DNA of 64,000 nt from Coffea arabica (taxonomy: Eukaryota > Streptophyta > Magnoliopsida > Gentianales > Rubiaceae), in assembly GCF_036785885.1 (NCBI RefSeq), contig NC_092312.1, positions 14,340,001-14,404,000 of the forward strand. The letters are read 5' to 3'. The stretch's first letter is position 1. Each line of letters starts with the position of its first letter. This document shows, piece by piece, positions 1 through 64,000 of this stretch. A program made the translations under genes and the position numbers. A model generated the notes under the pieces. It saw only the letters and a program-made list of their open reading frames with translations, ran no database searches and was not told where the DNA came from.

Positions 1-1284
1 GAATTTTGAAGATCATGGTTTGCATTTTTTTTTTTTTTTGGGTTGTTCAAGAAACCATAGCAAAAGTAATTATCGAATCTGTAAGTTTAAGTGGGATTCA
101 ATTTCAGAACGAAATTAACTACTTCACTCTTTCTTGGATGGAAGAGTAAGTTGAATTTTCCGAATGGTTGAGAGTTGAAATATGTTGTAGCTCTGATTAT
201 TATTTTTTTTTCATAAATGATGTTGATTATTCCCTCTATTTGGCCCTTCCATTAGAGGTTTCTAAAGTTTGTCTTAGTAAAAGAATGAACAGAACTGGAG
301 GAGGAAGAGGAAGCAAGGAAGTAGGAGGGATAGAGGAGAAAAGTAGAAATGAACTTCACCCAATTACCCTCTCATCCCCAAATTGTCAGAGCCAAGACTC
401 TTTTAATTGGCCCAAGAGTGAGCTGTTTAACGGGCCAACAACAATTTTGTCCGGGTCCCGTGAATGTGCTCTTTCTCCTATGAAGCACGTCTTAGGCTTG
501 GGCTTTGGTTCGGGTCCATCTTGCTTTTTGTGCATTTTTAGTGGGCTGGATTAGTTGAACAATAACAGAAGTGTTAGATCAAACAAGGATTTGGACTCCG
601 TGGGCAACACAGATTGAGGTACTCGCGGTTTCTCGCTATACTACCACCTAATCCACCCTTATTTCCAAAACAATTACGTCGTTTCAACTACCCACCTTCT
701 TATAATCACTTCATGTACCATTGAATTATCCACTACTTCCCTAACAAAAAACTATAGCTTCATTAAGATACTAAGGGGTCTGTTGTGGTAACTTATTGAA
801 AAGTATTTTACTAATAGAGTTTTTAATAAAAGTATTTACTAAGTACTTAAGTTCTTTTAAGTATATTATTTAGATATATCATTTAATAAATACTTGTTGT
901 ATTAGATAATGTGTAATTTGAAATTTTTTGAATGTCTTATCTCTTTATTTAGTTCATAACAAAGGATAAAAATGATTAAATTTAATATTTTATTTTTTGA
1001 CCACGAAAACTATTGTAAAAGTACCAGATTTGAGCTTTGTTAACACTGCGTTTAACACCAGAAGCCCTACTCCTAATTTTATAAGATGATAATTCGCCAA
1101 ATGCCTCAAAAGTATTTTCAGCATCTAAAAGAGCTTTTTTATCAAAAGCACCGCAATCTCAAATGGAACATAAAGTAATTTAAGACTTTTAGACTACTAC
1201 TTTTCCAAAAAAAAAAAAAATCATAATTCAACTCTTCTTTAATATCTTTTTATTAGTTGCACAGTGAACTCAAACGCTTGTACT

Positions 1285-1460
1285 TTTATAATGCTGTCTG
1301 GGACGAGACGATGATCTTGTAGTATAATTTAATCTTAAATTGCAAAAGCTAAGATTGGCACATGGAGTGACCAAAAAAACAATGGGCAAAAAGATTTCCA
1401 CATGAAAGATGAACCCTAAACAATTACATTGGTATATATATAACGTCGTTTTCGGGAATT
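1285..1460 (+). repeat. Diverged duplicated non-coding segment, copy 1
   Basis: This segment resembles 3360-3545. Both copies share, in the same order, blocks around 'gacgag/gaacgag..atgatcttgta', 'taagattgg', 'acaatgggc', 'aaccctaaa/aaccctaca' and 'gtcgtt'. A smaller matching block upstream (552-610 versus 3275-3330) shares 'acaacagaa.tgt.agatcaa'. The pair may be the remains of duplicated upstream regions of lost genes or copies of an old transposon. I read no coding content. Confidence 0.45.
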
Positions 1461-1779
1461 CATCATTGCTGAGTTGGTTGGAACTTAAAGTAGGTTTTTT
1501 GCCACTATTTTGATATTTTCAAGCAGTGAAATTTTGACATTTAAGGATTCTAGTTGTATGGTAAGAGAGCCAAAGAGGGAAAATATATACTCTGTATTCT
1601 AGATTGATGCCGGAAACCTCCTTTTTTTTTTCCCCCTCATTGGTATGGATTGCATATTTCGAGAGTTCTTGAAAGTTTTTTTTCACGAAAAACACTATTT
1701 GAGAGTTGATACATGTGAGGTAACATGGCATCTAGGAGATGTGTTAAAAAAATATTCTCCAAAATTGAGAATATTACAA

Positions 1780-1876
1780 CAGTATCGGGGGTGGATTGGT
1801 GCAATTTAACCTTCATGAGGGCAAAGGTAAGAAAATAGTTTTTTTTTTTTTGAGGGGTTTATTGGAATTAACCAGC
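1780..1876 (+). repeat. Short dispersed repeat, copy 1
   Basis: About 95 bp with the blocks 'ggattggtgcaatt', 'agggcaa.g', 'agaaaa' and 'gaggggtt.attggaattaa' in the same order as at 46745-46836. Terminal repeats are not clear and no TSD was found, so the element class is unknown. Confidence 0.5.
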
Positions 1877-3274
1877 CCTATTTTTTATGCTTCAGCAACC
1901 AGATAGGATGGCCAGGGACGTCATTTTTCATCCTTAAACATACTTACAGTAATTAATGATGCATTATTGACTTAATCATTCGTCGTCAAAAAGGAACACC
2001 GAATTAAGTTTGGACCATAGGAAAATTCCGTGGTCGGTCACTTTGAATCCAGAAGCCAAAAGCGAAGTATTCTCATCTGGATCTTTCCCGCGGAAACACA
2101 AGCCCTTCTCAGCCAGTCAAAATGGCACTTTCGCCCAACAATTTGTTCTGATGCTTTTCTTGATGCCTCTTTCATGCCATTTGGGAAAACCCAGCAGGAT
2201 TCTTGATTATTAAGCTGGATAGGTTTTGGAATTAGGAGCATTCTATTATCATGGGCTGTGGTTATTTGCAAAGAAATAAAATTTGTTGTTTTTAATGACT
2301 TTTTTTTCTAATTTTCTTTTACCATCCTTTTATCTCACATTGCAGTACAAAAAATACTACAATATTATTATTGTTAAAACAATTCAAAAACCCTCAATCG
2401 TAAGAAATGCTCAAATTTATCAATTACGCTTCAAGATTCCAACTCAACTATAGGACTGACGTGGCCGTTTTACTCCTCAAAAACAATTTGAATGAAAATA
2501 TGGGATTACTCAATTAATCTGGAGGGGGGTTTAATTTGGAGGCTGTAAAATATTGTCACTATAAAGTCTAGGTCACTCAATTAATAAAAATTTCAAATAG
2601 CCCTCCAAACTTCTGAATTAAAAATGTTAAGCAATGCTTTTCTTTCTATCTTAGCTGGTAAATAAAAAAGACTTCCCAACTAAAATGGATGGAATTGCTA
2701 AGATTTGGAAATTGAGTGAGTTAATTGAAACTTTTAACTGTACAGTAACAAACTTTTAAATGGATGCGAGAATATCTTCACAGTTAATATCTCAATCTGT
2801 CTCCAATAAGTCCAGGGAGGCTCTTAATCCGAAATCATGAGATTTTGGCTTGTTAATAATTTCCTAGTTTTATGATAATAACCACAAAAGTTTACTACGA
2901 AATCCTCAAAAGCAATTAATATAATTGCTACACAAGGAGTTTCTAGCCCTCCATAGACGGAGTGGGTTCTACACTTCTATGCCCCCCATGTAATGAAACC
3001 ATCTATTGACAATACTACTAACTTGTTTGACTAGCTTTCACAAAATTGTTTATATTATTATTAGCCTTGTAATTTTGTTTATTATCTGTAAGAGAGTAAA
3101 TAACCACTAAAAACAAACATTTACCCCGTTATAACTAAGAATTTTTGTGATTTACATCTTCCATGATTTTGCATGGTAACTCCTGTGAAGTACAAAATGA
3201 AGCACGCGTTTGACTTGGGCTTCACTCAGGGATGATTTCAACATGGATTTTTCTCATTTTTTAGCCGACTTCAT

Positions 3275-3550
3275 TAGTTGGACAACAACAGAAATGTCAG
3301 ATCAACAAGAGGGTTAGGATTCCCAAGATTAATCTGGGAAGCCACAATTTCACACTACTATTTTACTGATGCTCTCTGGAACGAGATGGTGATCTTGTAT
3401 AATTTACTAATTGATATCGATAAAGTAAGGATTGGCAGTAATTTGGCACCTACTGTGACAGACTGACAATGGGCTTAAGCATTTCAACAAGAAAATTAAA
3501 CCCTACATAATTAAATTGGTCTACTATGTCGTTCTTGGTCTGTATACTTG
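3275..3550 (+). repeat. Diverged duplicated non-coding segment, copy 2
   Basis: Partner of the blocks at 552-610 and 1285-1460, matched by eye with several indels. No gene or clear transposon terminus is visible. Confidence 0.45.
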
Positions 3551-4314
3551 TACCCCATCAATAATCTTGACTAAGGATATAAAGCATTTGGGGATTTGAA
3601 ACATTTGGCATTCAAGATGTGAAAAAATGTCTTCCAAGGAAAATGACAGGAAATTTCTAACGCAAGTAGCAGTGGCAGTTTGCATTAGTAACTGTTGATG
3701 CTATTTTGGTAAAGTAAATTGATGTTTCGCGATGGTGATGATTTAAACTACTTTTTAATGCCTTAGGCTTACATGCCAGGTAATTCATCCAAAATTTGTC
3801 TCTTATGGTGGCTTTGGCATTTCAAAGCCTGCCTAAATAGTTGAGCTCTAAATCTAAAGTAGGTATTTTGGTTTTCTTTTTCCCCCATTCGTTGTCATAT
3901 ACAATTCATTATCTTGCTCGAAATTCTTTTCTTTTCTTTTTTTACCAGCAGGGAACATGGAATTTAAAAAATGAAGAAATAAAAAGAGATTTGAATATGA
4001 AACGTCTACTTTTTGAATCTTCAATTTTAACTATTAGTTCAAAACCTTCTCGGCATCTTGCTCGAATTTCACTATCAATATATAACATAATATGCATGCA
4101 TAACTGCCCATTTGATAACGTGGTGCTTTTAATCAAACTTTCTTTTGTTTGGCAAAGTTTTTTTTAGAAAGTGTGCATGTCAACATATTTCAGACTAGAA
4201 ACACTTTATTTTGGTAGAGATATTGCTCCAAGGGCACATTTTTATGTTGTTGAAACATTACAAGTACTTAGGCACAAAAGTATTTACAGTCGGATGATAT
4301 TTGCATTGATTGTA

Positions 4315-5044
4315 GGGATAATTTCATAAACCTCCCCTGAGGTTTTATGAAATATCACCTAGCTCCCTTGAGGTTTTCAAAATCTCACTTAGCACCCCTT
4401 GAATTGACATTTTGATAACATTGGAAGCTCTTCTAACCAAAAGTAATGTTAAAAAATTCATGTTTGAGGAGAGAGATTATTTTAGTGCCTTTAATACCCT
4501 TAGACTATAAAAAAATGAACATTTTACAAACCAAGGGAAAAAAGTACTAAATTGGAACCATCTTAAAAGTGAGGAGATGAAAATTGGTAAAATTTTATGT
4601 TACAGCCAATAGTCACTTTTACAGTAGGAACAGATGGTAAAAACAAATACTAGTTTTTAAACCATTTCTACAAATAAAACTCTTCATAGCGTTGAAGGTA
4701 ATTAGCATGTAAAATCATACATTTGAGCAAAAAAAACTTAGTAATAGATGAAATTCAATTTCAATATCATACAAAAAATTTACTCAAAATACACAGATTT
4801 TTTTTATGGGTGTGAAATATGAAAATTTTATTATAGAAAAAGTCAGAATTTGAAAAACTATTTGGAGTTTCAATTACTTTATTTCTCTTACGCTCTACAT
4901 GAATAGGAATAAATAAATAAAGTTGTGAAACACCAAAAAAGGGAAGAAAAAAAAAAAGAACCTGCAGCTATTATTCTCCAAATGCATTGAATATTTCATT
5001 GATTAAATCTTATATTTCATTGATATTTGCAATTCAATTATACA

Positions 5045-5080
<36 letters not shown>

Positions 5081-5305
5081 TGTGTGTATGTTTTTATAGA
5101 CATTGTTAAAGAAAAGTAGAAAATTTAGAGAAAGAAAAACAAGTTCAGAAAATTTAAATATGGGGGTATTATTGACAATTTATCACCTTTGATATTAGTA
5201 TATGGTCTTACTATCACTTCAAGAGTGTTAAGTGAGATTTTGAAACGTTTAGGGGAGCTAGATGATATTTCATGAAACCTCAAGGGAGGTTTCTGAAATT
5301 ATCTC
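4315..5305. mobile_element. Non-autonomous Mutator-like element (MULE), family A copy 1
   Basis: The element is about 991 bp and is flanked by a perfect 9-bp target duplication 'ttgattgta' (4306-4314 and 5306-5314). The ends form imperfect inverted repeats of roughly 95 bp: the left end starts 'gggataatttcataaacctc', and the reverse complement of the right end starts 'gagataatttcagaaacctc'; both continue into 'aaaatctcactta'. A 9-bp duplication with long terminal inverted repeats is the classic MULE signature. The interior is AT-rich with a (TATG)n microsatellite and no transposase frame. A same-family copy of nearly equal size is at 51329-52324. Confidence 0.85.
5048..5092. repeat. (TATG)n microsatellite
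   Basis: A run of TATG repeats with one TGTG interruption, lying inside the MULE at 4315-5305. Confidence 0.9.
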
Positions 5306-5314
5306 TTGATTGTA

Positions 5315-8300
5315 AAACATTCTAAGAAGGTGTCTAAACATGTTTTTTTTCCCCCCTAAATTCTTATCCGAGCAATGCCATAAAAAAAAAGCACTTTTAG
5401 TTAACCTTTTCTCCAACTTTCGGAGGGGGATTTAAGTAAATTTACACGGCAAGTAAGCCAATTACCGTTTTAACACCGAAGAAAATTTAATGACTGCCTC
5501 TATTTTCTTTGCGAATGGTGGCATTTTAGAAATGATGGTTACACTCAAACCACAAACTTTTATTAAACTATTCCTTAAATTTCCTTAATCTTTCTCCTTC
5601 CTGGTTATAAACCATCCGCTGTGTGGTAAGACTTCTCCTTTTTTTGAGCTTGTAATGTAGTTTTAAGTTAGGATAAATCACCAATAATCATCATGTGGTT
5701 TAAGCTTAAACCTATTATTAATCCTTGTATGATATAAAACTTCCCTTGCCTCTCATGATGTTTTGGATGAGAGGGTGAGCTTTAGAGATTACCACTTCAT
5801 TTGACCCGAATTAATCAGCACTAACAGTGCTATGAATATTTATAAGTGAATTGAGGACAAAAGTTTTTCAACCTCGTGGAATTGATTTTGAAGGGAAAAA
5901 CTTTCGAATTTGATTAGCACACTAATGTTGGTATTGATGTGAAAACTAACTTTTTTTTATGTGTAATAATCGCCCTACTGACATGAATGACCATTTCTAA
6001 CTAATACAATTATAAAAGCATTAACAAATTGGCCTGATAGGAGTTAAGAAATCATTATAAATTCTTATTTCTTATAAGCACAACAACATAAAAAATTACT
6101 TCAATAATTTGATACTCCCTCTATCCAACTTTAATAATTTTAATTTTTTTTCATGCATATTAATGAAAATTAGTTAATTTTGTCGAAAGAATGTTGTTAA
6201 ATTGCATATCCGTTATTTCAATTAACCTGCAGAGATGTAAATCAACTCATGTTAGACAATTTTCAACAATCTAAAATTTACTTTTTTATCCCAAAAAAAA
6301 CAGACACGAAAATCTTTCCGCAGCCCCTGCCATAGTTAAATCAGTGTAATTAGTCCTAAATATTTGTAGAAATTGTCCAATATATGTGTGTCTTTGGTCT
6401 AGTTTGACTTTTTTGGGCCAAGCATTCATATTTCAAAGACGGTCCAGCGTTGACTGCCGTTTTAAGTACGTGGCGTGACCGAAACGTCCATTACTTTTTG
6501 TCGTTTCAGCTGTCTACGCTCGTAACCTTGAAAATATGTCGGTCGTTTCTTGAGCGTTCCTTCAAATCCGATGTGGCCTTAGAAAGTTTTGTGGAATTTT
6601 TTAAAATTTCTTGGATCTTCTGTCCTGAGTCATGAGGTGCATTGAGGATTGAAGGTGGAGACTTGGAAATTTTGTATCTATCGTGACGGATGGTTCAATG
6701 AATTTAGGCCAGCTAGCAACCCAATCCTGACCGGGTACACACCCAAAATAATAATAATAATAATAATTCTTAGACCTAACTGCAAATGAAAACGAATTAT
6801 AGAACTATGATTATGCATCTATAACCTAAAGATAAAAATTGAATTTTTTTTTTTTTACAAGTGAAAGGATTTGAATGTAAAATATCTTACTCCCAATCCA
6901 ATTCTCCCCTAGTGCTATAATAATTTTTCTAATACTTTTAGGCTTTCACATCCTTTTTCTCTATTTTTTTTTTTAACATTTGGCTTTGATTAGGGTTTGA
7001 ACTCGAGACTGCTATAGGCGTGTGGCATTGAACTAAAGCTCATTGGTTCCTTCCCCTCTCTGCTACTTGAGACTTGAAAAAGGGTTGGATAGTCTGGATA
7101 TATATTGAATTATGGCCTCAGAAGCTAAATTTTGTCCAATTTAATCTGGTTGTTGTGGTGCGTAAACTCCTTCGTTATAGAGCAAACACTTGATCATCAA
7201 GTTATTAACGTTTTTGTAATGCGTTTTGGTGGAATTTGAGAACTCAGTTACCAATGTTTGACAAAGAATTACTTGTTTATCAAATTTTTTTTAGAAGAGA
7301 GATGAGATTTAAAAAATAAGGAGGAGACAGTGGAATTTGAACTCAGAATATCGATTTTTCATCGTCTAAACCTCGAAGTTAAAGTAACTTTTTCAAAGAA
7401 AATTACGTTTAGTTATTATTTTGATATCAAAATTGCTTTATACTACAAAAACAGACAAAAAACCCTTCAAAGTAATTTTGATCCATTGCATGTCAGAAAT
7501 TTCTTTAGCTTGCCAACCCTACTTCCATTCACAGATTAATCATAAGATTTCAACTTCATCTAGTTGCTTTTGAGGGTATGATGCATTGAAATCAACTCTT
7601 AAAGGAGCTACAGAACTTAATAGTCTTTGTCTAAGTAATCCATGTGTGTATGTGGAAGTATTATCAATGATAAGCATACAAAAAAAAAAAAGCTCTATAA
7701 TATCAGTAATGAGGTATTTTTTTTTCACTTGTTATCACCTACATTTATACCTACTACTAGTTCTAATCTAACCCATATTAGGGGGAGTGACACAATAGGA
7801 TTACGAAGAATCGATGGAAACTAAATCACCGTCGAATCACACGGATCCTGTGCACCGCATGAATCTTAAGCAAAGGAGTAATGGGGTAGCTGATTGCCAA
7901 TTTACCACACATCTCTGTCATTGCCGCCTCCTTTTGGCATCCAACTGTTGTTAATATATTACTGCATAGGATTCCTATGCAAATAGTGAATTTGCCTAAC
8001 TGATGTAAGACCTGAACAAGAAAAGGATTGCATTGAGTCAGTCAACTGATACAATCTTGGAATTTGGAGGAACAAATATAAAATTATGTAAAATTACCAA
8101 TGAACTCTCACCCTCGAGGCTCGAGCACAAAGAATGACATGAAAAAGCACGGTATGCTACTCCTTTGAAAAACCCTAGTACTTTTATCTTACTTGAATAT
8201 TTGGAACTGGTTTTTTTATTCCCTTTTCTTGCCCAAAAATAAGAAATATATGTTTAAAAAGGTTATTATATTGAAAAAAATGTTTTAATTACATCAGAAA

Positions 8301-8985
8301 CACATTTTTAATCACATTTTTATCTTTTTAATTATCTTTTTATCTTATATATTTCATATCACAAAAATAGTATTACAGTAATAATTATAAAAATTTTCCA
8401 GAATAACCTTCTATGCAAAGTTTTCATGACTTGTTAAACAAAGAAAATGATGTTAAATTAGCATTCTGTAAGTGCGGATGCTTGAAACTTCTCATAAATG
8501 CATGGATTAATACTTGAATCCACCACACCCCAAAGAACTAGCAACTTTTGTTTTGTTGAGCTCGAAAACCATTTTTCTAAATCTTTTGCCATTTTTCAAG
8601 TGGCGAATATGGAACATGGGGCTATAAGATGACATAATTCTTTCATTCTTTCATCCTTTCAAAAATTTTTTTTTCATTCTTTGACATTGTGGATTGCCGA
8701 AGTAATAATCTCGCACAAACACAATTCCATACAGTTTTTTTTTGGCCCCCTTAACCACTATTGAATACCTTCATGCAAAAGCAAAAGTTAACTAACTACT
8801 TTGAAGTTCATTAAAAACAGGTTTGGAGAATCATATTCTTTTATATTGATTTAACGATACTAAGCTATATAACAAGGTGATTTATCTCAACTTGGAATAT
8901 ATTGGAGGTTGAAAATACAATCTTTGTTAATTTTTCAAATCTAGTGCCATCGTAGATCTTCATATTTACTGCATTTGTTGCATCT
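5315..8985. other. Gene-free intergenic DNA with SINE remnant
   Basis: AT-rich sequence with poly-T/A tracts, a (TAA)n run near 6750 and a tRNA-derived SINE-like segment near 6972-7052. No open frame has recognisable protein similarity. Confidence 0.55.
6972..7052 (-). mobile_element. tRNA-derived SINE-like sequence
   Basis: Read on the minus strand it gives a pol III A-box-like 'tagttcaatg', then a B-box-like 'cgagttcaaaccc', and ends in a poly-A tract (poly-T on + at about 6968-6976). This order of A box, B box and poly-A tail is typical of plant SINEs. I could not define a clean TSD, so the boundaries are approximate. Confidence 0.5.
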
Positions 8986-8988
8986 TTA

Positions 8989-9282
8989 GGCCATGTTTGA
9001 TAACCCAATTCGGTATTTAAATTTAATGGATTCAGATTTTAACATATTCAGATTGTTTAATAACAAAAAATTGAACATCTGAATTAATTAAGCGGCACTG
9101 AATTTTCTAAACAAAACTTACTTCCAAAATTAAATGATAAATTATTCATTTATCACTGACTATGATATGCACTCAAATGTATTAGATTTAATACATAACA
9201 ATTTAGTAACTTAATGAATTTAAACTTCAGATTTCGAATTTCAGATTTCAGTGTTTAGACTTCAGTTTTATGAAAAACATCC
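8989..9282. mobile_element. Tourist/Harbinger-like MITE
   Basis: The element is about 294 bp and flanked by TTA (8986-8988 and 9283-9285), the usual PIF/Harbinger target. The left end 'ggccatgtttgataa' and the reverse complement of the right end 'ggatgtttttcataaa' form imperfect terminal inverted repeats. The interior is AT-rich and non-coding. Confidence 0.6.
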
Positions 9283-9285
9283 TTA

Positions 9286-12200
9286 GTATATCTTCAGTGA
9301 TTAGTACACAGATCTAATGCAATGAAATTATGATGCTTATAAGAAAAAGTCTAATGCTTTAAGTATGAAAAAAAATTGGTTATATAAATACCAATTACCA
9401 CCTCAACGAACTATTGCTACATATTCTGTTAGATACTCTAGTTTTCCAGTATTTTTCTAAACTGTTTGGGTGGGTGAGTGAAACTGGGAAGGAAAGAACA
9501 AGAAACAAGAGTGAAAGAGATGGGAACAATCTTTCAATAGGAAAAAACCCCCAAACTATCCAACATTTAATTATGCTGTATCATGATGTTAGATATACTA
9601 GTTTTATATTAAGGAAGCATCTTCTTTCCAAGTACTAGTAATAATTGAAGCTCATCATGAAAGAAGGCTAAAGGCAAAGAAACATTTTGGTTGCTTCCAA
9701 AATCCCATTTTGAACTTGAGCACAGATCACATAGGGCCATGAAAGCAAAATCTCCATGTCATGGAAAGAAGAGCTCATACAAAAAAAAAAAAAAAACAAA
9801 ATAAATAAAGTCAAAACCAACATAATGATGCGTCCTCATCTCACTTCCAACCACTGGGATGAGGGAACTGATCCAAGTCCAAAACTCTTGCTTGGTTGTT
9901 GGGAATTTTTAATGGTGCATTTATACAGCTACTGTCACAGTGTTCAGAACCCAAGGAGACTTTGGATTTGCATTATTATTATTATTGAATTGTCCAAAGC
10001 AAATTTTGTACAACTAGCAGAGGAAAGAAGTACACTTTCTGGTTTGGATCTTTGCCAACCGTTTGTTGGGTCAAACAAACAAAAGATGCCAACTGCACTA
10101 GGCAAGAAAAATCAAAACCCTTGCCAATGCAGTCTAGTGTATGGCACTAAGCTAAACCACTTTTCTTTGGGTCAACTCTTGAATTAATTGCGAAAGAAAA
10201 AGATTTTGAATCATTCGCCTCTTTAAATCTTTTTCTAACTGCTGCTTTGTTGGGTTCTTCAAGCAGTTAGCAAACTGCAAACCGCCAGATAGAAGCACAA
10301 AAACTGGCCAGTCAACAGTCCTTAAATAAAAGTCTACCTGAAAAAGAGAACAAATTCAAAAGAAAGGTAGAAACGAAAAGCAAGAGAGTTTTCTCTTTTC
10401 ACCGTGTTGTAAACTTCACACAATTGAAAGCAAGCCAAAAAAAAAAAAAAAAGAACTCAAATATGAATGCAGAGGAAAAATTGTTAGTCTTTGTTCCTTT
10501 AGATCAATTTTTTTGTCTTTATTTTTGCTAATATATTGAACAAAGAGGAAAATCAGGATCAGGGTTTCTACTAATTTTGCCCTTCAAAGATAGTTAACCG
10601 CTAAATTTGACAATTACACTGATCCATCCAGCAAAAGTGCAACTAAGCTATAAATTGCCTATACTTGTCCCCAAGCGATCTAATTGACCTACTTTATTTG
10701 ACTTACGTCAAAATTACTCAAATTTTTTTAAAGTTAACTACTTTATCTTCTTGTTTTCTTTCCCCTTCAACCCTTTTCTCCTTGGATAGCTGTCCTCCTA
10801 CATTGAGTAGATCTCATTGGAATTATTTTGCCCTAGAAAGCAAACTATTGAACTAACCTTTTTTCTTTAAACTTTTTAAGTGGAAATAGCTACTAATTAA
10901 TACTTCAAAATGTCAATATACTCAATGACAATCAAGACTAATATACTATCTTACATGGAGTGATCATGATGCTCATGGAATTCTTTCACCTCTCAAAAAC
11001 TTTTCTAACCATAGATTAGAAGCATACATCATAATTCATATGTAGAAAGTATTACTTATAAATCCATGAAATCATAGCAACAGATCAGCATCCACTACTA
11101 AATACCCTACCTTGCAACTTGTTATCATCATAACCATCTGAAATAACCCACAAACATTGAACGATCCCCACCCAATTATCACAATACTTCCTAAAAAAGA
11201 AAAAAAAATCACCCAAAAGGGCACTTTTTCATAAAACATCCATTTTCCCAATTGCAAAGCCATTACAAATCTATATTTGTAAAGTAATGATACAGACATG
11301 CATATCTTACTAAGATATTTCTCATTTAGCTATAAAAACATAATGTTTGGATAGGAGATTATCTGGGATAATTTTTTTTGAGAAAAATAATGTAATACCT
11401 TTTTGATGTGATATATATAAGATAAAAAAGTAATTAGAAAATATATTTATGATGCAAGGTAATAAATTTACGTAAATAATTTACTATGCAAACACTATTG
11501 AGTCTTTACTTGCCGAGAACATTAAGTACGCCAAACACACTTTATTAAGTAAAATTTCGTTTAAATCATCAAATCAAGTTTGAAGTAGTATGAAAGTTGA
11601 AAGAATTTATCCATATTAATGTGTAGTTTTACATATATTCGTACGACATACGTAACTCTATTCTTGTAAGGTTCAACAACATGAAATACATAGACTCAAT
11701 TATAACCCAGCATATGCTTGTAATGTTCAACAACATAAAATACATAAAAATCAATTACAACATAAATTTATCATGCAAATCATCATTGAATTCTAAATAA
11801 AAAGTTAAATTTTGTGAATTTGTGTCATGATGTCGAAATACATACATATATATATATATATATACCCTTGTTCTCGTATTAATGTTTGACAATGCAAATT
11901 AAAACATAGAACCCTGTTGGAACTAAATTATGATATGAAAGTCATGACTCAAGTGCCTAAGTACAATATGTTCATATAAAGTTATACGGACACCAAATGG
12001 CAAAATTGTAAGAGTGGAAAAAGGAAATTGATGAGTGGACTCAAAGATGCATAATTTAATCCGTCAAAGCTAAGACAAAACGAATGTCATTTTCATCCAG
12101 GCTGCCGAGAAATTCCTAGAGGAAGAGAGACATTATCGTGAAATAAGTTATTACAATTAAAAGAAAAAAAAACCCAAATAGGAAACAGAGTCATAAATTT

Positions 12201-12369
12201 TCCATCTGAAATTCAGTCAATATTCCATTTCACACACAACACACACTCACATACAGCCCTTTTTCTTCCTTTCCGTTCGCTTCTTCCACTTCTCCTCCTT
12301 CCACCTACGCGGATTCACAATTACCACCTCACCAAAGAAAAAAAATTAAAACTAAAAAGTCAAAAAAAT
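9286..12369. other. Gene-free intergenic DNA upstream of the U-box gene
   Basis: No credible coding frame. It contains poly-A tracts (near 9780 and 10440), an AT microsatellite near 11846-11864 and, at 12228-12256, a CA-rich stretch close to the promoter of the downstream gene. Confidence 0.55.
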
Positions 12370-12377
12370 TATAAATA
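12370..12377 (+). promoter_or_regulatory. Predicted TATA box of the PUB17-like gene
   Basis: 'tataaata' lies in an A-rich region about 270 bp upstream of the start codon. It would place transcription start near 12400 and give a leader of about 250 nt rich in pyrimidines and CA. Inferred from consensus only. Confidence 0.5.
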
Positions 12378-12408
12378 TAGGCAATAAAGAAAACTTCCTT
12401 CTTCCACC

Positions 12409-12504
12409 ATGTCTGTGGAGGCATCAGTACAAACACGACCCATTCATTTATTATTTGCTATCCAAACACACACCAAGACACGCTCAAACACACACGGAGA
12501 CTAA
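12409..12504 (+). CDS. Possible upstream ORF in the PUB17-like 5' leader
   Basis: This 31-codon frame starts with ATG in a good initiation context (ccaccATGt) and stops at TAA before the main start at 12648; no other ATG lies between them. If the transcript begins upstream of it, it could lower translation of the main frame. The predicted TATA box at 12370 would place the cap only about 10 nt before this ATG, which would make it easy to bypass. Its peptide is not recognisable. Confidence 0.3.
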   Translation: MSVEASVQTRPIHLLFAIQTHTKTRSNTHGD

Positions 12505-12647
12505 TTCTTGAGTACAGCTTTCTTTTGGGTTCTGAAGTTTTGATTTTGATCTTCATATTAGCTTTAAGATTGAAAAGGGTCTCTGAATCTACCAATATTT
12601 GTTCATATTTTGGATTATATTGGAAGAAATTCTGGATTTTTTGGTTT

Positions 12648-14813
12648 ATGGCTTCAGCAGCGGTCTTCTCATCATTACGGCGACGGAGGACGCCGTCACT
12701 GGAGGCTTTATTGGCGCCGGTGGAGTTATCCGAGGAGAAATTATTGGTAATTTTGACAGGAATATCATCTGAGCTGATTTCAACATTTTCTTTGAACAAC
12801 AAGACGATGTCGTTTCAGCGGAAGAATTCGCGGAACCTGGTCAGAAAGATTGAGGTTTTCGCGGTTCTTCTTGAGTGTTTGATGGATTCTACATCTGGGA
12901 TTTCATCAATATTGCCTTCTACAGCTGTTTTGTGCTTCAAGGAGTTGTACCTTGTTCTTTACAGGTCCAAGATTCTTCTTGAATATTGCCTGCAATCGAG
13001 TAAGTTATGGCTTTTACTTCAAAACCATTCGATTTCTGGTCATTTCCACGATTTGAGTCAAGAAATTTCCACCCTTTTGGATGTTCTTCCTTTGGATGGA
13101 TTGAATTTGCCTGATGATGTTGTTGAACAAGTACAATTAATAAAGAAACAGTCAAGAAAGTCTAAATTGTTCATTGATAGAAGTGATGAAACTTTGAGAT
13201 TGAAACTCTATTCATTCTTGAATGAATTTGAGTGTGGATATATACCTGATCGGTTTCAACTGTACTCATTTTTTGTCGAAAAGTTGGGGATTAGAGATGC
13301 TAGGAGTGGTAGAATGGAGATTGAGTTTTTGGAGGAGCAGATTGCAAATCATGATGGGGATATTGAGCCCACAGCTTCTGTATTGAATGGATTTGTGGCC
13401 TTGACACGTTATTGTAGGTTTCTGTTGTTTGGATTTGAGGAGGATGAAGTACAAATGAGGATCAGGAAGCATAAGAAACTGAAAAAGGGATTGCTTACTC
13501 AAGAGATAGCTGAGACGTTTATTACAATCCCAAAGGACTTTTGCTGTCCCATATCATTAGATTTGATGAGGGATCCTGTGATAATATCAACTGGCCAGAC
13601 CTATGATCGGAGTTCAATATCAAGATGGATGGAGGAAGGGCATTGTACTTGCCCGAAAACAGGGCAAATGCTTGTTCATACTAAGCTTGTGCCGAATAGG
13701 GCACTCAGAAATTTAATCATGCAGTGGTGTTCTGCACATGGATTTCCATGCGATCCACCAGAGCATGGCGATCCTTGTTGTGATATAATTGCAGCTACTT
13801 CACCTAGCAAGGCTACAGTTGAAGCCAATAAGGCCACTGCACGTGTTCTCATTCAGGAGCTGGCAAATGGATCCGAGGGTGCAAAAACTATTGCTGCACG
13901 AGAATTAAGACTGCTAGCGAAAAATGGAAAAGAAAACAGAGCTTATGTTGCAGAAGCTGGTGCTATTCCTCACTTGAAAAAGCTGCTTTCTTCTCCTGAT
14001 GCAGTTGCACAAGAGAATTCTGTGACTGCTATGCTTAATTTGTCAATTTATGATAAGAACAAAAGCAGAATAATTGATGAAGATGGATGTCTAGAATCTA
14101 TAGTTCGTGTTCTTAAATTTGGGTGCACTACAGAGGCCAGGGAAAATGCTGCAGCAACTTTATTCAGTCTGTCTGCTGTTCATGACTATAAAAAGAGAAT
14201 AGCATTAGAAGATGGTGCAGTTGAAGCCTTGGCAGGGCTGTTAAGAGAAGGGACACCCAGAGGAAAGAAGGATGCTGTAACTGCTCTGTTTAATTTGTCT
14301 ACTCATACAGATAATTGCGTGAGAATGATAGATTCAGGTGCTGTTACTGCTTTAGTTGGAGCCTTGGGATGTGAAGGTGTTGCTGAAGAAGCAGCAGGTG
14401 CGTTGGCCCTGATTGTTAGGCAACCAATTGGGGCTGAAGCAGTTGGAAATGAGGAAAAGGCCGTAGCAGGTCTAATTGGAATGATGCGATGTGGGACTCC
14501 TAGGGCAAAAGAGAATGCAGTTGCCGCACTGCTGGAATTATGTCGGAGTGGTGGTGCTGCCGCAGCAGAGAAGGTGTTGAAAGCACCTGCATTGGCGGGT
14601 TTGCTTCAAACCTTGCTCTTCACGGGGACAAAGAGAGCAAGAAGAAAAGCTGCATCCCTTGCTAGAGTTTTCCAGAGGTGTGAGAATGCATCGCTGCATT
14701 ATGGCGGATTGGGAGTAGGGTATGCATTTGCAGGGAACTCTGCAACAAGTAGGGAAATAAGTTTCAGTAGTGAATATGTGATGCCTGTGCCTGTGTCAGT
14801 GCCGGTATTGTAG
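12648..14813 (+). CDS. PUB17: U-box/ARM-repeat E3 ubiquitin ligase, PUB17-like
   Basis: Intronless 721-residue protein. The start MASAAVFSSLRRRRTPSLEA is characteristic of the PUB17 (ACRE276) clade, so I chose the ATG at 12648; the frame is open upstream but has no earlier ATG. Order: U-box N-terminal domain (about 10-270), U-box (about 294-366, with FCCPISLDLMRDPV, GQTYDR and CPKTGQ, the E2-binding surface), then a series of ARM repeats (about 420-690, e.g. ENSVTAMLNLS and ENAAATLFSLS) that bind substrate. The tail ends in a V/P-rich VPVL, as in its Arabidopsis relative. In the family, PUB17 transfers ubiquitin from E2 to target proteins and is a positive regulator of immune cell death. Nothing is broken. 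PUB17 and its close relatives are similar, so orthology needs a tree. Confidence 0.95.
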   Translation: MASAAVFSSLRRRRTPSLEALLAPVELSEEKLLVILTGISSELISTFSLNNKTMSFQRKNSRNLVRKIEVFAVLLECLMDSTSGISSILPSTAVLCFKELYLVLYRSKILLEYCLQSSKLWLLLQNHSISGHFHDLSQEISTLLDVLPLDGLNLPDDVVEQVQLIKKQSRKSKLFIDRSDETLRLKLYSFLNEFECGYIPDRFQLYSFFVEKLGIRDARSGRMEIEFLEEQIANHDGDIEPTASVLNGFVALTRYCRFLLFGFEEDEVQMRIRKHKKLKKGLLTQEIAETFITIPKDFCCPISLDLMRDPVIISTGQTYDRSSISRWMEEGHCTCPKTGQMLVHTKLVPNRALRNLIMQWCSAHGFPCDPPEHGDPCCDIIAATSPSKATVEANKATARVLIQELANGSEGAKTIAARELRLLAKNGKENRAYVAEAGAIPHLKKLLSSPDAVAQENSVTAMLNLSIYDKNKSRIIDEDGCLESIVRVLKFGCTTEARENAAATLFSLSAVHDYKKRIALEDGAVEALAGLLREGTPRGKKDAVTALFNLSTHTDNCVRMIDSGAVTALVGALGCEGVAEEAAGALALIVRQPIGAEAVGNEEKAVAGLIGMMRCGTPRAKENAVAALLELCRSGGAAAAEKVLKAPALAGLLQTLLFTGTKRARRKAASLARVFQRCENASLHYGGLGVGYAFAGNSATSREISFSSEYVMPVPVSVPVL

Positions 14814-16656
14814 TCATAACTTGTACACTTGTTTTGTTATTCATTTTCTTCCCATTTTTGCCTGTAATATTCAAATTTTTTTTTAAGTTATTAGTGTAAA
14901 AAAGTGAAATGAAGTTATAGGAATACAATTATTGATTTACTGAGCAATTCTTCTGTTTTGGGCATTTATTTCTTCATATCTGATCCGGAGTGACCTAGAA
15001 ACTGAAAATGTTGAATGCCGAGAGTTTATTGGACTGGTACATGATCTTTGAAGACTGAATATCACGATTCTGGTTAAAATGCTGGCAATAATGTGCATTG
15101 TGAAAATATGTCCGTAAGGTTGGGAAGAAAAGAAAACTATGGATGCTCAGAAGAAAACAACTATGTTAGATACGTGTTATGCTTCTTGGAACTCTTTTCG
15201 CTAATGACCAACATGGTTACAATATTTTGGCTCTATATCCAAGAATTATTAATGTCAGAAGCCGGTACCTCTTTTGCCTCTATGGTAAGAGATACTAAAG
15301 GTGCATGGATGGGCCATACTGGGGAGAAAAGATGAGGCTCTAAAGAGGCCAGTTACTAGGGAAAGTTGAAAAAGGCGCAATACTTCATGCTTGATTAAGA
15401 GTTATTAGGCTTTGTTGCATGAGACTAAGCACTCTTACCAAAGTTCTATGTACTTTCAAATTGTCCAACTTGGACGAACTCCTTGGACTTGATCAAAAGG
15501 GAAACAAAAACAAATGAAGGGCAAATAAAGTGGCAAAACATTATTGTCAAACAGGCTCAGCTAAGATGCCAATTCTTGTCAAATCATTGACTGCGCATAT
15601 CTCTGTTACATTCTCAAGTGAATGTTCTATAGTGTTCAGAACCTACTGAAAAAAGCTATCAAAACAAAACTCTTTTGTCATTTCAGCTTTTCATTGGATG
15701 CTTCAGAAGCGTGGTGGATATTGGTTGCTGTTCTTTAGATGTGCACCCACTGTTAGTTCAAGGAATATGTGCCAGTGGATTGGAGATGGGATCCAACTCC
15801 AACCACGCGTCCCTAAAATCATTTTTTTTCTGACGCAGCATTGCTGATGCTATCTCCTCCTTTTAACCTTTTTTGATCCTTGCTTTCGCCTTCTCACCAC
15901 TTTTGCTTAGTGGATGCTGCATCTAATGCCTTGACTGAGACTTTCCATGATTTGGGCTGTGATAAGACCAAACTGCGAAACACCTAAACGCGACTTTCTG
16001 TTAATGTCTGGTAGGGAAAGGACGGACTTCTTGGTGGGATGGATGTACGTTCATCAGTTCATCTTTAGGTACATAATAGAATGGCATTTTTAGGAAAGTT
16101 CTCGGAAAGCCAATGTAGTGGAGTAAAACTAGCATCCCTTGTCTGCGATTGAAGAATATGCAACTTGGATTTGGACCTAAATTAACCAAATCAAGTGGCA
16201 TGCTAATTATTTCCTTTGAAATTGAACAATGAATATTTCGGTGCTGTAGTCTTTTGTTAACAGAGTATTCTGTCTCTGTTTGAAACCTATTCCATGAAAA
16301 CAGAAGCAGAAATATTTTTTGTTACGTTATGTAATTTCTTGTTTGAGTTAATATCTGTGAATTCATTTTCATTATGAATTATCGAAAGTGAGGCTTGTAA
16401 CCTTTTTTTTTTTTTTTTTTGAATCTCCAAAAATTTCAGCAACTTCCACAAATATCCATTTTGAAATCAGATTAGAAAACCACTGCTACAGGCTGCTGCG
16501 CAACCTTTTTTAACCCCTCTAAAATTTAAAGTACTGATATGAAATCCTTTATGCACAAATTATTGCTAGTAGATTTTGTGATATTGGGTTGGTTTTCTGG
16601 TCTAAGTTGTGATAAAGACTGATATTCATTTCCTTCTTCCTTTGTCCATCTTTGTT

Positions 16657-16659
<3 letters not shown>

Positions 16660-16687
<28 letters not shown>
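16660..16687. repeat. (TC)n microsatellite
   Basis: An uninterrupted run of about 14 TC units. Confidence 0.9.
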
Positions 16688-16691
<4 letters not shown>

Positions 16692-17499
16692 TGTTATGCA
16701 TTCATATACTGAGAAACATTTTCGACCTTAGATGTCAACATGGTAGCATAAGCTGCTGCGGGGTGGATTTGCTTGTGCTGGCTGAGGTTCCCCCGATGAC
16801 CTCAAACAGGAAAGGTGGGGTTCAATAATATTGATACGCCCATGGTTTATGTTGTACTAGTAATGGAGCATGTGCTTTGCACGTGAACACGATGCTTCTA
16901 GATTTTTAAATTTTTTTTTTAAAAAATCTATTATTTTGAAGTGATAAATGTAATTGAGACAAACAAATGGGATATTTAATATTTATATTATTTTATATTT
17001 TTTCTGAACTTAGTTAGCTCTAACCAATACAAATGCACAAGCAATAAATCATTCTTTGTTCCAAGAGCACAATATTTTTGTCTTTTGGTTAAATTTAGAT
17101 TACCTAAATGTTATTTTTTATGCCATTTGAGTTTAAATTTTTTTATTTTTGAATACTCCCTTTTAAGTCATTCTATGAATTGTTTATCAGTTATAGTGAG
17201 GTTTTCTAATTATTACTATTATTATTATTTTGTTAACGGTGGATTGTAAAATGATCATTCTAATTATAATAGCATATAAATATATTGAAATTCTATTGTT
17301 CGAATTTAAATAGCTTAAACTTTGAAGAGAAATGTTTTGATTTAGTGAAACTTAATTGTATTTCTTACTGATGACTTGTTTTATGATTATAGAGTTTATA
17401 TAATTAAAAATTGTTAGACGTTAAGGCTATTTATTATATAATAGTCAAACTGAACTTGGATATATTTTTATTCACCATTGAAGTACTCCTTGAAATTTA

Positions 17500-18320
17500 A
17501 AAAAAAAATTTATTTTTTGGCTTAATTCACTGTACCTCAAAGGGATGCTTCACCTTTGCAATTATTATTATGATTGGCATTGATGAATATAATATTCATA
17601 AATTGTTGTTTAATACTGTTAGTTGTTACAAGAATACGATTTATAAAGTTCATTAAATTTAATCTTTATTGCAATTTAAATAAATAAACTTCCCAACATA
17701 AAACCCTTTGCCTACCATTTCCTATTTATATTTTGTATTAAAGTTTTTTACTCCATACTAATATATTCATACTAAAAAGGTGCTCTTAAGGCTTAATTTA
17801 CTTGTATCCAAAAAATAAAAAGACTTATGGCACTTTTTAAGAGACTCATAGTACCAATTCATTATTTATTAATAATGAAATGCAATGCAATTTGTCCATT
17901 TATTAGAGAGGGATGTAATTTTGGCATCATAAAAACTAATATAATTTTTGCTTACACTATTAACTACTAAGATTCACCATATTTTTTAATTAAAATTTGT
18001 TCTTTTTTTGATTTAATTCACTATAACTCAAGGGAATGTTTTTCATTCTTGTAATTGTTGGCATAATTGATATTAATTATTGATGAAATGCAATGAATTG
18101 GCTGTTCTTTTTTTTTTTTTTTGGTTTAATTCACCAGAATCACCGGAATTCAAGAAATGTTTCTTTGTAACTATTAGCATAATTCTTATTAATTATTAAG
18201 GAAATACAATATAATCTGTCCATTTATTAGTGTCAAGGGCAATATTGGTATCATAAAAACTAAGATTAATTTTTACTTACACTAACCATAAAGACTCATT
18301 ATACTTTTTATATTTTATAA
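17500..18320 (+). repeat. Degenerate direct repeats of about 300 bp
   Basis: The order 'aattcact..(caa)gggaatg/ggaatt' then 'aattgttggcataatt' then 'gaaatgcaat..tgtccatttattag' then 'ggcatcataaaaacta' then 'ttacacta..aactaagattcac' occurs around 17870-17990 and again around 18190-18300, with partial copies near 17520 and 18010. The family is unknown. Confidence 0.5.
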
Positions 18321-18397
18321 TTATTATAAAGTATAGTATATAGTACTAGATAATACATATCTGACTGGCATCATTTCTGTTTGTCTGATAACCTTGG

Positions 18398-19275
18398 GAG
18401 AAATTTCTAAGTTTGTGATGAATTTTAAAAAAATTCTACAAAAGGGGTGATTGTGGCGAGGAATTCTGTCGGGGGGGTTTTCGCATTCGTGAAATGCGAG
18501 CTCAAGAGAGCTCGCATTTCGCGAATGCGAGCTCTCATTTGCTCGCATTACAGAGATGCAAATTTTTTTGCTTTTTTTTTTTTGGAGGCAGAGATTTATA
18601 TTTTTGTATTAAAACAAAAAAGGATTTTGACAATCAGTGATTTTGACAATCAGTGATTCCGGAAATGGGCTGTACCATCCTGTCAGTAGGTTCCTTGTTT
18701 CTTATGACAAAATTCAAGCCTGAACTGGATGTCGGAGACGCCCAACGTATTAATAGTTCATTTCCTGTTGAGATGTTCCATGAAGCTTGCCACTCCTCAG
18801 GTGGTTCTTGAGGTGTTGCAGTGCCTACAACTTTCTCTGCACTAGATGACAATTGCATGTAAAATAAGCACGGAGGTTGAGAAGGAAACAGCATAACTGA
18901 AGAATCAAAACAGGTGGAAGCAGTGAGAAAGAGCTACATTAAAGCACATACCAGGGGCTTTGCCGATCGAACTAGAAACGTAGGACCAAGAACCTTCACG
19001 AATCTCTATGATCCTGTCCTCCCATTTAACAGCTGAAGGTGTTTCGCCTCCTCTCCTCCAAAATCCTCCTCCCATCCTGGATCATTCTTAATCATTTGAA
19101 ACTCAGCATACTGAATAAAGCAGACACAAATCACTGAGCTCGCATTTTCGGAATGCGAGCTCGAATTGAGCTCGCATTCTCAAAATGCGAAGACCCCCAT
19201 TTACAGAAACCCCTCCAGGAAACGCCCTCGTTGTAGAATTCTTTTGTTTTTTCATCATAAACTAAGAATTCACCC
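18398..19275. mobile_element. Pack-MULE-like element carrying captured exon sequence
   Basis: The element is 878 bp and flanked by a perfect 9-bp duplication 'taaccttgg' (18389-18397 and 19276-19284). Imperfect terminal inverted repeats of about 150 bp begin gagaaatttctaagtttgtg on the left and gggtgaattcttagtttatg on the reverse-complemented right; they share 'aattctacaa' and a GC-richer core of alternating 'gcgagctc' and 'gcattt.g.gaatgcgagctc', which is itself palindromic. Long TIRs with a 9-bp TSD define a Mutator-like element. The interior on the minus strand reads like two exons with an intron, not transposase, which is the Pack-MULE arrangement. The donor gene is not identified. Confidence 0.8.
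18660..19100 (-). pseudogene. Captured host gene fragment inside the MULE
   Basis: On the minus strand, an upstream open stretch (about 18956-19080, containing PSAVKWEDRIIEIREGSWSY in one frame) ends in a GT at 'cccctg|gtatgtgc'. About 130 bp on, after a candidate 'tagtgcag' acceptor, the frame continues with VVGTATPQEPPEEWQASWNI and then ELLIRWASPTSSSGLNFVIR to about 18650. The protein-like composition and exon-intron pattern contrast with the surrounding AT-rich DNA. There is no start codon or full domain, so I treat it as a non-functional captured piece. I do not recognise the family. Confidence 0.55.
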
Positions 19276-19284
19276 TAACCTTGG

Positions 19285-21750
19285 TTACCAGTCAAAAAGT
19301 TTGTTTGTGTATTCTAAAGAAAAATGACTGATTTGGCTAAACCTGATTAATTGTAGGTGCTTAGATATGCATCTCTTCTCGTGAACTGCTAATTGGAGTT
19401 TCGTATTTGCCGCTTCGTCAACTGCTCTCTTATGTCAACCACTCGAGCGTTGTTAGAACTATATTATGCTCTGAACATTCTCTTTAAATTTCCCAATTTC
19501 CCCTGAAAAGAAAACTTATGTTTTAGATACCCTGCTCCTTTCTTGAGCTTAATTTCCATTCTTGTGGTATTTGCAGTTTCCATCCGTTCATTGTTTTTTA
19601 TAGTCTGAGAACCATGAATGACCCCATCCTGAGCCATGGAGATTGCGCTGGACGTGGCCAAGGTTAATTTGATTTACTAATGACAATCACATCTGCAGCA
19701 CTTGTGAAATGTTATGTACCAGGTAGATGTGGTCATGTAGTCAAAACATTCCATTTTCTATTGATTTAGCTTGATAAATCACTATCGTAAATTGACATAC
19801 AAAAGCTTCGTAATTCATTAGCTCCAAACATGTCTTCAGGGCAGAGATTGCGGTTATTTTGTGATGCTTCAGGACAGGGAATGCCAGACTTGATGGACTG
19901 GACTTAATCATTTGGTGGTATTTATGGAACAAGGAACATGACAGTCTCCATGATGCTAGGTCATTGAGCTAAAATGCATCCGATTCAAGTGTACTAACAT
20001 AAACTGTCCATACAACCATGATCAAGTCTGAAGAGCTAAAAGCCGGTTACCATCTTCCTAGAAGCCCGAGATAGTGATTTACCTTTCCCCTGGGAAGGTA
20101 AGGTAATGATTATGTCCTTCCTAGGAGGGGCTGTCTAGACTTGTATCATGAAGGGAAACCATCACCTCACATGGGAGAGGGAGGCCAATAAGGCTGCAGT
20201 TTCAGACTAAGTCCCCTCTTCCTGTCATCTTCATCATTTTCGTAGTTGTAGTTTTGGTCTATAGATGAGAAAAATTCCTTTCATGGCATATGTTTTATGA
20301 GTTATCACTAATTCGTTTGTATGATTAGTCATCTGCAATAGAATGCAAATTTTGCTGTTGAACTTGTTCGAAAATGCAAGCATATGTTATTTCTTCAAGA
20401 TTTTCATCTATTTAGTTCTGACCCTGCTACCTACATCTTCCATATTGGTTATGTGCATGTTATGCATATCAAAAGCTGCATCTTAGTTTGTATCGAGTAG
20501 AGGGTAAGCTGTTTTTCTGGGGGCTGTTACGGGTAAAAGTGCATAGAAAAATGACATAGCATCTACAGAGAGGATAATTCAAGGTTAGTTTTTAATACAT
20601 CACATCTCCATTCTCATCCGTGAATAGTTGCGAACTTGAGATGTCTTGACAGATTATGACTTCACCCCAGAAAAGCTTTACAATTGTGACTTTTTTTAGG
20701 TTCTAATATGAGATAGCCACGTTCCAAGAGCTATTGGCCATTTTCTGAGTGTTTTATCTTGTACTTCAAATTCTTGCAGTCGAAGAATTCATTTAACTTC
20801 TGAGTTGAAAATTCTTATGTTGCTTATGGCGGCAGTGGGTTCTCGGGATTTGTATCCAAAAGAAAATTCAACAGCGCACAGCAGAGCCAAATTTGGAACG
20901 CAAGTACGACTTCTTTGATGCCATTGAGGACATGTATTCCAACCTCTGTTTGTCCTATTCACTTCCATGTCTTTTACGTTTCTGTTTTTTGGTCAATGAG
21001 GCAATCTTAGTGATTTTGGCTACTGCTTTGACCGAGTCATCCCCAGGGATAAACATAATTGACAGCCAAAAAACTTTGACAAACAGCATTTTACTTGTCA
21101 AAAATCCAAAAAATATAGGGGATTTCAAAACCTGTCAACTAAGATGGTTTTATTTTATTTTATTTTATTTATTTAATAAATCTTTTAAATGGGTATACAC
21201 CTAAGCTTTAGATGTGTTTAGGTGAAAATTGCTTTCCTGACATCAATCCCTTGCCAAAGTGATCTGAAAAAATGACTAAAGGACCTTTCAAGACTTATGA
21301 CAATTCCATCCCAATGACTGCTACAAGATCATATGGCACCTAAACTTAGCTGGGAAAGTGTAAATAGCTCACAACCAAAACTGTTAGAACCGAACATGGA
21401 AGATTAATAACCAAAGGCTTATTATTGGGGGTATAGTAAATTTTTCAATTTTTCCCCCCACTAAATCTGAAAGGATAATAAGGATCCTAGTAATATTTGG
21501 AAGTGCAAACTGATTTCAAACACGAAATTTTCCATTGGCTTAGTCTTATCATCAGTCTGCTAACCAATTTTCATGATAAGAGACCTCAAGAAAGCTATTA
21601 TTCCAAACAAAAAAAAAAGGGCTATTTTACTAATAATATAATAGTTATATACATAAGTTACCAGTAGAAAATGGTACAAAAATAATTCTCCTTTTCCATC
21701 CCCAGGCAGTTCAATTATCCAGTTTAGTTCATCATAGGACCACAGAATTC
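19285..21750. other. Gene-free intergenic DNA upstream of the receptor kinase
   Basis: Scattered short frames only. None has a recognisable domain, including the 103-codon frame at 20893-21204. The last few hundred bases contain the promoter of the receptor kinase; I could not define a single TATA box with confidence. Confidence 0.5.
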
Positions 21751-24276
21751 ATGGCTAGATGGTCTTTCAAAGAAGCTTTGCGATTAGTTTTTCTTGTGAT
21801 CGTAGTCCTCCAAATAAACTTCCTTTCAACAGAGGTGGTAGCTCAAGAAACAGCAAAAATCTCCACTTCATGGAGAAACAATAACCACTCTGTAGCCAAT
21901 GTTACCAGAGCCTTACTTTATCCTTACTATACTTTCAATGATTCATCAGGGCCTTTTATGCAAATTATTTTGTTAAAAGAGATAAGGCCCCGGGTTGGTT
22001 ATGCTTGTGGTTTTGTCTCAAATGGAACAGACGATTCTTTTGTTTTCTCCATCGGAATCGTGCACTATCGTACAGATTTCGTTGGGGTTCATTATTGGTC
22101 TGATCTTGATGTAGTTTGGTTTGCAAACAGAAACAAACCTATCCGTGAGAATGGAACTCTACAGTTCCTCCCAGATGGAAATTTGATCTTGAAAGATGCA
22201 GATGGAACTCTTGTATGGTCTACCAGTACATCTAATAAGGGTGTTGTGGGCATGAAGGTGATGGAAACCGGTAATCTGGTGCTTCATGATGGGAACAATC
22301 AAACTGTTTGGCAGTCTTTTGATCATCCAACAGATACACTTCTTCCAGGGCAGAAACTGGTGGATGGTCAAACTCTTGTGGCTAGATTATCTGAAACTAG
22401 TTGGAACGAGGGCAATTACTATCTTTTGGTAAACCATCAAGGTCTATTTGCATTTTACAAGTCTAACTCCCCGCAGATGTACTTCAATTTTTTTATTCGT
22501 GGAGAAAGGGAAAGCATTGAAACAAGCTATGTTAAAGCAGTAAATGGTACGCTTGCTCTATACATATCTTCAGCTGAGCCAAATGAACCAGATGCAGTGT
22601 TTTCAAAGCCATCCAGCATGAAATATATCAGATATGATTATGATGGCCATTTCAGAGTTTATAATGAGGAAAATAGACCTGTTGATCTCTTGGCAGATTT
22701 TCTGAGCGAATGTGATTATCCAACCGTTTGTGGCAGTTTGGCTCTATGCTCGGGGGGGCAGTGCTCTTGTCCGTCAGGCTTTGAAAGAAGTGACAACCAA
22801 AACAACAGTGGCTGTGTGGAGATAAATCCCACAAAATGTGATGGTCCCCGTTCTCATGGACTACTACATCTTACAGATGTATATTACTTCAATTATGTTG
22901 ATTCTGATGCTGCAGTCTTGAAAGCGACAGATATTGAGAGCTGCAGGTGGTTATGCTTGAGAAACTGCTCATGCAAAGCAGTTCTCTTTCAGCATTTTTT
23001 CAGTAACTTTTCAAGGGGAAACTGCTTCTTACCCTCCCCTGTTCTTTCACTAATAAGTGATGGAAAGCAAAGAAATGATTTTGAATCATCAGCATTCATC
23101 AAAATTTCCAATGACATGTCAAATACATCGGGATCTTCTGCATCGTCCAAACGAAAAGGAATTATAGCTGGATTGACTGCAGGAATTTTCTGTTTGTCAG
23201 TAGTAATCCTTGGCATCTGCATTGTGCGTAGGAAGAAGCAAAGTACTGAGGAAGACGTTGAGACTTACTGGGAACAGCTATCTGGAATGCCCGTGAGATT
23301 TTCTTTTCAGGAGCTACAGGATGCAACTGGAAATTTCTCAAAATTGCTGGGAGAAGGAGGATTCGGCTCAGTTTTTGAAGGAGTTCTGAAAAATGAAGAG
23401 AAAATTGCCGTGAAGCAACCCAACAGTTTAGGGCAAGGGAAGAAGGAGTTCCTGGCTGAGGTCCAGACAATTGGAAGCATTCATCATATCAATCTTGTGA
23501 GACTGATTGGATTTTGCGTTGAAAACCATCATAGACTTTTAGTCTATGAATTTATGAACAATGGATCACTTGACAAATGGATTTTTAGCAAGGATTCTGT
23601 TCAACCTACTCTTGACTGGCTGATAAGAAGGAATATCATCCATGATATAGCAAAAGGTCTGGCTTACCTTCATGAAGAATGCAGACAAAAAATAGTCCAT
23701 CTAGATATCAAACCTCAGAACATCCTGTTAGATGAAAATTTATGTGCAAAGGTTTCTGATTTTGGCTTGTCCAAGTCCATTGATAAGGATCAGAATCAAA
23801 TTGTGACTACATTGAGGGGAACTCCTGGTTATCTGGCACCAGAATGGTTAAGCTCATTTATCACAGAAAAGGCAGATGTCTATAGTTTTGGAGTTGTTGT
23901 AATGGAGATCATATGTTTAAGGAAGAATTTTGATATGTCAGAATCTGAGGATCGTGTACATTTGCTTGATCTGTTTAGGAGAAAGGACGAGGAAGATAGG
24001 CTGATTGATATAATTGAAAGTAACGATGAAGATACTCGACTAAATATTTCAGACATGATTAGAACAATGAAGCTTGCACTATGGTGTTTACGAAGTGATT
24101 TTACCCAGAGGCCATCTATGTCTGCTGCAGTTAAGGTCATGGAGGGTACACTGGACCCCGAAATTAACTTGGAACATCAAACCTTGGACTTTAATCCACT
24201 TGCAGCCATCAGAAGAAAATCTGAATTTGAAACAACAGTATCAGTTCCACCATCAGTACTATCAGGACCAAGGTGA
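21751..24276 (+). CDS. G-type lectin S-receptor-like Ser/Thr kinase, SD2-5-like
   Basis: Intronless, 841 residues, a typical length for the family. Order: signal peptide (about 1-32), bulb-type mannose-binding lectin domain (about 60-220, with VVWFANRNKPI and the GNLVLHDGNNQTVWQSFDHP block), Cys-rich EGF-like segment (CDYPTVCGSLALCSGGQCSC), PAN-like domain (about 365-450), one transmembrane helix (about 470-492), and a cytoplasmic kinase (about 525-800). Kinase motifs present: GEGGFGSVFEG loop, catalytic-lysine AVK (K555), HLDIKPQN with D652, DFG with D670, and GTPGYLAPEW. HLD instead of HRD marks it as a non-RD kinase, a class often linked to innate immune receptors. It is probably a plasma-membrane receptor; the ligand is unknown. 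A decayed relative lies 6 kb downstream at 30130-31680. Confidence 0.93.
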   Translation: MARWSFKEALRLVFLVIVVLQINFLSTEVVAQETAKISTSWRNNNHSVANVTRALLYPYYTFNDSSGPFMQIILLKEIRPRVGYACGFVSNGTDDSFVFSIGIVHYRTDFVGVHYWSDLDVVWFANRNKPIRENGTLQFLPDGNLILKDADGTLVWSTSTSNKGVVGMKVMETGNLVLHDGNNQTVWQSFDHPTDTLLPGQKLVDGQTLVARLSETSWNEGNYYLLVNHQGLFAFYKSNSPQMYFNFFIRGERESIETSYVKAVNGTLALYISSAEPNEPDAVFSKPSSMKYIRYDYDGHFRVYNEENRPVDLLADFLSECDYPTVCGSLALCSGGQCSCPSGFERSDNQNNSGCVEINPTKCDGPRSHGLLHLTDVYYFNYVDSDAAVLKATDIESCRWLCLRNCSCKAVLFQHFFSNFSRGNCFLPSPVLSLISDGKQRNDFESSAFIKISNDMSNTSGSSASSKRKGIIAGLTAGIFCLSVVILGICIVRRKKQSTEEDVETYWEQLSGMPVRFSFQELQDATGNFSKLLGEGGFGSVFEGVLKNEEKIAVKQPNSLGQGKKEFLAEVQTIGSIHHINLVRLIGFCVENHHRLLVYEFMNNGSLDKWIFSKDSVQPTLDWLIRRNIIHDIAKGLAYLHEECRQKIVHLDIKPQNILLDENLCAKVSDFGLSKSIDKDQNQIVTTLRGTPGYLAPEWLSSFITEKADVYSFGVVVMEIICLRKNFDMSESEDRVHLLDLFRRKDEEDRLIDIIESNDEDTRLNISDMIRTMKLALWCLRSDFTQRPSMSAAVKVMEGTLDPEINLEHQTLDFNPLAAIRRKSEFETTVSVPPSVLSGPR

Positions 24277-26305
24277 ACAAAAAATGTTGCTTCATCTGTT
24301 GCTTTACTTGGCCTTTCTTTTCATGTTAGTTCGTAAACGTCTATTTCTTTGTTCTCCTTACCATGTCATTGATGGTTTATATTATGTTAATTGAGGTAAA
24401 GTACAACTTGTCAGAGTAATGTAAAGTATGTACAGTTTTGTAACATTCTGTATTATGCTTACCACCTACAAAGGTTTCCATTTGTTAGCATTAATAAATG
24501 ACTACCTAATGACACCACATGTACCTATATTGTTTCCATTTTCTCATGCTTAATCAAAATTCTTGCCAGTATTCATTCTGTCCGTGCGTTCTCATATTTC
24601 TTTTAGAATTGTCATTTGCTTTCAACATGACCCCATTAATAATATGTAGTTATTAGTAGGTTTTTCCACATCTTGTGACCAGTTACGTGCATTAGGGGAT
24701 TCTATAATAAGAATACATTATTTTTTTGTATTAGCTCCTTCATATCATTAGATAAGGTGAGTATAGAACTCCTGTTTAAGCAGTCAGATTTTGCTATCAG
24801 AAAGTAAAATCTGAAAACCCCAGTCCTTCTTCATAGTAATGATAGTTGACTTCAGAAACTAATTTATACTCGAAATCTGCAATAATCTGTCACAAAACAA
24901 TCTCACCGGAAGAATTCTGGCCAACTTTCTAGGCCTTCCTCTTTTGAAGAGGTGGTGACTAGCGAGTCTTCCTGTATTTTCAGATCATCAATCTCCTGCT
25001 AATAGTCTTTCTCTCTATCTGTAGGGTTTTGTTTCATTAATGTTCCTTTTTCTTATAAATAGATTCTGAACGATGAACTACAATTACATAGATAATTTCT
25101 TTTCGCTCCTACAAATACCACTTGCAAAAATTTCATTGAATGGCTATGTTCCATTCAAAAGTTTCGAAACCAGGAACACAGCAGAAAGACTTCAAATAGT
25201 GTTTTTCAGATTTTTAAAAGATTTTCGATTCAGCTTTCTCATGGTCCAACCAAAAGCGTCTTCGATTTAAGTAACCCCAAACCAAATGTCCAACATTAGC
25301 AAACTTTTTTTGAGTTTCATTCGTTTATTGTTGGTCCTATCAGATTGTGCAGAAAACAAGCTTGCAAGTACCTTAGGCAGTCTTATTATACTCTGTCTCA
25401 ATTTCACTGATAGGTTTATCAGTGAGAATTTCTTGCAACTGAAAACTTTTCATGAATACAGCTCTAGGTAGAAATTATCGAACTGATGTTTATACAAGAA
25501 AGAATAATAGCACCATCTTCCTGAAGTATCAAAAGTTTTGTTTGCTCACCAAGGATTCTCTGAAATCATGAAGGAAAAGGATCTTTTTATTTTATTTTAT
25601 TTCTGCCGGCGGACCGGGGGGGGGGGGGGGGGGGGGGGGAGGGGAAGTGGAGGAGGTAATTAGCACTGCCGGAATTTCAAAAAGGGGTAAATGACCTTCA
25701 GAAAGAAGTATTCCATGCAATTAATGACTGAACATGATACAGAAACAAGAATAGGAACTATAGATTAGAAGAAACAAGATGCAACTTATTATTTATGGTG
25801 ATGTATATCCTTTCTGAGACTAAGTTAATTGTCTGATATCAAATTCATCAGAAACATTATCACAAATTCTTTACAATAAGAACCACAGATAGAAATTCAG
25901 ATGCCAACAGTAAAATTGAACGTGAAACAAATGTCATATGCATGTAGATTGTTGAAGTAAATAGTAAGAAAAACATGCATCCCCACTCCAGGGTGAGATA
26001 ATTAGAGTTCTTGTAGCTAATCATGACATTACCACAATATAAATGAGATGAAGAAGAAGAGCAAGGAGCAAACAGAATAGGCAGTCTTAAATAAGATGTA
26101 AAGATTTAAATGATCCTCGTGATTGTCTTGCCAAACCAGTTTTGGGGAGACGTTTCTTCTATGCATCCATATGAATCCTGATCGCTTTCTTATTACCTGT
26201 CAGAAAAATTCAATTTTTGTAAGATGTAGATTACGTTGTAATAAGACAAGGTCAGAGCTCATGATTTTATAATAATGGACATCTTTAGAAAAAAGATAAC
26301 ACCAT
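24277..26305. other. Intergenic DNA between convergent genes
   Basis: This contains the 3' UTRs of the receptor kinase (an AATAAA-like signal in 'taataaatgac' near 24492) and of the HSF gene on the other strand. A homopolymer of 24 G sits at 25616-25639. No gene was recognised. Confidence 0.55.
25616..25643 (+). repeat. Poly-G tract
   Basis: 24 consecutive G, then A and four more G, directly after 'gccggcggacc'. Such a run could form a G-quadruplex, and it is also a likely place for length error in the assembly. Confidence 0.85.
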
Positions 26306-27761
26306 TTATTCTAGGTGCATATTTTCAGATACTCCATCCTGATCTTCCATGATAGAAACAGGTTTTTCCTCTTGATTTTCCCCTTGAACAAGAGTATTGG
26401 AGGCGATAAGATCCTGCAGCTTCAGAATGGCTTTTGGATGATACTCTTCTAGCTCTTCATGTCCTCCATTTTCATGCTCTGAATCATCCTCTATCATTTT
26501 CTTCCAGAAGTCACGATTTTGATAAGTTTCTGAAGTTACAGTAGCTTTCTTTTCTTCGTTTGAACCTCCTGAGTTATCAGGGGAGCAGAAAGTTTGACCT
26601 TCTGTTTGGATTACCATCACTTCTTCTTGCACTTGTTCGTTCTTGTCAATATGTCTAGAACAATTCCCCTCAGCGACAAGCGCCAAGATTTCCTTGCTCA
26701 TAGAGTTGTCCAACCCTTGATTCTTTGTGGCTTCATATTTACTCATTTCTCTTTTCTCTCTTAGCTTCTGGATGAAAACCTGAACAAGTAGTTGGCTGAC
26801 CATTTCTTCTTTTTCTCTCTCAGAAACTTTTATGCTCTCTTCTATTTTGTTGAAGTGATTCACCATTTGCTTTTGTTTTTCATTAAGTTTCTCAAGTTCA
26901 ACTTTCAAACCATGCTGCTCAATCATTAGAGTTTCTAGCTGGTCCTCCATTCTATCCTTCAACAAATTATCTGTAGATCCACATGAAGGCTGGATCATGG
27001 AATCATATTCACACTGTTGGTTCCTTCGCTTTATATGCTTGAGCAAATGCCTCTTTCCTGCTTGAAACCATGGGTTTTCATATTCAAATTTCTCCCAACT
27101 GATCTTTTTGAACCCCTATAATATTTTAAAAAGAAAATGATCAACTTTTCAAATAAACAAATGTAAAAGCGTTAAATCAATTATATTATGAATCCCAAAG
27201 AGAGTTTCACTGTCAAAATTGCCGTTAGGCAATAAGCAAAACAATGCTGTACTTTGACATATCAAGACTACCACATTGAGCACTAAACTTCGTAAAGAGA
27301 TTAAATTTATGTTACTTGTCCAATTAATGGTGAAGTGTTTAAGCAACATAAAGATGAATTAACATGATGTATGCCAATCGCAGTTGATCATCAGTTTTGA
27401 GTAGCCTTTACTACTTACAACTGATCAAATGAGGGAAAGTACTCACGTAGTTGTTGAGCTGATAAACAAAGCTTGAGAAATTGCCATGCCTAAAGTTCTT
27501 GGGAAGGAGCTCTGCAGTGAACTTGATTTGGTCCCAAATTGTGAAACTTGTACTGTTTGAACTCCAAGATATGATGGAGTTGGTTTCTGGATCTTCAACC
27601 ATGTCGAATGTCTTCATCAGAAAAGGAGGTGGAAATGACCTTACTCTTCGTCTCCTCGGTAATGGACCGATACCCCTAGTGTTACCACCATAGCCACCAG
27701 CTCCTCCTCCATCACCATTATCACCGCCGGTATCATCAATTGTCTTTCTTTTGCCTTGCAT
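26306..27761 (-). CDS. Heat stress transcription factor, class-A-like, with altered recognition helix
   Basis: Two exons: 27761-27447 and 27115-26306, giving 374 residues. The donor is TAC|GTGAGT and the acceptor ATAG|GGG, phase 0, at the conserved HSF intron site inside the DNA-binding domain (between QLNNY and GFKK). The HSF domain is about 43-136 (PPPFLMKTFDMVEDP, NFRHGNFSSFVYQLNNYGF). It is followed by an HR-A/B coiled coil (about 159-222) spaced like class A, and an acidic aromatic DFWKKMIEDD segment (about 307-316) that could be an AHA activator motif. HSFs trimerise and bind nGAAn elements in heat-response promoters. Odd: the normally invariant Arg of FVRQLN is Tyr (codon TAT, residue 100), and the loop after it is diverged. 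It is either neofunctionalised or a weakened paralogue. Confidence 0.88.
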
Positions 27762-28705
27762 TTGTAGTTCAAATCCAACACAGTCTTTAGCCTAAGTGAA
27801 CCTTCTTGACTTCAAGAACCTTAAAAGATAAAAAAAACACAATGACTATGCATGCAATGGATTAACCAGATGAAAGAAATGCGGAATTTGTAATCTTGAT
27901 AAAGTAATAATTACTTTATTTTGCCTATATTTGAGGACAAGATTATTCAAGTTTTTTCAAGTTATTGGATTAGTATTCAGATGATGCTACCTACATAAGG
28001 AGTAACGCTGGTTATTTTGGTTTACTCATTTAGTTGTTGCCTTAATGAGATTTTGATCAATCACCACAAATTTAATTATCCCTTGAGGTTCTTTTCAAGT
28101 TGTCCGTGCCAAGGAGACAACACACATAGAATTTGCATGTATTCTTCATGTAAAACTATTACTATTACTTTTTGGATTGTAGATCCTAACCTTCCATCTA
28201 GATGAATAATAAATGAAGTCAAGTTTACATTTTAAAATACTTGAAGGCTATCAGATCATGGTACACTAGTTGTCCTTTCTTTGATTATTATTTCATTTTG
28301 AGCAATTTGATTGTCGTATGGGGCATTTTAAGTTACAAAGCGACATGTTACAAGATGGTTGGCTTGGAGAAGCTAGTCAAGTGCAAAAATTATGAGGATG
28401 CTTTTTGTTTTGGGTCGATTGAAATAACAATAAAGTAAAATCTTAAGGGTATATAACATTTCCTTTGCCTCATTTATAGAATTGATTTCATTTTAGCCTT
28501 TGAAGCAAACTTACAAGTTCAATCTTGCCCCCAAAAGTGATGAACTTTCAAAATTGTCATGCACACAAGAAATCATCTTCCACTTTGACCTTTTGTCCAA
28601 ATTTTGTTTACTATTTTATATCTAGTAACTAATAAGTTTACTCACATTGCAAAAATAATAATAAAAAGAAAAGGCGTCCTCACATGAGTTCACAAAAGCC
28701 CTTGG

Positions 28706-28790
28706 ATGGGGGCGGGATTGGTTGGATGGTTTGGGAGAGCGAGTTTAAGTGATAGGTTCTGAAATCGAACTCTCCCACTTACACTATAAA
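28706..28790 (+). mobile_element. SINE-like sequence
   Basis: It resembles the SINE nested in the Tourist-like elements (42808-42897): 'gggcgggattggttggatggt' at the head, a B-box-like 'tgaaatcgaactctccc', then 'acttacact' and an A-rich end. The copy is diverged. Confidence 0.45.
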
Positions 28791-29274
28791 AAATAATGTA
28801 TTAGAAAAAGCCCTCAAATAATGTAAAGATAAGATATTTGGACATACATATCATTAACATAATGATTCTCATTCACGAATATATTGTAATAAAGTCATAT
28901 AAGTTGAAAATTTCCATCCCATAGTGTTAGTGAATTGAAAAAAAAAAGGTTGGTGAAATTATTTAAAGGGACTTGAAACTTTTATATCTTTTGGGGCTCA
29001 AAGAATTCAAGTCCTTAAATGCTTTCTCACATAAAAAATTGTATATATTTAAAAATAAAAAAAGAGAAATTACAAAACACATAAATAAAATAGATTCCAG
29101 TTCTCTCTATCTTTTGGGCCAAGCCCAAAGTTTTGAACTTTGTATCGGGCCTTTACCCTCATCCCAGGTTAAACTAAAGTAAATGTAACATTTCACTTGA
29201 GCTTTCTAGCCCAACTAACCATCCTATCCGGAAGAAAGAACTTGTTTGGGATTTGGGAACATGCCCTTGATGCG

Positions 29275-29880
29275 TTACTTCCATTTGGCATTATTTTCAC
29301 TAGTGTTAAGTGCCCATTCAATGTGTGTGCAATTAGGAAATAATTAAAATGAATCAATTTTGTATAAATTTTATTTTTTACATATAAAAAAATTATATAA
29401 AGTTTTCAAGAAAGAACATTGGTTTAAATGATTATAGTAATTTGGTAGATACAATATACTTAGGGTGGTTAAATTGGTAAAATGTGATTAGGTGATTAGA
29501 GTAAAAATTAATTTTTATAATGTTAAAATTGAAAATTCAAAAGATAACACAAAGTGTCTATACCAAATGCTATTATTCAGGCATTATATATTGTATAGAT
29601 ATTACTTCCATAAACATTATTCACACTAGTGCTAAAAGCACACATGATATCTGTGCAATTTAGAATTACTTAAATGTTTTTTGCAAATTGATTTTACACA
29701 AAAAATCTCATTAGTAAAGAAGTTTTTAGTATTTTAACCTTGTTTTTTCCCATCAAATGATTGTTATGTTAGTTGTTACAACACTTAGAGGTAGTTAAAT
29801 TGTCAACATGTGTTTAGAGAATTAAGGTTAAAAATAGGTATACATGGTTATTTTGAAAATATATGTTTAGATGGTAAAAT
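29275..29880 (+). repeat. Degenerate direct duplication (about 330-bp units)
   Basis: The units at about 29275-29530 and 29600-29880 share 'acttccat', 'cactagtg.taa..gc', 'tgtgcaatt.agaa', 'ggtagttaaattg/ggtggttaaattgg' and 'tgtg.ttagg/agattag' in order. The family is unknown. It sits directly upstream of the receptor-kinase pseudogene. Confidence 0.5.
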
Positions 29881-30129
29881 GGTAAGTAATCTATACAAGG
29901 GTAAAGTTGAGAGTTTATACATTAACAAATGATTGTTTACCCTAAACTCCCTCTCCTCTTATATATAATATAGATACTGTCTCTTTTATAAATAAATAAG
30001 AACGAAACCTATTTACCTAGTGTACTCTCGGTAGCGGCTGCGGGTAACAAATGGTAGCTTTCTATTTGTACAGTTGGTTGAATACTTCAGTTGATCTTAG
30101 GACTGGAATCTTGGATTGCCTGATTAACC

Positions 30130-31680
30130 CACAATTTCCTCTAATTCTGAGATTTGCTCAAATGAAAGTTATTTTTGTCCAGAAGGTTTTCAAGAAGGTG
30201 TCTATGTTAATAGTTTCGGTGAATATTGGAGAGCAGTTCAACAAAGTGTGAGGATCCCAATTCCCATTGACTTAAAGAGCTAAAACGTGTATATCACTTT
30301 GAGTGTGTTGGTCTTGATGTTTCAGCTCAATATGAAACCGAGGTGGAGAGCTGCAAAGAAGCATGCTTGAAAAAACGCTCTCGTGAAGTAGCTCTAGTTC
30401 GGTTTTTCTAGTGATTATCAAAAGGTTATCGAGTCTTTCCAGGTCCAGTTGTGACACTCCTGTACAATGAAAGTGGAAGATATAATTTCATCTACATTTA
30501 TTAAAGTATCCAATGGCAAGTTAAATGCAACAATATCTACTACATCAGCAACAAAAGGTGCTGCACCTGCAAAACCTATCAGGAGCATAGTGGGATCTTC
30601 TGCAGGTGTTTTTGCTATATTAGCAGCAGCAGTTGGTTTGTCGATTTTAGTTAGAAAGAGAAGAACCCTGATGAAGGTAGATTTTGATGAAAACTTGGAT
30701 CAACTTGATTACCTATGAGATTTTCCTTTGATGAGTTGTAGGTTTTAGCGGATGATTTCAGCTGGAAGATCAGAGGTTTTGGATCCGTATATTGAGGTGA
30801 AAATTGTGGGAAATATATGCCCTGACAGCTTAGGTGAAGGAAACAAGGAATTCCTAGCAGAGGTCAAGACCATAGGAAGCATTCATCAAGTCAATCTGGT
30901 TAAACTGATCGGGTTTTGCATTGAGAAAACAGTGCAGATATCTAGTTTACAAGTTAAAGAGCAATGGATCTTTAGATAAATGGATCTATATGAAAAGCCC
31001 TGACCAACCCTGTTGGCAAATGAGAAGAAAGATCATACACGACATAGCTCAAGGCTTGGCTTATCTTCATGAAGAATGCAAATAGACCATTGTCCATTTA
31101 GATATATAACCTCAAAATATTCTGCTAGATGCAAACTTTTCTGTAAAGGTTTCTGATTTTGTCTTGTCAAAGCTGATTAATAGAGATGAGATCCAAATTT
31201 GACTGCAAAGAGGCACACCTAGATACCTGGCTCCTGAAATGTTGAGCTCATGTATCACAGACAAGGCTGATGTTTACAGCTTTGGAATTGTTGTGATGGA
31301 AATCGTCTGTGGAAGGAAAAATTTGGTAGGACTGAATCCAACAAATTTGTACATTTGCTCAATGATTTCATGAAAACAATCTGAGGAAGATCGATTGGTT
31401 GACATGGTTTACAGTTACTGTGATGGTGCAAGGAAAATGTCCCAGATATCCTCCACATGGTGAGGCTTGCAGTATGGTGCTTACAAATTGATTTTACCTT
31501 GAGGCCGTCTACGTCGACAGTGATTAAACTGGTAGACGGGTTATCAGATATTGAAGGTAGACTGGAATTAGTGTCCTTCATTTCACATATCTCACAGCAA
31601 TCAAACGAGAGCATGAGTTAATCACCACAGCAGCGGTATTCCCATAAACTCTTTCAGGATCAGGACCAAGGTAGAGTTTA
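30130..31680 (+). pseudogene. Decayed G-type lectin receptor kinase (SD2-5-like)
   Basis: Translated across frames it matches the intact gene at 21751: an EGF-like piece (CPEGFQEG), PAN (KCEDPNSH, VESCKEACLKK), juxtamembrane/TM (VGSSAGVFAILAAAVGLSIL), then kinase pieces (EFLAEVKTIGSIHQVNLVKL, HDIAQGLAYLHEEC, GTPRYLAPEMLSSCITDKAD). The lectin half is missing. Stops interrupt PAN and the catalytic loop (HLDI-stop-PQN), and frameshifts occur after IGFCIEK and around the activation loop. Even the 3' 'atcaggaccaagg' tail matches. It is therefore a truncated, disabled tandem relative that can produce only fragments (30467-30718 and 30752-30979 are open). Confidence 0.9.
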
Positions 31681-32709
31681 CAAGAGGATTTACTGTAACT
31701 TTTGCACTTTATAGCAGCTTGAAGAATTCTATGTGTTGGTGTGTAATTACTAATTTCTTGTTATTCTTAGTCTTTATTGATCAATGTGACAATGTTCAGT
31801 CCTCCTCTGTTTACTATTACTGGAATTCGTGCAGAATTTGCAGAGCTTCTTCTAGTTGAGTTACTAAACAAAGTCCTGTTCTTATGAACCTAAGTGATAT
31901 TATAAGACCAAATGCTGTCCACCAACATTTTCTAAATGTGGAAAGTTGGCTTTCAAGAAACCTACTTTGTGGGATTCTCATTCAGCTCTTTCTAGAAGCA
32001 TTATCCACTCCAGGCATAGACAAGAAAGATGAATATGAAATTTACTATCAGTTTATCATAATACCTTGCTTGTTTCATCACGTTTCTTAATCCAATATAG
32101 CTCAAGATTAAGTGCTCATAGTAAACCAAATAGCATTTTCGTTCTAGATTTCTCACGGATTAGTTGTTTACTTGTTGGATGAAAGTCTATAGCACGGTAA
32201 AGGCAATATTTTACACATATCCTGGATTAAAGCATAACCTTCACTTCTTTTCCAAAATTTACAGGTATCTCTACCTTTTGCCTTTCTTTCCACTTATTTC
32301 TTTCCATTTTAAAATCAGAAGTTGCGCCATTTGGATACTCTCTGGGATTTCTACAGAGGGGTTTTGTGTGTGTTTTGCTTGAATTTTCAAGGATTTAGGG
32401 AATAAGACCACGCTAAGAACTAGAATGCGGATTGCTGCTTACTAAAATCTCCCATCTCTTGGTCTAGTTGCTTTGCATTTCTGTTTTCTGTACCTCATTT
32501 TATTGTTCTAGCAAATTCGAAACCCGATAAAATAAAATTTATAGAAATTTCTGCAAGGGCTTTTCTGGGTTTCTTCTTTTTGGTGTCATTCCATCGAACT
32601 TGGAAAATTTGCAGAACATGTTCAAAATACAAAACAAGATTTTGCTTTTGCTTTAAAAATGGGTCTCCCTATTGCTTCTCCTAGCTTATACAAGATTCCA
32701 CAGCAGTTA
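31681..32709. other. Intergenic DNA between the kinase pseudogene and the secreted-protein gene
   Basis: It contains the 3' UTR of the minus-strand gene whose stop codon is at 32710-32712. No other gene was recognised. Confidence 0.5.
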
Positions 32710-35700
32710 CTATCTTTTCAGTACAAGAATGTCAAAATCAGAGACAGTCCATTCTGCCACCTGATTTGGGGTTTTGAATATTTCAGTTCCCAAGTCAAGA
32801 GAGGTCCACTTCCTCCTAGCAGGTGGGGTTCCTGGATCCTGCAACAAAGATTTCCCAACATCGTCAATCCCAAAATTACCAACATTTTCTAGGCACTCAT
32901 TTAGAGCACATTTTTCTATAATTTCCTATTTCATTAATGGCTATTTAATGGCACTTCTGTTCCACTGAAAATGGAGAAAGTATGGGCATTGATGAAGGGG
33001 TTGATATAAATAGAGAAGTTAGGCAGTTTTTTACACTGGGCATGACATGTAGCATTCATTATTGGGAAAGGCCACAGCTGGCAATACTGATGGTTAGAGT
33101 AAATTGACAATAATATGGCCAGTCAGGCGTTTGCATGCACTTTTTCCTACTCCCATGGTCATACTAGAGGTGTCAAAATGGGTGATTTGGACGGGTTTGA
33201 GTTGGATAAAATGGGTAATGGGTATAAGTGAGTGGTGTCAAAATGGGTGATTTGGGCGGGTTTGGGTTGGGTAAAATGGGTAATGGGTATAAGTGAGTCA
33301 ACTCATTTATATCCATTTAATTAGATGGGTATAAATGGGTAAGTCAAAAAATGAATTGAGTAACCCAATTACCCATTTATAACCCATTTATTTTAACATT
33401 TTGCAAACTCATTTAAATTCATTTTTGCAAACTAAGTTATCAATTTATATCACTCTTTGTACCCATCATTAGTTTTAAATATTTACTTATAATGTTCAAT
33501 AAACTTAATTACCAATTTTTTTTCATTTATACTCTATGTCACAAAATTACCTATTATTTAATAATTGAATAATAAGAATATAAAAATTTGAACTAAGTAC
33601 TATAAAATTAATATAAAAACTTAATCCAAAATTTTTGAACCCCTAACATTTTTTTCATATATAAATTTAAAATTTCATTTTATAAAGATAAGAAAATAGG
33701 CTAAAATTTATCATAAATTGGTAATGCTAAAAAATGAGCAAGTTAACAAACTAAGAGAAAATAAAATAATAAGATAAAACCAACAAATAATAATAATAAT
33801 AAAACAAAAGTAGTTAACATCATGACAAAATGAAAAATTAGAAAAAAAAAAGGTGGGGGAAAAGAAGAGACTTGGGGGGAAGATAATTTTAAATGGGTTA
33901 ATTGGGTTTGATGGGTTACCCAATAATACCCATTTAATAAATGGGTATTATTGGGTAACCCATTTATACCCATATACAAAAATTTAAGATACTCATACCC
34001 ATCTATTCATGGGCGGGTATGGGTAAATTTAGTTAAGTGGGTTAATTTGCCACCTCTAGTCCATACATCATCTCTAATGTATCTAATGAAGCTTAAAGAA
34101 ATTGATGATTGAAGCCAAATTTTAGGAGATCAAAATCATTGGAATTTACTTAACAATGGGAAAGTTTATATAGCAGCCAAGTAAACGAATCCTAAATCAT
34201 TCCAATGTACTCCATGGTACCAAAGACTTGTTAGTTGTTTCTTTTTACTTTTCTTGAAGACTTGAGTATCCTTTAGTAGATTCCAAAGCTAGTAACAAGA
34301 GAGAAATTGGTTGCATACCTGGTAGAAGTAAAGGTTGTGTGAGAGCCGTCCAACATCCAGCTCCCATGTCCTTGATTCACCAATCCAGCCCTCACCTTTC
34401 CTGGTTGGGTAGCCATAGTACGCCCAAACTGGATGTGGCAATATCTGCAGTATCTCCTGAGGCTGAGGATTACTGAAGGGATCACACAAAATGTTAGGCT
34501 TTTCAAGATGATTGGCATTTCCTGGTGCACAGTACAAGTGATAGGCCTCATAAGGGAAATGAGCTGCATCAGTGCGATGAACTCGAGTTCCATTAGGAAA
34601 TGTGTGGTATGGGGGACACAATCTGGGGTCTTTTGCAATGCACCATGATTGTGTTTCTGGATTTATTATCATTTCACTGTATCTTGTTACATCTGAAGTC
34701 ACGTCGCCGTCGCATGGCTGGCCGTTGTTCTTCCAACAGCTCCCCATATCCATCAAGTAAAATTGGCTGCCTGGACCTCCGCCTCTTATCACATTCAAGG
34801 TGAATCTCACCTTGAAATTTGGTGATTCAGGAATCTGTTGACCATATTTGGCATGGACCATATTAACCAGAGAAATTACATTTCTCATAGAGAAAAATAA
34901 TATGCAGAATTCATATATCCTGTGAACTGTAAAGGAAAATTTGTTTTGAGTAAAAGTGAATTGTTCAGAAACACTAAAACAAGAAACAGAATTATGAAAC
35001 TTGGCAAAGGGAATAGAGAGATTGTCAATAAATCTTGAAGAATGTACTCACAATTTTCAACATGCCCCTAGTTGAGTAATGGTACCCACCCGAAAATCCA
35101 TGTGTGGCATCCGATCTCAAGTAAAGCATCAGCCAGGGATACTTGGTTGAGGTTCTCAGTTTATGGTGGAAGATCCAACTTCCATGTCCAAGTTCCTTCT
35201 CCCAGGTGACAGAATAGTACGAAATATTCTGCCCCTCTCCTCTGCTAAGATCGGCCTTCAGGTCCCAAGAACCATAAAATCTTCCCTTAAGTGTGGTCTT
35301 TCTTGGCCCTTGTAGGGTGGTGTAATCATGATACATTGATGGTTGGTTCATGCAACCGTTGCCAAAACAAGGGAACTGGTTATCTGGACCGTATGGCCCT
35401 ACCTTGTGGCCATTTTTCGGGCATCTCGCTGCATAAGTATCCATGTTGCCACTTTTAAGCATGATCATCCAAAACTGCCATGGATGTGGCTTGTCTTCTA
35501 CTTGACATTTATATCCTAAATACAGCTCTTTCTCTGCAGCATAAAGGTCCACATTATGCAATGCCTCTGGCTGCCCACCAAGAAATGGTTGTCCGACTCC
35601 TAGTCTATTATCACCCTCTGTAACTCTATGGACCAGAAGGTATGGAAATTTGCTGCAGAAGGAGCACTCATTCACCCCTGTGAAACACAAATACTGATGA

Positions 35701-36193
35701 TATAAGCCAAGGAAGAACACCAATTACAGAAAAATGACGTGTGAAAAGTGAAAACAGAATGCAGAATTTTCCGGATAAAGTTTCATGCTGCAGAATTGGC
35801 AAACATGAACTTCTTTCAAGCGTAATGTCAAGAAAAGATGAATAGTAAAAGATAGTACGTTCCCACATCCTCTTTCTATCTTTTGAAATCTGAAAGCCAC
35901 AGAAACCAAAAATACAGGAAAAAGAAGAACAAAAACTTGCCTTCCTGTTGAGATGAAGCTCTGTATACATCAAAACAATCAGCAGCTCTAGGACTGCCCA
36001 TGTTAGGAGCTTCTTCTCCAACCTCATTGCATTGATTCCAAGCCTCAATTGCCAGCCTCAAACCATCCCTTTTCATCCCAGGATCACCAACAGCTGATAT
36101 GAATTCACTTCCCAAAGCAGGAAAGAAGACATTGGAAAGAGACACCACAACCAAAGGGAAAAGAACAAAGCAACATGGGATTCCATGTGCCAT
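32710..36193 (-). CDS. Secreted protein of a conserved plant family of unknown function
   Basis: Four exons: 36193-35941, 35677-35052, 34834-34319 and 32838-32710, summing to 1524 nt (507 residues) in frame. I chose the ATG at 36193 (MAHGIPCCFVLFPLVVVSLS, a signal peptide). The open frame begins two codons earlier, but with TTG. Exon 2 holds a Cys-rich start (NECSFCSKFPYLLVHRVTEG) and many Trp/Tyr; exon 3 holds GSCWKNNGQPCDGDVTSDVT and WCIAKDPRLCPPYHTFPNGT; exon 4 holds DPGTPPARRKWTSLDLGTEI and ends DFDILVLKR. The family is plant-specific and I believe it is catalogued as a DUF (possibly DUF7705); no activity is known to me. Intron 1 is GC-AG (AG|GCAAGT). Intron 3 is 1480 bp and contains a hAT-type element. 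Probably extracellular or in the secretory pathway. Confidence 0.85.
33165..34058. mobile_element. Non-autonomous hAT-type element, copy 1 (inside an intron)
   Basis: About 894 bp. The left end is 'tagaggtgtcaaaatgggtg' and the reverse complement of the right end is 'tagaggtggcaaattaaccc', the usual hAT terminal motif. The flanking 8-mers 'ggtcatac' and 'gtccatac' are a worn 8-bp TSD. The first 65 bp or so are tandemly duplicated (33168-33231 and 33234-33297). Near the right end is a strong palindrome (33914-33963, 'gggttacccaataataccca' arms). There is no transposase. It lies in intron 3 of the minus-strand secreted-protein gene. Confidence 0.8.
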
Positions 36194-36234
36194 TGACAAG
36201 TTTCAAACTTTTACTCGTGCAACCAATCTTGCTG

Positions 36235-36242
36235 TATTTAAA
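36235..36242 (-). promoter_or_regulatory. TATA-like box of the secreted-protein gene
   Basis: TTTAAATA on the minus strand, about 45 bp upstream of the ATG at 36193. Position and sequence fit a TATA box with a very short leader. Consensus-based only. Confidence 0.35.
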
Positions 36243-38598
36243 AGCATAGATAAAGTTAGAAGCAGTTAAAACCTAAAAGGGATGCACAATTTATTCAAAT
36301 CCATTATAGTTATTGTCACATCCCTAACAACTTAAAATCAAAGTGGACCAAGTTTTCTACTTTATTGAAAGCCTGCAGCTTTGCTTAAGTCACCAGATGC
36401 AACAAAAATGTCAGTTATATGGTGCAAGTGCATAGATTTATTGGCACGACAAGTGTGTACAAATCTTGTTACAATTGAATCCACACAGAATTTGCAGTAG
36501 TGTACGTTTGACATAAAAACAGGCATTTTATGGTGCAGGTAAAAGAGTGCTGTGCAGCTAATTGTCTAGGTAGGTGTTTACACTACTGCTTCCATCATTG
36601 GTTTAGGTGCCAACTTGACTGAATACAACATATGAAAAGTCTTATCTCACCAAATCTTTATGCAAGAGCTGGATTAGGCTGATTTGCTTCAAAATGAAAG
36701 CGAAATTATTGTGATTTGTCTTCATAGGGGGGCCAACTAGTGCAATGCTATTTAGGTACGAACTTTTCAGTTGAGTTGTTTAGTTACTTGGATGTTTTTG
36801 GTAATGTGAATTATTGTGCATTATCAACTAGTCATTGCATCTTAAAATTTGGGATTGATTAGGATCAATTAAGGATTGATTGTATCTTTTCCCTTACTTA
36901 ATGTTCAAATTCATGAGCCTATAAACATAGGCCTTTTGTACCATCGTAACACATAATTTCTCCAACCAAGATTATCTCTAACGCAGTATGATTGTTTACT
37001 TCCTCATTCAAACCCACGAGCCTATAGATAATAGGCCTTTTATACCAATGTACTATATGAAATTGATGCACAATACACAAATTGCCCAATTCATTTTCTC
37101 TAACATTTTTGGTCCATGTGTTTCTTGACCCTCTAAATTATTTCATTTTGTTTTTTGTAAGACCCTCTAAAGTTGGGTTGCAAGCAGCTAGCCTCAACTC
37201 AATGCACTGTTAAATGCAATCACATTCTGTGGTTGGTACTTTAACTACTATTGCTGACTCTTTTCATTTCCGATTCGCTTGAATTAGAGGTTCAAGTCAC
37301 ATGCAAGAAGAAATTACATATGCCAAAAAGAAAAAAATAAAATTCTAACTTTATCCAATCTCTGGTCCAAACTCTCATAATTTGACGTTTTCCAATAATA
37401 TGACTCTACATCCTCGAATTATTGCCTTGTGGGACTTTGCACCTACAGGTCCAATTGGGAGCAATCTTCCAGTCTAAATTATCAAGAACCTGATTTGACT
37501 CAACTCATGACATATATAGATCTGGCTTGTATCATTAGACTTGATTAATTGAAAATTTTTCGTATTTTTTCTCTTGTTTTCTGATAATTGATTGGTGGGA
37601 TTGTGCCATGAAGTTGCTAGTCGTACTTTCCAAATTATAAAAAAAGTATACATTCTTTGTTAGTATACATTCCAAATTCTTAAGCATGTCGATAATTTCT
37701 CTGTTAGCTTGTTGACTAAAACGACCTTTTTTGTACCCTTTTTGTTTCTTTGGGGCAGCAAAATCAGCTTTTTGACTCAAATCGCAATAAATAACTGGAT
37801 CCAACTTGCAAAGGCTTGAGGTAAAAAATTATATTAAAAATAAATGGGAACCCGAAAAGCAAATAGTTGAGACAGACATGAACTTTGGAGCTAAGAAATT
37901 AGAATTCTTATATTGGAAGCAATTCCTTCATGATGTCTTTGAGTTTGAGTAGCCTTAAGAGGTAGGTATGGTATGCTTTCCCTATACCAATATACTTCAA
38001 GAAAGAAAAATTTTGTTAAAAAAAGAATATTAAAAAGAAAACTCGAATGTTATACTTGTATTGCCAATTTTCCCATCAGATAAGTTGCTTTCAAATTTTG
38101 CAGGAAATGACCCATTTACGTAAAGAATGTTTCTACTTGTAAACAAGCTTTGAGAATCTCTAAATAGCTTGTCTTGCTTAAGCTTGAAAGATTTTTAATG
38201 TAATTGGTGCACAGCCAAATGGACCCCATTTCAGCTCTTACCAAAACACTTTCGGCTCTTTATTCTTTCTTGAGAATGATATGAAAAACTATATTAATCT
38301 TCTTTATAGTTGTTTTTACAAAAGGAAGATAATTTGGTATAAAGGTTAACATTGACCTATTGGCTTAGGCCTTAGGGCGGAAAGAAGAAAAAGCATTATT
38401 GTGTTGAGGAATTGCAATGCAACATTTGTAGCTAGCACCTAAGCTAAGTACTTGTGAGTAAAATTGAAATGAAATCAATTCTTGAAACTTGAAAGAGTAA
38501 AGCCAATTCCTTTTATGTGAATAAACGTTGCAGGTTTACATTTATTTATGCGTTTATTTATACATTTTTTTCTTCTTTTGTGGTACAAAAAAGTCTTA
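36243..38598. other. Gene-free intergenic DNA
   Basis: No recognisable gene. Around 36895-36960 and 37000-37070 there is a partial direct repeat ('gagcctata.a.aataggccttt.taccaatgta'). Confidence 0.5.
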
Positions 38599-38606
38599 AT
38601 TGCACT

Positions 38607-39152
38607 GTAGAGGTGTCAAAATGGGTGACTTGGGCGGGTTTGGGTTGGGTAAAATGGGTAATGGGTATAAGTGAGTCAACTCATTTATACCCATTTAATT
38701 AGATGGGTATAAATGAGTAAGTCAAAAAATAAATTGGGTAACCCAATTACCCATTTATAATCCATTTATTTTAAATTTTTGTAAACTCATTTAAATTCAT
38801 TTTTGCAAACTAAGTTATCAATTTATACCACTCTTTGTACCCATCATTAGTTTTAAATATTTACTTATAATGTTCAATAAACTTAATTATCAATTTTTTT
38901 TCATTTATACTCTATTTCACAAAATTACCTATTATTTAATAATTGAATAATAAGAATATAAAAATTTGAACTAAGTACTATAAAAACTTAATCCAAAAAT
39001 TTTGAACCCCTAACATTTTTGTCATATATAAATTTAAAATTTCATTTTATAAAGATAAGAAAATAGGCTAAAATTTATCATAAATTGATAATGCTAAAAA
39101 ATAAGCAAGTTAACAAACTAAGAGAAAATAAAATAATAAGATAAAACTAACA

Positions 39153-39184
<32 letters not shown>

Positions 39185-39434
39185 AACAAAAGTAATTAAC
39201 ATCATGACAAAATGAAAATTTTGAAAAAAAAGGTGGGGGAAAAGAAGAGACTTGGGGGGAAGAGAATTCTAAATGGGTTAATTGGGTTTGATGGGTTACC
39301 CAATAATACCCATTTAATGGGTATTATTGGGTAACCCATTTATACCCATATATAAAAATTTAAGATACCTATACCCATCTATTCATGGGCGGGTATGGGT
39401 AAATTTAGTTAAATGGGTTGATTTACCACCTCTA
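38607..39434. mobile_element. Non-autonomous hAT-type element, copy 2
   Basis: About 828 bp, nearly identical along its length to copy 1 at 33165-34058 and in the same orientation, but without the 5' duplication and with a longer (TAA)n run (near 39158-39180). A perfect 8-bp TSD 'attgcact' (38599-38606 and 39435-39442) fits hAT. The terminal motif is 'tagaggtg'. Non-coding. The intact TSD suggests this is the younger insertion. Confidence 0.88.
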
Positions 39435-39442
39435 ATTGCACT

Positions 39443-40236
39443 AAACCTCCTTCGATTGTGGACAAAATTGATTTAATCAGCTCTTTGCCCTTGTTGACTA
39501 ATGATCAAGAATTTTTTTTTTTTTGGTTAGTTTTTCCATCTCAAAAGATGTTGAACTGACTTCTATGCGCTGAATATCATTTACCTAGGTTCAACTCCTT
39601 CTTTTTCTTCATTTTTTTTTTCACTTTCCTTCTTCAGCATTTTACATAACACCACTTTCTCTGCCTAATCTTTTGAATGGTCCTCCTGTACAATTCTATC
39701 TTTCCTTTAACTCTTTTTTAATCTAGTATACTGTTTCTGATTGAACTTATAATTGAAAAATAATAAGCCCTAACTTGTTTATATGTTCTTAAATAATTCA
39801 ATTGCTAGATTAAACATGAACTATGAATTATGCGTTTTACTGCTAAGGAGCTCTGTTGAGTACGTTATTAACAATGATAAATAATAAATAACCAGACTAA
39901 AACAAAACTAAAAGAATTAGTTAAAAAGTTACGTATAATAACAGCTGAGGGAAGAAAATGATGGCACAAAAGAAGGATGGAAAAAAAAAAAGATGAAAGG
40001 TAAATTAATTTAGTCACTCAAGGGCGTATAAGTCATCATATACCATCTCTTTTTAATGAAAATATTTTTAGTCAAAAGGAACAAAATGAAAGCAAAATGA
40101 ACCCAGATGGCAAACAGCAACTTACACATAATTTATAGATCTAGTGTAATTAAGCCTGCAACAATTTGTTAGGATAGTTGCATCTTACTAGTAAATACTG
40201 CTAAGTATCACCAAAAGGCTGACCCCATCTCAGTGA
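39443..40236. other. Gene-free AT-rich DNA
   Basis: Poly-T tracts and no recognisable coding frame. Confidence 0.5.
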
Positions 40237-40370
40237 GTCTGGTTGAGTCAGAGATCAAAGAAGATATAATATCCAATATCCAGATTCTACCTAATCAAAT
40301 GTTGTCTGGTTGAGTCGGAGGTCAAAGAAGATATAATATCCACTATCCGAATTCTACCTAATCAAATGTA
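40237..40370 (+). repeat. 67-bp tandem duplication
   Basis: Two adjacent units (40237-40303 and 40304-40370) both start 'gtctggttgagtc' and run through 'aagaagatataatatcca' to 'ctacctaatcaaatgt', with only a few differences. It lies just 5' of the F-box relic and may once have been in its promoter. Confidence 0.9.
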
Positions 40371-40418
40371 ACACCTCCCCAGAAGCAGTATCAACACGGT
40401 CGACAAGTATCCAAATGG

Positions 40419-41515
40419 TTGATGGAACTAAAAGTTAATTGTATTTGTTTTCTTTCTTCATTCTTAAATTCTCAGTGCTTTTGCAAGCAATGGCTGTCCA
40501 TTTTTCAGACCGAAAGTTCATCTTACTTTACAGGAAAAAGACCCTTGATAAGCTCCAAGAACTACTCTCTTCCTGTTGACCAACAATACACCACTCTATT
40601 CAATTTTAACTATATGGAAAAACCCATCAAAGTTTTCAGCTCTAAACTTTATTTCATGGTAGGCGTATGCAATGTATTGCCTGTTTCACATACAGTCATT
40701 TCGGCAATGATATGATACAATTCTGCAGTGAAACTCTACGAGCTCATAGACTTCAAAAGAGGCAAAGACTACAGTAGATTGGTTTTGGCTCAGGCCTCAA
40801 AGAAGATGAGTTCATAATCATCAGGATTTCATCTAAAATGGTGGCAATGCATCGTCAGCCTGATGAAGAACAAGCTGAAGTTCACGTCTACTCTAATGCT
40901 TCGGATGCTTGGAAAAAGATAAAGATGGATAATAGATTTCGCGTCGGAGGAGACTGTGTCCTTGTTCAAAAGGGAATACCATATTGCTTTTCATCTATAG
41001 AACTCTCAGAAGGGGGCAGGGAGGAGATAGTACCTGTTTTGCTCTAGTATGATGTGGAAAATGAGGTTTTAAGCACCTTCAGCTGCCAAGACTCGATCCA
41101 AAAGAAAAGGTTTTTTTTGGGTTTGCGAATTGAAGGATAATCTTGCTTTAGTCGTGTGTCCAATTTCTCGTACTGATGAATTAACCATTGAGCCAGTCTA
41201 CATCACCATGCATTGATATTTGGACTGTTGATCATGCTGGAGAATGTTTTAGCAAGAAATATAGTGTTGGTCCTATCAAAATTGGAGCAGAGAAACTTAC
41301 GAGTTGTTTACCAAGTGGAGAAATTTTGTTTGCCAAAATGGAAACTTCTGATCTCTTTCGTTTGATCCTGTGAATCAGAAGAGTAGGTACATTTATACCT
41401 GTGAACAGGAGAATCGCAACAGCGAAATTGGGATTCTTGATGTTTTTTGATTTACACAGAAAGTCTGATTACTATTGAGGGGATGGAGCAATACGAGGAG
41501 CAGGTAAAATCTTGA
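40419..41515 (+). pseudogene. F-box/FBA (F-box-associated) protein relic
   Basis: Pieces in different frames follow the order of plant F-box proteins with an FBA domain. CKQWLSIFQ resembles the end of an F-box, KVFSSKLYFMVGVCN resembles the block before the GxCNGL motif, GFG...DEFIIIRI resembles the GFGFDPxxxDYKVVR block, then EVHVYSNASDAWKKI and, after a stop and frame change, IDIWTVDHAGECFSKKYSVG and SCLPSGEILFAKM. Stops (for example at 41045) and frame changes separate them, so it cannot make a full SCF adaptor. Short open parts at 40838-41047 and 41188-41373 are remnants. Confidence 0.75.
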
Positions 41516-42312
41516 GTGGAATAAAAGGTTACCAGAGTGTGTTTTCCAACACATACATCACAGGTATGTGGAGAGGAGAATCAAAAAATAACTTCAAAAT
41601 GTACTTTTTCTCATCCATAACAAGTCTGATTTTCAAAATGATTCTTCACTTCTAATGACTATAATAAATTCGGCTTATGATTGTAAGTTTCCAGGATGAC
41701 CACGTCTTGAATGTACTGTATATTGTTATAAACAATTTTCTACAAAATCTCTTAATTAATAATCTTCATACTAATCTCAGAAGCTGCAAGTCTACTGTGG
41801 TCTCTAGAGAATAGACAAGATAATATAATATCTATTTGTCCAAGACAAGATATTGTTCCAAGATTGTTTATCAAGTCATTTGATTAAGTAAGTCCTTTAT
41901 ATCATTAATAATCAGGTTATTCAGAAACATATATTATCTCTCGGTGATGTATCTGATAACAGTAGTATAATTAGCACACTGGTTCTTGGTTGGTTTATCT
42001 TATTTTGACTCTTGATTTTAGACAAAATTATTGCTGGGAATTCGATTACAAGCTCTTAATAGGTTTAATCTTGGAGAAATTTAAGCTGATTTTTCCCTGT
42101 TCTTGATATAGGGTTGAAGTGATATGAAGAGTTCAAGCAAAAGTGGAGCTGATGCTGTTACTATTTAGCCCAACTATTGGATCCGTTTTTATTAAAATCT
42201 TTATCATAAAAAAAAATGAGTTCTTGATAAATAGGTTAAGTGAAGTTTAGATTTGGAGAATGAGTTGACAGTGGGCGTAATCAAATGTCTCACTTCCCAT
42301 GCGAGAATACAT
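41516..42312. other. Gene-free intergenic DNA
   Basis: AT-rich; nothing recognised. Confidence 0.5.
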
Positions 42313-42315
42313 CTA

Positions 42316-43085
42316 GGGTATGTTTGATTGGAAGTAAAATGTTTTCCTTGAGAAAATATTTTCCGTGGAAGTAATTTTTCATGAAAATTATTTCCCTTTC
42401 ATCATTTTCAGGTGTTTGGTTAGCTTATTAAAAATATTTTCTTACTTCATTTTTCTGGTGTTTGTTTAACTTTTGAAATATTTTCACTTTTATCTCTATC
42501 GTTACTTTCTACACATTATAACTACGTACTTCTTCCCATGCAAAATAAGAAAATTTATCTCATTGTTTAACTTTATAAAATCTTGGAGAAATGTATATAT
42601 GAATAAAAAATATCTTCTTAAGTAATAAACAAATTGTTGGCCATTTAATGTCAAATATCAATCACATGCAATGTTTATTGTGACATATATCTTGCACTCT
42701 CACTGCTGCAAGTTTCTCTAGAAAAGAATATCTCTATTATACATAATTAATTACTAGCATAGGATGAGCAAGATGAGGTTTTTTTTTTTTTTATTTTGAA
42801 TATACTAGGGGGAGGGTTGGGTTGGATGGTACGGGGGAGGGAATGTAAGGAAGAGATCTTGGGTTCGAGTCCTCCTGTTTACACTAAAAAAATAAAAGAA
42901 TATACTACAAGATGTTTTCAGTAAGTTTGGAACATACTACAGGCGGGATACATGCATTTTGGAAAACAACTTCAGTAAGTTTGGAAAGGAAGTTGTTTTC
43001 CATAAGATAACTTTTGTGCAACCAAACATGGGAAATTAGGAAAATATTTTCCTGGAAAATATTTTCACCCGAAACAAACGGACCC
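42316..43085 (+). mobile_element. Harbinger/Tourist-like element with nested SINE, copy 1
   Basis: About 770 bp, flanked by CTA (42313-42315 and 43086-43088). The ends are inverted: the left is 'gggtatgtttgattgg' and the reverse-complemented right is 'ggtccgtttgtttcgg'. The interior is rich in 'ggaaaatattttcc' palindromes and non-coding. A second copy in opposite orientation is at 58147-58946. Both hold the same SINE at the same internal place, so the SINE was present before this lineage multiplied. Confidence 0.75.
42808..42897 (+). mobile_element. tRNA-derived SINE nested in the Tourist-like element
   Basis: About 90 bp flanked by 'gaatatacta' (42798-42807 and 42898-42907). It has an A-box-like 'ttgggttggatggt', a B box 'gggttcgagtcc' and an A-rich tail 'actaaaaaaataaaa', all pol III SINE features. 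Confidence 0.7.
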
Positions 43086-43562
43086 CTAATTTACAGAAGC
43101 TTCTGTTTCATTTTACTTCTAGAACAATATTTTTCTTTGTCAGATATGAATTAAAATAAAATCAGGTAGACTCCACATTATTTTCAACCTATATTTTCTT
43201 TGGATTTTAATTTGCTCTACACGTTGCAACTTATAAATAAATGGATACATGGTAGTTAGGGAAGAATACGAATAGTCGAATATGCATGGTTCAAGTGCCC
43301 CTCTCTATTTAAGCAAGTGCAGTCGCTCTTCCGAGAATAAGGTTAATTAATTTAAGATGCCAATTGAGTGAAAAAAAAATTGCAGAGTATAACTGGCCCT
43401 AATTGTTTGTGTTTTCCATTTGAGAGGTCAAGAAATCATAGACTAAATATCAAGATTTCTCTAAGTTCTCTTTTCAAACATTAAATTAAAAATATATATT
43501 AAACAATATCTAAATTCTCTGTAACTTGAGCAATAGAGGACATTGTGAACCCAAATTCCTAT

Positions 43563-44165
43563 TGAGGATGGTCAAATCGGCTCGGGTATCCCGAAGGCCG
43601 AGCCCACACATCCCACGGGTTAAACCCCTGATAGTTCCATCTCGGACATCCTGTACACTTAGGCGATCGGGGTGAATTCACCTCTTGTTCTCACCTCAGT
43701 CAGAGCTATAGCTCACACCGCCGAAGTAATGCCTAAAAGGGCGGACAACTGGAAAAGTATTAGATGTGACCTCTAACACATGCTGACGTATGACTGGCAG
43801 CTGCTCTGACACACTACCTCTTGTAGAGTCCGATCAAATCAATATGATACGCTGTCTACATCAAATTTATAGAGACCTGCACCCGCAGCTTCTCTCTTTC
43901 TCTCCCGATTGTCCCGTATAAATAGCTGGAGCTCCCACTGAGAAAGGGGATGCAAAATCTCTAATAAAAAAACTAATATTCATCTTCCCACATTACTTGA
44001 ATATTTACTAACTTAAGCATCGGAACTATACCGGGTGATTTCTCCCCTCTTCATATAATTTGAACAGGTGATTCTATTGTGGTGACCTCCTCGGCTCGGA
44101 AGACTTTTTGATCTCCAAGCCACCTTGTCAAGTCAAAAATCACCTCTTCACCTATCATCGGCAAC
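43563..44165 (+). mobile_element. Possible solo LTR of a Gypsy-type retrotransposon
   Basis: A GC-richer block of about 600 bp in AT-rich DNA, with a promoter-like 'tataaatag' (43917-43925) and a following 'gcatcggaactataccgggtg' typical of the R-U5 part of plant Gypsy LTRs, ending near 'tcatcggca'. I could not find a matching 5-bp duplication or gag/pol sequence, so the boundaries and class are tentative. Confidence 0.4.
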
Positions 44166-44262
44166 GATAAAGGAAAAGCATCCTTGAATAGAGGTTGCAA
44201 CGATTGTTATATACAATTGTACGAAATGATAGATAAGAGCACGTATATACTTGCGGGACAAC

Positions 44263-45316
44263 CAGCCACGGATTTAAGGGGGGGCTGGTGGGGGCTTAAG
44301 CCCCCCCCCAAGCCGCCGGAAAACCCCCTAAGTTTCTGACTGTTCTGCAATACTCCAGTGAAATTATGCAGGCGCTGTTTTTTTTTTTTTGACTATTGTT
44401 TTCTTACTGTTCACTAATTAGTAGTTTCCGCACTAGAATGTTAGAGGACGTGGACATGTTTTTAACTAAATATTCTGGGTTCATGTGTAAAGCTCAAAAC
44501 TAGACGAAACCTTTCTTTCACTTCTTTTTGATGTTCTTATGCTGCTGCACTCGTGTCTTTGTTTTTATTTCCTTTTCATTGATTTTCCCACTCGTGAATT
44601 CTCATCCCAAACTGTCCTAAGCCCTAGCGACTAGGAAGATGCGTTCTTAGAGCGAAACGCTCGATTACGTAATTTGTAAATGAATGTTCCAAGTGAGCTG
44701 AATTTCGCAACGTGGCCTTTAAAAAGGCTGGTTCGAGTAATTGTTTGTTGTCCCTAGCTGACATCGAACAATTGCTGGGATACATACAATAGAGGATCAA
44801 GAAACCGTTGATTTTTGCTGGAAAGTCTTATACAAAAAAAAAAAAAGAGTAAGTCAAACAACCTGAAACAATTCGATCTCCTACCTCAATTTTCTGGAAA
44901 TCAGACGCATTATAAGCTTCACGGTGGAGTGAAATGCTTGCACCATTTGCAAATGGATCGCAAAAGGAAGTCTGTGAGGCCGAGACTTGGAGCAAATGGA
45001 TCATTAGCTTATGTCCGTGTTATTCGGAAGTAGTCACGGTTTTTAACACTTTTTTTTTTAATGATCTAAACCCCCATCTCAACGGATGAAGACTCGCAGA
45101 ATGCAATTGCCTCCTCTTCGTTATTCGAGTGCAACAACTACCAATACTTCAAGTGTTAATCAATAACAAATTTTTGGGTATGTATAATTATATGTTTTTA
45201 TTATTTTTATAATTATTGATTCTAAATTTTACTTGTTAAATATATTTATTTCGTCACAAAAAAAAATTTTAATACACTTCAGCCCCCCCAAAAATAAATT
45301 TCTGGCTCCGTCCCTG
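44263..45316. mobile_element. hAT-like non-autonomous element
   Basis: About 1054 bp flanked by a perfect 8-bp TSD 'gggacaac' (44255-44262 and 45317-45324). The left end is 'cagccacggatttaagg' and the reverse-complemented right end is 'cagggacggagccagaaatt', the latter a very common plant hAT terminus. The subterminal parts carry runs of G or C. A frame at 44815-45033 has no recognisable domain, and no transposase is seen. Confidence 0.82.
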
Positions 45317-45324
45317 GGGACAAC

Positions 45325-45969
45325 TATATATCAAGATGTTGTAAACGAAAATCTATTGATTTTCTTTTATGTCAGTAAAATCTATTGATGTTTGCTATAT
45401 ATCGTTAGTGTAAAACAAGTTTTTATACGAGCGGATTTAGATACACAACGCATCTTTTTTATATATATTGGAAATTTTTTATTTGTACGCGTGTCATGAA
45501 TTTATATTCACTTGTATAAATATTTATGACAATGTGTAAGTGCAGAAAAGAGAATCAAATTTTACATTTTTTAATGGGAAATTGTGCATACAATTAATCA
45601 CAGCTCTTCAAATCAGCGTGGACTATTCCCTCAGGCAACCACTCTTGTGGCATGTCGAGTTTGGTGATCGCTTAAGAGCTAGTGACCATTTCTTTAGCAA
45701 TCTACTGAAAAAAAAAATTGACAAAATTCATGAACAAATTAAATATGTGAAGATTTTAAGAACTTAACACTACACGAGTAAAGGACAAAACTTGTGCCAA
45801 AAATAGGTTATATAATTCACAGAAGAAAACACAATTAGTTTTAGAACTTCTAAATACGGGTTGAAATGCTAGAAATATCGCTATGCTTTTAACATGATAT
45901 GAAAAGTATAATCAAGTTTAAAGAGTGATTTCTGAATACTTCACAAATAGAATATTTCATGAAGATAGT
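45325..45969. other. Intergenic DNA
   Basis: AT-rich; no gene recognised. Confidence 0.5.
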
Positions 45970-46643
45970 TAGGAATGACAACGTGGTGGAGGTGGGGTGG
46001 CGGACCCCCCCTACCCACTAATCCCCCTCGTCCCGCCTCTCCTCACTTCCCTTATGGATGTCTCTACGAGGGTTAATAAAAATTTGTCCTATAATCTCAT
46101 TTTAGTCAAATTTTAGCAAAAAATCAAATACTTAAATATCAACATATCACCAAGTCATTATTCATTGTAATTTTACAATTGAAATCCATAATAATCAAAT
46201 AAAAGCTATTTGAATAAAATCTAACATGACGAGACAAATACAACTAAAATAGTCAAAATTTTATTTTTGAGTTAAATACAACCACTAAGTCATTATTGTG
46301 TTTTTTTAAGAAAAAAGTGTTATTTTGATAAGTATAATTAGGAATTTAACATAAATGTATTAGTAAATTTAATATAATTAATTAATAATTTTTATTAATA
46401 GACATATATAATTATTAGTATAATTAATAATATTACATATACTAATATATAACTAATAATATTATTATTATAAGTTTGCAACTAATTAAATTACATATAT
46501 ATATACATATGTATTTATGTGTGTGTATATATATATAATATTTCAAACGAGTGACAGGGCGGGGATATCCTCCCTTGCTCATGTCCCATTTTTTAACGAG
46601 GAAAGAATTCCCTCCTGTGGGGGTGCCTCAATTGCCAACCCTA
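45970..46643. mobile_element. Probable hAT-like element
   Basis: About 674 bp. The left end is 'taggaatgacaacgtggtgg' and the reverse-complemented right end is 'tagggttggcaattgaggca', imperfect inverted ends with G-rich subterminal parts. The flanks 'aagatagt' and 'tggatagt' are a possible worn 8-bp TSD. The centre is extremely AT-rich. Confidence 0.55.
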
Positions 46644-46744
46644 TTGGATAGTTTGCTCACTTTACACAATCATGTGAGGTACATGAATAAATCCGTTATA
46701 AATTGGGCTTTCCGACCTGATTGCACCTAATTGGAAATATCGTA

Positions 46745-46836
46745 CTATTATAGGGGTGCATTGGTGCAATTCCCCCTTCAGGGGGGCAATGTGAGAAAAG
46801 AGTATTTGTCGAGGGGTTCATTGGAATTAAATGCAT
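46745..46836 (+). repeat. Short dispersed repeat, copy 2
   Basis: Same family as 1780-1876, sharing 'gcattggtgcaatt' and 'gaggggttcattggaattaa'. It lies about 250 bp upstream of the PPR start and might overlap its promoter. Confidence 0.5.
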
Positions 46837-47082
46837 GGTTTCTTTGATAAATTAAAATTGATTAATGCTCGAAAAATTTGAGCTTTTCGACGGCAATTTA
46901 CCCGTATACGGTATACCATGTTTTCCGGTAGCTATATTATGCTGTCTTTTATGTTGTATTTGCAAAAGCCTACCACGGATTAGTTCTGAATCTGGGGTAT
47001 ACCTTGTAATTGCATTCAAATGTGAGTAATTGATCATAACTGGCACCTCTTTTCTTTCAACTCAGCAAGAAACAAACAAAAG

Positions 47083-48696
47083 ATGTCTGCAATCTTTACA
47101 AGCTTTTGTCCACCACCACCGCCACCAATCATCTCTTTCATGGAAATGGCCACTTCCATTTCAGAGCTCCATCAAGCTCATGCTTATATGCTCAAAACTG
47201 GTCTTTTCCAACAACCCTTTGCCGCCAGCCGCCTAATGACGGCTGCAGCCAGCTCCTCTATTGACAGCCTCTCGTATGCCCACACTATATTTACCCAAAC
47301 TCCCCAACCAAACACATATATGTACAACACTCTGATACGTGGTTATGCTACTAGTCCTACTCCGAATGTGGCCCTGTTTTTGTTCCTTAAGTTGCTTTGT
47401 GATGATCAAGATTTGCTTCCAGACAAGTACACTTATACATTTGTTCTCAAAGCTTGTGCTAGTCTTTGCCGTGTTAAACATGGGAAACAAATTCATGGGT
47501 GTGTGATAAAAAATGGGCTTTCATGGGATGTTTATATATGCAATACTCTGCTCCATATGTATGCAAAATGTGGGTGCTTTGAAGCTGCACGCCATATGCT
47601 TGATAGAATGCCTAATAGGGATGTTGTTTCGTGGAATGCTGTGTTGAGTGTTTATGTAGAAATGGGGTTAGTGGACTTGGCATTTGACTTTTTCAGTGAG
47701 ATGCCTGTGAAGAATTTGGAGTCTTGGAATTTTATGCTTTCAGGGTATGCGAATTCTGGACTTCTTGATGAGGCATGGAGGGTTTTTGATGAAATGTCGG
47801 TGAAAGATGTTGTTTCTTGGAATGCGTTGATCACCGGATATGCTAATTCTGGTAGGTATAATGAAGTCTTGGAGCTTTTTGATGATATGCAGAGAGCAAG
47901 AGTGAAACCTGATAATCATACACTGGTGACTTTACTGTCTGCTTGTGCTGGTATTGGAGCTTTGGAACAGGGCAAGTGGGTTCGTGCTTACATGGATCGA
48001 AATGGGATAGAGGCCAATGGTTTTCTAGCTACTGCTCTTGTGGATATGTATTCCAAATGTGGGTGTATTGAGAAGGCTGTTGAAGTGTTTGACAGTGCAT
48101 CAAGGAAGGATGTTAGTACTTGGAATGCGATGATTACAGGTTTCAGCGTCCATGGTTTTGGAGAACAGGCATTAAAGGTATTTTCTGAAATGGTTGAAAA
48201 TGGTTTCAAACCTAATGACGTTACTTTTGTAAGTCTCTTATCAGCCTGCAGTCGTGCAGGTTTGTTATTTGAGAGTCATGAGATCTTTGATAACATGTTT
48301 TCTATTTATGGAATTAAACCTAAAATTGAGCATTATGGTTGTCTGGTGGATTTACTTGGTCGATTTGGGTTGTTAAAGGAGGCAGAAGAACTTGTGGAGA
48401 AAATGCCACAGAAAGATGTGCTTATTATTTGGGAATCTCTTCTGAGTGCTTGCAGAAATCATGGTAATGTCGAGCTGGCAGAACATATTGCTGGGAAACT
48501 TTTAGAGTTGAATCCTCAAGACAATGCCGGTTATGTTCAGTTGTCAAATATTCATGCCTCCAAGGGACGATGGAGTGATGTTGTGGATATCAGAAGGAAG
48601 ATGAGGGAAAAACTAGTCAGTAAGAAACCCGGTGGCAGTGTGATTGAAGTTAATGGAGTTGTTCATGAATTTTTAGCTGGTGAAGGAATGATTTGA
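47083..48696 (+). CDS. Pentatricopeptide repeat protein, PLS class, E subgroup
   Basis: Intronless, 537 residues, as is usual for plant PLS-type PPRs. PPR motifs run from about residue 50 to 430 (for example DVVSWNAVLSVYVEMGLVDL, DVVSWNALITGYANSGRYNE, DVSTWNAMITGFSVHGFGEQ and KPNDVTFVSLLSACSRAG), with P, L and S variants. They are followed by an E domain (IIWESLLSACRNHGNVELAE, to VVHEFLAGEGMI) and no DYW deaminase domain. Such proteins bind organellar RNA one base per repeat and usually guide C-to-U editing with a DYW partner in trans. The N-terminus is Ser/Thr/Pro-rich and could act as a transit peptide; an internal Met at residue 22 is an alternative start. It resembles the At4g18840 group, which I did not verify. 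No breaks are visible. Confidence 0.92.
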   Translation: MSAIFTSFCPPPPPPIISFMEMATSISELHQAHAYMLKTGLFQQPFAASRLMTAAASSSIDSLSYAHTIFTQTPQPNTYMYNTLIRGYATSPTPNVALFLFLKLLCDDQDLLPDKYTYTFVLKACASLCRVKHGKQIHGCVIKNGLSWDVYICNTLLHMYAKCGCFEAARHMLDRMPNRDVVSWNAVLSVYVEMGLVDLAFDFFSEMPVKNLESWNFMLSGYANSGLLDEAWRVFDEMSVKDVVSWNALITGYANSGRYNEVLELFDDMQRARVKPDNHTLVTLLSACAGIGALEQGKWVRAYMDRNGIEANGFLATALVDMYSKCGCIEKAVEVFDSASRKDVSTWNAMITGFSVHGFGEQALKVFSEMVENGFKPNDVTFVSLLSACSRAGLLFESHEIFDNMFSIYGIKPKIEHYGCLVDLLGRFGLLKEAEELVEKMPQKDVLIIWESLLSACRNHGNVELAEHIAGKLLELNPQDNAGYVQLSNIHASKGRWSDVVDIRRKMREKLVSKKPGGSVIEVNGVVHEFLAGEGMI

Positions 48697-49626
48697 TAGC
48701 TGGAAAAGGGTGCAATTTTGCCATACATGTGCTGTTGCTCCAAACGGTTAATTACATGTTGTTCCAAGAAGTTCAGAATATTGAGGCCTTGGACAGTCTC
48801 AGATGGTGAATGTATAATTAATTGTAGTACAAGTGGCAATCTAGTGGGTATTACAGGTGAAGACAAGTGTGAGGCCTAGTATTGTGAAGCTTGGTTGAAT
48901 TCTCTTAAAATAGAAATCAGATGCATAATGCTTTATGAAGTATATCAAAATGACGATTCACGTGAAAGGTAAATGATAACCATAAACTGAGATTTGAAAG
49001 ATTGTTTGGCAAGGTCAAGCTTCATCCAATGTGTAACCGTTCTTGGGCTACAGTCTACATCAATATCATATCTGGTATGTCCTTTGCTAAATATAGTTTC
49101 TGCATCCCTGTACAATTAATGCACAGAAATTCTAAGGAACCAACATGGACAAAATTTTGTACAGACATTTTAAGCAGCACATTTTTTATTGAACATAATA
49201 GAAGCAGTCCATTCTCTATTTTCAATTATGTTTTAATAGTTAAGATGTCAACTTTATATTCTTTTCTGTGCATGTTTGATGTCATTTTTTTTTTCTAAAA
49301 CTTGGCTGCATCTGTTGGTTACAAGATAAAATAGATACGAGAAGTGTGAAAGCTCCTTTCAATAATTGATGTCGATCTCTTCAAAGTATTTTCTGACTTT
49401 GAAGCATAGCAATCTTCTAAGTACAATTGATGTCTGACTAAACATACTTCAAAAATCACTTTGAAACAAATTTATCTGGGATTTCTTTGGTGTACAACAG
49501 ATTCAAAAGCACATCTTGCCATATTTCATTGTACAAGTGCTCTCAAAATTTAAATCTAAAGTGCGGTTCAATGAAAATCACAAGTTCATTGCTAGATATT
49601 TTTACCTTTTCTTTTATTCCTAAACA
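48697..49626. other. Convergent intergenic region (3' UTRs of the PPR and OFP genes)
   Basis: No gene recognised. The two genes face each other here, so their 3' ends may overlap. Confidence 0.5.
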
Positions 49627-50967
49627 CTACACAAGGAATTGATAATCAACTCTTGAGCGCTCATTCTGTAAGACAGCAGCAAGATACAGCTCATTCAGTT
49701 CAGACCATACCTGCCTGAAGACTTTGACAATTAGGTCATGGTATTCATCATAATTTAATGTCAGATAACAAGCCAAGAGTTCTTCGAGCTCTTCTGGCTT
49801 CTCAATGCCTTTCTCTATGATCATCTCAATCATAGATTCCCTGAAGTCATTTTGTGGATTATATGAATTCTTTACAACGGCATAGCTATCAAAGGCTGTT
49901 GTGTCTCCTTTTGCTTTCTCCTTTGTCTTCTTTTTCACCCTCTTAGCTTTCTTGATATCCTCTAGAGCCTTGATTTTGCACTCAATCTTGGCAGTATTTC
50001 TGGGAGAGTAAGATTTGATTCTGCTGGTTGATTTCCTTCTTTTACTCTGGCAATCTCTGTTGAAGTACACTGACCTCCTCTGCTGCTCTAATTTTGACTT
50101 CATTTCTTTTGGTTTTATGTCCTTCAAGTTTTTCCACTGCAAACTAATTTCTTCATGTTCTTTTTCAGAAAGGGCAATACATTCCTCCAAATTCTTAGCT
50201 TCCGACATGCAGTCCTCTTCAATTGTTCCTAGATTGGAGTTCGAGAAAGAAAAGCTGGGCTGCTTCACAGAATTTGGGGCTCTTGACTCCCCGAAGTCTT
50301 CTCCAGTATAAGGAATCCTTTCTGGGTATACTTCAAATATAATCTTCTCAGCTGATTTGGTCATTATCGCCTCTTCTTCCTTAGATCCTCTATCTGCATT
50401 TTTCTCTTTTAACTTCCTTCGCTCTGGTTTTCTTAATTTGTGAGGTTTTGCAGCTTTTTGTTGTGGTGTTTTCACCTCTATTTCCTCAGCGATCTTTTTC
50501 CTTCTGAGTGGATCATTTTGCAGTGGAATGCCTGCCTTCTCTTGCAAAACACCTGAGTTTCTTAGGGCAGAGACCATGTCATTGAATTTCCAAGTAACTT
50601 CTCTTCCGGCCATTCCCATGACTTCTGATTTAGAATCTGCAGGGCCTCCAAGTTCGTCATCCTCTGGATTGTACCACTCAGAATTTAGACCAACTGTATG
50701 CTTCTCTGCTTCCTCCCCAAATGAAAGCCTCCAGTAAGAGTCATCATCTCGATTATAGAACCGACCCTCTCCACAGCGAACAAATGATAAAGAACTTGGG
50801 GATGACAATTCTAGTTGCCTTCCCTCCTTTGCTTTCGCTGATATGGGGTCATCAGACCTGCCCTTCTTTTGCTTAAACTTTGAGAGCCAAGAAATTGGGA
50901 AGACATGGGTGATTAAAGAAGAATGGGATGAAGTAAATGAAGTATTCTTTCTTCCCAACTTCATCAT
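49627..50967 (-). CDS. OVATE family protein (OFP5-like transcriptional repressor)
   Basis: Single exon, 446 residues from the ATG at 50967 ([11 protein letters not shown]). The frame runs 19 codons further upstream but without an ATG. The C-terminal OVATE domain is at about 360-425 ([40 protein letters not shown]). The long N-terminal part is charged, with several basic clusters that could be nuclear signals ([26 protein letters not shown]) and a Ser-rich start. OFPs repress transcription, interact with TALE homeodomain proteins and TRM proteins, and affect cell division plane and organ shape. The long form with MMxxGRK at the start fits the OFP5 group, by recall and unverified. Confidence 0.9.
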
Positions 50968-51319
50968 TTGCTTGAGAGTGTTTCCTTCCTTTGCAGTTAT
51001 GCCTTGAATTTGATGTAGTTTCAAGTTGTGGAATGGAAAGAGTGATGAAACTCAAGGCGGAATAGATAGATATAGAGCAGTTGAAAGCAGTTAGCATGGC
51101 ATTGGGGAAGTGGGTCTGTGACCATTTACTTCAAAAGAAAAGCCCGCCTGATTCTTGTGACCACTCGCCCACTTTTTCCTACTTTCTAGTTTGTACTTTG
51201 CTTTGTAGAATGGCTGTTCTATCTCCAGGAGACCAATGATCTATGTGGTCCTTTTAACTAGAACCTACCTATTCCATCACCATATAAAGGTCGAATACAC
51301 AGCAAAAAGGTTATATTCT
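50968..51319. other. OFP gene 5' flank
   Basis: Presumed leader and promoter of the minus-strand OFP gene. A MULE begins at 51329, only about 360 bp upstream of the start codon. Confidence 0.5.
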
Positions 51320-51328
51320 TTTATTTAT

Positions 51329-52324
51329 GGGATAATTTCCGAAACCTCCCCTAGGGTGTTTCCACCAATTTCATTGACCTCCCTTAAAGTTTGTAAAATT
51401 ACACTGACCTCCCCTGAGGTTAAGGTTTTTTTAAATTACACTAACCTCCCTTGAGATTAAGGTTTTGATAAACCAAAAATCAGTCCAAATAAGAAAAAAT
51501 ACCATTAAAAAAGTACTTTTTGGGGAGAGGCAAACTTTTATTCCATAAATGGGCTTTATGCTTGTGTACAAGTTATATTGTAAAGGAATGAAAAACATAT
51601 TAATAAAAATGAGGGAAGGTAAATGCAAATAGCAAACAAAAAATAACTAGCAATTGACTTTCTCTACATAGTTGAATCAATAGCAAGTACATTGGATTAC
51701 AACGGCTTTTTTTTTTCAGCTCTTTGCCATTTTGCGTGTAAAAGCAACAAGAAGCATTAAGATGGGTCTCATTTTCACTTGAAGAAGCAAATTTTGAGGA
51801 GGGAAGGGGGGGGGGAGGAGGGGGACTACTGATTTTGTGTAAGTTTTGCAAGTTGAAGGTGAAGTATAGGTGTAGAAACTATGGTCTTGTCAACCTACAA
51901 GGAGAAATCATGGAATTTATTGCAATTGTAATTGCAAGGCATTTGTAAAGATTTTTAGAGTTAAAAAAATCTAGACAAATTGTTGTTTGGTGCATTAATT
52001 TCTGAGGGTGAACAAATATTTGGTGCATCAATTGATACTATTTTGTAACTACAGGTTATTATTCATTATTAAAAAAATTTTCAACAGCTGTTTTCATTAA
52101 TTAGTTACTAACAATTAATTAGTAACCTAATTACCTAATTATCATATATTAATTTTCGATAAGACATAATATCTTATGGTATATGAGTAAATTTTTTTCT
52201 AATGTGATGCAAGCAATTGGACCCACAATGCTATTAATTAGGGGACGTTAGTGATATTTTATAAACTTTAGGGGAGGCGAATGAAATTGTCAAAAATCTC
52301 AAGGGAAGTTTATGAAATTATCCT
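51329..52324. mobile_element. Non-autonomous Mutator-like element, family A copy 2
   Basis: About 996 bp flanked by a perfect 9-bp TSD 'tttatttat' (51320-51328 and 52325-52333). The terminal inverted repeats start 'gggataatttccgaaacctc' on the left and 'aggataatttcataaacttc' on the right reverse complement, matching the element at 4315-5305. There is no transposase; internal poly-G and poly-A runs are present. Confidence 0.85.
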
Positions 52325-52339
52325 TTTATTTATTCTTCA

Positions 52340-52420
52340 TGATTGGTTGGTACAGAGTAATGGTGCTGTCTACTCGCAATAAAATATGTGAGGCTCGAAT
52401 CTACTGGGGGAAAAAAAGTT
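52340..52420 (+). mobile_element. SINE-like fragment
   Basis: 'ggttggtacagagtaatggt' as a possible A-box region, 'gaggctcgaatct' as a B-box-like motif, then 'gggggaaaaaaa'. Directly next to the MULE; no clear TSD. Confidence 0.35.
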
Positions 52421-53104
52421 GTGATACCGAGATGGGATTAGTTCATCAAAGTGTGTGCACTAAACAAATAACTTGTACTAACTCGAGATAATCCATGCAC
52501 GGGTTGGATGATTGGACCCGCCTAGTTTCTTTATTTGATGATAATCTACATTTAGGACACATCATAATTTTGTAGAAGTATAATGACAGAATCTCTAAAA
52601 GTTTTGCATGAAATCCGAGATTTGGAGAATTATATATATATATATCTATCTATAAACTACATAAAGCTCGGAAGCTTCAACTACAGTTGATTGTGCCGGT
52701 TTCGCTGTGATTTTGCTGCTCATTTCGTCCTTTTTGGTCTTTTGGCAGGCTCCCTCCTCCATGCAGGGGCTTTGGTTCCTGCTGCGCTTTTCCTCATTTC
52801 TGCTTTGGTTCCCTTCTTCCGATTGTGCCCTTGTCCTGGTTTCTTTGTAATTTTGCAGTCAATTTTGTCCTTTTGTTTCTTGTATCTTTGACTGCTGCAG
52901 TTGCTATCTTCAGTTCACTTTCTTTGTCTGCGTTTTTATGTTTATAATTTTCCGTAGCCTTTTATATTTATTAGCTCTCTCCAAAATGTGTATATTGACC
53001 AAAATATTGATTTTCTAAAATTTTTTAAAAAATATACAAATCAGTGAAAATTCTGTGTGTATCTAATATATATAAATTAATGAAAGTTCTATGTGTATCT
53101 AATC

Positions 53105-53490
53105 AATATAATCAATTGTACTACTTTGTATTAACATGCAAATCAATGAAAATCCTATGTGTATGTAATATATACAAATGAACAAATTCTATGTGTATCT
53201 AATAAATATATATCAATTGTACCGCTTCATATTAACATATAATAAGTGTTATTCATATCAAATAATCATAATTTAAATTTTCCTTATAGATCAATCAATG
53301 TGATATATACAAATCAATAAAAATTCTATGTGTATCTAATCAATATAAATCAATTGTACTACTTTGTATTAACATGCAAATCAATGAAAATCCTATGTGT
53401 ATGTAATATATATAAATGAACAAAAATTCTATACATATCTAATAAATATAAATCAATTATACCGCTTCGTATTAACATATAATAAGTGTT
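53105..53490 (+). repeat. Direct repeat of about 240 bp within the Helitron
   Basis: Two units share 'tcaattgtactactttgtat', 'tcctatgtgtatgtaatata' and 'attaacatataataagtgtt' in order, the first ending near 53250 and the second near 53490. Confidence 0.7.
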
Positions 53491-54469
53491 ATCTTATCAT
53501 TCTTAAACCACATAAAGCTGCAAAGCTCCATCTATAGTTAATTGTCCTGGTTTCAATGCAATTGTGTGGCTGATTTTGGACTTTTGTGTCCTTTGAGCCA
53601 GCTGAGGAGTTGATTGTCTGCTGTCCTCATCTTGGATTTTGTCACCTTATATTCTGATTATGCCCTTTTGTCCTGGTTTCTTTGTAATTAATATCTCAAA
53701 TTTGCACTTTGTGGTCTTTAGCCTGTCATATCCCTTTATTATTGTTTCTTTGCTTTTGTTTGTTAGGCCCGCAGCTGCTACCTTCAATTCCCTGATGAAC
53801 GCGCAAATTTTTCGCTATACAAATCTAGATATATTAGTTGTGTCCATTTTTATACATATTAATTTTTTGCAAAATTTATATATCGATAAATGATTTTCTA
53901 AGCAAGATAAATATATGGACGAAAATTTCCTCTGTGTCTAATAAATATAAATCAATTGTGTCACTTTGTATTTGCTTACATTGATATAAAAGTGCTACTT
54001 CAACAATATTTGTTAATTATTTAATTATTAGCTTAAAGCTTTTACATTTTAAGATTGAGTGATGTAACATAGATGTAGTGAATACAAAGTGATAGTTAAT
54101 TAGATACTTGTCTATAAACGAATAAAAATGGATGCTTCTCTATAAAACCGGTGATTAATTACATGTCTGTTTTGAAAAATGTAGGATAATTTCCCTCTAT
54201 TTCAAAAATGTTAATTTGACAGTATTTCTTTAGGACATCACTTTTATTCTCCTTAAAAATGACGATTAATTATATGCTTGCTTTAAAAAATATAGGATAG
54301 TTTCCCTCTATTTCAAAGATGTTGCTTCGATGATACTCTCTCTTAATTATTGTTTCTTTGCTTTTGTTTGTTGCAGCTGTGCAGTCGCTACCTTACATTC
54401 TTAATGTAGACGCGAATTTTTTGGGCTATACAAATCTATATATATTCTTGCATCCTATTTGTGTGCCTT

Positions 54470-54511
<42 letters not shown>

Positions 54512-54989
54512 CATTTTCTCCAAAATATATATGTCGACAAAAATAATGATTTTCTAGAAAATATATATATCGATAGAAATTTTGTGTGTATCTAATAAAT
54601 ATAAATCAATTGTGCCACATTGTATTAGCTTCCATTAATACGACCAATGGTTTTTAAAAATATAGGATAATTTTCCTCTATTTAAAAAATGTAACTTCCA
54701 TAATATTTGTTAACTACTGAATTATTAATTTAAAGGTTTTGCATTTTAAGATTGAGTAACATAACATAAATGCGGTTAATACAAAGTGATAAGTAATTGT
54801 GTGCCCTTATATATATATATATATATATATTCATTTTTTGCAAAATATATATATCTACAGAAATATTGATTATAAGTATAAATCAATTGTGCACTTCATG
54901 TTAGCTTGCATTAATACGACTAATTGTTTTTAAAAATATAGGACAATTTTTGTAAATTTCAAAAATGTTACTTCGATAATATTTCAAAA

Positions 54990-55109
54990 ATTAAAAAATT
55001 AGAAAATATACCACTTAAAACCAAAATAAAAAAGACAAACTTTTCTCTAAAACTATAATAAAGATAACCAAACTACTAGAAATTTACATACAAATACTTA
55101 AAACCACAC

Positions 55110-55156
<47 letters not shown>

Positions 55157-56445
55157 AAAATATACATGATGCAACTCAAAAAAAATCATATTGACACATG
55201 AATCACAAGACAAATAGGAATGCCGCAAATATAACAAACACAAAACTAGAAAAGATAGATACGCTAAAACAATATTAAACAATCATACAAGCTCAAATAA
55301 AATATTGAATATACATATATATACACATATATAAATAAATATATAATAAAAATATAACAAACAAACAAAACCACAAAAAATATAAACACTAAAAAAAATT
55401 AAACCACTATATCACGTAAAATAAAATACTAAACACACACACATGCATATATATATATATACACATACATATTACAAAATATATTGTATACCTATATCTA
55501 TATATTAATACAAAATTCACTACAACTTTGAGTAACCTAAAATAAGTCACATAAACGTCAAACAATAAATATTTAAAAATTCTACTACAAATTACAGTGA
55601 TTAAACTCTATAATTTTCATGTGCAATCATTTCTATTTCTTATAAAAAAAAATTTATACGCATCACCTTACTTTCAATAATATCCATTTAGCAATAAACT
55701 ATTAATATAAAATCTCCTAGCTCTCAAAATTAATATTATTCTTTACTTATTCAGATTCTATTAATTAAAAAAAATACAACTTCCATCTATTTCAATCACA
55801 TTCATTCATAACTAAATCAATATCATCTTTACTTATCGAAAAAAAACATAATTAATAAACACATATTTTACCAAGCTATGATATCAAATTATTCCAAATT
55901 ATTAATTTATCTCATCACACAACACCAAAACTATATCAAAATTTGCCAAAAAAAAATCTATTATCCATTTAATTTTTAACAAACTTCTCATTCTTTCATA
56001 TCCTTTCCATAGACTTTTCCACTGCAACAATGCACACTCTCATCCTAGCTATCCAAATTATGAAAATATCATCTATCATCCTAAAATACATAAAGTACCA
56101 ATGCCCAAAGTACAACAAATTATAACACTCTTAATGTAGTTCTCCACCTAATTTTTCATCCTATCAACTTTAAAAAATAATATATATTCCATTAATTTAA
56201 ATAATATTTACTTATCACTAAATTAAAATCAAAAAATAAAATTTTCTGAAACCAATATTACCCATCAAATTTTCAAATCACATCAATTTTAAAAAAAACA
56301 ATACAAATCACATCAATTTTACTATATCTATTTATATATAAATCAATCCAATATATCACTCTTCTATCTACTATTCCAACTCCATTATCATACAAAATAC
56401 TATAAGTCTATATTAATAAATAAATCTTATATTACCCTAAGATAG
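54990..56445 (+). other. G-depleted AT/C-rich segment
   Basis: For about 1.4 kb the + strand is mostly A, T and C. In 55741-55800, for example, I count one G and about a dozen C. (TA)n and (CA/TA)n runs occur near 55117-55152 and 55435-55470. Non-coding. Confidence 0.75.
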
Positions 56446-56489
56446 TCAATAATGGACAGCCCGCGGAATCCGCTGGGCACCATGCCTAG

Positions 56490-56498
<9 letters not shown>

Positions 56499-56524
<26 letters not shown>

Positions 56525-57119
56525 ATGTACATACCCTTACAAATTCTGAAATGTTAATGATTGATAAATCAAAATGTCTAGGCAATTTGAATGCAATACG
56601 AAAGGAGATGTAAATTTAATTCACATGCTAAATTGAAAAAGTAGAAAAAAGCACAAAATGCTTTTAAGCTGTAATCTTCAACAAAATAATGCATTTGACT
56701 AGGAAAAGTTCAAAAGAAAAAGGAAAAAAGTGGGTATATGGAGTCAGTCACGGACTCACGGGCGTACAAATACAATAGAATTCTAAAGCATGCGAGGATT
56801 TCCTGGACAAGATTTAGCAAGAAATACTGAAGGACAAATATGTAGGCTTGGTACACTTTCATGACTTGTGGTTCACAAGAACTTTTTCTTTGGTCACCCT
56901 TCAAGACAGCATCTGTAGCAGTTTTAAGCAGCCGGGTTAGTTGTACGTTCGGTTCAATTGTGAAAATCAAATATTCAGCATGTGTTAAGGGTCCATTTAA
57001 AATATAATTAGTGTTCATTGAGTTAAATTGTCAATATGAGTAGGCCATTACATAGAAAGTACCAGTGTTTTCCTTTCCGGATGATCTTCCCTACATTACA
57101 GATTTTGAAGGAACCACGT
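56499..57119. other. Intergenic DNA with TG microsatellite
   Basis: (TG)n at about 56505-56524; no gene recognised. Confidence 0.5.
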
Positions 57120-57193
57120 CTATTGGGTCAAGTAGTAAAGATCTTAATGTCCCTCAAGTGAGGTTTTTAGTTCGAGTCTTGTGAATAGAGAAA
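57120..57193 (+). mobile_element. SINE-like head interrupted by a foldback MULE
   Basis: 'attgggtcaagtagtaaag' and a B-box-like 'tagttcgagtctt' resemble a tRNA-derived SINE head. The sequence appears to resume after the MULE at 57561, so the MULE inserted into it. Confidence 0.45.
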
Positions 57194-57560
57194 GGAAAAA
57201 AATTCACTTTTCGTCCCTAAATTTTGAGATAGAGACACATTTCATCCCCAAACTTTTAGATGCACTTTATTTAGTACATGAATTAATTATTTTTTGTCAT
57301 ATTTAGGCCAAAAACGGTAAATTGCTTGATTTGGATAGAAAAAGTCACGTGCCAAACACGTGACCGTTAAGTAAAAATAATTTCTCAGTCAAAATTAACG
57401 ACCACGTCAGTCTTCCCTATCCAAAATGAACACTTTACCGTTTTTGGACAAAATATGGTCCAAAATAATTAATTCATGTACTAAACGTGATGCGTTTAGA
57501 AGTTTGAGAACGAAATGTGTCCCTAACTAAAAGTTTAAGGACAAAAAATGAATTTTTTCC
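57194..57560. mobile_element. Foldback Mutator-like element
   Basis: About 367 bp flanked by 'aatagagaaa' (57184-57193 and 57561-57570), a 9-10 bp TSD. Nearly the whole element is one inverted repeat: both arms contain ggaaaa.aattca, gggacaca or gagacaca, 'agtacatgaattaattattt' and 'ccaaaaacggtaaa', separated by a loop of about 100 bp. A transcript could form a long hairpin. Confidence 0.8.
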
Positions 57561-57570
57561 AATAGAGAAA

Positions 57571-58143
57571 ATAACAACATTAGGAGAACTACTCCTCAAA
57601 AGAGGTCCGACGCTGCTTGACCTAATATTATTATTAGTTGGGGCTCAATGCGGTCCCTCGATTTTCAATTTGCGTCTACGGTGTGTTGCATCGCAACAAT
57701 TTCTGGATACATATGTCATGTGGTTCCGTGTTTGGGTTCTCGTGGGTGCAGGTGACTTTCTTGGGTCGTGATTCTGGACATTTTCAGGTCATGGCCACCA
57801 GACCAGAGGATTCAATAAGTTAGACCAATTGCTCACTAAATTAGAAGACTAATCTAACTTTGCAACAAAATTTATCACGCATTGTTCCTACTTTTTCAAT
57901 CTGCTTTACGTGTGGTGTGGGATTCACAAATCACAGTCCAACTTCGATTTGAAAATACAGGATGCAGGAGGAATGATTAGCCATATGGTTGAAATGATCA
58001 CGTCTCAACTTCGATTTTGTGGACAAATCAACAACATGTGACTGATAATAATGTTGACTTGAAAGTCAAAAACTATTGTTCACATCATTTAAGGTGAAAA
58101 TTCATACGGCTTTGAATAGTCTCCAAACATGAAAACTTTTCTT
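57571..58143. other. Intergenic DNA upstream of the CYP81 cluster
   Basis: No recognisable gene. The first part is probably the remainder of the interrupted SINE-like unit. Confidence 0.45.
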
Positions 58144-58146
58144 TTA

Positions 58147-58946
58147 GGGTCCGTTTGTTTCGGGTGAAAATGTTTTCCAGAAAAATATTTTCCTAATTTC
58201 CCGTGTTTGATTGCACAAAAGTTTCTGAAAACATTTTCCTATGTAAAATATTTTCACTCATCTTATGGAAAACAACTTCCCTTCCAAACTTACCGAATTT
58301 GTTTTCCGAAATGCATGCACCCCGCCTGTAGTATGTTCCAAACTTACTGAAAATATCTTGTAATATATTTTTTTTTTTTTAGTGTAAACAGGAGGACTCG
58401 AATCCAAAACCTCTTCCTTACACTCCCTCCCCCGTACCACCCAACCCATCCCTCCCCCTAGTATATTCAAAATAAAAAAGAAATCTCATCCTGCTCATCA
58501 TACGCTAGTAATTAATTATGTATAATAGGGACATTCTTTTCTAGAGAAACTTTCAGTAGTGAGAGTGCAAGATATATGTCACAATAAGCATTGCATGTGA
58601 TTGACATTTGACACTAAATGGCCAGCAATTTGTTTATTGCTTAAGGAGATATTTTTTATTCATATATACATTTCTCCAAGATTTTTTAAAGTTAAACAAT
58701 GAGATAAATTTTCTTATTTTGTATGGGAAGAAGTATGCAGTTATAATGTGTAGAAAGTAAAGATAGAGATAAAAGTGAAAATATTTCAAAAGTTAAACAA
58801 ACACCAGAAAAATGAAGTAAGAAAATATTTTCAATAAACTAACCAAACACCTGAAAATGATGAAAGGGAAATGATTTTCATGGAAAATTACTTCCACGGA
58901 AAATATTTTCCCAAGGAAAATATTTTCCTTCCAACCAAACAGACCC
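58147..58946 (-). mobile_element. Harbinger/Tourist-like element with nested SINE, copy 2
   Basis: About 800 bp flanked by TTA (58144-58146 and 58947-58949), with ends 'gggtccgtttgtttcggg' and, reverse-complemented, 'gggtctgtttggttgg'. It is the inverted counterpart of 42316-43085 and includes the same SINE (minus strand, about 58371-58458). Its right end is about 45 bp from the TATA box of the CYP81 gene, so it now forms part of that promoter. Confidence 0.78.
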
Positions 58947-58991
58947 TTACTTTCTCTAATTTTTCACCATTTCAGCATCCAAGGGTCAATA

Positions 58992-59000
58992 TATATAAAT
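58992..59000 (+). promoter_or_regulatory. Predicted TATA box of the CYP81 gene
   Basis: 'tatataaat', followed by a second 'tataaat', lies about 80 bp before the ATG at 59077. It predicts transcription start near 59025-59030, after or at the alternative ATG at 59024. This favours 59077 as the real start. Confidence 0.45.
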
Positions 59001-59076
59001 ATAAATCTACAATCCCATTACTTATGATACAGATCTTCGAATCAAATTTCATTATTCTAAGACCGTTTGCGCTAGC

Positions 59077-61153
59077 ATGGAAGCTCTTTGGCTATACTAC
59101 GTTGTTCTTGCCTATATTCTTTTTTTTTCTCGGGTTCAAGCTTTTATACAAGAGGTCTGTGCCAAACCTCCCACCAAGTCCGACACCGACATTTCCCATC
59201 ATAGGACATCTCCATCTCCTAAAACCACCACTCTACAGAACTTTCCACAGCCTTTCTCTAAAATATGGTCCCATAATTTCTCTCAAATTCGGCAACCGCC
59301 TTGTAGTGGTGGTGTCTTCACCATCACTGGTGGAGGAATGCTTCACCAAGAATGATATCGTGCTCGCCAACCGCCCTCAATTCCTCATAGGCAAATACTT
59401 GGGCTACAATCACACCGGCATAGGGAGCTCACCATACGGTGATCATCTGAGGAATCTTCGGCGGTTGTGTGCCATGGAAATATTCTCCACCAGTCGTTTG
59501 AACATGTTCTTGTCCATTAGGAAAGACGAAATCAGGCGCTTGCTTATCAAACTGTCTGAAAACTCACTCCAGAATTTTGCCAAGGTTGAATTGAAGTCTA
59601 AATTATCTGAGCTCTCGTTCAATATTATTATGAGGATGGTTTCTGGTAAACGATATTTTGGCATAGATGAAGATGAAGAAAACCATGAAGCAAAGCTGTT
59701 TAGGGACCTGATCAAAGAGGTTCTCAAACGTGCTGGTGCATCAAACCCTGGAGATTTTTTGCCATTCTTAAGGTGGATAGATCACCAGAACTATGAGAAG
59801 AACTTGGCTAAAATTACTGCTAAAGTAGATGCTTTCTTGGAGGGATTAATAGATGAGCATCGTGGTCATAACAAAGATGCAAATACGATGATTGATCATC
59901 TGCTTTCTTTTCAAGAATCCCAGCCAGAGTACTACACCAACGAAATTATTAAGGGCATCATACTGGTAAATCTATTTTTCTTATAATTACTTAGTGCATT
60001 TTATGTTTGAATATGTATACCAAAATATTCCTTAGCCTAATCGCACTTAGAGCGGGAGGGTTCAAATTGTTAAAAAAAAAAAGAGGGGGATCGATCGTAG
60101 AGAATTTTTCAAATATGAACAGTTGAAAAGAAGGTGCACTCTCCCTCTCCCTGGTCCACCGCCAAGAAAAGTACATAAACAACAATAAGAAGAAATCAAC
60201 TAAAAAACGAATAAAATTTTCAGTATCTTTTTTTCCTTCTTGAGAACAAAAAAAAATCGTAGTAGTGTTAATATACCGAAAATGAAAAAAAAAATTAATT
60301 GTTGTCATTTTTGTATTTGGTATTATGAGGGAAAATTTGTCATAAGCATACCTCTAATTAATTTTTGTAATAATGCTTTTATATCAAAAATTCAAATAAT
60401 TATAACTAGAACATGGGAGAGCTACCTTATGCATCGATTTAGGTTTAATATAAACATCTCGAAATAATTAAAATTGCCATTTAATTAGTCACAAACATTG
60501 ATTACTCTTTTGGCTATTAATTGTAGGCGCTGCTCAACGCTGGGACAGACACTTCAGCAGTGACAATGGAATGGGCCTTGTCCCATTTGCTCAATAATCC
60601 TGAGTTGTTGGAGAAAGCTAGAGCTGAGCTGGAAACTCAAGTAGGAACTGATCGATTAACTGAAGAACATGACTTGGCCAATCTTCCTTACCTTCACAAC
60701 ATCATCTTAGAAACTTTTCGATTGTGTCCAGCAGGACCAATGTTAGTACCACATGAGTCGTCCCAGGATTGTAACATTGGAGGATACAACATTCCACAAG
60801 GCACGATGCTGCTTGTCAATGCCTGGGCAATTCACAGGGACCCAAATATTTGGGATGATCCTGAGAGCTTTAATCCCGAAAGATTTGAAGGAGTTGAAAT
60901 TGCACCCTCAAAACTGTTGCCCTTTGGGATGGGAAGGCGATCTTGTCCTGGTGCTGGCCTTGCACAGCGGGTGATCGGTGTTGCATTGGGATCTTTGATT
61001 CAGAGTTTTGTATGGAAAAGAATTGGCGAGAACAGAATTGATTTGTCTGAAGGGAAAGGATTGACTATGCCCAAAGCTGAGCCATTGGAAGCTATGTGCA
61101 AAGCTCGCACCATCATTAGCAAGATTGTTCAAGAAGATGCATCAAGTGCCTAA
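59077..61153 (+). CDS. CYP81-type cytochrome P450 with a probable 1-bp frameshift
   Basis: Two exons: 59077-59965 and 60527-61153, with donor CTG|GTAAAT and acceptor TTGTAG|GCG at the usual CYP81 intron site. Motifs: proline hinge [19 protein letters not shown]-helix AGTDTS, ExxR (ETFR), NPERF and heme loop [10 protein letters not shown]. It is a family-A P450, ER-anchored, a haem monooxygenase using NADPH-P450 reductase; CYP81 members act on flavonoids, lignans or glucosinolate intermediates, and the substrate here is unknown. Odd: the expected N-terminus ([17 protein letters not shown]) is in a different frame from the rest. A run of nine T (about 59120-59128) would need eight to join them. 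The only in-frame ATG upstream, at 59024, gives an unusual leader. So this is either an assembly error or a new null allele. Confidence 0.85.
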
Positions 61154-62545
61154 TTTTTTTTTTTTTTTTTTGATGACCAGGGGGTCAAACTTCACAACTT
61201 AGATGAGTTAAAAATAGATTTACGTTGTAAAACTAATAAGACAAACTAAGAAGAGTGAAGAATAAAGAGATTAAAATAGAGACAAAGAAATAGTAGGACT
61301 ATATATCTGTCATTCACTTGTATTTCCGATGGTTACAAATGAGGCTTGTAGTCTTCTATTTATTGGTGTTATAAGACCAAAAGTATATGCACTAATATCA
61401 TTATCATTATTACTATATAAAAAGTATAATGAGCCTTGACAATAGAGAGTATAAGCGTAAGCATATTTTAATCTTAATTTTTGTTATGCCTAAATTACCC
61501 TTATGTCTTTTAATTAAAGTTATTGCATTTCAATTATGACACTAATAAAAAAAATGAAAAGTTTCAATAAATTACATCTAAAAAAATGTTGTAATTAAAA
61601 TTAAAAACTGCCCGTTTACAACTATATTCACCAATAATATTCTTCATCTCTAATTATTGTATGTGTTAAAATTATTTCCAATTATTATATTTTTATGTGT
61701 GATAATTAAAACTAAGTATGTTTTATATACATATTGGATTAGAAGAAAATCAAGATTAATAAGAAGACAAAAGGTTATAAACAGTCAATGAAAAGACAAA
61801 AGGTTAAATTGATGATTAAATTCACTATATTATGTCATATTGGCTAAGAAAACTTCAAAAAATTATCGATAACTATAAAAATATAACAAAAAATGTATAG
61901 AACTATTGAAATTGATAAAAATTTGTTGTATCCAAATCACAATGTTTTAGTATGTATTTTGCTCAAGTTTTGTTGTGTACACTAGTTTGACACAATACAG
62001 AAAATTTTCTCTTCTTACTATCACAATTAAAGTAAAATATGCAATGACTTAGTTTAAATATGACAATCTTCCATCTTCAGAGTTTAATAAACTTTTAATT
62101 ACTTTGTATATAATAAACATTTTCTACAATTAGCAATTGGTTTATTTTGTTTATAATATGGTTTCTTAGTCAATATTATACCAACAACTTAATCTTCAGA
62201 GTTTTTATAACTGTAAAATATACAATAAACTTTTAATTACTTTATACACAATAAACATTTTATACAATTACCAATTACTTAAGTTTGCTCATTATATAGT
62301 TCTTAGTTTATATTATGCCAATAATCAAAGTTTTGCATAGAAATTTAATATATTAAAGGTTTTATATATTGAAAAAATATTTGCACGAGTTATTACTAGT
62401 TAATATAAGTACATGAATATAGTACTTTAAGTACATGAATTTAGTAGTACCACAAATGAACTAACGAATTATAAGAAGATATATGAATATTTTAATAAAC
62501 CTTGTAGGAGGATAAATGTTTTAATATATTTCTTGGAGGATAAAT
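61154..62545. other. Region between the CYP81 gene and its pseudogene
   Basis: A poly-T tract directly follows the stop codon, then AT-rich DNA. A degenerate tandem repeat of about 130 bp (near 62076-62190 and 62194-62332) shares 'aataaacttttaattacttt', 'aataaacatttt.tacaatta' and 'ttcttagt.tatattat.ccaa'. No gene recognised. Confidence 0.5.
62076..62335 (+). repeat. Degenerate tandem repeat (about 130-bp units)
   Basis: Two neighbouring units share 'cttcagagttt', 'aataaacttttaattacttt', 'aataaacatttt' and a 'tagt..atattat.cca' end. Confidence 0.65.
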
Positions 62546-64000
62546 GTCCATCAGGAAGGACGAAATCAGGCGCTTGCTCATCAAATTGTCTGAGAAATCT
62601 CTCCAGAATTTTGCCAGGGTTGAATTGAAGTCTAAATCATCTGAACTTTCGTTCAATATTATTATGAGGATGGTTTGTAGTAAACGATTTTTGGCCTAGA
62701 TGAAGATGAAGAGCACCATGAAGCAAAGCTGTTTAGGGACCTGATCGAAGAGGCATTCAAATATGCTGGTGCATCAAACCCGGGAGATTTTTTGCCGTTG
62801 TTAAGGCGGATAGATTACCAAAACTATGTTCTTCCACTTTCCTTTAATAAAATAAGGGGATGACATCCCACTCCGTGTATGGGGATTGCCAAAAAAACAA
62901 AAAAACAAAAAAAAAAAAGATTACCAGAACTATGAGAACAACTTGGCTAGGATTACTGCTAAAATGGATGCTTTCTTGGAGGGATTAATCGATGAACATC
63001 GTGGTCATAACAAAGATAGTAACACGATGATTGATCATCTGCTTTCTTTGCAATAATCTCAGCCAGAGTACTACACTAACGAAATTATCAAGGGTATCAT
63101 AATGGTGATTTAGTGCTCTATTTTTTTTAATTTCATTTAATCTTTACCAATTTTTCTTATAGTTAGTTAGGAATTTTTATGTTTAAATTGTATAACCAGA
63201 CGATTCCTTAGCCTAATAGCACTTACAGCAGAAGAGTTAAAAACAAAAAAGTAAATAAACAAGAAGAAAAAATTAACCACATGATTCCGTAAGAGTTTTT
63301 AAATATTTGCAGTGAAAAAGAATGTGCACACGCTACCTGGTCCAGTGACAAAAAAAGTAAATAAACAAGAAGAAAAAATTAACTAGAAAAACAACACAAT
63401 TTTCAATACTTTTTTTGTTCGTATTCGAGGACAAGAAAAATCATAGTAGTGTTACTAAACCCAAAGTGAAAAATAATTATTGTTTCCATCTTAATATGCT
63501 TCTAATATTTGTAATAATTCTTTTATATCGTAAAGTCAACTAGCTTTAAATAGAACTTGGGATAGCTACCTTAAATGATTATATCCAATTAGGTTAAGTA
63601 AAAACATCTCGAAATGCAATTGCCATTTAATTGTCACAAACATTGATTACTCTTTTGGCTATTAATTGTAGGCCCTGCTCAACGCTGGGACAGACACTTC
63701 AGCATTGACAATGGAATGGGCATTGTCCCGTTTTCTCAATAATCCTGAGGTGTTGGAGAAAGCTAGAGCTGAACTGGAAACTTTAGTAGGAACTGATCGA
63801 ATAATCGAAGAACGTGGCTTAGCCAATCTCTTTTATCTTCGCAACATCATCTTAGAAATTTTTTGATTGTATCCAGCAGCACCAATGTTATTAGCACATT
63901 GAGTCTACCGAGGATTGTAACATTGGAGGACACAACATTCCGCTAGACATAACTTTGTTAGTCAATGCCTGAAACTTATGGAGTAATCGCAACGGAGCAG
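62546..64000 (+). pseudogene. Truncated CYP81 tandem pseudogene (runs off the window)
   Basis: Homologous to the intact neighbour from its [16 protein letters not shown] block onward; the first part of exon 1 is missing, with the break near 62546. Defects: a 1-nt deletion near 62689 (frameshift after SKR), a retroposed insert at 62829-62917, a TAA in place of the codon after SLQ (near 63055), and a TGA at the ExxR region (EIF-stop, near 63864) with more stops after it. The intron is retained (63116-63671, same 'ttggctattaattgtag' end), so it arose by DNA duplication and not retroposition. Exon 2 starts at 63672 with the AGTDTS motif. The 3' end lies outside the window. Confidence 0.92.
62829..62917 (+). 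mobile_element. Retroposed short sequence with poly-A tail inside the CYP81 pseudogene
   Basis: An 89-bp insert flanked by a 17-bp duplication of the P450 sequence (62812-62828 'agattaccaaaactatg' and 62918-62934 'agattaccagaactatg', one mismatch). It ends in an A-rich tail with two C interruptions. A poly-A tail and a long TSD indicate LINE-machinery retroposition of a short RNA, probably a truncated SINE. It has no counterpart in the intact gene. Confidence 0.85.

Follow-up and report, generated by a model that had tools for sequence, protein, structure and literature searches.

An 878-bp element (18398-19275) is very probably a non-autonomous Mutator-like element (MULE) of the Pack-MULE type, which possesses a captured piece of a glycine-rich domain protein (GRDP) gene and was inserted, presumably by a transposase acting in trans. 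The element lies in a stretch of DNA of 64 kb, all of which was analysed and which is referred to here as the window. Pack-MULEs are one known route by which exons are copied and recombined in plants, and they may also silence the source genes. The mechanism by which they capture genes is still argued over. The element is of a known kind. Its cargo can be named, and the architecture of its ends is mildly unusual.

The window looks like plant nuclear DNA by its gene content. Coding regions were found for a U-box/ARM protein (12381-14813), a B-lectin receptor kinase (21637-24276), a PPR protein (47026-48696), an Ovate-family protein (49627-51051), and a cytochrome P450 (58838-59986). No matches were found in the window with Rfam (gathering scores) or ARAGORN.

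Insertion site and terminal inverted repeats

The original prediction was of a perfect 9-bp target-site duplication (TSD) around an 878-bp element, and both were found to be present. There are exactly two copies of TAACCTTGG in the 64-kb window, one on the left (18389..18397) and one on the right (19276..19284), with 878 bp between them. In the available text of a family survey, MULEs have TSDs of 8-11 bp, usually 9, and terminal inverted repeats (TIRs) of 14-500 bp (PMC6446971). The TSD of this element is a perfect 9-bp TAACCTTGG, and its ends are about 140 bp long and 75% identical. Because the 9-bp duplication sits at the ends of the TIRs, insertion of the element has been demonstrated.

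The left TIR (18398..18541, plus strand) and the right TIR (19127..19275, minus strand) were compared by local alignment. Positions 18405-18541 align with 19268-19127 over 144 columns, 108 of which are identical (75%). Over ungapped columns the identity is 80% (108/135). Inverted ends of about 150 bp had been predicted, and they are present in imperfect form. The alignment has a score of 93. When 19,881 inverted pairs of 155-bp segments were drawn at random from the window, the best of them scored 62, and none (0/19,881) scored as high as the TIRs. An identity of only 75% between the ends implies an old element or one whose ends did not match from the outset.

The window was also scanned for exact 9-mer pairs located 300-3000 bp apart. 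A total of 5,142 pairs were identified, the best 3,000 by similarity of their 30-bp ends were kept, words with fewer than three different letters were removed, and 1,074 pairs were rescored. Among these 1,074, the TAACCTTGG pair was fourth by row and third by place. The pairs ranked above it come from two element-like places, at 57185 and 4306.

Each of these places has features of its own. At 57185-57570, two copies of ATAGAGAAA flank 368 bp, and the TIRs are about 160 bp long. This place is MITE-like, with 80% identity over ungapped 142-bp arms and only 78 bp between the arms. The place at 4306-5314 has 991 bp flanked by two copies of TTGATTGTA, and its TIRs (GATAATTTCATAAACCTCCC...) are about 90 bp long. 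No cargo was identified there, and the longest inner frame is 66 aa. A further place, 51318-52331, has 996 bp between two copies of CTTTTATTT, and its TIRs of about 85 bp start with GATAATTTC. The TSD word CTTTTATTT is of low complexity. The places at 51318 and 4306 perhaps belong to a related family, because their TIRs begin with the same GATAATTTC. The window also contains repeats rich in TGGGTA (33169-33340 and 38679-38718). These include a 65-bp tandem pair (33169-33298) and, between 33301 and 38718, 40-bp inverted arms that are 90% complementary.

No disrupted host gene was identified at the insertion site in the scan against Pfam of 10 of the 50 listed frames that overlap 14814-21636. 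Some of the 50 are inside the element. The 10 scanned frames gave a single row, SIN1, with 15.4 bits, which is under the curated cut-off of 27.5. A palindrome at the target site, TAACC-TT-GGTTA in the joined flanks, was considered and rejected. Its fold is ordinary (z -1.1, with 29 of 200 shuffles as good). Adjoining the left side of the element is an imperfect direct duplication (18000-18094 and 18113-18210), with 76 of 102 columns identical. It is older than the element and apparently unrelated to it.

The captured fragment of a probable GRDP gene

Pack-MULEs have no transposase gene of their own and carry fragments of host genes. No stop-to-stop frame that lies entirely within the element is longer than 99 aa, and this longest one is part of the cargo; the element is therefore without a transposase gene. 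The interior had been taken for a minus-strand piece of a host gene with two exons and one intron, and the Pfam match given below agrees with this. Exon A (18952..19110), an intron of 115 bp (18837..18951), and exon B, the matched part of the domain (18682..18836), are all on the minus strand. The intron is of the GT-AG type (GTATGT...TGCAG). The splice is in phase, with KAP and EKVV joined via a shared codon.

The spliced peptide of 95 aa matches Pfam PF25335, GRDP_C, with 53.3 bits (E 4.4e-14, cut-off 27). GRDP_C is the C-terminal domain of glycine-rich domain proteins. The match covers residues 1-78 of the peptide and 26-90 of the 143 positions of the profile, and it is continuous across the splice. 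Alone, the frame of exon A scores 25.0 bits (profile 20-46), just under the cut-off of 27, and exon B scores 33.9 bits (profile 38-90). These two matches are in the right order and abut. The other Pfam rows for the cargo, CBM_2 and PARP_regulatory, are both under their cut-offs. A search of PDB with the cargo peptide gave no meaningful relative (four rows, best E 0.22).

The donor probably belonged to the family of glycine-rich domain proteins, as judged by the domain that a GRDP donor is expected to encode (GRDP_C, profile 26-90 of 143). The DUF1399 and glycine-rich domains are absent from the cargo, and GRDP_C alone passed its Pfam cut-off. Thus, the cargo is a fragment and not a GRDP gene. 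Since the intron has been kept, the cargo was copied from DNA and not from spliced mRNA. The identification as a Pack-MULE is supported by the 9-bp TSD, the long TIRs, and the presence of an intron in the piece of host gene, and the donor family can now be named.

The limits of the cargo are less sharp on both sides. The 5' limit of exon A is inferred from an acceptor-like TTTATTCAG, which ends at 19111 on the minus strand. At its end towards the right TIR, exon A has a stretch in a different reading frame (YAEFQMIKNDPGWEEDFGG). When XX was placed at the supposed frame break, the GRDP_C score rose from 53.3 to 58.8 bits, and the match began at residue 20, past the YAEFQMIKNDPGWEEDFGG stretch. 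A frame break in exon A is likely from these scores. The peptide nearest the right TIR has no Pfam match of its own, and for this reason neither the 5' limit of the cargo nor the frame break is proven. The stretch next to the right TIR can be assigned to the GRDP gene only tentatively. On the other side, the GRDP_C match ends near 18682, and a perfect 16-bp tandem duplication of 2.2 copies (18623..18658) is located between there and the left TIR. This duplication could be filler DNA.

The following course of events would account for the element. A MULE with long TIRs very probably picked up roughly 0.45-0.55 kb of a GRDP gene. This piece probably included the tail of an intron and a first exon, followed by the 115-bp intron and some or all of a second exon. 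The capture probably took place within a parent MULE, through gap repair or template switching. The filled element was then inserted at the 18389 site, putatively by a transposase supplied in trans.

A hypothetical spliced frame of 108 codons (18634..19075, minus strand) is predicted in the cargo, with an ATG at 19075 and a stop at 18634-18636. It crosses the splice junction. If transcribed, the cargo could yield a short spliced RNA with this frame or small RNAs against its donor. In the available text of PMC6446971, read-through of TIRs can give hairpin RNA, and siRNAs accompany long MULE TIRs. Because of this association, silencing by the element is a fair possibility. An automatic annotator could also call a false GRDP gene at the locus (18389-19284).

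It is possible, with a probability well short of even, that the element belongs to an ordinary non-autonomous MULE family, in which the interior with the GRDP piece is common to many copies and the capture is old. The TIRs and the cargo do look aged, with 75% identity between the TIRs and the likely frame break in exon A. Multicopy Pack-MULEs are also common in rice (481/1337, as quoted in the available text of PMC8277862). However, no second copy was found in the window. The best blastn match of the TIRs or the cargo outside the element had an E of 0.046 and matches were of at most 24 bp, and tblastx with the element gave no matches elsewhere in the window at E up to 1. Moreover, even in such a family the element would remain a Pack-MULE, merely a multicopy one.

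Paired palindromic units in the ends

Repeated self-complementary blocks had been noticed in each end, and these were identified as four units of the form CGCATT-N5-AATGCG. They start at 18482, 18513, 19141, and 19173 and are found nowhere else in the window, where the expectation from shuffled sequence is 0.00. The left pair (18481..18530, units at 18482 and 18513) forms a 23-bp stem with a 4-nt loop. The right pair (19140..19190, units at 19141 and 19173) folds into an interrupted stem. The distance between the centres of the units is 31 bp in the left end and 32 bp in the right end, about three helical turns, and the centre of the outer unit is 92 bp from the element end on the left and 94 bp on the right. 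The left end possesses an additional degenerate block (18543-18565), which is 65% to the reference.

Each TIR was predicted to be able to fold, and the DNA folds bear this out. The palindromic parts have z values of -7.86 on the left and -8.06 on the right, with 0 of 200 shuffles as good at each end, and the whole TIRs have z values of -8.6 and -7.1. Weaker folding was obtained for the six TIRs at the window's three other element-like sites (z +1.1 to -5.0). Some of these also beat their shuffles, yet their z values are weaker, and such strong folding is therefore not common to all TIRs in the window.

Between the two ends, identity is higher in the palindromic part of the TIRs (54/61) than in the outer part (54/74; Fisher p 0.031). 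All 12 arm letters are identical in the four units. When each unit is compared with its homologue in the other end, 24/24 arm letters and 2/10 core letters are the same (Fisher p 2.5e-6), a test that is partly circular because the split into arms and cores was read off the same four copies. Core identity is 4/5 and 3/5 within the ends, and 0/5 and 2/5 between homologous units. Concerted evolution of the units within each end was considered, and there are too few letters to claim it.

The palindromic parts are also rich in CpG. The observed/expected ratio is 1.55 (18481-18541) and 1.23 (19136-19190), whereas the whole window has 0.46 and the cargo 0.42. No sign of methylation-driven CpG decay was found among the 12 aligned places in the TIRs with CpG in at least one end. 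Of these, five are kept in both ends, one has CpG against TpG/CpA, and six show other changes.

The CpG-rich palindromic pairs are the one mildly unusual feature of the element. Paired palindromic units in plant MULE TIRs were not described in the titles and abstract openings of the literature surveyed. The 11-mer AATGCGAGCTC was matched in the texts of four papers, whose titles show no relation to the element. An exact scan of viral_contigs for the unit gave 0 matches; a plant repeat is not expected in such data. The paired units are putative paired dimer-binding sites, either for the transposase or for a factor of the host.

The internal repeats of each TIR and its ability to fold on itself recall foldback elements. 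FARE and Tnr8, named here from a reference list, are plant elements of the Foldback or Mutator-Foldback kind. The element could in principle be a foldback-type element, with composite TIRs, internal repeats, and a 9-bp TSD, that was moved by a non-Mutator transposase. Foldback elements have been described with composite tandem-repeat TIRs, and the nematode Tm1 family combines traits of Mutator and Foldback, according to the available text of PMC3169594. This origin appears improbable. There are only two clear units per end, plus the one degenerate block on the left, and no long array, and plant Mutator elements span the same range of TSDs and TIRs in the part of the survey available (PMC6446971). 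A foldback element and a MULE are nevertheless hard to tell apart here. The cargo is truly gene-like by its GRDP_C match, but it is scarcely conceivable that a GRDP pseudogene fragment, without any transposon, lies between chance inverted repeats and a chance 9-mer repeat. The 9-mer pair coincides precisely with the ends of the 140-bp inverted repeats, no random pair reached their score, and two element-like places precede the pair among those rescored.

For a Pack-MULE, the paired palindromes might serve as a capture device as well as a binding site. Extruded hairpins would stall replication forks or be cut, and repair would then copy in host DNA. We regard this as a long shot. The right side agrees with what this idea predicts, in that no more than about 30 bp separate the hairpin (edge 19140) from the start of the cargo (exon A, 19110). 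The left side is of no help to it, because the hairpin and the end of the cargo match are about 150 bp apart and the DNA in this gap is unexplained. PMC8277862 does not use the words hairpin, palindrom, or stem-loop. If the idea is true, MULE families with such ends should be enriched for captured genes. The element, with strong paired palindromes in its ends near the cargo, offers a concrete example on which to ask if capture is promoted by the structure of the ends.

Comparison with known elements

Like Pack-MULEs, the element has a 9-bp TSD, long TIRs, no transposase frame, and host exons and an intron copied from DNA. Its cargo is like GRDP genes in matching Pfam GRDP_C over the cut-off and unlike them in that about 80 residues of one domain remain. 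A search of the literature by joint naming found no Pack-MULE with GRDP cargo. Animal Pack-TIRs also have non-TE DNA between two TIR transposon ends, and their cargo is small, with a median of 224 bp compared with 305 bp quoted for Pack-MULEs. They are mostly of the hAT and TcMariner types in the available text (PMC8277862), whereas the element here has a Mutator-type TSD in a plant.

Two families share more of the architecture of the ends, as far as the available portions of their descriptions go. Repeated motifs in the TIRs are also present in PM-ZIBP, a type 1 Pack-MULE family of tomato (PMC3310237). There the tandem copies are entire TIRs, whereas the element here possesses short, CpG-rich, strongly folding palindromic pairs. 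Tm1 of root-knot nematodes shares the 9-bp TSD, and its composite TIRs with repeated blocks resemble the ends found here (PMC3169594). It has a varying number of a motif of about 14 bp, unlike the two 17-bp palindromes per end found here. Among the literature compared, in the text available, PM-ZIBP (PMC3310237) and Tm1 (PMC3169594) are the closest in print to the element.
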